DNA of 64,000 nucleotides from Ascidia mentula. Its lineage: Eukaryota; Chordata; Ascidiacea; Phlebobranchia; Ascidiidae. The notes beneath the pieces are model-generated. The model did not search any database and had not been told where the DNA came from. It saw only the letters and a list, made by a program, of their open reading frames with translations. The position numbers were made by a program, and so were the translations under genes. Within the stretch, counting starts at the first letter, position 1. Each line of letters begins with the position of its first letter. The stretch is taken from positions 1,984,001 to 2,048,000 of the forward strand of contig OX387202.1 in the NCBI GenBank assembly GCA_947561715.1, in the 5' to 3' direction. This document shows positions 1 to 64,000 of this stretch, one piece after another.

Positions 1-57
1 GACTATGTTAGTGGCACTGATCCAGAAGATTTTTTAAACCAAACGATTTTAACAAAG
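1..57 (+). CDS. Possible 3' part of a coding exon cut by the window edge
   Basis: The first 57 bases read open as 19 codons beginning DYVSGTDPEDF and stop at a good splice donor (AAG|GTAAAA). No domain can be named from this length. It is on the same strand as the leucine-rich-repeat exons further right and could be an upstream exon of that gene, but nothing in the sequence proves the link. It could also be a chance open stretch. Confidence 0.25.
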
Positions 58-739
58 GTAAAAATTAATCAACGCAAGGCAATTTAATCCATTGCGATTA
101 ATAACAATACATGAAATATTTTGTGATAACTTATCACCAAACACTCAATTTATAAATAAAATCTGGTAAAACCATCTTAACTTAATCATAACAAGTCGAA
201 GGAAAACAAGTTTCCAATCACTGCAGCTGACGGAAAAGTTGAAATCAGATTTAACTCCGTCGTCAACCGCTACAAGCGAGAAAATCACGCCGTCGTCAAC
301 CGCTGGTGTGAATGCTTTGACGCTTGCCGCGTTTAGAAAACCGCGCCCACAGCCGCTAACCGTGACTGGTGTGAATTTCGTGATATTTTGAAATGATTAT
401 AACGAATATCGTATTACGCAAGCGAATTCGCACCTAAAAATATAGTCAACGCTATCAAGATTTCTCAAAAGATCATGGTTGAATAAAGGAAAAAGGGGAA
501 AAAATGGATCAACATCGTTATATAATTTAACACAATAACACGGCGCTAAACGAGGTCACAGTGTTTGTGCATTATTTGCGCTGAGCACTTTTTAACAGAA
601 AAAACCATCAACGGTAAATTGAAAGAAGAAAAAGAAAAGCAACATTTTTTTGGCCAGAAATCGGCATCGAACACAAATTACTTGGGTTAAGTCAAGCACG
701 ACCACTTTCCATTACAAAAACATTTAGTTCGTTTAGTTC

Positions 740-1259
740 GAACTCATCCAACATGTTCACATGATACGTCCGCTCATTCCCATTGACATCCCGAGAAAAA
801 TCATTAAGTTTTATCGCAGGTTCACCGCGAACTCATCCAACATGTTCACATGATACGCACGTTCATTCCCATTGACATCACGAGCAAAGTCATTAAGTTT
901 TATCGCAGGTTTTACGCGAACTCATCCAACATGTTCACATGATACGTCCGCTCATTCCCATTGACTTCACGAGCAAAGTCATTAAGTTTTATCGCAGGTT
1001 TCACGCGAACTCATCCAACATGTTCACATGATACGTCCGCTCATTCCCATTGACTTCACGAGCAAAGTCATTAAGTTTTATCGCAGGTTTCACGCGAACT
1101 CATCCAACATGTTCACATGATACGTCCGCTCATTCCCATTGATTTCACGAGCAAAGTCATTAAGTTTTATCGCAGGTTTCACTCGAACTCATCCAACATG
1201 TTCACAAGATACGTCCGCTCATTCCCATTGACATCACGAGCAAGGCATTAGGTTTTATC
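740..1259. repeat. 89-bp minisatellite, about 5.8 copies
   Basis: The motif GAACTCATCCAACATGTTCA starts at 740, 829, 918, 1007, 1096 and 1185, an exact 89-bp period with few substitutions between units; the last unit decays near 1259. Because 89 is not a multiple of three the array cannot be read as one coding repeat. A single diverged relative of the unit and its right flank lies near 7375-7530, which places the unit inside an older dispersed element. Confidence 0.9.
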
Positions 1260-1425
1260 TTGTAAACACAAACCGAGTCTTGTTGAAGTAGCTTACTGTA
1301 GTTAGTGACGTTGGTATTTTCACATACGCCATGTTCAGTACAAATCTGTTCAACTGTTGGACCTTCTATATAGCAAATTAAAGGGAGGAAACCCTGTCGA
1401 TTCTTGCGAAACAGAAGCAAAGTCT
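1202..1425 (-). mobile_element. Retroelement relic next to the 89-bp array
   Basis: The minus strand carries a short coding-like stretch that runs into the minisatellite unit. The unit itself, on this strand, resembles the tail of an LTR-retroelement pol region (a VNGNERTYHVNML-like string). A second copy of the flank lies at about 7375-7530. It is a broken fossil fragment. The family is uncertain; Ty3/gypsy kin is the best guess from the tail motif and from the other relics nearby. Confidence 0.3.
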
Positions 1426-1759
1426 AAAATGCCTTTGGTTTCATCTTTTAACGTTATCACAATTGACAAACCGACTTAAGAAGTTGTTCTCAAATTGGGT
1501 TTTATCAGTCCTTACGAACCCAAGTGATTTTAGGGGGTAGCGAATATTTCTTCTTACATCGTGCGAAATTACCTTGAATTGTTAAAATCAATTAATGTGC
1601 ATTGTTAATTGCATCCTTTATGTCAGACTGAAAGAGTTTAAATGCATGCGAACAGCGGTTTAACAAAAATAGATTCGAAAAATGCACACTGCACGCTTCG
1701 GTGCTCACAGTTTGTGGCACGTTCAATGACGTCGCGACAGGACCCCCTCCAGTAGCGGG

Positions 1760-2000
1760 CAGTCGTCACGCCTGGTAACGTTCTGGTGGGCGTACGTGAT
1801 CTCGAGGTCTTCCCGACGGCCTGGGGCGCGCTACCTGAACTGGCACGGACAAGTCAACGTGCGCTGGCTTCAGCCGATTGATGGATACGTGTTGGTCGCG
1901 ACCGCCAATATCAAGTTTAAATGGATCCGGAAAACTGAGGCGTGGATAAACGAGGAAAGACGCCAATAATTGAAACGTTGGCAACAGTCATCAGCTGTGG
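1760..2000 (-). mobile_element. Ty3/gypsy-like LTR retroelement relic, integrase tail
   Basis: The minus strand encodes the string VSINRLKPAHVDLS, which is typical of the C-terminal end of Ty3/gypsy pol (end of integrase) in invertebrate elements. A near-identical copy lies at 9330-9590, with shared flanks, so this piece was duplicated with its surroundings. It is a short broken fossil; no LTR could be delimited. Divergence between the two copies is small, which suggests the duplication is fairly recent compared with the decay of the element. Confidence 0.7.
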
Positions 2001-2142
2001 AGTCAAATAAAAGCCTTTCTTCTTGGGCAGCTTCTCTGCAAACGCGTATGTGCAAGGCATTGTCTGTGTATACCTGCCAACATCATATTAGGGTTAAATT
2101 TTTTGGCCAGCTCGCTGCAAAACCTTGAAAGGATCGTAAGGA

Positions 2143-2490
2143 GTCATTTTTAATCAAGCGACTTGAAATTTTACAAACAAATACTAGAGTCAAGTAGAAA
2201 ACGAGCAGTGAAAATCGACTTTGCGTATGTCCTTTACTTTTTTGTTCCTGTGCGAAAACGCATGTTTGAAATTAGGGTGGCTGAGGCGAAATTGACTAAT
2301 TTTGACAGTTATTCGCGAGTCATTTGAACATTTTTAAATTAAGCGACTGTAATTTTACACACAAGCTCTGCAGAACATGAGCAGTGAAAATCGACTTTGC
2401 GTATGTCTTTTAGATCTTCATTACACATGTTTGAAACTAGGGTGGCTAATATTCAGCGGAATTGACTAAATTTGGCAGTTAATCTCCTGG
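2143..2490. repeat. Two imperfect direct copies of a ~176-bp unit
   Basis: A block containing TGAAAATCGACTTTGCGTAT recurs with a spacing of 176 bp (2217 and 2393), each copy followed by a TTTGAAA-TAGGGTGGCT segment. The same double block is present, slightly diverged, at about 9680-9990. It lies next to the gypsy integrase tail in both places and was probably copied with it. No coding potential was seen. Confidence 0.6.
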
Positions 2491-3181
2491 TCCTATTTCA
2501 GTTCTTTGATTTCGACTTGCATCGCCCGACAGTGGCTGTTAGTTCTTCAGCTAATTCGTTTGCGTCTCAATTCTTTCTGAATTATTATTGTTCAGCTTTT
2601 ATTCAAGGTTCATATGATTGCACCAAAACCTCCAAAGCGGCTGGGCTATGCGAGTCCAAGCAGGATTAATCGGATGCAACAAAACTTTGGCTGTAACTTG
2701 TTAAATGTCGGAAAGGTTTACACTTCACGAGAATCCTGTAATCCCCGTGTTAGTGCGAAAAACACATGGGTAAAATGCACACAGTTTGTGACACGTTAAA
2801 TGCGATGCCTACAAAACAATGGCCCTTTATTTTATCACAAATAACAAGAAGGCGATTGTTGGCAAACAAAACTCCCTGGATTGTAATCTAAAAACTTGGA
2901 TCGCAGAGTCTTATTAGCAAGCTACACTGGGTCGTAAGATGTTTTATTATCAGAAATCGATTAACCTCCATCATCTGATACAAACCTCACAATTACTTCG
3001 TCTGTCCCAGTTTCTATTCATTAAATAAATCGGATTTATTTAAATAGGGATAAGAATTATTCGCGCTTGACTAAATATAATTATTACTTGTTTGATTCGT
3101 GTTTTCAACTTATTGTTTTTTGATATCAATTATCTGTGTTGTTATTCACACTTTGTTTAACATTGATATTATTTTATTCAG

Positions 3182-3343
3182 CTGAAGATGCTCAACCTCT
3201 ACAACAACAATATAGAAGATCGTGGTGCGGTTTACGTGGCCGACTGCATCCACAACATTGAGCGAGTGGGTCTGAGTGGATGCGGTCTGACAAGTGTTGG
3301 TGCCGAACATCTATCGTGGAAGATCAAACTGTTGAAGTATCCG
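3182..3343 (+). CDS. Leucine-rich-repeat exon (RNase-inhibitor type), copy 1
   Basis: A 162-nt exon, open in phase 0, bounded by TTATTCAG acceptor and CCG|GTGAGTG donor. It encodes 54 residues of LRR sequence: LKMLNLYNNNIEDRGA followed by a second repeat ending LTSVGAEHL. The LxxLxLxxNxIxxxGA spacing is that of the RNase-inhibitor/NLR class of LRR. Copy 2 at 8021-8182 is the same exon with 8 to 10 amino-acid changes, and a terminal LRR exon lies at 14301. They may belong to one gene with a duplicated exon, part of an NLR-like or ribonuclease-inhibitor-like protein, but the N-terminal domains are outside the window. Confidence 0.7.
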
Positions 3344-3599
3344 GTGAGTGATTTCATATCATAGTCGGAATTCGTCCAACACACACGAATATTTCTGAGT
3401 GTCGCGAGCAAAAATCCAATGCACGAAGAGAAAGAAAGTTACAGGCTGAGTTATTTAAATGCCGACTGTCGCCATATCGTTATGTAATGCTTAACGGTTG
3501 TATTTCCCACTATATACCTCAACTATAATTTAGTGACATTATGAAGCGTATACCATTTTTAGATCTATCACATTCATGAAGCTTGCTACATGCTGCTAA

Positions 3600-4060
3600 C
3601 TCGTTGTTCACGCAGACTTCTGTCAGTTAATTACGTCATGCTGATGTTTCGTCAGTCGTGTTCGTAATGTGCGGTCAGTTTCCCAAAATATCGACCACGT
3701 TGTAGTTGCCACAGTGTATTTAGTACACCACACCTCACACATCGGGCATATCTCCTGCGTAGTCCGAACAAGGTAGTGTAACAGGCGGGCGTTCAAACAC
3801 TTAAATGTGAAAATCTATAAGAGGACGCATCAAGGTGTCAGATAGTTCTCCAAAATAAGGCAACACAATCACACCCATGGGAGTCCCTTCGTCACATCTA
3901 GACGGTGAAGCCTGGTTGCGCCGCACAAGGAAAAGGATGGTAACCGTTCGCTCGCCCTCTTCACGTTACCCACCTCCTGCTCCTCTGCTTCTTCCCCAGA
4001 AATCAGGTTCTCCACTCTTGTGTACATTGTACGTACTACACCGGAAACCGAACTTCGACA
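3600..4060 (-). mobile_element. Penelope-like retroelement relic, RT end and GIY-YIG region
   Basis: The minus strand carries pieces recognisable as the end of a Penelope-like pol: an acidic EEAEEQEV stretch, a FERPP-TL stretch and a GVVY...CGNY...RTLRTRLTKHQ pattern, which matches the GIY-YIG endonuclease region of these elements. It is a broken fossil. The same relic is present at 8440-8890 in the second copy of the segmental duplication. Confidence 0.5.
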
Positions 4061-4088
4061 TAAATTGGTGTTCAACCCCAATTTGCTT

Positions 4089-4506
4089 CTAGTTTTGGTT
4101 AACCTGCAGTAACGAATCACCGCTAAAAGCAAGGCTAGAACCCACACGAAAAATAGCGGCTCTCTTTGTATTGAAGACTCGCAAATATCTGCAAATCATA
4201 TTCTGGTGTAGTTCGTATTCCAAACAATACCCAAGGTAGACATGTGGGCTGGAATACCGACACAGGATATCCAATGTCAGATGAAAGCGCGGGCGCACGT
4301 AATCCTGCATGGGAATTGCCTGAGATCGTAATCTCCTGAAGATGAAGGCCATTCAAAGTTTTACGATACGTCTGTACCTCGTGAATTTGTTGCACAGTTG
4401 ACAAAGCTTCAAAGTCGAAATCCATGGTTGGCGTTTGCAAAGCAGACATGGTTGCATGCGAAAGGACATCGGCGACTTTGTTACTTTTACCGTTGATTTG
4501 CTGCAC
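4089..4506 (-). mobile_element. Ty3/gypsy-like relic, RNase H end and linker to integrase
   Basis: The minus strand shows the string QQINGKSNKVADVLSHATM followed by LQTPTMDFDFEALST, the usual end of the RNase H region of Ty3/gypsy pol. It is broken and joined abruptly near 4510 to an unrelated protease-like fragment on the other strand. The same RNase H edge appears at about 10320-10370, which points to several relics of one family in the region. Confidence 0.7.
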
Positions 4507-4509
4507 ATC

Positions 4510-4690
4510 AGTGGTGAACTTGGCGCCGCGCTCTCAATCGACCCCGCAACAGCGGGCGTGTTTCGCGGTGTGTACGCACGAAACGAACTCGCATCGTTAC
4601 GTCATCGACCCCCTGCGTTGTATATTGTGAACAGCGATCTATCCAGTCAACCTGGAATACATTGGAACACCGTACTTCCAGTTTAACGCT
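4510..4690 (+). mobile_element. Adenovirus-protease-like fragment (Polinton-type fossil?)
   Basis: The plus strand encodes FRGVYARNEL, then RPPALYIVNSDLSSQPGIHW. This pattern (GVF-x-RD, then YIVNTD and PG-HW with the catalytic-type histidine) is that of adenain-like cysteine proteases carried by Polintons, adintoviruses and related elements. Only the front of the protease is present. A second copy lies at 10790-10975 with the same downstream sequence to about 11470. It is a broken fossil; no capsid or polymerase gene was seen beside it, so the parent element cannot be named with certainty. Confidence 0.45.
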
Positions 4691-4999
4691 TTTTCAGAAG
4701 CCTCACGCGGCTTTAGCCTGCAGGAAATGTATTCAGTTGATTTGCGTGGGAATGATTTATTTGCGGAGCATTTGTGACTGATAAGGGCAGGGGAGTCCAT
4801 ATATGTGTTTTTTTCAACGCAGATAAAGGCGAGCTTACAAACCAACAGACACACACCAAAGCGAAAAACAATGCACAAAAATTCTGCGACGAGAATGATG
4901 TCCGTTCTATGCTGTAATGTCGGTTTCTAAGCGATTCCTTTTCCCCCTAAAAAAATAAAACCAATTAAACTATTTTAATCAAATAAAAATTAACCGAAT

Positions 5000-5900
5000 T
5001 TAACCGCCTTCGGCGTGCCAAGGTAAAATCGGGCGGGGAGAAAAATGCGTAAAGAATATACGAAATTAATACATTTGGGAGTCAGGCGAATCCGGCATCT
5101 CGGACCAGCGTAATTTCGTGACTGGAACACAATAACAACGATTGTAAGTTGTCTTGCTGTATTTTTTTAACGGCACATAAACACACAGAGAAAATTAACT
5201 AAAATTCTAATACGATTGTCACACACCGAAAAGCGATTTACTTACACGTTTCCTTGCCCCGATCTTCGAGGCAACGCAATGTAGGTGTTTTAATATTTGA
5301 AACTATGTTGTATCTTCAATATAAGACGCATTCCTAATGAAACAAAACTTTGTTGTACCAGGATAACTTGTGTGACAACAAATTCGCTGCAGCGAAAAAG
5401 GTTTACGATTATTGGTCGCCGCTACTTTAGTGCAGTTTTCTGCTTAATTAAGATGACGTAGAAGCTTTTGAAATAGGTTTGTTGTAGTTGTACATTTATT
5501 TGAGCGCAACGCTGCCGTAACCGTGTTGCATCCACTTGAAATTGATCGAATAGCAATTTGTTGTGAAGATATATTCTATATTTTCTTCCACAAACATTGA
5601 ATTCCCTTCACCATTTTCTTAGTAGCTTGTCTGTTGTCTCATCCTCTTTCTACGAACAACCAACACATAATATTTTGTGTTTACCGTCTTACAACATGAG
5701 GAGGTCAAATATAAGCGAATTTAAATGGAACCAGTGCCCATTCTTGCGAGCAACCACGTATTCACGAGTGATTTTTACTTAGAAACGTAATGGTGCTTCA
5801 TGGGTAAATGTACGGTGAACGTAATAATGGTCGGGATTCTGAAGATTGCAAAAAGTGATTCCTAGAACTGGCGTAGGTTGCTGCTAAATCATCCAACCAA
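5000..5900. other. Non-coding stretch, partly duplicated
   Basis: No gene was recognised. 4700-5270 is repeated at about 10975-12010 (shared GGCGTGCCAAGG and GTAATTTCGTGACTGGAACA blocks), with an extra ~390 bp inserted in the second copy. 5300-5900 shows nothing identifiable. Confidence 0.5.
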
Positions 5901-5918
5901 AAGATATTGATTTTGAAA

Positions 5919-5996
5919 TATATAGATTTTGCCTATACGGCATCATCAGTATTCTAAAAGCAATTAGAATGATGTCGTATAGTCGAAATATATATG
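5919..5996. repeat. Inverted repeat with hammerhead-like motifs on both strands
   Basis: Arms 5919-5957 and 5964-5996 are near-complementary (ATACGGCATCAT against ATGATGTCGTAT, extended by TATATA on each side) around a ~6-nt loop. On the minus strand the left arm reads CTGATGATGCCGTATAGGC, and on the plus strand the right arm reads GATGTCGTATAGTCGAAA; each resembles one half of a hammerhead core (CUGAUGA, stem II, GAAA), degenerate. It is likely a miniature mobile element or a pair of opposed ribozyme-like modules. Confidence 0.5.
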
Positions 5997-6379
5997 GAGA
6001 TCTATGCTTTTTATAAAAATTTCTATACTTTGGATTGTTTTTGTCATACAGGTTTTCATGCATTTCTGTATGTTTCTGTTGGAACTGCTGGAGTGGTTTA
6101 GATGATGCCTCTCTGAACTTCCATGGCTTCTATCATGGCGCCCGGATCGTTTCTCAGTTATTCGTATGCAATTTGTTAGAGTTTGGTGACACCTTCCTCT
6201 ATCACCCATTGCATGTCATTGTTACTGACTGTCAGATACATACGAACTCTGAAAAAAATGGACAAACTTTGGTATATGTTGTAACACTGCGGTAAACGTC
6301 GTCACAGAACTTACCTCGCCCATAGACGCACTTGCTCGCGCTATGCAAGCCAATCAAACTTGGAGGTAATAAGCTGCTT

Positions 6380-6520
6380 GGTGATGCGGATAGATGTGTG
6401 AGAATGTCCATGAATAACGTCAAACACACTTTTCGTCCATGTTGCTGGGACAACCGAAATAAATTTATCAGCGAAATTCTTTTGTCACAGTCTTGTGACC
6501 GTGGTGGATGCAGCAATCGA
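6380..6520 (-). mobile_element. Ty3/gypsy-like relic, start of integrase
   Basis: The segment is homologous to 12120-12260, where the minus strand reads VFDVIHGPSHPSIR, the HHCC zinc-binding start of Ty3/gypsy integrase. Here it is more decayed. It is a fossil fragment with no LTR visible. Confidence 0.45.
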
Positions 6521-6530
6521 ACTAAGCAGA

Positions 6531-6964
6531 TTATAATGCAATATCTCTAGTGTTTGTGCGTCGTTCAAATCCAGTAGAAGTCATGGCACTGACTTTGACG
6601 CTCGTGTCGATTAGAAAATTTCGGCTGGAATGGCGTGCAAGGAAAAGGCCGATTGGTTTGCCGGTTACATAAGCCATTGCTGGCAACCAGCGTTGGAGTT
6701 TTCCTGGAAGGTGGTGCACAACATTACTGTGCTTTTTGCCTGAAACGTTTGTGGTAAAAAAAAGCACATGCCAGGAACGTCGGGCTTGCCAAATGTTTGC
6801 AGAGTTGCGCGATTCTTTTCTCTGCTTACAGAAAACTCGGACGTTGTGGTTCGTGCTTGCCACAATAATTCCGTGCGCTTTGCCAAAACCTCGGGGCAAC
6901 CAATAACAATACGAATGTCTTCGGGCATGTTTGCTTGACAAGTGTTCAAACATGTGATGATCAA
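6531..6964 (-). mobile_element. Ty3/gypsy-like relic, gag end and aspartic protease
   Basis: The minus strand carries a gag-like region followed by a retropepsin-like string, FLIDTSVKVSAM, then TGFERRTNTR, which matches the protease of invertebrate Ty3/gypsy elements (LIDTGA-VSA pattern). Further gag-like sequence may extend right to about 7250. It is a broken fossil in the same orientation as the other gypsy relics here. Confidence 0.55.
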
Positions 6965-8020
6965 CTAAAAACCAAGCATCTCGTCCATTAACGCCGATGG
7001 CTTTCGGTCGCCTAAGGAAGGCAAGTAGAATAAACGTGATGCGCGCTCCTGGCGAGAAAAGTCAGACGTGCCAACCGTGTCTTGATGGCTGCATACTTGT
7101 CTCTATCAGGTGGTGGTTCCAAAATATCAATCGGTCGACGCGCTGTGTCCTGATCTGGCGCGGATACAACGTCGAAATGCTTTGTTTATTCTTGCTTGTG
7201 GTTCCCAAGTGTAAACTGTGCTTTCAATTGCTGCAGACATACACGTGGTTATGAAGGCCAGAATGTCGTTAGCTTGACGATATCAGCATTTTCAGATTCC
7301 ATATTACGTGTAGTATTCCAGTAAATCTTTGTTGGAATGCTGGTTCACCAGTCAAAATGGTTGCAATTTTTGTCTAGAACGCCTCGAAACGAGTCCATAA
7401 CCATTGACATCCCGTGCAATATCATTAGGTTTCACATACGCCATGTTCAGTACTAATCTATTTAACTTTCGGCGCACAGATGTTGCATACAACAAATTGA
7501 AGGGAGGAAACCCCGGTTGATTTCAACGCACTAAAGCATAGTTGGTTTCATCTGTGCGAAAATACCTTGGCAGCTTGCGGTTGCAGCTTTTATTTTAAGC
7601 GCTCAGAAAGAGTCAGTTACAATGCATGCGCTTTATGTTATAAAATTGTCCTTTATTTTATCACAAATAACAAGAAGGCGATTGTTGGCAACCAAACTCC
7701 CTGTATTGTAATCTTATAACTTGGATCGCCGAGTCAAACTAACAAGCTAGTTCTACACTGGGTGGTCGTAAGATGTTTTATTATCAGGAATCGGTTTACC
7801 TCCGTCATTCATTCTGATACATATCTCACAATTACTTCGTCTGTCCCAGTTTTAATTCTTTTAAATAAATCGGATTTATTTAAATCGGGATAAGAAATAT
7901 TCGCGCTTGATTAAAAGTAATTATTACTTGTTTGATTCGTATTTTCAACGTATTGTTTATAAAATCACTAATCTGTGTTGTTATTCACACTTTGATTTAC
8001 TTGGATATTATTTAATTCAG

Positions 8021-8182
8021 TTGAAGGGGCTCAACCTCTGGGGCAACAATATAGAAGACCGTGGTGCGGTTTACGTGGCCGACTGCATCCACAACATTGA
8101 ACGAGTGGATCTGTTTGGATGCGGTCTGACAAGCGTTGGTGCCAAACATCTATCGGAGAAGATTAAACTGTTGAAGAAACCG
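8021..8182 (+). CDS. Leucine-rich-repeat exon (RNase-inhibitor type), copy 2
   Basis: A 162-nt phase-0 exon between TTTAATTCAG and CCG|GTGAGTG, encoding LKGLNLWGNNIEDRGA and a second repeat that starts IERVDLFGCGL. Both repeats keep the leucines of the RNase-inhibitor LRR consensus and no stop occurs. It is a duplicate of the exon at 3182 and is 4.8 kb away in the same orientation; since both are 162 nt and phase 0, splicing both in tandem would add four LRRs in frame. Confidence 0.7.
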
Positions 8183-8439
8183 GTGAGTGATTTCATGTCT
8201 TAGTCGGAATTCGTCCAACACACACGAACTTTTGTGAGTGTCGCGAGCAAAAATCCAACGCACGAAACGAAAGAAAGTTACAGGCTTAGTTGTTTAAATG
8301 CCGACTGTCGCCATATCGCTATGTATACCACAACTATAATTTAGAGACATTCTGAAGATCATGACTTTTTTGGATCTGTACTATACACCAAGTCGCTACA
8401 TGCTCCACACCAATCCAGCTATATACTGCTATCGCGTTG

Positions 8440-8890
8440 TCCCCGTAGACTTCCGTCAGGTAATTACGTCACGCTGATGTTTCTTCAGTCGTGTTCGTAA
8501 TGCGCGGCCAGTCTCACCAAAATCGACCATGTCGTAGTTGCCGCAGTGTGTTTAGTACACCACACCTCACACATCGGGCATATCTCCTGCGCAGTCCGAA
8601 GAAGGTAGTGTAACAGGCGGGCGTTCAAACATTTGGATGTGAAAATCTGTAAGAGGACGCATCAAGGTGTCAGATAGTTCTCCAAAATAAGGCAACACAA
8701 TCACTCCCATGGGAGTCCCCTCGTCGCATCTAGGCGGTGAAGCCTGGTTGCGCCGCATAAAGGAAGGATGGTAACCGTTCGCTCGCCCTCTTCACGTTAC
8801 ACACCTCCTGCTCCCCTACTTCTTCCCCAGAAATCAGGGTCTCTACTCAGTGTACATTGTACGTACTACACCGGAACCAGAACTTTGACA
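8440..8890 (-). mobile_element. Penelope-like retroelement relic, second copy
   Basis: The minus strand encodes VLPYFGELSDTLMRP then DFHIQMFERPPVTL, matching the segment between reverse transcriptase and GIY-YIG endonuclease of Penelope-like elements. It is the duplicate of 3600-4060 and sits at the same distance from its LRR exon. Broken fossil. Confidence 0.5.
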
Positions 8891-9329
8891 TAACATAACT
8901 GTGTCCAACTTCAACTTGCTTCTAGTTTTGGTTAACCTGCAGTAATGAATCACCGCTAAAAGCAAAGCTAGAAGCCACACGAAAAATAGCGACTCTCTTT
9001 GTGTTAAAGACTCGTAAAATTAGGAGGAAAAATGCGTTTACAAAGCCAAATAAAATAAATAATAATCAATAATCAATGAAATAAACAGAGAAAAATCAGT
9101 GATTAAATTAATGTGTGTTAAATCAATCAAATCGATAGAGATGTTAAAGAATAGAGAAGAATTGTTTGCACAACCACTTGTAACATTTGTTCGGTCGCCT
9201 GGTTTCGGTCCAACTTGATTCCCAGAAACTCCTCATCGTCACGCATCGTTAGTATCACTGTCGCCAACCATAACACTTACATGGGAACAACCAAAGACTG
9301 AACTTCCTTTGGTTCCATTCCCTTGATCT

Positions 9330-9990
9330 AATCACAATCGAGGTCTTCTCAGCGGCCTGGGGCGCGCTACCTGAACTGGCACGGACAAGTCCACGTGCGC
9401 TGGCTTCAGCCGATTGATGGATACGTGTTGGTTGCGACCGCCAATATCAAGTTTAAATGGAGCCGGAAAACTGAGGCATGGATAAACGAGGAAAGACGCC
9501 AATAATTGAAACGTTGGCAACAGTCATCAGCTGTGGAGTCAAATAAAAACATTTCTTCTTGGGTAGTTTCTCTGCAAACGCGTATGTGCAAGGCGTTGCC
9601 TGTGTATATCTGCCAACATCATATTAGGGTTAAATTTTTTGGCCAGCTCGCTGCAAAACCTTAAAGGGGATCGTAAGGAGTAATTTTTAATCAAGCGACT
9701 TGAAATTTTACAAACAAATACTAGAGTCAAGTAGAAAATGAGCATTGAAAATCGAATGTCTTTTAGTTTTTATTCTTGTCCGAAAACACATGGTTGAAAC
9801 TAGGGTGGCCAAGGTTTTGCGGAATTGACTAATTTTGACAGTCATTCGCGAGTCATTTAAACTTTTTTAGGCGACTGGAATTTTACACACAAGCTCTGCA
9901 GAAAACAAATAGTGAAAATCGACTTTGCGTATGTCTATTAGTTTTTTATTCCTGCGCGACAACCCGTGTTTGAAACTAGGGTGGCTAACG
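9330..9990 (-). mobile_element. Ty3/gypsy-like relic, integrase tail, with duplicated flank
   Basis: Copy of 1790-2470: the minus strand again shows VSINRLKPAHVDLS, followed by the double 176-bp block at 9680-9990. Broken fossil. It directly precedes further pol pieces at 10004-10590 on the same strand. Confidence 0.65.
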
Positions 9991-10003
9991 TTGCTTAGTT
10001 GCA

Positions 10004-10590
10004 TCAAGTTTCGATCGTCGTCAAGCTACGGTGCTCACAGTTTGTAGAACGTTTAATGACGTCGCCACAGGAAATATCCAATGGTATATGAAAGCGCGTG
10101 CGCACGTAATCCTGCATGGGAATTTCCTCTTGCCTGCGAGTAAAACGGTCTACCACCGTTAGTAAATACATCTTGCCATGACATTGCGGTAATGGCCCAA
10201 CTATGTCAATATAGACATAACTGAAACTGTTTGACGGACGTTGATATTCCTTTCGCGGCGCTTTGATGTGCTGTTGCACTTTGGATCGCTCACAGAACGC
10301 TAGAACGCTAACGGGTATCGGCGACTTTGTTACTTTTCTCGTTGATTTGCTGCACATCAGTGGTGAACTCCGATATCGCCGAAAGATGTCGCTGTTGACG
10401 TGCAGACCAAGGCTCTGTGTTTTTTTCCGAACTAAAAGTAGGAGGTTTATGGTTTGTTTACGCAGCAAAATTTCGCCCATCAATAAAGTATTGTAAACAT
10501 CTGATTGCTGGGTAAAGTGCCAACAGCTCACGATCAAATGCGCTGTGTTTGATTTCGGGCGTCCCCAGCTGACGGCTAAAGAATGCAAGT
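10004..10590 (-). mobile_element. Ty3/gypsy-like relic, integrase core
   Basis: The minus strand contains the string IDIVGPLPQCHG followed by YLLTVVDRFTR, the start of the DDE integrase core of Ty3/gypsy elements, with RNase H-like sequence upstream of it. Broken fossil, same strand and family as the relics at 1760, 4089, 6380, 6531 and 11971. Confidence 0.75.
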
Positions 10591-10789
10591 GGCTGCCAGT
10601 TGCCGTCGTTTAACTTTTATAAGACCAGGAATCAGTTTACCTCCGTCAATCACTCTGATACAAACTTACCAACTATTTCGTCGGGTTTTCCACACGGATG
10701 GAGATGATGTGAATATGTTAAAATTATCGAGATTGATCGCTTTCGGAATGCAGGAACTGACTTTGATTCAGAACGGGCGAACGGACGAA

Positions 10790-10975
10790 TTACAAATTGG
10801 CGCCGCGCTCTCACTCGACCCCGCAACAGCGCGCGTGTTTCGCGGTGTGTACGCACGAAACGAACTCACTTCGTTACGTCATCGACCCCCTGCGTTGTAT
10901 ATTGTGAACAGCGATCTATCCAGTAAACCTGGAATACATTGGAACGCCGTACTTCCAGTTTAACGCTTTTTAAGA
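10790..10975 (+). mobile_element. Adenovirus-protease-like fragment, second copy
   Basis: Encodes FRGVYARNEL and RPPALYIVNSDLSSKPGIHW, nearly identical to the fragment at 4510-4690, and the shared sequence continues to about 11470. Broken fossil of an adenain-like protease, possibly from a Polinton-type element. Confidence 0.45.
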
Positions 10976-11030
10976 AGCCTCACGCGGCTTTAGCCTGCAG
11001 GAAATGTATTCAGTTGATTTGCGTGGGAAT

Positions 11031-11145
11031 GATTTATTTGCGGAGCGTTTTGTATGGGATTTGTAAGTACACGGGCATGATTTATTTGCGGGTCGTTTAT
11101 ATGGGATTTGTAAGTACACAGGCATGATTTATTTGCGGAGCGTTT
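11031..11145. repeat. ~48-bp tandem repeat, about 2.4 copies
   Basis: GATTTATTTGCGG recurs at 11031, 11079 and 11126, each followed by a TATGGGATTTGTAAGTACAC block in the first two units. The homologous place at 4750 has a single unit, so this is a local expansion after the two copies separated. Confidence 0.75.
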
Positions 11146-11970
11146 TGTGACTGACAAGGGCAGGGGAGTCCATATATGTTTTTTTTCAACGGAGATAAAG
11201 GCGAGCTTACAAACCAACAGACACACATCAAAGCGAAAAACAATGCACAAAAATTCTGCGACGAGAATGATGTCCGTTCTACGCTGTAATGTCGGTTTCT
11301 TAGCGATTCCTTTTCCCCCTAAAAAAATGAAACCAATTAAACTATTTTAATCAAATAAAAATTAACCGAATTTAACCGCCTTCGGCGTGCCAAGGGAAAA
11401 TCGGGCGGGAAGAAAATGCCTAAAGAAAATACGAAATTAATGCATTTGGGAGTCAGGCGAATCCGGCATCTCGGACCAAGCTGAGAACATAATTGGTCCA
11501 TGATATTCATAACCTTTACAGTCACACAGTCGGTAAGCACTCTAGAACCGAAACATTTATAATATTGGCAATCCAGAGCAATCGGAGCTAAATATTTCTC
11601 CGAAGAAAAAACGCTTTTGGCCTAAAGCACATCGAAACACCGGTGACTAGCATTTCAACCGACTTTTGACGATTGAGCGATGTGATAATGCATTCGTTAT
11701 CGTCAGGTGATGTCGCATAATACATTAACAATAACCGTTCAAATCCATCCTCGATATTCGGGAAAATCACCACCACCCGACTTTCGAGCATAAGCGTCTA
11801 TGCCACGTTATAGAGGTTCTGGAGTTTAAATCACTGCCCCTCGTATTTCATAATAAGGAACAGCGTAATTTCGTGACTGGAACACAATAAGAACGATTGT
11901 AAGTTGTCTCGCTTTAACACGTAACGGCACATACACACAAAGAGAGTTAACTGAAATTCTGATACGATTG

Positions 11971-12264
11971 TCACACAACGAAAAGCGGTTTACTTACACG
12001 ATTCCTTGCGCTCTCGGCAAATGGCAGCGACAACTTGTTCCGTGCTTTTAGCAAAGGGGCAGCCCTGCTCCCAGCCCAGCGCTTGAATCTTCTTGTTTGG
12101 CATTTTTGCAATTGCTGTAACAAATGTGATATCTGCTTGGCGATACGGATAGATGGGTGAGAAGGTCCATGAATAACGTCAAACACACTTCTCGTCCATG
12201 TTGCTGGAACGACCAAAATAAATTTATAGGCCTGGCGAGAAAGGTCAAAAGTGTCCATCAGCAA
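11971..12264 (-). mobile_element. Ty3/gypsy-like relic, start of integrase
   Basis: The minus strand reads FILVVPATWTRSVFDVIHGP and continues SHPSIR, the zinc-binding N-terminal region of Ty3/gypsy integrase. Broken fossil; related to 6380-6520. Confidence 0.6.
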
Positions 12265-12299
12265 CCGTGCCTTGATGGCTGCTGTAGTTAGTGTGGTAT

Positions 12300-14290
12300 T
12301 TTCATATGCATATACGGAGATGATTGCTTCTTAATTCTTTTCTTGTTTTTCACATTTTATGGAGCAACAGGATTACCTTAACTCCACATTGGGTCGTTTT
12401 TTTTTAGATTCCATCTTTTCCTCAACGTTTCTGTTACTTTAGTCATAACAATTGTTAAGCAGACACAAAACCTCTGCACCTCCAGTAAAGTAATATATTT
12501 AACGACATCTGTACAGTTTTTCATGACATATTTTGGACCCCAACAAATTCGTTAGCTGCTCGTCATTCGCAAAGGTTTCGTCCAACAATAAATGTTGTAT
12601 CTCTGAGGACGACAACATCTTACTCACAATTTTACATAATTATTTGCTGCCCACAAAAATAAAGAACATTTAAAATACCAAGTATGCGACAATAACGTGT
12701 AATTACCTCTGGTAATTTCACCCAATCCTGAACAATGTCATTGAGTATTCTCGGGTAAATTCTGATGCCCACTGATTAACAATGCGACAAATATATGGAA
12801 AATCCGCGTGGGGCAAGATTACTCTTCTCTGAAACGACGTAGCGATGACGTATCGACATTTGTGAAATCCCACGCTGAGTTGACCCCAGTGCGTTATTTC
12901 CAGTGTTAGGTTAAAACGCAACGCTTATAAACACGGCGTTAACATGCAGTCTACAAGATGTCCTACCTGGTAACGTCGACTTCCGTACTGGAACTACCAG
13001 TGTTACCCTGGCGTCCGTATTCCGTTCCGTATTCCAGCTTCGTAACATTGATTCAAATCATCGAGCAAACAGAACATATTTTATAGACAACTCCCTTGTT
13101 ACATAAAATATTGGGTCCAAAGCTAACTTCAGTTTCTTAATAAAGTTTTTTGTTAAGTTTTCCCATTAGCTGGCTGGTGGTATCCGAAATTGCAATGTGA
13201 AATTTTAAACGATAGGAACCAATAATATTTAGAGAATTACCCGAAGTTGATCAGTGACCAAATTTTGTTGCTTTAAGTTTCGGTCGTCGAATACTTGTCC
13301 AAACTTTGGTTGTAAAAATGTTGCCAGTTGCCACTGAATCGAGCTCCACTTTAAAACATTTCGAGTCGAAAAGTGTAAAGTTTTGGCACGACTTTGCATA
13401 CGAGAGTTGCCACTAATCTCACACGTGAAATCTGTTTGCTTTCACGACTCACAACTGTCAGATGTCCTCGCCTGACAAAATTACACCTGTGAGTTTTTGA
13501 AGCAACAGTTTGATGCAATATGCCTAGGTTTTGAAGCTATGGCATTTCAACGATACCCCGGAAACCTAGACTGCAAACACAGGGTGCGAAATTAGCAGCA
13601 GTGTTTTATATTTACCTGCTTTCTTGCGTCATGAGATACTTTCGGTTTGTAACCTGTTCAATCCTGACTTCTTACACTAAACTTTATTTTAAGCAAATAA
13701 TACGCTTTAGAGTACAAATAAAAGCTCGTGGCACCCCTGAAAGATACAAATGGCATCCCGGTTGTAACCACTGCTGTATTCGTTTGAAACAAAGAAACAA
13801 AAAATAACATCTGGAAACTGCAATGAAACAAACGAACCTGACATAACCACATAAAAACGATAAGGTTAAATATCACGCAAGGAAACTGTAACAAATATAC
13901 CAGAACACTAAAATCGCCTGACATAACCACTCCTTATCCAAGTATAAGCAGAACGACGTCACACCGATAACGCGAAAGAATTACAGCAAAATAACATGTT
14001 TGACTTAAATATTAACAAACCATTGTTTATTTGCAAACAATGTCAGTTGTTTTGGAACAATGACCACTATTTCCAAAATCATTGTGATTTTCTTCATGAC
14101 AAATATTTGAACCAAATATTGTAAACAACGATGAGATCACTGACGTAATAATCTGATGGGAAGAAACTTGCTGTGTTTATTTTTGACTTTTTAGTTTATG
14201 TTATTACAAATCCACTCTGGCCATTTTACAACAACATAATTAGATATTTACGACCATAACATGATCCTAACCTCCAAGCTTAAGTTATTT
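12300..14290. other. No recognisable gene
   Basis: About 2 kb of AT-rich sequence before the terminal LRR exon. Short open frames on both strands have no recognisable motif. It may be an intron of the LRR gene. A CCTGACATAACCAC motif occurs twice (13837 and 13918). Confidence 0.5.
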
Positions 14291-14300
14291 TCTTGTTTAG

Positions 14301-14465
14301 ATGGAGTTTCTTGATCTGGCCCTCAACGATTTGACGGATGAATGTGCCGAGTCATTGGCTGCATGTGTTCACAACATTGTGGAGTTGTATGCTAAGTATT
14401 GTGACTTCACACAAGCAGGGAAGGATCTCATCAGATCAAAGTCGCGAGGATTTGTTAACTTGTAA
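14301..14465 (+). CDS. Terminal leucine-rich-repeat exon with stop
   Basis: After a TTTTCTTGTTTAG acceptor the exon reads MEFLDLALNDLTDECAESL, then LAACVHNIVELYAKYCDF, and ends in TAA at 14463-14465. The first half fits the RNase-inhibitor LRR consensus; the second half keeps the VHNI string found in the exons at 3182 and 8021 (IHNIE). It therefore looks like the last coding exon of the same LRR gene. Assignment to one transcript is inference, since 6 kb of element-rich DNA separates it from the nearest LRR exon. Confidence 0.6.
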   Translation: MEFLDLALNDLTDECAESLAACVHNIVELYAKYCDFTQAGKDLIRSKSRGFVNL

Positions 14466-14829
14466 CTTTCCATTCTAGCATGCAGTTCCTTGAGTTATTT
14501 CCGATGAAACATTTGATATAGATTCAACTGAATATCACCACACTACGCTAATTCAATGACGTAACACGTGATGTAATAATAACCAGGATTTACTGTGTGT
14601 TACGCATATAATTTGTAAATTCCTCATTTCGCTACATTAATTCTCGTTCACATGTGACGTATACGACGTAAACTCGCCAATGAACTGAAGTAACCCCCTG
14701 ACGCGTTAGGGTTTTTCCCTTATTGCCTGTCCGTGAGGTGGTAATCCTTGGCAAAATGAAATTATTCCCCTGGCAAGTTGTGCGCTTGAACACCAGTGTG
14801 TCTCGACCACAATATAACGGCAGTGTTCA

Positions 14830-14910
14830 AGTAGATGTCAGGGCCTGGTTAACCCTGGGATCGTGAGTTCGAACCTCACCGAGAGCTTGATTTTAAAGAT
14901 CTCGCTCCGA
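14830..14910 (+). repeat. tRNA-like SINE fragment
   Basis: GTGAG-TTCGAAC-CTCAC forms a perfect 5-bp T-arm with a 7-nt loop and a B-box-like core, preceded by CAGGG...CCCTG, an anticodon-stem-like hairpin with a 9-nt loop. The loop size and lack of a matching 5' acceptor argue against a working tRNA gene. A tRNA-derived SINE head is the likelier reading. Confidence 0.4.
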
Positions 14911-14939
14911 CTTATCGTCAAAAAAACAGTGAACCAATT

Positions 14940-15380
14940 ACCCACATTACAATACAAAAAATCCAGCAAAACTTGCATAATATTTGTGGTTATTTCGGTA
15001 ACCCTGTTGATTCTTAACTTGTGAGCGATTAAAATTTAGATTTTTTTTATTGGTTTGTGAATTATTTGTGGATTACTGACACGCTGTTCTTGATTTACCG
15101 TTTTCATCCACGCTGCAAGTTAGTTGTCTGTGTCGTCATACTATGTTCTGCATGATTAACTGCACGTGTTAAAATAAATCCAGATAAAAGACATGCATGA
15201 ATGAACAAGATATAAAGTAGCTGCAGAAGGGATGAGAATATTTTGTTGACGATTTTGAAACTTCCTAGTCATGATTTTACCACGTTGGGTGTAGTTAAGT
15301 GTTGTCACGTAAATAAAAATTGACTTCGACTCCGCAAATACTTTCGACTAGTATATTTTAAAGTTTCCTTGTAGCTTTTG
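14940..15380. repeat. ~430-bp direct repeat, copy 1
   Basis: Matches 16975-17408 in direct orientation, with conserved blocks TTTCGGTAACCCTGTTGATT, GGATTACTGACACGCTGTTC and GATATAAAGTAGCTGCAGAA. No coding frame is shared, so it is probably a non-autonomous dispersed element. Copies differ by scattered substitutions. Confidence 0.8.
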
Positions 15381-15973
15381 TGCTTGGCTTGGTGGGATTA
15401 AAGTTCGGTAAGTCTTGTTTGTTAGCGGCGCGCAATCACCCCATGATAACAGAAAATCACTTTCTTTCCTCGCGTTCGCACTTATTTTCAACTTTCTGTA
15501 ATAAAATTCAGTGGCGATCACATGCAGTTTGAAAGTGCGGAATTATTAAACTTCTGTAGTTATCAAAAATCACTGATTTCCGTTACAGTTAATAAATCTT
15601 ACAACATTTTCATATTCAACAGTTCAGCTTTGTATCAAGTTTGTGTAGAGCTTATTCGTAGTGCAAAATTGTTTGAGAGCGCTAAGTTCCCTTTCCATCT
15701 ATTTTCTTGTCCTTGCTTTCTCATAAAATCTAGATGACGAAGACCTGATATATTTATCTAAAATGCAAACAGCGATAATTTCCGTGAATTTGTCGCTGCA
15801 AAGCGCCATACTACTAATAATTCGTATTTGATAAAGTAAGCAGGTAAACATGGATATCCAAAATAAGATTATTTACATACTTGTATTCTGAACATGAAAT
15901 TTACATCAAATCTGAAAATGCAGGAAGTATACTCAATAATTTAAAGCTCACCAGGCAAGAAAACTTGTTTGGA

Positions 15974-16012
15974 CGACGTTTCGGCCGTTATACAATAGAC
16001 CTTCATCAGGAC
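15974..16012 (-). ncRNA. Hammerhead-ribozyme-like motif (Penelope type)
   Basis: Read on the minus strand: CTGATGA (16009-16003), one extra A, GGTC, an 11-nt loop, GGCC, then GAAA (15982-15979) and CGTC. GGTC/GGCC can form stem II and the two conserved core boxes are exact. The short stem III is typical of hammerheads described in Penelope-like elements. The unpaired A after the first box and the missing surrounding element leave activity open. Confidence 0.45.
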
Positions 16013-16019
16013 AATTGAT

Positions 16020-16970
16020 GTAAAATGCCAACACGCCGAATAACTAAGATTTCGAGTATTTAAGCATGCTTTGGTTTGTTTTTGGCACAATCTGCATTCT
16101 ACCCAACTTACATTTTGTGATTAGATTTTTGCAGTATATCGTCTGCAACTTCATAAGTTCACCATCAATCTTTATGGCAACGCCCAACACCGTAAACAGA
16201 CAACACTTTCCTAGTTGTCCGGTGCGAAAATATTTGACTCCTCATCTTCTCTTGCCACTGATGATACTCATTAAAACAATGACGGATAAAAAAGTCCTCT
16301 TTGTAGTAAGTTGCATCGTTTTAGGCCGAAACTTGGGAGTTTTCTCTGCATGGCTCATATTTCCGTGTTTGTTATGTGTTAATTTCTGCAATGCGATTTA
16401 TGGACAACTCAGATGGTGGATGTTTATTGACAAAAATATATTTCGTCTAAAAAAGGTATCGTCATCAGTGTTTGGTGTGTTGTGAGTAACGATATGAGTT
16501 CACAGATGTTTTAATGCTTCGTGTTGTTTCACCGTTATTTCGAAGCTTTACAGAAGTGCAGAAAAATGCGATTTGTTCTCAAAAATATCAAATCAGGTAG
16601 GATTGCTTAATAGCTGTAGAGGAATTTGTCCCTCGGTCGGGCATTGTTTATTTGTCTGAGACAGCAAATTACTTTATTTGGTGTATATAATGAAACAACA
16701 AGCTTTTGATTTACGCCAGTAGATATTTTTGTGAAAAATTGATTTCGCTTATGTAAGTTACCACAAGCATCGTCAGTTTCTGCAAATGTTACGTAATATT
16801 AATATCAAAAGCAATGAAATACACATTAAACACCGTTGCAACTGGAAGTCCTTTCTTTACGCTATCTCCACAAAGCTCAAACTGTGAACTACAGTGTGGA
16901 AGCGAACCTAGTGGTGATAGAGGAGATAGGAAAAAACGCGCTCACACGTGACCGTAAAATCAGTGCACTT
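16020..16970. other. No supported gene
   Basis: A 139-codon open frame (16066-16485, plus) has a hydrophobic, low-complexity composition and no recognisable motif or convincing splice context. It is probably chance in AT-rich DNA. Confidence 0.4.
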
Positions 16971-16974
16971 ATTA

Positions 16975-17408
16975 TCCACATAACACTAAAAAAAATCCAT
17001 CGGAACCTGCATAATATTTGTGGATATTTCGGTAACCCTGTTGATTCTTAACTTGTGCGCGATTAAAACTTGGATATTGGTTTGTGAAATATTTGTGGAT
17101 TACTGACACGCTGTTCTTAATTTACCGTTTTCCAGTCGCGCTGCAAGTTATTTCATTGTGACGTCATTCTATGTTCTGCATGATTAACTGCACGTGTTAA
17201 AATAAATAGAGATAGAAGACATGCATGAATGAACAGGATATAAAGTAGCTGCAGAAGGGATGAGAATATTGTGTGTTGACGACTTTCCAACTTCTAGTTA
17301 TGATTTTACCACGTTGGGTATAGTTAAGTGTTGTCACGTAAATTAAAACCGACTTCTACTCCACAAAATATTTTCGACTCGTTTAATTTAAACTTTCCTT
17401 GTAGCTGT
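16975..17408. repeat. ~430-bp direct repeat, copy 2
   Basis: Second copy of the element at 14940-15380, about 2.03 kb downstream in the same orientation. It ends at the shared TTTCCTTGTAGCT. Confidence 0.8.
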
Positions 17409-17836
17409 GTTCTGTGATCAGTGGAAGCACTTGTGTTCGAGGTTGTTTCCTTCGAGGTTGTTGTCACGTGATCTCAGTTATTTTTTTTAACGTCTCTGTA
17501 GTTGTTAGTGAGCGACAAGCTGCTACACAGTTACCTTACAGAAATGAAACACAATTGATTGGAACTTTTACTTCACTATGATTAAGCATATTAGCTCGGG
17601 ATTTTCTCTTACGCGTATTTAACTTCAAGTTTTTCGAATCACAATTTACTCCAGTAGTAAATTGTAGCGAATTTACATTTCCTTCCACGGAGATCGATGT
17701 TTCAAGTTGTTCGTGGAATTACCGTAACCAAGTCAAATATGGTCTGAAGAAACCATCCCAAGAACAAACATTTTGCTTGAATGAATTATACCAGGGGGAA
17801 ATTCAAAGAACAAAACATTCAACTAACAAAGGGAAT

Positions 17837-17923
17837 ACACCTTTCAGATGCGAAATTTGCGGAAAGTGTTTCACAAAACGTCAACAAATCCACAACCATA
17901 GACGGATTCATACGGTTAAGTAG
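17837..17923 (+). pseudogene. C2H2 zinc-finger gene relic, one finger
   Basis: One open frame encodes a canonical finger: C (17849), x2, C (17858), x12, H (17897), x3, H (17909), with PFRCEICGKCF and HRRIHT. The stretch just before it (HSTNKGNTPF) resembles the degenerate H-TGEKPF linker of a preceding finger. A stop follows three codons after the finger and no further intact finger is in frame, so this is most likely a remnant of a zinc-finger array. More decayed pieces occur to 20 kb and at 25.6-26.7 kb. Confidence 0.5.
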
Positions 17924-18739
17924 CAATTTAAGTGCTTGTTTTGTTCCATGTTTCCGCGAGAAATTCTCTCATGTGTATCATATGCTGAGAAGAAGGCACT
18001 TTGGTGTTTTTCTATCTCTGTTGAACGTAGGTTCGACAGACGAAGACATTTTATTCAGACAGGGAACATCTTGGTTTTCAATTAATCTGCATAGTTTAAA
18101 CAATTTGAAGGAATATCACAAAGATGAAGTTTATTGTGTTGTCGATCTAGTTCTTGTTAATCGGATGCAACAATGTCGGTATGGAAATATCACTGCGTTG
18201 GTTTCAGACGAATGGTTTCCAACGAATACTTTTTACAGGGGCTAAAAACTGTCAATCACATCAAAAGTGGTCGCATACATTCAAGGTGGATGCGGTTCTG
18301 CATGTGCCTTATGCAGTGTAAAGTGTGCTTACCAACAGTACAGCCAGTGAGTTTGTGATGTACACTATGTAATTTTATTTAATCTAAAAATAGAAACGAC
18401 TTGCTGACAACATACACTATTTCAACTTATTATGGCACCTTATAATAGGCGCTATTGCTTCTCATAAAAACGCCCGACTTTACCGTTTTGTTTTTCCCAA
18501 CGACGGTGTTTTGACCACAAACTTCTCGTTGCAGATCAAAGTCGACCTCTTGTGGATCGTGTGTTGCAAGCTGTGTATCATGTGGTGTGATGTGGTCAAA
18601 CCCATACATAGGAAGTGTCATGTTGGCGGGAACACAAGCATATCAGTTCTTTCAAGAATAGTTACAACACGCAGAAATTTTTAAATAACAACACCTTTTT
18701 AGGTTTTTCCTTTATTATAGCTGATATTATTTTAAAAAA

Positions 18740-19230
18740 CGGCGATATTCTGCAATATCAGTATCGGTACGTGCTCGCCGTGTTATGTGCTTTTACAACA
18801 TATGATACAACTGAAAACCAACTCATAATACAACTGTATTGTACCAACAGGTTTTGTGTGCTTGTTTTCATTATTTTGACCCCCTCAAAACTGCGTGCAA
18901 ATGCGTTGAATAGTTGCTTCAGGTCGCGCCGGTTGACTAAACACAGAAACCCAGACGCAAGCAGAGAAACCTGTTTTGCTTGGGGGGAATCTACACCAGC
19001 TTACGTTTTAAAACCAAAACGTATCAACAAACGATGTCGTTCAGGTCACGTCACACATGAACGTGCAACAATTCACCACAATTATCTGACGACGAAATGT
19101 TGTTTGTCTGAATCTTCCCTAAATTGGTTGTGTGTTGGATCATTACGTTTATTAGCAGTTTAACCCGGTGGTGTAAAAATCGAAACGTCATTAGGACAAT
19201 GCTGCTGACAAACATGCTAAGACTTTACAC
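18740..19230 (+). pseudogene. Degenerate zinc-finger-like block, copy 1
   Basis: The block is repeated at 19520-20020 (shared CAGTATCGGTAC, TTTTGACCCC and AGACTT-ACACATACTC segments). It contains strings such as LTKHRNPD and a GAGAAACCTGTTTT segment that resemble the end of one finger and the TGEKPF linker. No intact C-x2-C/H-x3-H finger remains. The zinc-finger origin is inferred, not certain. Confidence 0.35.
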
Positions 19231-19519
19231 ATACTCACAGGTGGGAGAACATGCTTATGAAGTTTTGCAGCATAAAAATTCCGACGAAATCATGGAGTTA
19301 TTTTCGGCTTTGGATATTGTGGTGGAGAAACATGTTTTGCTCGAGGGAAATCCCCTACAGGTCCCGTCGGCAAGGGACTTATTATGGGACAGGATGGAGT
19401 TGATACCTGACACAAAAACAAGCCGCAACGCATCAATAGGCCTTGTCGGTACAATATAAATTTCACAAAATTTCACAAAATGTTTTCGGTTTTGTTTCGA
19501 AAACGAATCGTTTTAATGT

Positions 19520-20020
19520 CTCTGGAATATCGGCAACATCAGTATCGGTACATGCTCGCTGTGTTATGGGCTTTTTTGTCATATGATGCAACTTAAACCT
19601 ACTCATAAAACAACAGTCTTGTCGAAACTTTTGTGTGTGTTTATCCAATCTGTTGACCCCTCAACATCGCATGAAAACATACGTAGGAATATTACTCATT
19701 GTCAGGACACACCGCCTGCCCAAACAAAAGAACCCAAACCATAGTGAAGGAAGTTGTTTTGATAGTTGGGTGCAACTAAGGATTAGTCGAGAGGAAAAAA
19801 TATATGGTCATATTCGACATCGCGCACCAATGCACTTAATGTATTGGAAATATCGCTTCAGTGAATTTTGCGATACAACGCAGCATATGTCTGCGCGAGA
19901 GCGCGCAAGTACTCACCATAGTCATCTGCCTAAGAAATGTTGAGGTTTAACCCAACAGTGCCAAACCAAAACTCTTTCAAACCTGGTAAGACTTCACACA
20001 TACTCGATAAGTTCTACAAT
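19520..20020 (+). pseudogene. Degenerate zinc-finger-like block, copy 2
   Basis: Direct repeat of 18740-19230 about 780 bp downstream. It shares the ERAxxHHxxL-KKC coding-like tail (HHNYLTTKC in copy 1, HHSHLPKKC here). No working gene is supported. Confidence 0.35.
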
Positions 20021-20841
20021 GTTTCAATTTTTTCAAAGAGTCGATTAACAAAATGCCCTAAATAACCACTAGTTATTACAAGCATATTTACATGTTTCTT
20101 TCACCCTCACCGATTTAACATAGTTTGGTGTTTGTTGGCCGAAAAAGTGCTTTTTTTAGATTTTTGCTGGACAGGAAATTATTAACCGTTTATACTTACT
20201 AAACGCAACATGCTGCTGTCCATTAGTATACGTTGAGGGTTTAGTGTAATGATTGGATTTTAAATGTATTATATGGTCCTGTTGTCCTAATCATCAACAA
20301 GTTATAAATTTAGCTCATAAAGTTTCTCAGGTCTGATGTAAAAAATACTTTGCCCCTTGGACTTGCGATAGCCCGGAATAAAATAATAGGAAATAAAATA
20401 AAAATCTAAATTGCGGTAACCCGCAATCACTGCAGGCAAAATTTGGCCTATCTGATAAGTGCGCATTCGTCCCTCATACTTCTTGCGTTGATTGCGGGTT
20501 TCCACAATTTGGAATCTTATTATTTTATGGTGTCACAAGGAAAATCCGACACAAAAACGATTCATTCTCTCGCATGAAAGCGTAACCAACCAATGCGAAG
20601 CTGACCTTATTTAACAGGACACAAACAAATAAGTTTTACAACATTCTTGAACAACAAAAAGTTTTACACCAGGACAATTTATTTCGAAGTTATATATGTT
20701 TACTTTACGTTGGTGAAACTCTTTTTCTCAAACTGTTTCAACACAAAGATAACATTTAATTGTTGACCATTCACACACGTTGCAGCTGCCAATTCCGAAA
20801 TATGTTCATCATCAACATTTGGGGGAATGTAAATATAGCTG

Positions 20842-23800
20842 TCAATGATGCATAATTACTAGATACTTGGTTTCAAGTATCTGTATATAAAATACCGTTG
20901 TTGAATACTTCACACTTCCATTAGATTTTATCTGTAACATTTCCTTACATGTAGTATATGGCTGACCGCCGTAATCCCAGGTTCCATCGGATAGACAAGT
21001 GGCAGTAGGGGCTCCTGACATAGTTAGTGTTTGAGGATTGCAAATAAACGTGACAGTATTGAGCACTCCTTCCAAATATTCTGTCATCGGAAACATGACT
21101 TCGACGTTGGCCAGAGTCACTGGCGCCAAACAAACTGCAAAGAAAAAAGCGAGGGCGGAAGTCATCAATGTGGACAAAAAAATGATGAGAAATGAATTCC
21201 TGAAATGATTTGAGCAAAGTTACGCGAAATCGTGCAAAACGCCTGTAGTTTATTCGGCAACGCATGTAGTTATAACTTACCTGCAGTACGTGATTAAACC
21301 CGAGCAAACAATGATTTTTTTCGCTTAAATCAATACAACAAATAGGTAAGCACTTTATTTTCCGCGCAAGTCATTATATAACGAGTACCTCGTAGACATG
21401 TAGGTGCTGAACCAGACCAAGCAGGTGGATCGATAAATGTTGACCCCGCATTACAAGTGTTCATTGTTGGTCCTGAAAGTTGGTAGCCTGGAACACACCC
21501 GTATGTCACCACCTCTGAGAGCTTATACACCGCTTGGGTTGGAATGACGAATTGGTTGGCATCCAAAGGGACGTTTGGACAAGCTGCAAAAAAGTTGGTA
21601 ATAACAGTCCGCTTACGCCACAACAACTTCATATTGGGTCACCTGATTGGCAAGTGGCCAGTTCCGCTTCGTTAAACATCCATTCACCGTTACGCAAAGA
21701 CTCGTTGGTCATTTCTCCTCCAACAGGAATTTGGTTCGGAACCACACAGATGTAGGTAACTGAAGCGCCTTCCTGATAATTTGGTATGGGTGCAATAACG
21801 GTTGGAACAAGTCCCAATGTTGACGGAAGTGCATCGCAATCTAAAGAAGTAACATTGGTTTTGAGATCCACTCATTGCAAGGTTTCTGATATTTCCAATA
21901 TACCTTTCAGACAAGAATCTGTAACAGCACTCCACGTGAAGTCAGCTTGGCAGGTCGATGTTGGGTTCGTGGGATAAGTACTACTCAAATACCCACTGTT
22001 GCATGTGTACGTAACCACCCCACCGATCGAGTACGTTGGTCGTAAAGGCAGGTATGAGGTATTGGGTAGAAATGGTGGAGGAGGGACACAAACTTTTTAG
22101 ATACAAAAAGAGTTTGTTGACATAAAATGTATTGTGGACGTGTGTTAGGTACAAAACAATTGACTATATAGTGGTGTTAAAGTGGACTTACCTTGTGTAG
22201 GAACACACGTGTTGTTCTCATCCCGACAATATCCTGCTTTACACAGACATCCATTGAGACAAACAGCAGGACAAATTATTGGTGGTGGAGATCGGAGTGA
22301 GTCACAACTTGCACAACCACTTTCACAACTTGTTGGTGGGAAATATTCTTCGTTTATTCCACATTCTGAATGAGGAGAACGAGTATATTATTTATGCTCA
22401 CCATTATATTCAACCCGCGCACGCAGCGGTAATTAAGTTGAGTGGCTTTTATCGTATAGAATTGGTTTATACTGAAAACACTCACCCATTGGACAAGATG
22501 GCAAAGAAAGACCAGTTATAGACCATGTACCATCATCCTGGCAAATATTCATGGTTGTACCAATTGCTGTTGAACTATCATCACATGAGTAAGTAACTTG
22601 TGAATTTCTTGCATAAGCACCAGTCACCGGTAGAAATGAACCACCATCAATCGATGGAGGTGGACAGCATTCTAAAACGTACGAACACCAAGTATAAATG
22701 TTAGAAACACTTGAAACAGCCAGTACAAAATAACCCAGTGGCTAACCAGCACCAAGTATATATATATATATAAACATACCATTTTCTTTGCACTGTGTGT
22801 TAGCATTCCAATCTCCATTACTCCCACATATCATGGTGTCTGATCCGACTATTGTAAATCCACTGTCACAAGTATATTGGACGGTGGTACCAGGAATATT
22901 TACAGTTGCTCCTGCTGGGCGTGCGATTGTAAAAGTTGCATCGGAAATACTGACTGGAACTGGACAAGCTAGGTCACATCAAAAGGGCTGTATTAGTTTT
23001 GTAATGAAGAAGGCTATTTGGATTGAAATTGTTACAACACTGATGAAGGAAAGAGAACGATTAGGATGTTTCTGCATCCTCTATACAGTTTTCAACATAG
23101 ATCAACATTCTTTGTGTATTTAAAGCATTCGAAACCATCACAGACTCCAAGATTTAAAAGTGTGATTATTACCGCTTACCATTTGCATTGTACACGGGTG
23201 CACTATTTCGGTCCCAGGTTCCATCATTAAGGCAAGTTAATACCGAATTTTCTGGAGTTTCATGTAGAGACTCACAGGTATACGTAACAGTTTCTGATGG
23301 TTCATAGGATTCTTTTATTGGTGAAAATGTTCCAAAATCAGTTGTTGGTGGAAAAACGCATGCTAAAAAATATCTAATGTTAAATAGGTGTATTTAATAG
23401 ATATTTAACAGAATTAATAGTGAAGGTTGTCTTTCAAATCTTACCATATTTTGAAGGATAATAACAGGCTTTTTTATCATCATTCCAACAACATCCCGAA
23501 AGCTGACATAATCTCCTGCAACAAAGATTAATAGAGTCCACGCCAAAACAACAAGTTTTTCACATATTACCTTGTTGGACAAAAGAATGAACCGCACAGG
23601 ATGTTTGTTTCTTCACACCGCAATGAAGCAGAATCTGAACAACAGGAATATATTAACTGTTTTGTCGGTCCTCACTGTATTTGCGCAAAGCAATTTGCGA
23701 AAAAATTTTGCAAAATTGTGTAAAACTTTGCATTCTTCATAACAATTCCACGTAAGTAACTCGTCCGAACTTTCAGAGCTCCGTTTAACGAGTTTAGCTA

Positions 23801-24249
23801 TAAAGCCATGTAGTTGCGAATAATTTGAATCCTGATTAGAATCAAATATGTGGGAAAGTTAATGTAGGTTGCCCTGGTAGAATATAAGGAACAGACCAAA
23901 TCCAACTGAGCAACAACAAGCACATTTACATGTTGCCCCGTATGATAAGACTTCCTACCTTTCCTGTAACATTGCATGCAAGGATCGTTTGGTTGTTCGT
24001 CAAAGCAACAATCTCTGTGTGTAGAAACATGAAGTTTTGAAACAAGTTATTCAGATTAATAAATATTGCATCAACAAACAATCACGACAACTCCAACCTT
24101 CTTTCACACTGTGTGCGGGTGATAACGCTGCTCACACAAGCTTGTCTTCTTGCATACGACACAGCACAAGTCCTCCCAGATGCTTCCGTCTCAAAGCAGC
24201 AAACCAACAATATGCACCAGACAATAGAACAAGTATTGAACAAACACAT
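20842..24249 (-). CDS. Secreted trefoil-TIL-CCP mosaic protein, gene A (659 aa)
   Basis: Twelve exons, minus strand: 24249-24098, 24014-23959, 23634-23571, 23515-23445, 23362-23180, 22968-22780, 22671-22486, 22365-22192, 22092-21904, 21870-21643, 21583-21389, 21134-20842. They total 1980 nt and splice into one open frame from ATG to TGA. Exon 1 encodes a signal peptide (hydrophobic SIVWCILLVCC). Exons 1-4 encode two trefoil (P-type) domains; the first matches the family signature exactly (RQAC...T...C...DCCFD), the second ends SGCCWNDDKKACYYP. Three CCP/sushi exons follow, then a ten-cysteine TIL domain, then four CCPs; all are phase-1 cassettes. Trefoil, TIL and CCP domains are known from mucosal, coat and complement-type proteins, so an extracellular role is expected, but no orthologue is recognised. 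Two CCPs have lost a disulphide cysteine (TNES at about 21716; VYNAN near 23190), which suggests relaxed constraint. Confidence 0.8.
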
Positions 24250-24422
24250 ATTCAAGATAATTTAAACCGACTTTTGCTTTATTTCAGGTGTAACCTTGAC
24301 CCCAACGCAAATCTAAACGCGTAAACAGACATTATACGATATGTGATACTGAACGTTTTGTTCCGATTGTTGCCGTCTTTAGTTTCTGTCATTCAATGTT
24401 ACGCTTTTCGTATCACAAGTTC

Positions 24423-24638
24423 TCAAAACTTGTCGAGGCGTCTGTAGTACCAGGCTCTTTCAACCACAGCTGTGTCAAACCGATGCAACATATTAGTATT
24501 GTATATATCGCAACCCGTATCACAAACTGGTAAACAACAAGTACTGTAGGATATTGGAACAATGGCCACAGCGCAAGCATCCGTTCCTATTGTAATTATG
24601 CATTTTGTTAGAATGTTGGTTAAATATGTAAACAGCAT
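24423..24638 (-). CDS. Possible small secreted cysteine-rich peptide
   Basis: A 71- or 72-codon frame from ATG at 24638 has a hydrophobic start and then the cysteine-rich run YSTCCLPVCDTGCDIY. The homologous frame upstream of gene B (34915-35070) keeps the leader and all these cysteines but uses a different in-frame ATG and stops earlier. It lies about 175 bp upstream of the gene A start on the same strand. It could be a separate small gene, an upstream exon or a non-coding conserved stretch. Confidence 0.25.
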   Translation of the reverse strand: MLFTYLTNILTKCIITIGTDACAVAIVPISYSTCCLPVCDTGCDIYNTNMLHRFDTAVVERAWYYRRLDKF

Positions 24639-25591
24639 TGCGCAACCAAATGAAATGTGGGATTTATTATATCGTATGCAAGTATTATCTCAAAGACTAT
24701 TCAACTAAAAGTCATACGCATAAAAGTTGGGATTATAAATGTATTTTCATTTATATCAGCTACCTGTGGTATCGATAGATTACGTCACAATACAAAAATC
24801 TGACTCGTAGCTGATATCTGGGCGGTGTATTTATGTTTGAGTGGAATGGCGCATCAATGAGTATCAATGCCTTCAAAACCCCTTTATATTCCACAAGATC
24901 TCCAATCATGGGACGAATATTCATTGGACTTTGGGTACCATACCGACATAATTATTATTTTTGTATTGTTTATGTGTGTTGCTGATATTTTTGGTCAGAG
25001 GTTTTCTTGTGCTTGACGTTGTATTGGTGTCGGTACAAAGATTCACTGATCATTAAAGGTAAACACAACTCTTCCATTGACCGAATTATGCGATTATCAT
25101 CATATAGCCAAAAGTAAAGAGCAGACATCTTATTTTTGTGCACACCATTCTCCAAGTCGGACAGAAACTTACGTTTCGGTTTCTTGCAGAAGAAACTCAC
25201 TGCCATTAATCTTCAGGTTGCTGAATAACCGTCTGCCATTCTTGATTACAATCTATTTGTCGCTTCACTGTGGCCCTGGTAAGCGCAAGTTTTTAAACAA
25301 CAAACATTTTATACAAAGGGAGATCTATGCTTTATATAATTTTGTTTGTTAGAAGGAGATTATGACGGGAACGTATGAATAATTTGATGAGTTTGTTTCG
25401 TTTCTCTGTATATCGCCAAAAGCAATACTTGCGAAGTTTCGTAACTTTAGCGCTTTTTGTCCAGTTGATTGGAGATTTTTTGGAAATTTGCATTCAGTAT
25501 ATTTTCTATATATCCTAATGCTTGTTGCATAACAAAACATCGTGAGGTATCAAGTTTATTATATTGATCGCCAGACTCTTGGGAGCATAAT

Positions 25592-25960
25592 TCACCAATA
25601 TAACGCGGAAATCGCCATATTTTTGTTATGGACAGAAACAGCAAACGCATCACGAAACGTTTCTTCAGTGTTGAAATAACCCTTCTTAGAATCCTCCTGA
25701 ATCAAATCGTTTAGTTTTCCTGCATTATATTTTGGTCGCTTACGTAATACGCTCCATCCAGTATGAGTTCGTTTGTGGATTCTCCATAAGTTCGACGGTT
25801 TTCGCCCACTTCGCATCTGAAAGTTATTTTCGCCTGCAGAGATTGTGATGGAGAAACATGTTTTGCTTGAGGGTATTCCTCGATAGGTACAGTCCGCACC
25901 AGTCTTATTATGGGACAGTATGGGGTTGATACCTGGCACAACATAACCCGCAACGCATCA
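25592..25960 (-). pseudogene. C2H2 zinc-finger gene relic
   Basis: The minus strand shows FRCEVGENR in one frame and LWRIHKRTHTGW in another, i.e. the two halves of a C2H2 finger plus the start of a linker with a frame change between them. 25830-25965 is a direct repeat of 19320-19460. This is a decayed host gene fragment rather than a working finger protein. Confidence 0.45.
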
Positions 25961-26397
25961 AATGCGCGTACAACAAAATTTACTTCAACTTTGTAATCGT
26001 GTTTACAGTTTGAATATTAAAATAAATCGTTTGAAATATCTTGGAAATTTTCAAATGTTTGTTGTGAAATAACGACATAACTTATTAAACTGACATTCGT
26101 AAATAACATACAAACCAGTGTACAGTTTCAATAAAAAAATTTTTATATGTACAACAAAGCCATATTACTGAAACTAGCACCATTATAAGCATGGAAATGT
26201 TAGATTCCACTTGGACGAATAAATGAACGAGTTGCCATCTTCATGTGATATCAATAGCTTATATTTAAGTCGTTAGTTATTACTAAAGCACTGATTTGGA
26301 CAAACTGTCTGTTTACAAATTTTACTCTCACAAGCTTTCGCGAGCTTAGTCAGGTGCTACAAAAATCAAGAAGAAAAATATTTTACGTATTTCATAA

Positions 26398-26700
26398 ATG
26401 ACTGTCGTGTTTAAATGTGTTTTTGGTGTAGGTGTTACACAGCAGAGTGCAGATGTTCCAGTATTCTACAAAGTTGCAGAATACACTCAATTACATCAAA
26501 GAAAAATTCACCAAGTTGCAATGAGTGATGAGACATGTAAGCAGAGCATAAACCTATTCCGATCAACTGCAGTATATAGCGAGCTTAGAAAACGTTCCAA
26601 TAAGAGAATAAAGTACACTAGAACACACGCAGGTTTTGGCGGGAAGATGTTCCTATCTTTGCGCTGTGATCATCTGTTATCGTTCTTTCCTAACCATTAA
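26398..26700 (+). pseudogene. C2H2 zinc-finger gene relic
   Basis: A 100-codon frame holds YTQLHQRKIHQV and NKRIKYTRTHAGFGGKMFL, which look like the H-x3-H ends of two fingers, the second with a degenerate TGEKPF linker. The paired cysteines are mostly missing, so a functional product is unlikely. Confidence 0.35.
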
Positions 26701-28472
26701 CATTTTTACAGTTTTTGTACAAAGTTTTGTTGAATTTCTATGAAATATGTTCTGTCATATCGTCTGATAGAAGTTTGTGGAATAATAACTGAAACGTTGA
26801 ATAGCACATGTTTTGGTCAGAGAAGCCTTGATGCCATAGTTATTAAGTCCACTAAATACCATATGTTTTATGACCAACATTACTTGAGATCGTATATTCA
26901 CTACAAACTAAATTTCTAAATATCCTAAAGTTTGTTGTAAGTACATTTACAAATTTCTCCCCATTGTTCACCCAACACCATTCACCGATTTAAGCATAGT
27001 TTGGTGTTTTGTTGGGCAACAAACGTTGCAGTATGCTAGACAGGAAATAGTTAAACTTGTAGAATACCTAGTTTGCTCTCCGTTCGTCTGTTGTCCACCT
27101 TTGTTTTCTGATCGCTGATGTATTGATAGGCGTGGTCTTACTTTCCTGATTTTGTAGCCTATAAAAGTGTCCACCTTTTCTGATGTAGCCCAGTCAAAAC
27201 TAGCGGTTCAAAATCTCTGAGCATTTATAACGAATGTGCAACAAATATTACGTATTTCTAATTCGCTAACTGATTTCATGTAACAAATATTGTCGTAGAT
27301 TTACATCAGGTTTTTCATTAAAGTCAGATTAGGAAACACAACATTATAACTCGCTAGTGACCTTATGTCAAAAACACCAATCAATAGGATTTCCTTATAC
27401 TGTTAAATATTATTGGTGAGACGAATGTGCTTTTATAAGGATGATCTTAAGGTGACGAAGTGACGCAAAAATTTAAAATTCTCTACCATGACAGCGTGCG
27501 ACCAGCTGACAGCTATTTGACAGGACATAAACAAACAATTTGAAAAAACATATTTCATAATGGTGGTTGTTACGTTTACATGTTTACGTAACATGTACAT
27601 TTACACATATCATGAACATTCATCACAAATATCTAAATTACGTCATTAAAGTTCGGGAGCTCTCAAATTCGAATTGTATCGTGGTAAATATGGAATGCGC
27701 ATTCGTTGGTGACTTCATTTCCTGTTTTGTGTTAGAATTGTGTATTTTGTAAATCTCCCACGCCATTCTCACGCGATGTTCGTTGTTTTGTTTGACTGAC
27801 CAGTCTTTGTGCTTGCACGCGATCTATACCCGAACTGTCCAGTCATTGTTTGCAGAGGGTTCGCTTCTCACGTAATTGTTGTAATGCATCACTTGTTCTG
27901 GTTTGTTTTCAAGTACTTGTTTTGTGAAAATATGGGCTGCTGTCCATCAGATAAGATAATAGCTTTCGTCGTGGTAATTTCGAACCGACATTTTCGTTGT
28001 GGTAACTTAGAACTGACTTGTATTCTAGTGTATATATGTGCATGCTTTCTAGACTAACCCAGTCACAGTCACAGTCTCAGTCTCAGTATCTGTTTACTTC
28101 AGCTTGTAATAAGTTTATCTTGTGATATCGTAACTCGACGTTTCGATTCGATATACTCAACCAATATAATCGCGTATCCTTAATCTAATAAATGATAAAT
28201 TAACTTTGTTTCAGGTTTGTAATTAAAAGCAGGTCAGGAACACAACGGTTAGAACTCAAGAGTGGCCTTATGTCAAATGAATTAGTCAAATAGCATTTCG
28301 TTATCAACGGTTAATTAATCTTGTTAATATCCAACATTAAGTTAATAACATTTGGCTTGTAGGTCGCAACATTGGTGTATACATCGCTTCACTTAAATTA
28401 TTTTAGCACAAAAATAACATTTAAGTGAAACCAATTCCATATATTGCCGCTGCCAATTGCGAAAAAATGTCA

Positions 28473-31400
28473 TCAAGACTGTTCCCTACATGTAGTATAT
28501 GGCTGGCCGCCGTAATCCCAGGTTCCAGATGGTAGGCAAGTGGCAGTAACGGCTCCTTCCCTAACTAGTGAAAGAGAACTGCAAATAAACGTGACCGTAT
28601 TGAGCACTCCTTCCAAATATTGTGCCACAGGAAACATGACTTCAACGTTAGCCAGAGTCACTGGCGCCGGACAAACTGCAAAGAAAAATCGATGGCGAAA
28701 GTCATGAATATGGACGAAAAAATGAGCAGAAATGAATTCCCTGGTTGAATAAAGTTTGCGTTGATTAAACCCGAGCGAACAATGACTTTTTTCGCTTAAA
28801 TCAATCCAACAAGCAGGGAAGCACTTTAGTGTCCGTGCAAGTCATCATATAGTTTTATCTAAATACGAGTACCTCGTAGACAGGTAGGTGCTGAACCAGA
28901 CCAAACAGGTGCATCGCTAAAGGTTGCCCCAGCATTACAAGTGTTCATTGTTGGTCCTGAAACTTGGTAGCCTGAAACACAGCCGTATGTCACCTCCTCT
29001 GAGGGCGTATACACAGCTTGTGACGGGATGACGAATTGGTTGGCATTCAAAGGGACGTTTGGACAAGCTGCAAAATAGTTGGTAATAACAGTCCGCTTAC
29101 GCCACAACAACTTCATATTGGGTCACCTGATTGGCAAGTGGCCAGTTCCGTTTCGTTAAACATCCATTCACCGTTAGGCAAACACACATTGGTCGTTTCT
29201 CCTCCAACAGGAATTTGGTTCGGAAGCAGACAAATGTAGGTAACTGAAGCGCCTTCCTGATAATTTGGTATCGGTGCAGCTACGGTGGAAATAAGTCCCA
29301 ATTTTGACGGAAGTGCACTGCAGTCTATAGAGGTAACATTGATTTTGAAATCCACTCATTTCAAGGCTTCCGTTATTTCCAAATACCTTTCAGACAAGAA
29401 TCTGCAACAGCACTCCACGTGAAGCTTGCTTGGCAGGACGATGTTGGGTTTGCGGGACGTACACTACTCGAATACCCACTGTTGCATGTGTACGTAACCA
29501 CCCCACCGATCGAGTACGTTGGTCGTAAAGGCAGGTATGAGGTATTGGATACAAAAGGTGGAGGAGGGACACAAACTGTTTGGATAGAAAAAGGAATCTT
29601 AATCTGAAATGTACTATGTGAGATGTTTTATTCAGTGTATTTGTAGAAATCGTACAGTAAGTGGATTTTAAATACTATTTTTACATGAAATGTGCAACAT
29701 TCCTTCTCGAATGCTTGAAGGTAGATATTTGATTGAAGTTTGACGTCTATGCAAAATCATTTTGCGGACGAGATGAAATACACTTAAACCTGTTTTATTC
29801 TTCAAATTTTAATCACTCATCTTTTCTAATTATATTAACAGCATAATGAAAGTCACTTTAAGATGTTTACCATCCAAACACTCGGGAACTTGAGCCAAGG
29901 AGTACATCCAGTTTCCACTGACGCATCTGTTCGTTGTTTGTCCAACAATTTGTCCAACTTGCCCAGGAGCGCACACGTAAGTGACAACGTCGCCCTCTAT
30001 ATATGGCCCTATCCCAGGGTGAAATTCGGTACTGGGTTGGGATGGCGGTGGATTCGTGCATCCTTTGACGAACACACCAACACCTTTACTATATTAATCT
30101 AACACTCTTATTATTTCGGTATTTGCACCAAGACCAAAGCAAACATTTCTCTCCTTGCTTTGCAAAAAAGGCACTGGTTAATCCGTGGCGCTCAAAGTAA
30201 CGTTGTATTTTCGAAACTTAACAGTGTAGAAAGGAATATAAACTGCCGGTTCATCTCTTGGCTCGTCATCTTGTGATAATGCGTATCTGGGTCGATGTTG
30301 TTCAACATGTCGTCTAAATATCAGACCTCGAGGAATGACGTAATCCCGAACACTTTGACTACACCAATGATTGAGACCCAGTGACTGGACTCACAACGAT
30401 AATTTTCACAAAGTTGTCCCTCCCTAACAGAGAGCATAAAAACGGATATGCGCCAGGAAAACCATTCTACTGTTTTGTTTTGGCTTTGGTTGTGATGATA
30501 TTTACCAACCTCATAAAGGAACACAGGTATTATTCACGACAGAACAACTTAATAAAGTGTTACCTGGTTGACAAGTGGCAAGTTCTGTTTCGTTAAACAT
30601 CCATTCACCGTTCGACAAACACTCGTTGGTCGTTTCTCCTCCAACAGGGATTTGGTTCGGAAGCATACAAACGTAGGTAACTGAAGCGCCTTCCTGGTAA
30701 TTTGGTATGGGTGCAGGAAGGATGGAAACAAGTCCAAAAGTTGACGGAAGTGCATCGCAATCTACAGAGGTAACATTGTTTTTGTGATCTAGTCATTGCA
30801 AGGTTTCTGTTAATTTCAATTTACCTTTCAGACAAGAATGTGCAACAGCACTCCACGTGAAGTCAGCTTGGCAGGTCGATGTTGGGTTTGCGGGACGTAC
30901 ACTACTCGAATACCCACTGTTGCATGTGTACGTAACCACCCCACCGATCGAGTACGTTGGTTGTAAAGGCAGGTATGAGGTATTGGGCACCAATGGTGGA
31001 GGAGGGACACACACTGTTTGGATAAAAAAGGGTTTGCTAATGTGAAATGTACTATGTGAGATGTTTTTGTTTATTTTTACATTTATACTTGAGTTATTTT
31101 ATTCAGTTAATTTGCAGAAATCGTACAGTAAGTGGATTTTAAATACTATTTTTACATGAAATGTGTAACATTCCGTCTCGAAGGCTTGAAGGTAGATATT
31201 TGATTGAAGTTTGGCGTCTATGCAAAATCATTTTGCGTACGAGATAAAATGCACTTAAACCTGTTTTATTCTACAAATTTTAAGCACTCATCTTTTCTAA
31301 TCACATTAAAAGCACAATGGAATTCATTTTGAGATGTTTACCATCCAAACACTCGGGAACTTGAGCCAAGGAGTACATCCAGTTTCCACTGACGCATATG

Positions 31401-34400
31401 TTAGTTGTTTGTCCAACAAGTTGTCCAACTTGCCCAGGAGCGCACACGTAAGTGACAACGTCGCCCTCTATATATGGCCCTGTCCAAGGGAGAAATTCGG
31501 TACTGGGTTGAAATGGCGGTGGATTCGTGCATTCTGTGACGAACACACCAACACCTTTACTATATTATTCTAACACTCTTATTATTCAGGTATTTGCACC
31601 AAGACCCAAGCAGACATTTCTCTCCGTTTTTGCAGAAAAGGCATTGGCAAGTATGTGGCGCTCAAAGTAACGTAATATTTTCGAAACTCAACAATGTAGA
31701 AAGTAATATAAACTGCCGGTTCATCTCTTAGCTCGGCATCTTGTGATAATGCGTATCTGGGTCGATGTTGTTCAACATGTCGTCTACATATCAGGCCTTG
31801 AGGAATGACGTAAACCCGAACACTTTGACTACAGCAATGATTGATGCCCAGTGACTCGACTCACAATGGTAATTTTTAAAAAGTTTGTCCCTTTCTGATA
31901 AGGGGCATAACAACGGATATGCGCCAGGAAAACAACATAATGTTTTGTTTTGGCTTTGGTTGTGATGACATTTACCAACCTCACAAAGGAACACAGGTAT
32001 TATTCAGAGAACAACTTAACAAGTGTCACCTGATTGGCAAGTGGCCAGTTCCGCTTCGTTAAACATCCATTCACCGTTCGGCAGACACACATTGGTCGTT
32101 TCTCCTCCAACAGGGATTTGGTTCGGAAGCACACAAACGTAGGTAACTGAAGCGCCTTCCTGATAATTTGGTATGGGTGCAGTGGGAACAAGTCCAAAGG
32201 CAACCGGAAGTGCAGCACACTCTACAGAGGTTACATTGATTTTGAGGTCTACAGACTGCTTGGTTTCTGATAATTCCAATTTACCTTTCAGACAAGAAGT
32301 TGTAACAGCACTCCACGTGAAGTCAGCTTGGCAGGTCGATGTTGGGTTCGTGTGAAAAATATTCCTCGAATACCCACTGTTGCATGTGTACGTAACCATT
32401 CCACCGATCGAGTACGTTGGTTGTAAAGGCAGGTATGAGGTATTGGGTACAAAAGGTGGAGGAGGGACACAAACTGTTTGGATAAAAAAGGGTTTGCTAA
32501 TGTCAAATATACTTTGTACGTGTGTTAGGTAAAAACAATTGATTTTTTTTGTGGACTTGACCTTGTATAGGAACACACGTGTTGTTCTCATCCCGACAAT
32601 ATCCTGCTTTACACAGACATCCATTGAGACAAACAGCAGGACAAATTATTGGTGGTGGAGATCGGAGTGAGTCACAACTTGCACAACCACTTTCACAACT
32701 TGTTGGTGGGAAATATTCTTCGTTTATTCCACATTCTGAATGAGGACAACGTGTATTTATGATGTACTTGCACCATTATATTCACCTCGCGCACGCAGCG
32801 GTTATTAAGTTGTGAGGCTTTTTTCGTATATAATTGGTTTATACTGAAAACACTCACCCATTGGACAAGATGGCAAAGAAAGACCAGTTAAAGACCATGT
32901 ACCATCATCCTGGCAAGTATTCGTGATTGTACCAATTGCTGTTGAACCATCATCACATGAGTAAGTAACTTGTGAATTTCTTACATAAACACCAGTCACC
33001 GGTAAAAATGAACCACCATCAATCGATGGAGGTGGACAACATTCTAAAACGTACGAACACCAAGTTTAAATATTAGAAACACTTGTAGCAGCAAGTACAA
33101 AATAACCTAGTGGCTAACCAACACCAAATATATATATATATATATATGAAATATACCATTTTCTTTGCACTGTGGGTTGGCATTCCAATCTCCATTACTT
33201 CCACATATCATGGTGTCTGATCCGACTATTGTAAATCCACTGTCACAAGTATATTGGACGGTGGTACCAGGAATATTTACAGTTGCTCCTGCTGGGCGTG
33301 CGATTGTAAAAGTTGCATCGGAAATACTGACTGGAACTGGACAAGCTAGGTCACATCAAAAGGGCTGTATTAGTTTTGTAATGAAGAAGGCTATTTGGAT
33401 TGAAATTGTTACAACACTGATGAAGGAAAGAGAACGATTAGGATGTTTCTGCATCCTCTATACAGTTTCCAACATAGATCAACATTCTTTGTTTATTAAA
33501 AGCATTCGAAACCATCACAGACTCCAAGATTTAAAAGTGTGATTATTACCGCTTACCATTTGCATTGCACACGGGTGCACTATTTCGGTCCCAGGTTCCA
33601 TCATTAAGGCAAGTTAACACCGAATTTTCTGGAGTTTCATGTAGAGACTCACAGGTATACGTAACAGTTTCTGACGGTTCATAGGATTCTTTTATCGGTG
33701 AAAATGTTCCAAAATCAGTTGTTGGTGGAAAAACACATGCTAAAAAATATCTAATGTTAAAAAGGTGTATTTATGACATGGCAGTGAAAATTTAATAGAT
33801 TACAACTTCTCCGGACGCACACCATTATGTGAGGTTTGTCTTTCAAATCTTACCATATTTTGAAGGATAGTAACAGGCTTTTTTATCATCATTCCAACAA
33901 CATCCCCAAAGTTGACATAATCTCCTGCAACAAAGATTAATAGAGTCCACGCCAAAACAACAAGTTTTTCACATATTACCTTGTTGGACAAAAGAATGAA
34001 CCGCACAGAATGTTTGTTTCTTCACACCGCAAGGAAGCAGAATCTGAACAACAGGAATATATTAACTGTTTTGAAGGTCCTCACTGTATTTGCGCAAAGC
34101 AATTTGCGAAAAAATTTTGCAAAATTGTGTAAAACTTTGCATTCTTCATAACAATTCCACGTAAGTAACTCGTCCGAACTTTCAGAGCTCCGTTTAACGA
34201 GTTTAGCTATAAAGCCATGTAGTTGCGAATAATTTGAATCCTGATTAGAATCAAATATGTGGGAAAGTTAATGTAGGTTGCCCTGGTAGAATATAAAGAA
34301 CAGACCAAATCCAACTGAGCAACAACAAGGCCATTTACATGTTGCCCCGTATGATAAGACATCCTACCTTTCCTGTAACATTGCATGGAAGGATCGTTTG

Positions 34401-34659
34401 GTTGTTCGTCAAAGCAACAATCTCTGTGTGTATAAACATAAAGTTGTAAAACAAGTTATTCGGATTATAAAATATTGCATCAACAAAACAATCACGACAA
34501 CTCCCACCTTCTTTCACATTGTGTGCGGGTGATAACGCTGCTCACACAAGCTTGTCTTCTTGCATACGAAACAGCACAAGTCCTCCCAGATGCTTCCGTC
34601 TCAAAGCAGCAAACCAACAACATGCACCAGACAATGGCACAAGTATTGAACATATACAT
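28473..34659 (-). CDS. Secreted trefoil-TIL-CCP mosaic protein, gene B (1031 aa)
   Basis: Minus-strand exons: 34659-34508, 34423-34368, 34043-33980, 33924-33854, 33739-33557, 33345-33157, 33043-32858, 32735-32562, 32473-32285, 32248-32030, 31533-31342, 31013-30825, 30788-30564, 30062-29871, 29575-29387, 29354-29127, 29067-28873, 28675-28473. They total 3096 nt in one open frame. Order: signal peptide, two trefoil domains, three CCPs, a ten-cysteine TIL domain, ten CCPs. It is a tandem duplicate of gene A with six extra CCP exons, produced by repetition of a three-CCP block. Four CCP-CCP junctions across the pair are separated by introns of only 32-36 nt. The first trefoil has lost one conserved cysteine (DPSMQC where gene A has DPCMQC). 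A secreted, possibly defence, mucosal or egg-coat role is inferred from domain content alone. Confidence 0.8.
29387..32473. repeat. Tandem amplification of a three-CCP block inside gene B
   Basis: Equivalent exons recur at 29387, 30825 and 32285 (189 nt each), at 29871 and 31342 (192 nt each) and at 29127, 30564 and 32030 (228, 225, 219 nt), giving a period of about 1.44-1.47 kb. Introns are copied too: 29590-29830 matches 31050-31300, and 30063-30560 matches 31534-32020. Gene A holds a single copy of the unit and lacks the 192-nt CCP. Confidence 0.85.
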
Positions 34660-34914
34660 ATTTAAGATAATTTAAACCAAGTTTTTCTTTATTTTAGGTG
34701 TAACCTTGACCCCAACGCAAATATATACGCGTACACAGACATTACAATATGTGATACTAAATGTTTTGTTCTAATTGTTGCCGTCAATAGTTTCTGTCAT
34801 TCAATGTTACGCTATTTGTATGACAAGTTCTCAAAACTTGTCGTGGTGTCTGTAATAGTAAAACCAGTCTCTTTCCACCACAGCTATGTCGAACCGAAGA
34901 AACATATTAGTATT

Positions 34915-35070
34915 CTATATATCACAACCCGTATCACAAACTGGTAAACAACAAGTACTGCAGGATATTGGAACAATGCCCACAGCGCAAGCATCCGTTC
35001 CTATTGTAATTATGCCTATTGTTAGAATGAGGGTTAAATATGTAAACAGTATTGCGCGACCAAACAACAT
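34915..35070 (-). CDS. Possible small secreted cysteine-rich peptide, gene B copy
   Basis: A 51-codon frame from ATG at 35070 has an LFTYLTLILTIGIITIG leader and the run SCSTCCLPVCDTGCDI, then TAG. It is the homologue of 24423-24638 and lies about 255 bp upstream of the gene B start. The first ATG of the gene A frame is ATA here, but another in-frame ATG lies six codons upstream, so the leader stays open in both copies. Confidence 0.25.
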   Translation of the reverse strand: MLFGRAILFTYLTLILTIGIITIGTDACAVGIVPISCSTCCLPVCDTGCDI

Positions 35071-35348
35071 GCTGTATAGGATTTATTATATCGTAAGCAA
35101 ATATTATCACAAAGACTATTCAACCAAACGTCTTACGCATAAAAGTTGGGATTATAAATGTGTTTTCATTTATATCAGCTACCTTTACCTTTGGTATCAA
35201 TAGATTACGTCACAATATAAAAATATGGCTCGTATCTGATAACTAGGCGGTTTGAGAGGAATGCCGCATCAATGAGCTTGTATCACATTCCAAAATAAAA
35301 CGTCATATTGATGCTGCAAAGTTGTTCTGCCAATCATTTTATTATATC

Positions 35349-35384
35349 GACGTTCAGGTTGTTATGCAGCAGCCTTCATTAGGA
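35349..35384 (-). repeat. Degenerate Penelope-type hammerhead-like motif
   Basis: On the minus strand the order CTAATGA-AGGCTGC-loop-CCTGAACGTCG parallels the motif at 15974-16012 (CTGATGA-AGG...GGCCGAAACGTCG), but both core boxes carry substitutions. It probably marks the edge of an old element. Confidence 0.3.
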
Positions 35385-35998
35385 AGGGGAAAATGTGAAT
35401 TAACCAATGTTGACAATGTTGTGGAACAGAAACAGAGAAAAAAACGCTGCAGTAGAAAAGAAGAGGTGAAGAAACGATAAGAAAGGGCGAACACGTCTGC
35501 ACTACAATTATCAGGAACAACACGGGTTATCATGGATTTTGGAGTGCCCGAGATGTAACAGCAGAATTGCCTTGCAGGTGTCGATACACAAGGGGAAACC
35601 TTTTTCTTTAATTGAGTGACACAAATACACATTTATGTTAACGGACTCCAAAATAATTCTTTCGTGCCTGACAGACTTTTCAACGCGTTACAAAATCACA
35701 GTGTTTTCAAAGTCCTGTTTTGGCCGCAAGAAAATTATTGCCAGAAGATCAGTATTGCAGCAATAAAACATTCCTGGTAGCATCAGTAGTAATTTATTTA
35801 AACGTCATTGTCCCAATGGAACTCTTAAATTTTTGGATAAAACCGTGATGATGCAAAAAAATCCGATGAGACCAAGACAAACATCAATGGTCTGTGGTGA
35901 AGTCAAGCGTGGCCCCAACAGGAACCAAGTTGCGAGTCAATATCTCTGCACGGTAACATAAGGTAGTTTCCATAATTGATATCAAGTCGATAATTGAT

Positions 35999-38683
35999 AT
36001 GAGGGTAACATCGGTTGGAGTTTGTTTTATTATCTTGACTGGTTTCGCAAATGCATCAGGTAAGATTATGTGACGAAACGTCATAATGACGTCATGGTTA
36101 CAAAGGGCAGGTCTGGAAACTTAAAAAATCGCTCACGAATGACGTTGTTATCTAAGCTTTTATTATTTAACCGTAAATGTTTGGGTGACTTGCAGAATTG
36201 TATCCTTTATATGCTTACATATATTCTGAAATTTCAACAGTGACGATTTTACTAATACAGCTGTATACAACTGTAACATTGTCTGCTACCCTACTTATGT
36301 TTTCATTTGGTGCCGAGAATTAAATACTTGTAACTCTCTGTTTGTGTGTTCAACCTTGAATGTTTGCTCTTCGTTTACGTTTGTTGTTTTTCGAAAACCG
36401 ACGATGCCATAATTTATAATATATGTATGTGCGTGTATATATATATCCTATGATATGGCGTCTGGTCGATTTTACAATTAGAATATCCTAGAATCACTAG
36501 CTGTATTCACAACCACTATTTACCTGATGTGGGTAGGCGCACGATGGACCCAAGGACTTCTGCGTCCATTGGTAAACCGGGTTTTGTTTGTGATGGTAAT
36601 CAGTGCATGCCATCGCTTCACATCCACCTTTGCATACTTGTTATGTCAATAAAATTAGTCAAATCCTTCAGTTGTGCTAATTACAATTGTTGATTCAAAA
36701 CAAAGCCCATGACATGAAGTGTGAGTAATGTTGAACCCCGGCTCGTTATTTGTGGCCGACAGATATCGGTTGCTGTCTTTGAACTTCAGCGTGCAATCTA
36801 TGTGATCCCAAATAACGTGAAACCATGTAGAAATCAACTTCTTGTTGTGCAATATAATTTATCATAACAAAAACGCAAACTGCTTTACCTGATACAATTT
36901 TTTTATGCAGAGTTTAGTGGAAGCGAATTTTGGGAAAATGTAAACTTACTCGAGATCGCATTAAATAAATGCAAGTAAGTTGGTTTTAATCTTTAGTTCT
37001 ACTCGATTAATATTCAATGTCAACTTCATGGTTTAAATTTTATCGTTTTTTTTAATCTACCTGATATACCAAGTTATTTAGATTCAATTAATTTGTTGTG
37101 TATTCAGCCGTTACTTGATTTCCAGTTTTAATTCCTGCGTCACAGCTTTCTTTCATGCCCTCTAGGATTTGCAGAGATTCAACGAATCAAGAGTGTTTAA
37201 AGACAATCGCAAAGTTGGTTTTAAAACTGTCTGCTTATTTGCCTGAAAGTTTGACCGATTACATTCCGGGAGCAGTTAAGCAATATCTGGGTGAGAGAAT
37301 TGTAACAAACTTTACACCTCGTCGTAAATGAAAACACTGTAAACTGTTTGCTGTAATTTATCTGTACATTGCTATATTCTGTATATTGTTTAACGTGCAG
37401 TTTATACACTTTATACATGGCGATACAAATACCGTGCGCAAAATGTTGAATAAGTCAGCGCGAGTTTCTGAACATTTACGGAAGCTTGAAACAGAATAGA
37501 TTGTTCACAAAGGGAGAGGTTTGGTCGCACAATCAAAGCGTTTTTTTTTCTTGGACAAGTTAATTCTGTTGAAACATACCTTCACATCAGCTTAACCAAA
37601 GAGCAGCGATGAAAGTAAGCTTGGTCATTCCGTTTGGATTCACCTGGTGTGTCCCAATAGTCATGAGAGACTTATACTCAGCAAATTTATTCATTTATAC
37701 ATCCAGGAAATCTCGTTTGTATAACAGTAAGATTACTAATCGCCACAAGTTCGCACATGACAGCATCACACAACACACATATATGTCCAAGATACGAAAT
37801 ACAGCAAACACTTAATTCCCTAAAATACACAGCACAAATAATTGCAACAAAATCAAGCCACGTTTGTAAACTTGAACACGACTTTGGTGTGTTTCATTAA
37901 TTAATAAAATAACTAACCATTGTTGTTCCAGTGACCGCACTCGAACAATTACAGCTTGGAAAATGTGCAAGATGTGCAGGGTGCTCGTTAGAATGCATCT
38001 GTCACCAAAGAATGTGAGTGCATCATATGTATATTTATAATGTTTGAATTATCATTCATTTATTTTATTATGGCTCCAAAAGTTTTTAATTCGTTTCACC
38101 ACCGCAACAATACGTTTTTTTAATTCTTATGGAAGAACTTTAGCGTAGAATTGCAATGTTATAGATGGTAACGATTTATCCATTAGCACCTATAAAAATA
38201 GCTTATAAGTAACATAAGTCTAAGGCAAATCTTGAGGAAAGGAAGTAATCACTTTATATTTGCAGAAGTCGGTGTGGTAAATGCATATCTCCATGTTTAT
38301 CTTGTGGAATAAAACTGACCGAGAACTTTCTTCCTTTTTATGTAAAAATACCCCTTAATTTCATCATTAAATGTTGGGACGGTGCTGGACTTGGAGAACA
38401 GAACTGTCCCCTTGAATGCATGGAACATACTTGGTGTTTACTGTCCAAGTACGGGTGAGATAGGAAGTTGCATTGATTTAAAGCGAAGAATTTAAAAAAA
38501 GATAAATTTTATTATTGTAGAGAAGAGGAGAAATGCCACAAGAGTTTTGGAAGTTGCATGAAATGTATTGAAATGTGGATGGCGAGGGATCGATGGTTTG
38601 CCAAAATCAAAATGGAAAATCTCCTAAAAATTTTGAAGATGGTAAAGATATTGTTGGATATTTTTTTCAGACAGCAAAAGTAA
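35999..38683 (+). CDS. Unrecognised secreted cysteine-rich protein (227 aa), six exons
   Basis: Exons 35999-36059, 36911-36974, 37166-37290, 37932-38013, 38266-38454 and 38521-38683 all have good GT/AG borders and sum to 684 nt in one frame. Exon 1 encodes a signal peptide, MRVTSVGVCFIILTGFANA. The mature part begins with a helical region (FWENVNLLEIAL...KTIAKLVLKL) and continues with closely spaced cysteines (GKCARCAGCSLECICHQ, then CGKCISPCLSCG, CPLECMEHTWC and CMKCIEMW). No family is recognised. The last exon could instead splice at 38641 across a 29-nt intron to a stop at 38694. An AATAAA lies at 38756. A secreted disulphide-rich protein is inferred. Its location beside gene B may be coincidence. 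Confidence 0.65.
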
Positions 38684-38755
38684 TTTTAAAACTTAGGCTA
38701 CATGGAAAATATTTTTTTTAACCCAGCCGATTCATACCCTCTAAGGTTGTGGCCA

Positions 38756-38761
38756 AATAAA
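38756..38761 (+). promoter_or_regulatory. Polyadenylation signal
   Basis: AATAAA lies 72 nt after the stop of the cysteine-rich gene and supports its 3' end and strand. Confidence 0.5.
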
Positions 38762-38764
38762 CAA

Positions 38765-40550
38765 GCAATAATCAATCTATGTAATGTCTTGTATTCAGTT
38801 GCAAAACAGTTTATAATGCGCGTTCGCAGTTATTTCAACAACATGTGTAGAAAAACCTGTTTGTTACCCAAATTGTAAGTTTTACTCGTTGTATTTTATG
38901 AAATCCTATACCAAGTTTCTGCTTCAAATGCATGTTTGACTTTATGCGGTATAGAATATTTCAGTTTTAGCAACGGACTGTATTTTTCTGCGTGCTTGTA
39001 TTTGGGTCTATAATGTTGGTTCTGCTTTAGCGCCTGAGTCGATAACATACACGGCTTTATCGATGTATTGTATGTATTTTACGTTCATATTCATGTCCCT
39101 ATTGAAGTACATGCAAAAATGATTTGATTTAATCAGTAGCGTAGCCTTTATTTGCTGGTTGTTGTGTATTGTATTTCTTTGCTGGATTTTCGACAAACAA
39201 TTACAAGCAGCCTTTGAGCAGAATTTACATCTATACATCCAAGGTAACCGTACGACTTATTGTTTTAAAATGTTATTTTGCATCAAAATTCACTTCAAAG
39301 ACCATTGCCACATTATTTTACACAAACACTTTGACACATTGAGTAGAAACCAGGTGGCATTGCAAGCTTCGAAGAGTCGCCGGATTTGGAGTTATTTAAC
39401 TGTTGAAATTAGAAGCCTTCTGTTTTACTACTTGCACGACCACCAAATAATTGTTGTCCAATATTAACTCCATTCAGGTTCAGACTGTAGTCTGTACGTT
39501 ATCTTTTGAAACAGTCGAGTCCCTGGGATATTTTAGAGGTTCTGCCTTAGCAAGGTGATTTTCAGGTTTGCTGTCGAACCCTTTGGCAGGAGCTCAGCAA
39601 ACCAGTGCCGTCGTGGCCTTCAACTGACAATCTTTAATCCAACGTTTCATTGAAAAGTGAATTTTTGAATTAATTTTGCAGACTGATCCCTCACACAGTA
39701 TTTTTGTCGGTGCCATTTTACCTTCCCTCGCCCTCGCTGTCGTTGTTTGTACAAAATAAAAAATGCTAGTTGCATAATTGAGATATTATTAAGTAAGTAT
39801 GGACGTCACGACGCATAATGCGAGGGCTTTTGCCACAACAGCGCTGTCACTTGCCAAGATATAAGTGCTATCATCTTGTCGATTGTAGTTGCAACTTTCG
39901 TCGCAGTCTGACAACACGTATGGTTATTATATATGTAACGATAATTTTTATTCTCATTGGAACGGAAATCGAAATTAAGTATTTGCAAGTTACAAATGTC
40001 CTATAGGTTTTACTGTATCTTTCATCCGAAGTATTTTCCAATAATTCAGAACACAAGTTGATGAGGGAATTCCACCAACAGACAAGAGGGAATTTATTGA
40101 TTTTACACAACGATATTGCACAGAATATATTCACATCTTACCAACATATCTTTCCAAACTCAGCTATTACAATATGCAACACGATAGCTCGAGAGCCCCA
40201 CAAGTGGCAACAGGATGCATGCATGTTTCCACATATGAGGGCGACAACGAGCAGCCACGTTACTTTTTGTGATAAATTAAAGGAATACAATCTATGAAAC
40301 GATTTCTATGACTTAAGAAACATAAAATTTGTTTTTTTCTGAGAGGAAAATTAACATTGTGATGACGTGACCCAATGTGACGCAATAATGAACTGTTTAC
40401 TTTTCAAGTTTTTGTGACAGCAAGACTTATGTGAAGTAATTACTGAGAGCAAATGTAGAAACAGTTTCAAATAAAACTTTGTGAATTTCACTTTAAACAA
40501 CCACACATACATAAGATTTGAATACAAAACAACAGGGAAATGTACAAAGA
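38765..40550. other. No supported gene
   Basis: Several short open frames have no motif. A perfect 9-bp inverted repeat, GGTTTGCTG (39565-39573) and CAGCAAACC (39595-39603) with a 21-nt loop, is the only structure seen and may belong to a dispersed element. Confidence 0.5.
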
Positions 40551-40553
40551 TAT

Positions 40554-43398
40554 TTACATGATTGGGATGTAACTGTCAATCTTAGCACGGTGCCTCTGTG
40601 CAATGCATTCTGCAATCCATATGATATTTCTACATTCCTGCTCCTTCAGTTTAACATAGGAATAGAAGACCCCATATTGAAACTGTTGCATGAAACTGTT
40701 CACATTCAACGTCACCTGAAAGTTTCAAATAAATTTATGTGCAATTATAACCAGTTATTGTGACGGTCATAGCAACATTTTCTGGAATTTCGTAACTGTC
40801 CCCTTGCAATTTTTGCAACAATCTGCATTCCACATAAAACGTGAAACCATGCACAAATACAACTTCAACATTAATGCTCAGCTTCGTCAGAATTACATTT
40901 TTTCCCCTTTTACATCTTAAATGCAACACATTTAATTTGTAATTTTGGGACATTGTCAGACCTCAATTTTGTGACATTGTCAGCTGTAGCAGTCAATATT
41001 TATCAACATACTTTTTTAAAGATTTCCTATTAATTATAACAACAATAGAAATCAACATTCTACCTCATGTTCAAAGAATTTATCTTCCAAAGTTTTGTCT
41101 CCAGGATTGTTTCCGGTTCCTTCAAATAATGGTTTGTAATCCTGAAAGAAAAAGGTTTCAAAATATTATCGACACAGAAATGCACTCATGAGTTCATGGC
41201 ATGATTTATCATTGTATAAAAATTAATAGTCCGAAATTAAATGACATTGTAGCTAGTAAAAAATGTCAACTATCAACTACTTAAAAAAGAACAAACAACA
41301 GCAAATTGTTCAACTCACAGCATAATACTCAGCAATTCTTTTTACTGTCTCATAATCGTCTGCTTTTGACAATTCGATTAATCCATCAGGAAATAGTTTC
41401 CCTCTCCTTGGATACAACTTTGCTCTGTCTTCTTTCGACAACTCCGTCCCAAATGAGTTGATTGTTATAATTACTGATCGACGATCAGCTTCAAACTGCA
41501 AAAAACATTAAATAATTTTTGTAGAAATCTACATGAAGATTTTCATGGTATAAAAAAAATAAGTTTTTGGCAACTTTTAAATGGTGCATGTGAGCACATT
41601 AATGAATAATAATATTATATTCACGTTTTAGGTTTCAGAGTTATTTATTAGTTGCAAGTGGCAAAAAAAAACACATCAAGGTTTCTGCAAACTGAATAAA
41701 AACTTTCATTTAACACACACAAATTTATGCAGAAAATGTAAATTTTTACATACAGCCAGAATTTCACACATGACGTCCGCTGTAGCCCCGCCCTGCTCTT
41801 TGCACCAATCATAGAAAGCCTCAAGGTAAGCTTTGTACAATGTGTTACGGATGATTTCTATGTTCATTTCATTCAAATCCTCTTCAGAGATGCACTCCTT
41901 AAAGAATGGAGCTGAAAAATGCAAATAAAAAGATGTTTAGTACAACACTAACTATTACCAACGATAAATTGTTCCGGACAAAAGAAGTTTCTCCTTAAAA
42001 CCTGAAGCAGTTCGGGAATAGGGCATTGCAAACTTACTTCCATAACATTTATATTTCAAAAATGTTGGCCCCAAATAGGACCCTTTTGAATTTCAATTGT
42101 GTTTACCAAATTTTGCGGGCTGTTGCAGTTAAGAAAAGTATCATCAAGTATTATGGGCACAGAAGGAATTCACAATATAGTTTTAAGCAAGCAGTTCAAA
42201 AGCGAAAAAAAATTGAGTGTGCAACCTTATGACATTTTGAAAGAATGGTTGGTGGTCTATCAAAGTTAAGAACGTGCATATCACATTGAAATTTCTTACC
42301 TAGTGGGGAATCAACAAGGATTGCATTGTAAAGATCAGCTGTGGTGCTTGCAATTGTGACGGTCTCCATCTGATCAAATCGCCCGAGCGGGTGACATTTT
42401 GGAAGAAGTTCTGAGAGCTGTCGTTGGTGGATGGTTCCCGTGATAAGAAGAATAATGTTGTCAATCATGTAACTGTACCTGAATAATAAGTAACAAATCA
42501 GTGAGGATATACCTTTGCCTTTGCTGGCACAAAGAATATTAGCTTTTGCCTTTGCTGGCATATATATATATATGTATAGTTCACCAACAAAAACCAAATC
42601 TTACAAACTATAGTAAACATGCCAAAGCTAATATTCTGACCATTATCAGGCAAATGTTTCAAACACTGCTGTGATCGTCATCAGTGATGTGAACTGACAA
42701 ACTTTAGAAGTAATAATTTGATTTAGAAATATAAAAACTTACTTTATGAAATCAAGAAAGGTTGCCAACTCCTTGTAAGCGTGGTTTCTCACATATTCAA
42801 ACTCAACAACTAGTTTTTCTCGAAGCTTATCATCAATTACAGAGACTGTCAAAGGCGACGGCTCGTTAGCTAGAAAATGTCCATAGCCTGTGCCTTGCAG
42901 ATGCAACTTCAAATCTAAAAAGTTTGTGTTGGATATGTCACAATAAAAATAACTTGTTCTGAAAAGAAAAAAAGTTAACACAATTAAATAACAATCACAC
43001 AAAGCACATCTGCGTTAGAAATGACCATATTTCATCCTTTGGGTCAGCAAGTGTTTTGTGTATATATATTTGTGTTAACTTTTTGCCGTCAAATCACTAT
43101 TCACATTCAATTTCAAATGTTACTGTAACAACTTTGTGTAAATGTGAAAGAAGTGTTGCTGGTTAGGTGGATTCCATGAAGTCAAAATATTTTCATTGCA
43201 CAATTCACATTCTTGCATTCCATACTAGAAGTCACAATAAAAATTAAAAAAAAATAACAAACCTTCCAAAGTATCACACTGAGTCAGATGCCTGTAATCT
43301 TCTTTTGAGAGGATTCCATTCTTGAAGCCACGAACTAAACCTTCCAAGAATCCATTGTCAACATTGAACAACATTTCAGTAAAGTTAAACGACCCCAT
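40554..43398 (-). CDS. ATP6V0D1: V-type proton ATPase subunit d (V0)
   Basis: Seven exons: 43398-43263, 42914-42743, 42478-42300, 41911-41754, 41495-41319, 41141-41064 and 40715-40554. They total 1062 nt, 353 aa; vertebrate subunit d1 has 351. Subunit d caps the membrane c-ring of the V0 sector and couples it to the central stalk of the proton pump in endosomes and lysosomes. Recognisable family strings run in order: [96 protein letters not shown] and [19 protein letters not shown] before TAA. The start is the ATG that gives [16 protein letters not shown]. The gene is divergent from AHCY, with 1.26 kb between their start codons. Confidence 0.95.
42656..42684 (-). repeat. Hammerhead-like boxes in an ATP6V0D1 intron repeat
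   Basis: On the minus strand CTGATGA (42684-42678) is followed after 17 nt by GAAAC (42660-42656). The spacer pairs only weakly (CAC with GTG around AGCA). The surrounding 42600-42700 looks like a dispersed repeat. A working ribozyme is doubtful. Confidence 0.2.
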
Positions 43399-43399
43399 T

Positions 43400-44540
43400 T
43401 TGTTTCTACCTTTCGGGCTTAAACAAACAAATGAAGCTTGATATAAAAACAATATATATTGAAATTATGAGAGAAAAATACAAATAGAATATATTTTGTA
43501 CAAATCTTATTTTCTTTGAAAGATTTTTATTGCGAATGATTTTTGTGCAGATTAGCAAACATTTTTTTTTCTGTTCATAGATATATTCTACTGTATTTAA
43601 CAATATTTTCAGTCTGTAGGGTAGGACTGTTTAGGATACATGCTACTGCATAAAAAAAGGAAATTATTTAGCAAAATTTTGACTGATATATTGGATAGAG
43701 TAAAGTTACAAAAAGTTTTAAGTTAAAACAAATATTTTTTTCCGGGTTATCAAATGCATACTTTTAAAAATATTTTTCCTTCCCAATAAATTTAGAAGGT
43801 TTATAAATCAATTTTTTTTTACTAAATAATGATGATTCGAAAAGGAGATGCTATGGAATATATTTTTGACAAATTATGTATTAAAACAGTGACATTATTG
43901 TCAAACTTCATGCAAAGTTTTATAATACATAATGGCGTTTTTAATGACACAATTTGTGTAGACATAATCCAAATTCATTTTAAAAAATTACTTTTATATT
44001 TTGCATCAAATTAACAGTAAAAACGCAGGTCGGCTAAGTAACATGTATTTATTTCGGTCATATTGCTAATTGGGGCAACGATAACCTTTCAAAGTCCTTA
44101 CTTAAGCTCTTTGTCGTATATTGTTTAAACAAGCTGTCGGTCTCACAAAAATTCCCAAGCAAACTAGTAAACGTGGCGCCATAAGACTGTTAAACACGTC
44201 AGTAATTTTCTGTCTACTTAGACACAAAGGTCATTTTCCTCGACATAACTTGTCACACTTTGATAAACGAAATGTTTCGAAAACATAAAATAATTTTTTT
44301 TAAGATCAGCTGACTAATCACGCTTATCATGTGATTAAAAAATGCCAGCTCATGTGACGTCAAAAGTTTATTTTATAAAATTGTTCTAAAAAATATCAAT
44401 ACGAATTTAATTGAAAAAATTATTAAAAAATAATTAGAATAGCATGCAAGAAATTTTTTTTAATTTGAAAGAATTCCAAACAATAAATTTTCATGTATTG
44501 TCCCGAAATGAAAAAGTTCATCACGCTTGATTGAGGATAC
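43400..44540. other. Intergenic region between divergent ATP6V0D1 and AHCY
   Basis: AT-rich, without a supported coding frame. It must hold the promoters of both genes; only the AHCY TATA box could be recognised. Confidence 0.5.
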
Positions 44541-44546
44541 AGCGGG

Positions 44547-44553
44547 TATATAA
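44547..44553 (+). promoter_or_regulatory. TATA box of AHCY
   Basis: TATATAA lies 108-114 bp upstream of the AHCY start codon, a plausible distance for a short 5' untranslated region. No other core element was recognised. Confidence 0.45.
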
Positions 44554-44660
44554 ACACGAAATCTCATGTGGTCGGCCTCATTTAGTTTCTACTCATCCGT
44601 CTTGTGGTGTGTTCCTTCTCAAAAGTTTTTGCTTCTATCACATTTTATCTGCGTATAATA

Positions 44661-47063
<2,403 letters not shown>

Positions 47064-47220
47064 TGTTCTTTTGCAAATATAAGGTGTTAGTTTGGCAATT
47101 TAAATCATCAATATTTTGTGCAAATAACAGTAATTTTTTTTGCAATTCCTGGTATGCGGAGGACACTTGTGTAAATTTCTGTGCAGTCATCATGGCCCTC
47201 GTTAAAATGTAAAAAACTTC

Positions 47221-47481
47221 TTGCTTATTCCAGAAATTTCCACAGCTTTTCGCAAATGTTTCAAATACAAATTTGCTACGAACCTTCTAAATTTTGATGA
47301 TAGTGAAATGATATATTTTGATTTGTCATTGCAAACTTCGGTAAAAAGCACCAGAAAAGTGGAAGATGCTAAAAATGACATGAAAAGAAATATATTGCAC
47401 AAAGAAAAACCAGTTTTAAACAATGCAAAATATAAACAAACAAACCAAAAAGCTTTGGTCGGATTTAAACAAAGACCATGA
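47221..47481 (+). CDS. Unrecognised open frame of 87 codons
   Basis: The frame opens right at a TTATTCCAG acceptor-like site rather than at an ATG and contains NLLNFDDSEMIYFDLS, then a lysine-rich tail ending FKQRP and TGA. It lies 160 bp beyond the AHCY stop. Composition is protein-like but no family is recognised. It may be an exon of an unannotated gene, part of the AHCY 3' region, or chance. Confidence 0.2.
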   Translation: MLIPEISTAFRKCFKYKFATNLLNFDDSEMIYFDLSLQTSVKSTRKVEDAKNDMKRNILHKEKPVLNNAKYKQTNQKALVGFKQRP

Positions 47482-47779
47482 AACAAAAATTAGTTTATGA
47501 ACACTTTTTTTGTATAAACATAGTAATATAAACAAGCATATACATGAAACAGAAATGGATTATTTACTGCATGTCTTTTTGGTTATGAACACAACAAAAA
47601 AATTAGATGAGTAATAATATTTTAAACATGAATTTTGCAAGTTAAGTCACACGTTACAGTTGATTAAAACAACAACAGAACTCCTGGTCTGCCTTGAAAA
47701 TTAGTTTTGGTGCTTGCACTAAATTTTTAATATATATTTTGTTTCATGGGCCCGGTTTTAAATTTCCACTGACAACCAA

Positions 47780-49927
47780 TCATGCCTGAGAAGCTGGAAT
47801 ACTTTCACTAAAAAATGGCAGCAGCGACGTGAGAGTATTTTTGTCCGGTTTTGCAACGATTCTTTCGTGGTTCTGCAGGATATTGTTGAGCAAAAGTCTT
47901 AAATATTCCTGGAGTTTTTTGCGTCGATCCTCGACAAACTTGCTGTCCTTGTTGCCAACGACCTTCTTTGGAGGGAAATGAAAAGATTCAACCATTTGAA
48001 ATCGTTTCTGCATATGTTTGTGAAGTTCACGAAACTGGGAATATCGACGGTATACATTCCATTCCTCCGCTCCAATGCGAATGTAAACTTGGTAAACGTA
48101 GTAAGATTGAGATGGTTTTCCTTGTTTAAGAGCTGAAGGTATCCATATATTTATGAGAGCATGTGAAGCAGGAAGGCTAGTCAGAGTTTCTGAAACGTCG
48201 TCATTTTCTATTTTGTAAATTAAGTCATCCCGAGACATTGGCCCCCTCAGAGAAGTGAGTTCCTCCTTCATCGATCGCATCAGTGTTATTCCACATTGAA
48301 GACGTTTCTGCAGCCTCTCGTTAAACTCCAATAGTTCACCATGCATTTCAGCAACTTCAGTTAATTTTTGAACATAGGCCTGTGAATCGCTTTCTTCATC
48401 TTCTTGTGAGTCAGTCGGATAAAAAGACGCCTCAGATGCAATTGCCTCATGCTTACCAATTGCTTTCATGTTTTCAATGTAGTTTTTCAACTGCTTGCGG
48501 AGAACTTGAGTATTTCGTTCAGAATCAACTCTGTAAGCTTCATGTTCAGCTTCCTTATGTTGAAGTTTAACTTGCAAGTCACTCACTTTCATTCTTAACT
48601 CTGCAGACAACACCATCTCCGAATCAAGCAGTCCCCTGAGTGATTTATTTGATTCTTCAATTTCCTCTTTCCTATGCACAACAGCATTCAGTGCCTTCTG
48701 TAATTCATCACTCGATAATTTTGACTCTTTCATGGAAACCTGCTCAGTTTCTCGTTGATTTCCATGTAAAGTGTTGGTAATTGGGAGATCCCCACTACCG
48801 ACACTTACTTTTGATGAAGTTAAGATGGTTGGCTCCAATCTGACTTCCGGGATACTCTCACAACGGCTTTTAGCTACAAATGATTCAGCGGGCTTGCTAT
48901 CCTCAGGTGAGATGAGCCCTGAAACTGAGCTTGATCTTGACCAGTCATCCATGACTATGTCGTGGGGAACTTCCCTAAACTGCAATGTACTTACACCAAA
49001 AGTACTTGCAGTCACAGCAGGAGGTTTGTCCTCAATTTCAAGGTCGCATAGGGAGCGACTGAGGTCAGACTCACTTTCTTCAACAATTGAGTCTTGTTCA
49101 ACAGATACACTTGCTGTTTCTGATGCATCAGTCCGCACTGACGACATGTTGGCGCCACCCTGTGTTGTGGATGACACTGATGCTGTAAAAGAAGAGTCGT
49201 CATCTCCGAAACTTATAATCTTCGATCGCTTTTTTTTTCCAGTCCTCTTTTTTACTTTTGTCGGCAAAGACGCTTCTTTGTACGTTGAACTCTCAACAGG
49301 AGTGGCAATACCTTTGATTGGAAAACTTGAAGGGAGCATGCTTTGTAGCAAATTATTTGGTGTGATCGCTGTTGCTGACGACATAGACCCGTTTAATGCT
49401 GGGTCGTTAAATTTCAAGTTAAAATATATGGCAGATAAGCCTGCAGCCATATGAGGAAGCGTGCTGGAGAACTCTTGATCCAACATAAAAGCTTCCTCTT
49501 CATAATAAGTTCTGAGAAGATCAACATTGCCTATTATCATGTGAAAATATCTTTCTAATGAACCTTCGTTCAAGGAGCATCTGATCCAAGCCCTTCCTCT
49601 CCCAAAATCATTGGTGATGTTTACCATGTCCTCAAACCTCTTTATTTCATGTGCAGTCAAATGGAATTTGATCACTGGCCAAAAACTAACCACACCGGGA
49701 CTTGACAATGGAAAACCTCCGAGAATTTGTGATGTACCTTTCTTTAGTCTATGCTGCAGGACAGTTTCCAGTTGACTGCACAGACACGAAACCCAGCTAC
49801 TTTGTTCTGATGCTAATTGCTGTTGGTTGTTAGACAGGTGATTTTGGCACTCACGGACAGCATCCAGCAACCTGGCATGAAGAGATTCCCTTTCTTGCTT
49901 AAATGGATCCATTATTTGTGGTGGCAT
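47780..49927 (-). CDS. SNX29: Sorting nexin 29-like protein (RUN and PX domains), single exon
   Basis: One uninterrupted frame of 715 aa from ATG at 49927. An N-terminal RUN domain spans roughly residues 40-180 (LLDAVRECQNHL, RGRAWIRCSLNEGSLERYFHM, LPHMAAGLSAIYFNL). A basic KKRTGKKKRSKIISFGDDD stretch and a long serine- and acid-rich linker follow. A coiled coil begins around residue 400 (LQKALNAVVHRKEEIEESNK, SLRGLLDSEM). A C-terminal PX domain spans about 575-700 (YRRYSQFRELHKHM, FHFPPKKV, RRKKLQEYLRLLL). This order and the shared strings fit vertebrate SNX29 (about 813 aa). PX domains bind phosphoinositides, so a role in endosomal trafficking is expected. The lack of any intron is notable, because the vertebrate gene has many; retrotransposition of a processed copy is one explanation. 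Confidence 0.9.
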   Translation of the reverse strand: MPPQIMDPFKQERESLHARLLDAVRECQNHLSNNQQQLASEQSSWVSCLCSQLETVLQHRLKKGTSQILGGFPLSSPGVVSFWPVIKFHLTAHEIKRFEDMVNITNDFGRGRAWIRCSLNEGSLERYFHMIIGNVDLLRTYYEEEAFMLDQEFSSTLPHMAAGLSAIYFNLKFNDPALNGSMSSATAITPNNLLQSMLPSSFPIKGIATPVESSTYKEASLPTKVKKRTGKKKRSKIISFGDDDSSFTASVSSTTQGGANMSSVRTDASETASVSVEQDSIVEESESDLSRSLCDLEIEDKPPAVTASTFGVSTLQFREVPHDIVMDDWSRSSSVSGLISPEDSKPAESFVAKSRCESIPEVRLEPTILTSSKVSVGSGDLPITNTLHGNQRETEQVSMKESKLSSDELQKALNAVVHRKEEIEESNKSLRGLLDSEMVLSAELRMKVSDLQVKLQHKEAEHEAYRVDSERNTQVLRKQLKNYIENMKAIGKHEAIASEASFYPTDSQEDEESDSQAYVQKLTEVAEMHGELLEFNERLQKRLQCGITLMRSMKEELTSLRGPMSRDDLIYKIENDDVSETLTSLPASHALINIWIPSALKQGKPSQSYYVYQVYIRIGAEEWNVYRRYSQFRELHKHMQKRFQMVESFHFPPKKVVGNKDSKFVEDRRKKLQEYLRLLLNNILQNHERIVAKPDKNTLTSLLPFFSESIPASQA

Positions 49928-49999
49928 TGGTGCAAAAAATTAACAACACTGTAATGCATAAAAAAGTATAAATTAAACTTAAACAACAACATACATTAC

Positions 50000-52440
50000 T
50001 CCCATAGTGTCATTGCCAGATTGGAAAATTTGTTATGGAAAGTTTTTGCGATTGTTAATTGTGAGAGACGATCTCAACGATATTTGCCAACTGGGCCTTA
50101 TGCACAAAATACATATGGAGAATTTCGTTTACCTTAATCCCACAATATTAAAGCAAAACTTGACAAATTGCCCATTCAAATTAAAGAAACTTGTTGTAAA
50201 CAAATTGCAAATCAATCTTTTGTTTGCAAACAAAGGTAGTTTTAAAAAATACATCAATCCAGGGATTACCACGAATATCATCTGTAAAAAAATACCAAAG
50301 GTTCGTACAGCAGACTGTATAAATATTTTCTTTGCAACATAGAACCTAAGCTTGCGATTATTACTTGTCCATATGGGCAGGCGATAACTGCAATTTTGTT
50401 CAAAACAAAAATAACACCAACACTCCAGTTGAGTACGTTTTTTGGTCTTGCTTGCAAGTCAAAACAACATTCCGCTACAGCGAATTTTTAACAAAAATAA
50501 TTTCGGTGCACCAGAACTAGGGATTTGCAAAGGCAGAAAAGATTCGGATTCGGGCAAATCGGAATATCTGTGGTCGAATGATTAATGACGTTATAATTTT
50601 GGTTGTAAAAATTACAGGCATCGTTTGTATTTTGTTACAGCGAAATAATCAAATTCTATGTCGTTATTAATGCGCTAATAAATTCGCCAGTTTTTGCTTC
50701 GTACGATCCCATTTTCGTGCATAAATTCCAATGTTTCCAAGCACCTTTGTTCCAATGTAAGTAAACTCATTAGATGGTCGATTCGGATTCCTCTGAATAC
50801 AAAATAAATGTTTTTCTGTTCGGTACGGTATCCGAAAATCACATCCCCAACCCCGAATATTCCGATAGTCTTCTGCTTGCTGGTATATGGATTGGCATCA
50901 GAGCTTTTTTTCCCAGAAGTTTCAAATTTTTAAACAAGAAAATACGGCAAGGTGGCAGTAAGAATTACTTGCTTGAGATGGCTGGGGTCGTTTTCTTCGG
51001 ATATTCTAAAAAATGCTATCTATCGCTGTTAACAAAAGGGCTGCAAAAACTCGTAGGCTTCCACTGTGGCCATTCCACAACTGGTGAGCCTAAATTTCCT
51101 GGATACCCTGCATGTACTGGTGCGCGCAATATTCCTGACCGGATTGGAGATTTATTTTGCCGCCAAAAAGCTGCATCTTATTGGTGTCCAATTGTCCACT
51201 GCGGGGTTCAAACAGATGTTACTTGTTATAGATGGAAGCGCCCTGACCGGTGATGATCCCATATATCACTCTTATAAAGTACCTAGCAGACCTCCAGGCG
51301 AAACCTTCCTATCGCCGACTGGTTTGCAAAATTATGTATAAAAAAAACAGAAAAGGTAGGAACGGACATTGTAAGAAATGTCGCAAAGAAACATTTCATA
51401 TTAAAGTTCAGGTGCAAGGTATGAAAAAATGTCTTTATGAATATTGAGAAAGCTTTCAAGTTAAACCTTAAGGAACAACTGGTTTATGGACTGCATGGTT
51501 GCTGCAAGGCGATTCCTGTGCCCTTTATCCACAGGTGTCCAAAGTGTGTCTCGAGGGACAAATGTGGCCCGCCAAGGTAAGTGGTCCGCGGATATGATTT
51601 TAAGTTGTGTTACATTTGGATTAGTTTTTTTTTTACATTAAATAAGAATTCCTTTACAGTTTTAGGTTGAATAAAATACTTCACCCTCGATAGAAGTTTT
51701 CGGAACAAAACGATCGTTATTGTGTATTCATATACTTGCGTGCTGAAACTAGAAAGAAAAAAACGTTGGCCAGCGCACCCTTATTAAAATCCCAGCCTTA
51801 ATCCTACAACAGAGCTTTAATTATTTGTATCATTTGAAGCTTTCGTCGACGTAACAGAATATATATGGCTTAATTTTTTTTTATAATTACTTTCTGTCAG
51901 TTTTAAATGTGTATTTTTCATGGATGTTCTTCGCACCTGTTCTCGATTGGTCGCAAAAACTAGAAATATTTGTTCTTTCAACTCGAGACGGACGAGTTTA
52001 ATTAAAATTCAGTGAAAATCTTGAGACAATTCGATTATGAAGTTATAAAAAAACAAATCACGGAGATCAACAACAAAAATCAAGCACACTTCGTTAATAT
52101 ATGAGTTCAACAACGTAATTGGTTACCAAACAATTGCAATGATTTTATCTTACTTAACTTGTATTAAGACAAATTTTAGAAAAATAGAGCATTCCGTGGC
52201 TGCAAAAAGTTTTGCAACCTAAAATTTAGTGCAATTCGTTCAAACACTCTTATTTTTTGTAAAAATTTGAAAATTAAAAAGATGCCCAGAACTCAACTTG
52301 AATAAAAACTGTAAATTCTGAGACGAATTGATGACATTCCAACCACATTAAGATAGACTGACACTCCCTTTTATCTGCAGTGAATTCATCACGTACAACG
52401 TCAATAGAAAATTAAACAAAAATTGCATCCATGATTTGGC
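50000..52440. other. Region without a recognised gene
   Basis: Two plus-strand frames stand out: 50007-50342 (111 codons) and 50774-51253 (159 codons, beginning MVDSDSSEYKINVFLFG), with further overlapping open frames to 51450. One of the latter carries CKKCRKETFHIKVQ and a downstream RCPKC, which look like zinc-ribbon pieces. Frames change along the stretch and no splice model was convincing. This may be a decayed gene, but no family can be named. Confidence 0.3.
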
Positions 52441-52453
52441 AAATCCCCCCTCC

Positions 52454-54052
52454 TCATAACTTCGACCTTCGCTGTTCTCGAATTTTCTGTCGCTTCTGCA
52501 TAAACTTCATGGCTTGTTGTATGAGGTCATCTGACCCATATCTCTCCACCAATCTCTCAACCTCACGCTCGTTGACCTCCAACAAAGTGTCAAGGTCATT
52601 CATCCGGATCAATTGCTTGCCGTAGATGTAGGACTGCGTAAATAATAATCATTTTATTTTCATCTGTGAATGTTTTTAATAAAATTTCGCTTTCAGGCGG
52701 ATTTCAGCTTAATTTGTCAACACAAATATAATCTATAATTTAAACATTTACATTGTTGCATGTCAGGCATTGTAATTTTACAAGAGCTGTCTTTCTAATA
52801 AAAAATGAACAAAAAAAACGACTAATTTTCATCAGCAGCTTTTTGAAATAGTTAAAGACTGAATTAGGGTGGACATTATAATATATGAAATAACCAGATC
52901 CACGAATACGGTGGCAGGATTTATGCTCAGTGATTTCACTCACATTAATAGGATTTTCCACAAATTCGTCGATTTTCTTTTGGACTTCCTGCCAAAATTT
53001 TTCTTTCGGGAAAACCCGAGAAACCAAACCGCACTGGAGAGCTTCGTGTGCGTTAATTCGACGACAAAACAGGAGCATTTCATTTGCCTGAAAAACAACA
53101 GCTAATTTGCAAGAATTATTTCACAAAAAACTCAGTCACTTCTAACCATAGAATTCCCCATAATCCTGGGAAAAGTAAACGACGAACATGCTTCAGGGGT
53201 AAGTCCCAATTGCCCGAATGGCGTGAAGAAAGTGCTCGTGTCGGCGCAGTAAACTACGTCACACAGTGCAAGCATGGTGACTCCCATTCCTATGGCCGGT
53301 CCATTCACAGCCGCTATGATGGGTTTGGGGAATTTGATGAGAGTATCAGCGAACACCCTGTAAGTACGCCAGGAGTTAACCCGCAATGGATGCGCGGTTA
53401 TTTTTAAAGTGTGACCAGAAAAATTCACAGCGACATCAAAACATTTCGTTTCGGAGAACAAATGATTTTTGACCATTGCTTCCGATTCCATGAAATGTTA
53501 CGAAAAGTTTTCCCGTACGAAAGTTAATAACTTACGTTAAAAAACCAATACATGTCGAATTACACGTAAGGATATAACATACTTAAAGCGATTCAACCCC
53601 TTTCTGCGTGCAGCTTCAGATGTATCTTGAGCTGCTGCTGAATTGAGGAAATCAGCTCCACTCGTGAAGTACTCACCAGTCCCCGTGATAACCAAGAACT
53701 TCACGTCATCATCATATGCATATGATTCTATATGATCACGCATCACCGTTTGCATCTGAAAATGTGGTAATGATGAAAATAAGATTGAATATAACAACGT
53801 GGTGTTAACAGGTAGTAGAAATACTTGAAAAACACAAAAGATTGCAAAATGGTAAACAATTGTAGCCAAAAGCGTTCATAACAGCTGGGTTGTAACTGAA
53901 GCCAGAAGGTTCAATGTAAGATAATTTGTGCGTAGAAAAATAGTCCAACAAACCTCTGGAGTTATGGCATTTTTTCTCTCTGGTTTGTTAATCCTCATTA
54001 CAGCATATCCATCATATTTGACAGCTGTCACAAACTTGCTTGCGTCAGACAT
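52454..54052 (-). CDS. Enoyl-CoA delta isomerase 2-like, copy 1 (peroxisomal, SKL end)
   Basis: Five exons: 54052-53954, 53755-53583, 53357-53147, 53087-52944 and 52633-52454. They total 807 nt, 268 aa. The protein is a crotonase-fold enoyl-CoA isomerase, which moves cis or trans double bonds of unsaturated acyl-CoAs during beta-oxidation. Visible marks are [43 protein letters not shown] and LTPEACSSFTFPRIMG; the last holds the family's catalytic glutamate. It has no acyl-CoA-binding domain and starts at MSDASKFVTAV. It ends EQRRSKL-stop, a canonical type 1 peroxisomal targeting signal. Introns sit in phases 0, 2, 0, 0, the same as the neighbouring copies. Confidence 0.9.
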
Positions 54053-54435
54053 GACTCAGCAATATATTTTACACAAGGTCTAAATTTCAGTGAAAGGTAA
54101 AATAGTTTTTTTTAAATTATATGAAGAAAAATTAATAGGAATTAAAAGGATACAAACTATACTGCATAGATTCAAGCATGATAAAAAGTTGCAGCACCAA
54201 CTGAACATTCACACACAACTTTCCAAACAAAATTATTATCATATAAAAATAGAACAATGATTCGTAAATATTTGCTTTCAGAGGTACAATTTCACAACAA
54301 AGACAGATAAATGAATGAAAACATTTCATTTCTAAAACATTTGTAATTGTAAACAAGCTGGGTTGTAAAACAATATTGGGATACTTATTACACTTTGAAT
54401 CACCACTCATATGACACTAAATAATCTGAAGAAAG

Positions 54436-56733
54436 TTACAAAGCAGATTTTCTTGCTTGTTTAATTTTCATTCTTTCCCTCCTAAACTTGATGGCTTGTG
54501 TAAGTGGATCGCCTGACGTATGACGTTCAATCATGCGTTCACATTCCTGTCTGTTAACCTCAAGCAGTTTAACTTTGTCATTGATTCTTATCAGTGCTTT
54601 TCCATACAACAAACTCTGTGAATGTGAAATTCATAATCAAAAATCTTCAAATAAATTTCACATAAATTATTGGCTTCACCAGGACAGTGGTCTAAATAAG
54701 ATGATTCCTGCTATAGGAAATGCACAAAACTTCCAAATACATAAACACAATAGGGGGAAATTTATTAAACCTTTCAAAAAGTTTTTTTTAATGTTCTGAA
54801 TAGCTTGAATGCCGCAAACATCATGCATTTACTATACATCGTGCTTGAAACATTAAGGTTTATTTGAGTATCTGCAGTTATATATTTTATATTCGACCTA
54901 AAATAATTAAGTGGTTTATATATTCAAACTATTTTGATACCTTTTCTGGCAACTCCAAGATGCTTTCAACCTTCCTTGTAACTTGAGCCCAAAATGTCTG
55001 GTCACTAAAAACCTCTGATACTAAACCAGCAACTTTTGCTTCATCAGCGTTCATGCGTTGGTTGAACAGAAGCATGTTGGATGCCTGGAAACACACAGTG
55101 ATTTACAGAAAAAAAAATATACATATATATTGTGGAACAGCACATTATTATCAGTAACTAACACAAATCCACATTGAATTTAATTTCCTTCTGGGCTTAA
55201 TTCAGAAGTTGGTTTTGATTTTGCAGAGTTTTTAACTGATAACTTAAGTCTCCTTTTTTTACGTTTTCTTTGATATTCAAATATAAGGGCAACACAAAAT
55301 GCAACTCTGGATAACAGACGACCCACAGGTTGGACAACACTGCGATGGAACAAACCATCCATCCATCACAATATATAACTTCTTTTCGTTTTTAAATATT
55401 ATGACAAACAAATTTACTGTTTTTTTTCGTACTGTTTCAACTGAATTTTACAAGCAATCCATAGAAATCATGCATTACTTTTATTGTGCCCATTATCTCG
55501 GGAAAAGTGGACGAAGAACAAGCTTCAGGTACGATTCCTATCCTTGTGAATGGAGTTAGAAAGTAACTTGTATCGGAAGCAAGTACAAGGTCGCACAACC
55601 CCAGCATTGTCGTTCCAATTCCAATCGCTGGACCGTTAACAGCAGCTATGATCGGTTTACGGAACAGAATCAGCGCTTCAACAAATAATCTGGGAATGTC
55701 AAAAACATTTCACTCAAATTTTGTCTGCAAAACACACTCGCAGTTAAGTAAAAAAAAATATTTAACAGAGCTTCAATCATCCAATAACGTCTCTGAAACT
55801 TTATTCAAATGACAATATATTGCATGCATTTCACTTGTGATGAGGTTACTTTAGTTTCAATAGGATATTTTATCTGAGCAAAATATATTTCAAATTAATT
55901 ATCATCAACAGACTCTGGAACAAAAACCAATCCTGGAATGATTAAACTTTTGTAATTTTTTGGGCAACACTCAATCTTAAAAAATATTTCCATTAGTTTT
56001 TAGTGAGACTATTCAAACATATTTAGTGTTACACAAATTACTACACAACAAATCAATTGACTGCAGTTCTATTTCTACAATTTAACAGACTGATCACTAA
56101 AACATTTTGGTAAGATCGCTTAATACATGGCAGAAATGTCTTTTTATACTAACCTGAATGTTGCCAGTTTTCCACGATCAAATTCATCTGCATTTTTCTC
56201 AGTTCGAGTGGCGAGATCTGCTCCACTAGTAAAATAATCACCAACCCCAGTGAGAATAACAAATTTGACATCCTCTACATCCGCTTGCTTCAAGTACTGT
56301 GTGATGAGGGCGTACATCTGTACAAGTTAAATCAGATAAAGTGGTTCTAAATTAATGTGAAAAGGTTTTCAATACGTTATATCATACATGCATATTGCTC
56401 ATAATTATAAATTTCTGATAGAAATTTGTAGTTGGAACTTGTGTTTTGATTGAACAAAACAATAGCAATAAAAAAACAAAATTTCCGAAAAAAAACAAAC
56501 TATAAATTGGCTTAAATAGTGACAATTTTGAAAATTCCAATTTAAAAAAATTACTGTATTTCAACGTGACAGAAATTCAGTAATTAATTTTTTATTTTCT
56601 TAGTGACCAACATATGCAGAATGTATAAACTCACCTCTTGAATGAAGGCATTTTTTCTTTCTGGTCGGTTAAATTTAATGATCCAATATATGTTTCGTTT
56701 CTCCAAAATCACAACAGGATCTTTGCTTTTCAT
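54436..56733 (-). CDS. Enoyl-CoA delta isomerase 2-like, copy 2 (SAL end)
   Basis: Five exons: 56733-56635, 56317-56154, 55689-55479, 55084-54941 and 54615-54436. They total 798 nt, 265 aa. It has the crotonase-fold isomerase strings [43 protein letters not shown] and IVPEACSSSTFPEIMG, with the catalytic glutamate present. It begins MKSKDPVVILEKRN and ends QARKSAL-stop, a permissible but weaker peroxisomal signal than SKL. Intron phases and the lengths of exons 1, 3, 4 and 5 equal those of copy 1. It is closest to copy 3 (same start, same exon 2 wording). Confidence 0.9.
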
Positions 56734-57389
56734 ATTTCACATTTACCAACAATTTCCAATATTTACTAACCTCTGAATGAAAGACAGAATAACATTTTAT
56801 CAGGCAAAATCTTTCAGTAATTGTTGTTTCAGCAAATACATCAACAACATTTACACAAGAAATTAGGTCTGGTTACAATGGGTATTATGGTAAAACAGAG
56901 TTGTCATATTTGGGTTGCGACAAAAAAATCTTCATCAATCTACAGACACCACTCTGAAAGCCGATCAAGATTATGAGTCCATTTTAATCTGAAAAATAAC
57001 CTGTAAACAACTAAAAAAAACTTGCTGTAATTTCAGTTCTTTCAGCAAGTGTTAGGTTTATTAATCGGGAATTCGTCAATGATGTCCACATTTCACACAC
57101 AGGAAAGATTGCGAACATTAAAGTCGTACAACTGAAAAATGCATTTAAGCATTGGAAATCTAAATGTTTCTTCACAACCGTGGTAAGATATGGTCCAACT
57201 ACCAAAGCTTGTTGGACAGAAGTAGATAATAAATCTGATCAATTAGAATGTTTAATTATTGTTAATGTGTGCATGAAGGCACCATATTTCATCATTGGGT
57301 TCCTACAAAGTTACAAACTTTTGTTTTCTAACAACTTACCCCACAAGCATGAAACAGCATTCCTGATATGCACAATATTAATATACTTG

Positions 57390-57960
57390 AAACACCCCCT
57401 CTCTGCGTGCAGCTTCGGATGTATCTTGAGCTGCTGCTGAATTGAAGAAATCAGGTCAAACCATGAAATACTCACTAGTCCCGGTGATAACCAAGAGCTT
57501 CATGTCATCATCATATGCATATGATTCTACATGATCACAGATCACAGTCTGCATCGAAATATGTTTTTACTGTTAATAATGATGTTTTACAGAATATAAT
57601 TGATTTTTGCTCTTGATACACATACAGACATCAACAAATTTTAATGAATTTGGCAGAAAATGACATCATAACTACATAAAACACATGATAATATGGAGAA
57701 AAAGAAAAGCAACTGCAGCCAAAAAGGCTCCTTTCTTGCATGCTTTAAGATTGAAAGATCATTTAACAAATCTCATACCAGGTATTTTTTTCTTTGTTGA
57801 ATCTTCACCATGTGAATGAAATATCAAATTTGTGCACTGTCAGATATATTTTTGCAACTAACATGACTCTGCAAATATTTTTGCAACTAACATGACTCAG
57901 CAAATATTTTTGCAACTTACATGACTCAGCAAATATTTTTGCAACTTACAAAGGAGCTAA
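57390..57960 (-). pseudogene. Relic of an ECI2-like gene of the copy 1 type
   Basis: 57390-57556 matches exon 2 of copy 1 (53590-53755) with the same VKxLVITGTGDE-like region and FNSAAAQDTSEAA wording, but the surrounding splice structure is lost. 57776-57870 resembles its first exon in decayed form, and its start-codon region has grown into a 29-bp tandem repeat at 57843-57951. Exons 3-5 are missing. It is a dead tandem duplicate lying between copies 2 and 3. Confidence 0.65.
57843..57951. repeat. 29-bp tandem repeat, about 3.8 copies
   Basis: The unit AAATATTTTTGCAACTAACA followed by TGACTCAGC recurs with an exact 29-bp period (anchor G at 57854, 57883, 57912 and 57941). The TGACTCAGC part equals the sequence around the start codon of ECI2-like copy 1 (54050-54060), so the repeat arose inside the relic's first exon. 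Confidence 0.8.
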
Positions 57961-58287
57961 AACAATAAGAAATAATCGAAGTCAGTAAAAGTTTATGGGA
58001 GAAAGTAAAACAATAATACAAAATATGCAGCTTGGTGTTTGAAAAAAGTCAATTACAAGATGGCAAAAACACTGGACCATGAATATGAATAGGAACAAAC
58101 AAATAATTGCAAGCAGATACTAAAATAAATTGTCAATCAAAGCAAAGATATCAAGAAACAGCAAAGGTTATGAACAAGGATTCATATTTGGAAAAAAACA
58201 GAACTCCACTCATAGACATTAATCAAAACATTTTATATCTGAGACCACACAAGCAATTCATTTACGTCTGGATACATTTCAATTATT

Positions 58288-60446
58288 TTAAAGTTTTGAT
58301 TTCATTGCTTCTTTAACTTTTATACGTTCCTTTAAAAAATTCCAGGCTTGTTTAATTTGGTCACCAGAGAGATAATGTTTAATCGTGCGTTTAAATTCTT
58401 GTCTGTTAACTTCCAGCAATTGAATTTTATTATTGTTTCTCACCAGAGCTTTTCCATACAACAAACTCTGTATCAATAACAAAGATCTTTTTTAGTTTAT
58501 ACAAAACTATTGGAGTGGTTTAATTTTACAGTTAATCTTCACAAAAAACACATAGTTATTGGAACTCATCATTACATTGTGGTTTTCGCTTTGCTGTGAA
58601 ATGATCAATGGTCATATAGAGGCAAACCATATACTTAAACCTATTTGACATAAAAATAACTGAAATTTAAAGACAAAATAAAATTAAGTGCTGTGACATA
58701 ATGATTGTTTCAGGTCAACATTGACTGGTCAATTATAATAACGAAATATAATTTTTCAATCATACAAAAATTGGTTTGTCACCTTTCCCGGCAACTCTGA
58801 GATGCTTTCAGCAAAGTTTGTAACTTGAGTCCAAAATGTCTCACGACTAAAAACCTCCGATACCAAACCAGCAACTTTTGCTTCATCAGCATTTTTTGGT
58901 TGGTTGAACAGAAGCATGTTGGTTGTCTGGATGGACAACACAATATTATCAAGAAATTTCCTTTCCAATGAAACTTGTTAAGACCAATACATAGATGCAT
59001 TACTTTTATCATTCCCATTATCTTGGGAAAAATGTATAAAGAAAAAGCATCAATTCCCATCCTTGTATATCGAGTTTGAAAGTAACTTGTATCGGTAGCA
59101 AGTACAACATCACACAACCCCAGCATTGTCGTTCCAATTCCAATCGCTGGACCGTTAACAGCAGCTATGATCGGTTTACGGAAAAGAATCAAGGTTCTAA
59201 CAAATGACCTGAAAATTTTACAATTATTTTTCATATAAATGTCCACCAAATAGAAACTTACTTTAACCAAATAACATTAGTTTTGAGCAGCAAATTTTTG
59301 ATTCCAAAGATACAACTTCTATACAAACCTCCACAAAATAACTTACAGCATAAAGTCAAGGGTTGCTTTAAAGACAAACTGTCCCATGACAGAAAATTAT
59401 ATATAGCCCATAGTTTAGCCATCGTTTGGTTAAACTTGAAATTAAACTTATGATTATTCAATCTGGAAGTATTAACAATTGTGGAATGATAACAAATTTG
59501 TGTATTACTTGCTTAGGTTAATCTTCAAATATATATCCCTTAATGCAAGTTCTTGACTGTTATTGCAGTAAAATCACCTAATACAAGGCAAAAACTAACA
59601 TGAATGTTGCCAATTTTCCGCGATCAAATTCATCTGCATTTTTCTCAGTTCGAGTGGCGAGATCTGCCCCACTGGTGAAATAATCACCAACCCCAGTGAG
59701 AATAACAAATTTGACGACATCTACTGCACTCGCTTGTTTCAAGTACTGTGTAACAAGGCTGTACATCTGCATGAAACAAAATAGATTCAGCTTACAGATG
59801 GACATGAAAAGTTTTTTTGATGGATGCAGGTCAAGTATTTGTCAACCTGGGAATTACCAAGGTCTTATTAAGTGAGTCACACAGATTTTCATTAAATCCC
59901 AAAACAAAAACTTCGTCATAAAATGAAAAGCAATTAATTGCACAGATTTGTGGTGATTAGACAGAGAATGATCATTGTTATGAAATAAAGTAAGTATAGA
60001 ACTTACTGCACCACACACACCTAATAACATGTTTCGTGCAATGATGAGGTTAGCAAGCACTTTTAAACTCTCAACCACAAATTTAGAAAGTAGCCACAAT
60101 GGTGCAGAGTTTAACCAGTGAAATCTTTCAGTCATTTAAAAAGAAAGGATTCCAAGAGCAGATTTGCAGACTTAAGGAATATTGTTGAAAGGGGACATAA
60201 CCCCCAAAATACACAACACGCACATTGTAACAAAAAGAACTTAAAACAATTTCAGATATAAATAACTACTACAGAATTTAAGTCAAGTTAATGTAATGCA
60301 ATGTTTTGTCACCAAATCTACCCCATTGTAAAACATGTGAAACTCACTTCTGGAATGAAGGCATTTTTACTTTCTGGTCGGTTAAGTTTAATAATCCAAT
60401 AATTATTTCGTTTCTCCAAAATCACAACAGGATCTTTGCTTTTCAT
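58288..60446 (-). CDS. Enoyl-CoA delta isomerase 2-like, copy 3 (SKL end, catalytic segment lost)
   Basis: Five exons: 60446-60348, 59766-59600, 59208-59004, 58926-58783 and 58467-58288. They total 795 nt, 264 aa in one open frame. It is very close to copy 2 (MKSKDPVVILEKRN start; ADLATRTEKNADEFDRG). Exon 3 is 205 nt instead of 211: where the other copies read PEACSS or PEGCAT before TFP, this copy reads GIDAFSLYIFPKIMG, so two residues and the catalytic glutamate are gone. It also has NRPESKNAF for NRPERKNAF. It ends EAMKSKL-stop, a strong peroxisomal signal. The intact frame and intact targeting signal argue for a pseudo-enzyme rather than a simple pseudogene. Confidence 0.85.
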
Positions 60447-61118
60447 AATTCAAGATTTACAAAAACATTCCTACTATTCACTAACCTAAACACTGAAAAA
60501 TTATTATGTAACCTGGGAACATAAAATCATATCAGGTTCTGTTTTGAAAATATATCAACAGCACTTAAACAACCAATTTTAAATTAACAAATATAACACA
60601 AGTTGCCAAGGTTTGGTCGAATTCAACGATTGCAGCAATCGCGATGTAGAAGTGTTACATTGAATTCACATGACACACATGCTTTGTATTAATGATTAAC
60701 TTCTTCATTTTTTTACAACCCTTACTGTGCGTTAATTTGTTGGATCTGCATTAGATTTACAAGATCACACGGACACAATGCATAACTTTGTATATTCAAG
60801 ACACAGTAAATTTGAACTGAGTACCATATCTGCATAAATTTCAACAAAAGATGTAAATCGCATACATATGGCAGAGGTATGCAGCAAGTTCTAATTTTAA
60901 TATTTGAACTTGGTGTTAATTTACTGTACCTGGGCTGGATATGTTTCAATGAACATAAATACATACGTAGTGTTTAAAGAAAACAGCAATAAAATTATTG
61001 TAACACATAGCAATGAAACCTTGTATAATTACCGCTTGTTTTGAGCTGTGAAAATACAAACAAACTAGAATCAAAGGCATTATTTGGACAAATAAGAAAG
61101 ATCTTTTCAGCCGTTCAA

Positions 61119-64000
61119 TTATTTGTTTTTGGCCGCAAAGAACTTCATGATGGCATTAATACAATCCTCAGACTGCCAGCGTTCGATCAGTCTTTCACAT
61201 TCTGCCTTGTTTGTTTTATGAAGTTGTTCCATCTCTGGTGCTCGCATTAATGTTTTTGAGTACAGAAGAGACTGAAATGCACACAAAAATTTTTTATGTA
61301 ATATTTACAAAAAATGACCTAACACAATAATTATTATTATAGGGTTTTACTGGAATGAGAAAAGTTTAACAATCTGAATTTTTATAGCAAGCAAAATAAG
61401 TAATGAAAAAACAGATCTTTTGTTAGATATATTATTGGTTGTTTTCAACTGCAAAGTTAGCATATAAACAAATAATTGATACCTTTGCAGGCAGTTTTGC
61501 AATTTCAGTCAACGCTGCATCTACATTGGACTGGAATGAATCTTTAGGAAATATTTGAGTAACGAGACCACAAGCTAAAGCTTCTTGAACCGTAAACTTT
61601 TTGTTGAACAACATCATTTCACAAGCCTAAAATTGTTAGCAGTCGATAGTATTGGTTTAAATTACGAAACAAACGAAAACAAGATTTCCTATTAGATAAT
61701 TGTCACATGTAAGTTAAAGCATAACGCTTTTATCAATAACAAAATGATATAATGATGCATTCAATCTGGATCCAAAAATATTGGTTAGTGGGACAAATTT
61801 GCTTGTGATTGTGAATATGTAACAATAGTTACAACCAAAGGACCATGCAAAAAGGAAATCAAATTCAGGTTTTGAATGCTACAAAAGCTTACAGAAGCCA
61901 AACGATACTACAACAAATCAGTGATGTGCAACAATGCCCCGTTGAAAATGCCCCAAGTCTTTAGCAGAAATGAAGAAGCTTACCTTAGCGTGGCCCATTA
62001 TTTTTGGGAATGTGTAAGTTGCGCAACCTTCTGGACTTTGACCAAGATTGGTAAACGGAGTTGAAAATGTTGAATTATCCGAGGCAAGTACCAGGTCAAA
62101 CAAACCGAGGACTGTGACAGAAACACCAATAGCTGGACCGTTCACAGCAGCAATGAGGGGTTTTGGAAAGTCAATGAATGCTGACACGAATCGCCTGCAT
62201 AAAAAACTCAAAATTATTCTTAGTTTTGATAAAAAAAGAAGTTCAGGTTTTTCTGTTCACAAAAAAGACTGACAAAAGTGGTCCCTTGTAAGAATTATGG
62301 TTACAAAATGTGTGCTGATTACGGAATTGACACAGTTCTGTTTCATTTTCTAGACACCACACACCATCATGCAATTATGCAAAACAAATATGTTTATGAT
62401 GGAGAAGTATATATATGTATTAAGCAATAAAATGGTTTATTACATCAATGTATAAAATGCAAAACATGTTTTCTGAAACCAGTAGCGTTGACACAAAGTT
62501 GTAACATTGATGTAAAAGACCTTATATTTATGATGATTGGTTACAAATTAGCATGAAGAGTCTGTTTACATGCTTTAATATTTAAACATTTTCCCAGTAT
62601 TTGATAAGATGGGGCAAAAATTTAAAACCTTAAAACTTTAAACCAAAAACAAATTTTGGAGTCGACAAACCTGAGCAAATCACCAGAATCCACAGCAACC
62701 TTTTTCATATCGCTTGGGTTAATGTTCATAAAATTTCCAAGATCATTTCCGCTGCAATAATAATCCCCAGCTCCGGTTACTATGGCAACTGTGCTGTTGT
62801 CTTTTGCTGCTGCATTCAGGGCAACAATAATTTCTTCATACATCTGTAAAGTGGAAAAACAATAATTATATTATTCAAACACATGTGTGATTCCTTGCAA
62901 ACATTTCAAGCAGTTTGTGATCTTTGGCATTTTACTACAATGTTTATTACATATTTGAAAAGTACATATTAAAAAAGGATGTGGTGCGACACCCACAACA
63001 TCATATTAAATAAAAAAAGAATGCCAGAAAACTTTATTATGAATAATCCTGACAGAGGGTTGGTTGTTAAGTTAAAACATTTCGATCCTATGAATCAAAC
63101 TTACATCAACAGTGAGGGCATTTTTCTTGTTCGGTCGATTCAGAACGATCTTAGTAATTTTATTTTCTTGTGTCACAATCAAATTCTTGTATTCAGAAGG
63201 TGACGAAGCCTCAGTTGAAGCTCCTTCTTCTGGCTCTTCATTTCCAGCCAACTCGTTCACCAATGTAACATATTCAGACTTTGCTTCATCCTAAACATTT
63301 TACAAACATAAAACAACTCTAACAGTTGTCATGCCGACATTCTAAACCCACAAATCAATCAAACTCACTACTTTTCTTTGCACCAATAAATCAACAATTG
63401 TGACCAATTCAAAAGTTAATTTACGTTGAAATGTATAAAAACATGGCTCGGTATGCAGAAATTTAATGTTGATTAGGTGCTGGGTTTTTTTTTTCACTAA
63501 AAAATTTCTGTCAAATGACCGAAATGCCAGCAAAAATTTAGGACATTTTCAATTTATTTTGGTCATTTACGTCATAATACTTTCGTTCGCAAAAATGTAA
63601 GCAACTTGAATAATCTACCAGCCAATTTCCTTTGGGACATTGTGTCCAAAATGGCTTTTATTTTTTGTGACATTTCTAAAAAAATTGGGTCAATGACAGA
63701 CAAATGACACAAAAAAAAACCCAGATTAGGTGTAACATGTACTTTTCTTCTTTATTATTACATTCCAGAAGTCAATAATATGAATTTTGTGAGCTGCTTA
63801 CAGATGGTCACTGTATTTACCTGGCCAACAAGACCAAGTTGCACTGAAGGAAAGTACATATTAGACCTAATCAAGTTTAAAATTCTGCATACCGAACCAT
63901 GTTTTTAAACATTTAGTTTAAATATTCAAACAGAACAAAACTGATTTTAGATTAATGTTTTGTTGCTCACTTTGGACATGGCACCAAGTTCATGCCATGC
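61119..64000 (-). CDS. ECI2: Enoyl-CoA delta isomerase 2 with acyl-CoA-binding domain, copy 4 (partial)
   Basis: The gene runs off the right edge. Exons seen: 64000-63971 (partial), 63290-63105, 62843-62671, 62194-61984, 61626-61483 and 61271-61119. The edge exon reads [10 protein letters not shown], the end of an acyl-CoA-binding (ACB) domain; the next finishes that domain (EYVTLVNEL), adds an acidic linker and enters the isomerase ([16 protein letters not shown]). Further marks are [57 protein letters not shown] with the catalytic glutamate, and [16 protein letters not shown]. It ends FFAAKNK-stop without a peroxisomal signal, unlike the other copies, so a mitochondrial location is possible. 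Domain order matches vertebrate ECI2, and this is the likely ancestral gene of the cluster. Confidence 0.93.

Follow-up and report, generated by a model that had tools for sequence, protein, structure and literature searches.

Across five contigs of the tunicate Ascidia mentula we found no fewer than 15 loci that share a common gene head encoding a signal peptide, trefoil 1, trefoil 2 and a first CCP, followed by exons that differ from locus to locus. Two tandem members, genes B and A, were rebuilt from splice sites in the window (the whole 64,000-nucleotide stretch analysed). One of the downstream exons, encoding a TIL domain, was clearly copied alone into other genes. From these structures we infer, purely, that A and B function in secreted glycan or surface binding; the binding itself and the site of expression belong to the same conjecture.

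Gene B is the upstream gene (34659-28473, minus strand, 18 exons, 1003 aa) and gene A the downstream one (24249-20842, minus strand, 12 exons, 649 aa). Their frames are open with no internal stops, and the introns are GT-AG. The predicted order is signal peptide, two trefoils, three CCPs, a TIL domain with 10 cysteines, and then further CCPs, 10 in gene B and 4 in gene A. A preliminary description had given clean splicing into 1031 and 659 codons; its splicing, domain order and domain counts stand, and the lengths are replaced by those above. The phase 1-1 cassettes that it reported after the trefoils are borne out, as all exons downstream of the trefoils begin in phase 1 and all except the last end in phase 1. 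The exons, each defined by its splice sites and where stated by further evidence, are as follows.

34508..34659, minus: B exon 1, signal peptide and first half of trefoil 1
34368..34423, minus: B exon 2, second half of trefoil 1 (also Pfam)
33980..34043, minus: B exon 3, first half of trefoil 2 (Pfam below cut-off)
33854..33924, minus: B exon 4, second half of trefoil 2 (Pfam below cut-off)
33557..33739, minus: B exon 5, CCP1 (also Pfam; best solved match factor H)
33157..33345, minus: B exon 6, CCP2 (also Pfam)
32858..33043, minus: B exon 7, CCP3
32562..32735, minus: B exon 8, TIL domain, 10 cysteines (also Pfam)
32285..32473, minus: B exon 9, CCP alpha1
32030..32221, minus: B exon 10, CCP beta1
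31342..31533, minus: B exon 11, CCP gamma1
30825..31013, minus: B exon 12, CCP alpha2 (internal tandem repeat)
30564..30761, minus: B exon 13, CCP beta2
29871..30062, minus: B exon 14, CCP gamma2
29387..29575, minus: B exon 15, CCP alpha3
29127..29324, minus: B exon 16, CCP beta3
28873..29067, minus: B exon 17, CCP delta
28473..28675, minus: B exon 18, CCP epsilon, stop
24098..24249, minus: A exon 1, signal peptide and first half of trefoil 1
23959..24014, minus: A exon 2, second half of trefoil 1
23571..23634, minus: A exon 3, first half of trefoil 2
23445..23515, minus: A exon 4, second half of trefoil 2
23180..23362, minus: A exon 5, CCP1, fourth cysteine to tyrosine
22780..22968, minus: A exon 6, CCP2
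22486..22671, minus: A exon 7, CCP3
22192..22365, minus: A exon 8, TIL domain (also Pfam)
21904..22092, minus: A exon 9, CCP alpha
21643..21840, minus: A exon 10, CCP beta, one cysteine to serine
21389..21583, minus: A exon 11, CCP delta
20842..21134, minus: A exon 12, CCP epsilon and C-terminal tail (absent from B), stop

Divergence between the two genes across their 12 shared exons is 0.095 in pS and 0.054 in pN, which supports their coding status (pN/pS 0.57, a ratio carrying no significance test). In the head, five of the eight exons have pN below pS and the remaining three have few changes; in the tail, pN is near pS in gene A exons 9, 10 and 12, exon 11 being otherwise. Two gene A CCPs have each lost one cysteine: CCP1 (C to Y) and the second CCP after the TIL domain (C to S). 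An AATAAA lies about 159 nt past the gene A stop, and neither AATAAA nor ATTAAA occurs within 900 nt past that of gene B. Neither protein has a 19-residue window with hydropathy above 1.43 after the signal peptide, or a serine/threonine-rich stretch (maximum 12 S+T per 30 residues).

Trefoils have six cysteines in the P-domain pattern, CCPs have four and TIL domains ten. The Pfam comparison proposed in the preliminary description supported the sushi/CCP assignment (PF00084; gene B 206 bits, 5.8e-62; gene A 124 bits, 3.2e-36; cut-off 20.7) and, for domains scored alone, trefoil 1 (32.5 bits against a PF00088 cut-off of 21, spacing C-x9-C-x9-C-x4-CC-x11-C) and the TIL exon (31.7 bits against a PF01826 cut-off of 24.5, ten cysteines). 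Within the whole protein the TIL domain scored below that cut-off (21.9 bits in B, 22.9 in A). Trefoil 2, with seven cysteines and a shortened spacing, scored 13.6 bits alone, under its cut-off of 21. TIL serine-protease inhibitors act on the protease via the C5-C6 loop; the loop sequence here is C-P-A-V-C. No Ig or vWD domain matched A or B in Pfam at E 1. A six-frame Pfam trefoil search of the whole genome gave 59 matches, none on contig C70, which we attribute to the introns that split these trefoils. The Pfam searches also placed a GH6 domain above its cut-off of 27 at two loci (32.0 bits, and 27.8 bits with an internal stop), one of them with a membrane-like frame upstream, as judged by eye; fusion of GH6 to animal cellulose synthase is a tunicate marker.

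The tandem pair with a TIL body, as originally described, is correct in structure and too narrow in scope, given the number of heads and the several kinds of body behind them; that it forms an extracellular system of its own, as that description suggested, is conjecture. Splice sites were compared at 14 loci. Of the 192 sites, 30 of them in A and B themselves, 180 fell at the exact expected place, 9 were shifted by 3 nt and 3 were not located within 12 nt. The fifteenth head, F1 (C70:5501932), in which CCP1 breaks off, was excluded from the splice-site, divergence and topology sets, and H5 (C67:22054515, with a 45% signal exon) was not counted among the 15. Since the head and its intron positions recur at 15 loci, the observation exceeds chance. 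Gene B exon 1 has 15 genomic copies at 87-100% (self included) and 2 partial copies at 80%, and the third CCP is CCP3, at 70% protein identity or more, in 12 of the 15 heads. The bodies consist variously of TIL and CCPs, of CCP arrays, or of EGF and FN3 exons. Five of the 15 heads have a TIL body, one of which (gene E) has an in-frame stop in its TIL exon. Candidate body exons match EGF_CA (1.9e-10) and fn3 (7.4e-7) behind head F2, and TSP_1 (4.2e-9) behind a 45% signal exon. A TIL-like match behind F2 and F3 (34%) was weak and without Pfam support and was set aside, and fibrinogen-like pieces behind the C52 heads had no Pfam match and no PDB match, and we claim no relationship of these pieces to contactin-associated proteins. 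The gene B segment 25292..38509 recurs at C71:15282510-15294313 (97-98%) with one CCP block fewer; we rejected a misplaced haplotype of the window as its source, because no above-threshold match continues past window positions 25292 or 38509. Some family members may be decaying, given the stop in the gene E TIL exon, the break in F1 CCP1 and the loss of two CCP cysteines in gene A.

Copying of a single exon is seen directly for the TIL domain, where the preliminary description had inferred exon shuffling from phase. The copied unit is:

32555..32760, minus: TIL cassette, 206 bp, exon-only match at two C70 sites

These sites are C70:1749121-1749326 (99.0%) and C70:1074502-1074707 (98.5%). The cassette comprises the exon with about 25 and 7 nt at its sides, and similarity is absent outside the 206 bp. 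Both exon-only copies sit in runs of TIL exons. At E 1e-10 the TIL exon has seven genomic copies, five with introns and two exon-only.

CCP3 and the signal exon probably moved as well, to judge from their divergence. Gene B CCP3 has 22 near-full-length copies at 84% or more (self included), on C70, C71, C67, C52 and C1, and CCP3-like exons also occur within a CCP cluster at C67:22.447-22.456 Mb. Between B and H1-H3, I1 and J, pS is 0.09-0.20 for CCP3 and 0.14-0.28 for the signal exon, against 0.51-0.55 for CCP1 and 0.73-0.89 for the other trefoil exons. In permutation tests, which used 8 of the 14 heads (B, F2, H1-H4, I1 and J), these same comparisons placed both CCP3 (P 0.0002-0.0022) and the signal exon (P 0.0012-0.033) below CCP1. 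The CCP3 effect was absent for H4 (pS 0.41, P 0.064), the contrast weakened when F2 was the reference, and among H, I and J (five pairs tested) neither exon was significantly below CCP1. Both CCP3 (p-AU 0.16) and the signal exon (p-AU 0.18) were compatible with the grouping of the other head exons. The best CCP3 tree unites A-E with H1-H3 at a support of only 40/42, and this grouping was rejected for the signal exon (p-AU 0.022). The H3 CCP3 used (C67:22035901) occupies a non-equivalent position, many CCPs downstream of the head; the CCP3-like exons nearer to that head are 60-62% alike. An alternative, to which we give a real though minority chance, is that the TIL exon alone moved and that a DNA-level constraint (splicing or an overlapping element) keeps CCP3 and the signal exon alike. 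The topology results just given and the non-significant contrast within H, I and J agree with it, as does a CCP3 pN close to pS, expected from uniform nucleotide constraint. Against it, CCP3 pS is about a fifth to two fifths of CCP1 pS, splicing constraint usually lowers pS less than this, and CCP3 copies of similar identity do not occupy equivalent positions, one being far downstream in H3 and others within the C67:22.45 Mb cluster. For exons so alike between contigs beside saturated neighbours, exchange appears likelier than constraint.

The reading that we favour, and hold to be probable by a modest measure, is that A and B belong to a lineage-restricted family of secreted shared-head mosaics, with exons copied between loci and a soluble glycan- or surface-binding role. 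Alongside tandem and segmental duplication, phase 1-1 exons would be copied through ectopic conversion or through template switching, either process stopping close to the exon borders. The soluble proteins would dock onto mucus or cell-surface glycans by the trefoil head, the CCP rods and swapped modules making specific contacts, perhaps for recognition or for adhesion, on blood cells or at an epithelium; the family would be restricted to this lineage. Trefoil lectin activity has been described (PMC7177656). A bolder version is doubtful: an exchange economy in which TIL, CCP3 and signal exons, with a few intron bases, are copied among dispersed genes at such a rate that the shared secretion-and-trefoil head keeps receiving new binding modules, giving a germline-shuffled and perhaps individually variable recognition repertoire.

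The same genes could instead encode structural proteins of a matrix such as mucus, tunic or egg coat, in which the modules are linkers and gene turnover is drift under relaxed selection. This is plausible though not what we expect: EGF, FN3 and TSP1, all matched by candidate downstream exons, are common matrix modules, and three of the four A/B tail exons have pN near pS. Frog skin mucins are described as joining trefoil modules or a short consensus repeat to mucin parts (PMC7177656). However, A and B lack S/T-rich stretches, and most of their head exons have pN below pS. Less probable again is a factor H-like role as complement regulators or receptors, a class of regulators that bind C3b and have cofactor or decay activity; here CCP rods would bind C3 fragments and the trefoils would be a targeting domain. 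Factor H is the best solved-structure match of CCP1 (2e-11), and Ciona has a variable CCP protein described as resembling a complement receptor (PMC5465252). Yet further CCP proteins match CCP1 as well, the likeness to factor H is one of sequence, and some bodies lack long CCP arrays. We regard it as very improbable that the mosaic order arose as a chaining artefact or that the loci are mostly pseudogenes. The stop in gene E and the broken F1 would fit, and the A/B exon chain is known from genomic DNA alone, but A and B are free of internal stops, their overall pN/pS is below one, and the identical exon chain and phases occur at 14 loci on five contigs; splice sites so conserved make separate trefoil and CCP transcripts unlikely.

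The domain order had been described as not recognised in any named protein, and we likewise found no protein with a trefoil-CCP-TIL order in the titles, abstract starts and passages of open-licence literature. To our knowledge the factor H/CFHR proteins have no trefoil, TIL, EGF or FN3 modules, and SpTransformer (Sp185/333) has no CCP, trefoil or TIL modules. The latter is described as a family of sea urchin immune genes that contains repeats and segmental duplications. Like the A/B family, the factor H/CFHR genes encode CCP proteins and show segmental duplications, gene conversion and hybrid paralogue genes (PMC6052053); they lie in tandem at one place, whereas the A/B family is spread over five contigs. 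Like A and B, the frog skin mucins are secreted, with shuffled trefoil modules (FIM-A.1, FIM-C.1), polymorphic forms and, by a title cited there, a short consensus repeat in FIM-B.1 (PMC7177656). They differ in being mucins, FIM-B.1 has a vWD domain, and the order of two trefoils, CCPs and TIL does not appear in that description (PMC7177656); vWD and S/T-rich stretches are both absent from A and B. Ciona vCRL1 is also a tunicate CCP protein variable between individuals, although by description, the basis of this comparison, it is like a vertebrate complement receptor, with no trefoil or TIL mentioned (PMC5465252). The Botryllus fester family and co-receptors are described as large, sushi-containing tunicate families that vary in gene content; fester and uncle fester have one gene end in common and the other different (PMC12065747), whereas in the A/B family it is the 5′ head that is common and the remainder that differs. 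Fester has Ig and transmembrane domains (PMC12065747), in contrast to A and B, which have no Ig match (E 1) and no strongly hydrophobic window after the signal peptide.

The family adds trefoil-headed CCP proteins to the secreted proteins of a vertebrate relative. Most cases of exon shuffling are deduced from ancient phase patterns. Here the TIL exon occurs nearly unaltered in two different gene settings and its edges lie close to splice sites, so that donor, acceptor and junction are all legible. Should CCP3 and the signal exon also move, exon-transfer rates and mechanism would become testable between individuals and sister species.

By searching the animal's own genome (196 Mb, 79 contigs) and mapping the matches, we found at least 15 heads of this family, each comprising signal peptide, trefoil 1, trefoil 2 and the first sushi module (CCP1); counts are lower bounds.

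Window, C70:1984001-2048000: heads A (gene A, 24249-20842, minus strand) and B (gene B, 34659-28473, minus strand)
C70:1.50 Mb: heads C and D
C71:15.29 Mb: head E
C70:5.50-5.53 Mb: heads F1-F3
C67:21.99-22.05 Mb: heads H1-H4
C52:16.0 Mb: heads I1 and I2
C1:25.25 Mb: head J

Among 14 heads (F1, at C70:5501932, omitted), 180 of 192 splice sites coincide exactly, 9 are off by 3 nt and 3 have no counterpart inside 12 nt; 30 of the 192 belong to A and B themselves. In 12 of the 15 heads the third CCP is CCP3 (identity at least 70%), the exceptions being H4 (58% alike), H3 (close CCP3 copies far downstream) and F1 (broken). A weaker signal exon outside this count, H5 (C67:22054515), is 45% alike and followed by a TSP1 exon. 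Window 25292-38509 has a second copy on C71 (97-98%), minus one CCP block.

The models of A and B were assembled from open exons with all introns GT-AG, giving 649 aa from 12 exons for A and 1003 aa from 18 exons for B. In both, each trefoil is interrupted by a phase-2 intron, and from CCP1 onward there is one domain per exon, always starting in phase 1. After TIL, A has CCP types alpha-beta-delta-epsilon, and B has alpha-beta-gamma, alpha-beta-gamma, alpha-beta, delta, epsilon, its alpha to gamma block being an internal tandem repeat (88%). Pfam matches trefoil 1, Sushi and, with its exon scored alone, TIL; trefoil 2 scores below threshold. The closest solved structures are factor H for CCP1 (2e-11) and pS2/TFF1 for trefoil (0.003). 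Synonymous (pS) and nonsynonymous (pN) differences between A and B are 0.095 and 0.054, and introns 1-7 are 95.8% identical across aligned bases (range 90 to 100%), a likeness that may reflect conversion between neighbouring genes. Most heads have a single odd cysteine in trefoil 2 (window 33854-34043) and another in CCP3 (window 32858-33043), making an interdomain or interchain disulfide possible; H4 lacks both, and H1 and H2 keep the trefoil 2 cysteine without the CCP3 one, which argues against a strict cysteine pair.

Bodies behind the heads differ: TIL and CCPs in A-E, CCP arrays in H, CCPs in J and, judged by position, EGF_CA and fn3 exons downstream of F2 and cysteine-rich pieces without domain assignment downstream of the I heads. 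The TIL exon of E contains a stop. The CCP block of D (stretch L033, C70:1496801-1499700) is repeated at four other C70 places (88-92%) and on C67 (68-79%). Among CCP exons downstream of H3 lies a 554-aa frame (stretch L045, C67:22039853-22041514) like reverse transcriptase by eye; the part submitted to Pfam had no match above cut-off.

Two runs of TIL exons, at C70:1.749 Mb and C70:1.074 Mb and mutual copies, each hold an exon matching the TIL exon at 99.0% and 98.5% identity, respectively; the matching stretch takes in about 25 nt ahead of the exon and 7 nt behind it. Beyond these 206 bp the flanks of mosaic genes and runs do not align, and no family CCP or trefoil exons were found in 8 kb around each run. 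In a genome DNA search, seven copies of this exon were listed, of which five come with introns and two are exon-only; adjacent TIL exons in the runs have 37-70% protein identity to the TIL exon. Since A-E introns are still mutually alignable, a 99% exon within unlike introns cannot be explained by whole-segment duplication; it was the TIL exon alone that was copied. By eye, the exon-only copies fall inside A-E diversity, which would make the mosaic genes the donors.

For CCP3 and the signal exon, the evidence for exchange is branch length, compared exon by exon. When B is compared with H1-H3, I1 and J, CCP3 has a pS of 0.09-0.20 and the signal exon one of 0.14-0.28, versus 0.51-0.55 in CCP1 (permutation P 0.0002-0.0022 and 0.0012-0.033, respectively) and 0.73-0.89 in the rest of the trefoil exons. 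With H4, CCP3 pS is 0.41 (P 0.064). The contrast is weaker from F2 (CCP3 P 0.005-0.10 for H1-H3, I1 and J; 0.44 for H4), and in none of five pairs compared within H, I and J is either exon significantly lower than CCP1. The flanks of CCP3 in B cannot be aligned with those in H, I or J (of 120 bases, the top local matches comprise 7 to 19). Near-full-length copies of CCP3 (at least 84%) number 22 across five contigs, and eight of these sit within a CCP cluster at C67:22.447-22.456 Mb. The remaining head exons group A-E with F (support 100/99), a grouping that trees of CCP3 (p-AU 0.16) and the signal exon (0.18) do not reject. Exchange is the likelier reading; DNA-level constraint is a plausible alternative.

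Other features were observed. In the window, one long minus-strand frame (47786-49939) has RUN (2.3e-25) and PX (8.8e-17), and three minus-strand enoyl-CoA hydratase/isomerase exons (53135-53497, 58782-59276, 61921-62256) are probably from tandem genes. Possible retroelement remains lie at 4138-10609, with an integrase match of 0.0034, under cut-off, at 10007-10609 and none at 4138-4533; a weak LRR match is at 7865-8200. Thirteen consecutive same-strand trefoil matches at C71:1626307-1633593 may be a many-trefoil gene. GH6 joined to cellulose synthase is a tunicate mark; two loci in the genome have a GH6 domain over the Pfam cut-off, one with an upstream frame that by eye resembles a membrane-spanning protein, and a tunicate origin is therefore plausible.

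The component modules are already known, and no trefoil-TIL-CCP protein was found in the open-licence papers searched. Earlier reports establish exchange among CCP genes for CFH/CFHR (PMC6052053) and record sushi/CCP families in tunicates (PMC5465252, PMC12065747); the head, its varied bodies and exon-only transfer are apparently new. Past the signal peptide, the hydropathy of 19-residue windows stays at or below 1.43 in A and 1.35 in B. Since they carry this leader and lack any clear membrane anchor, the A and B proteins are predicted to be secreted. Recognition, matrix and complement are all candidate roles. Trefoil modules are established lectins and are also present in mucus proteins (PMC7177656), from which we infer that the family would bind surfaces or mucus with variable contacts.
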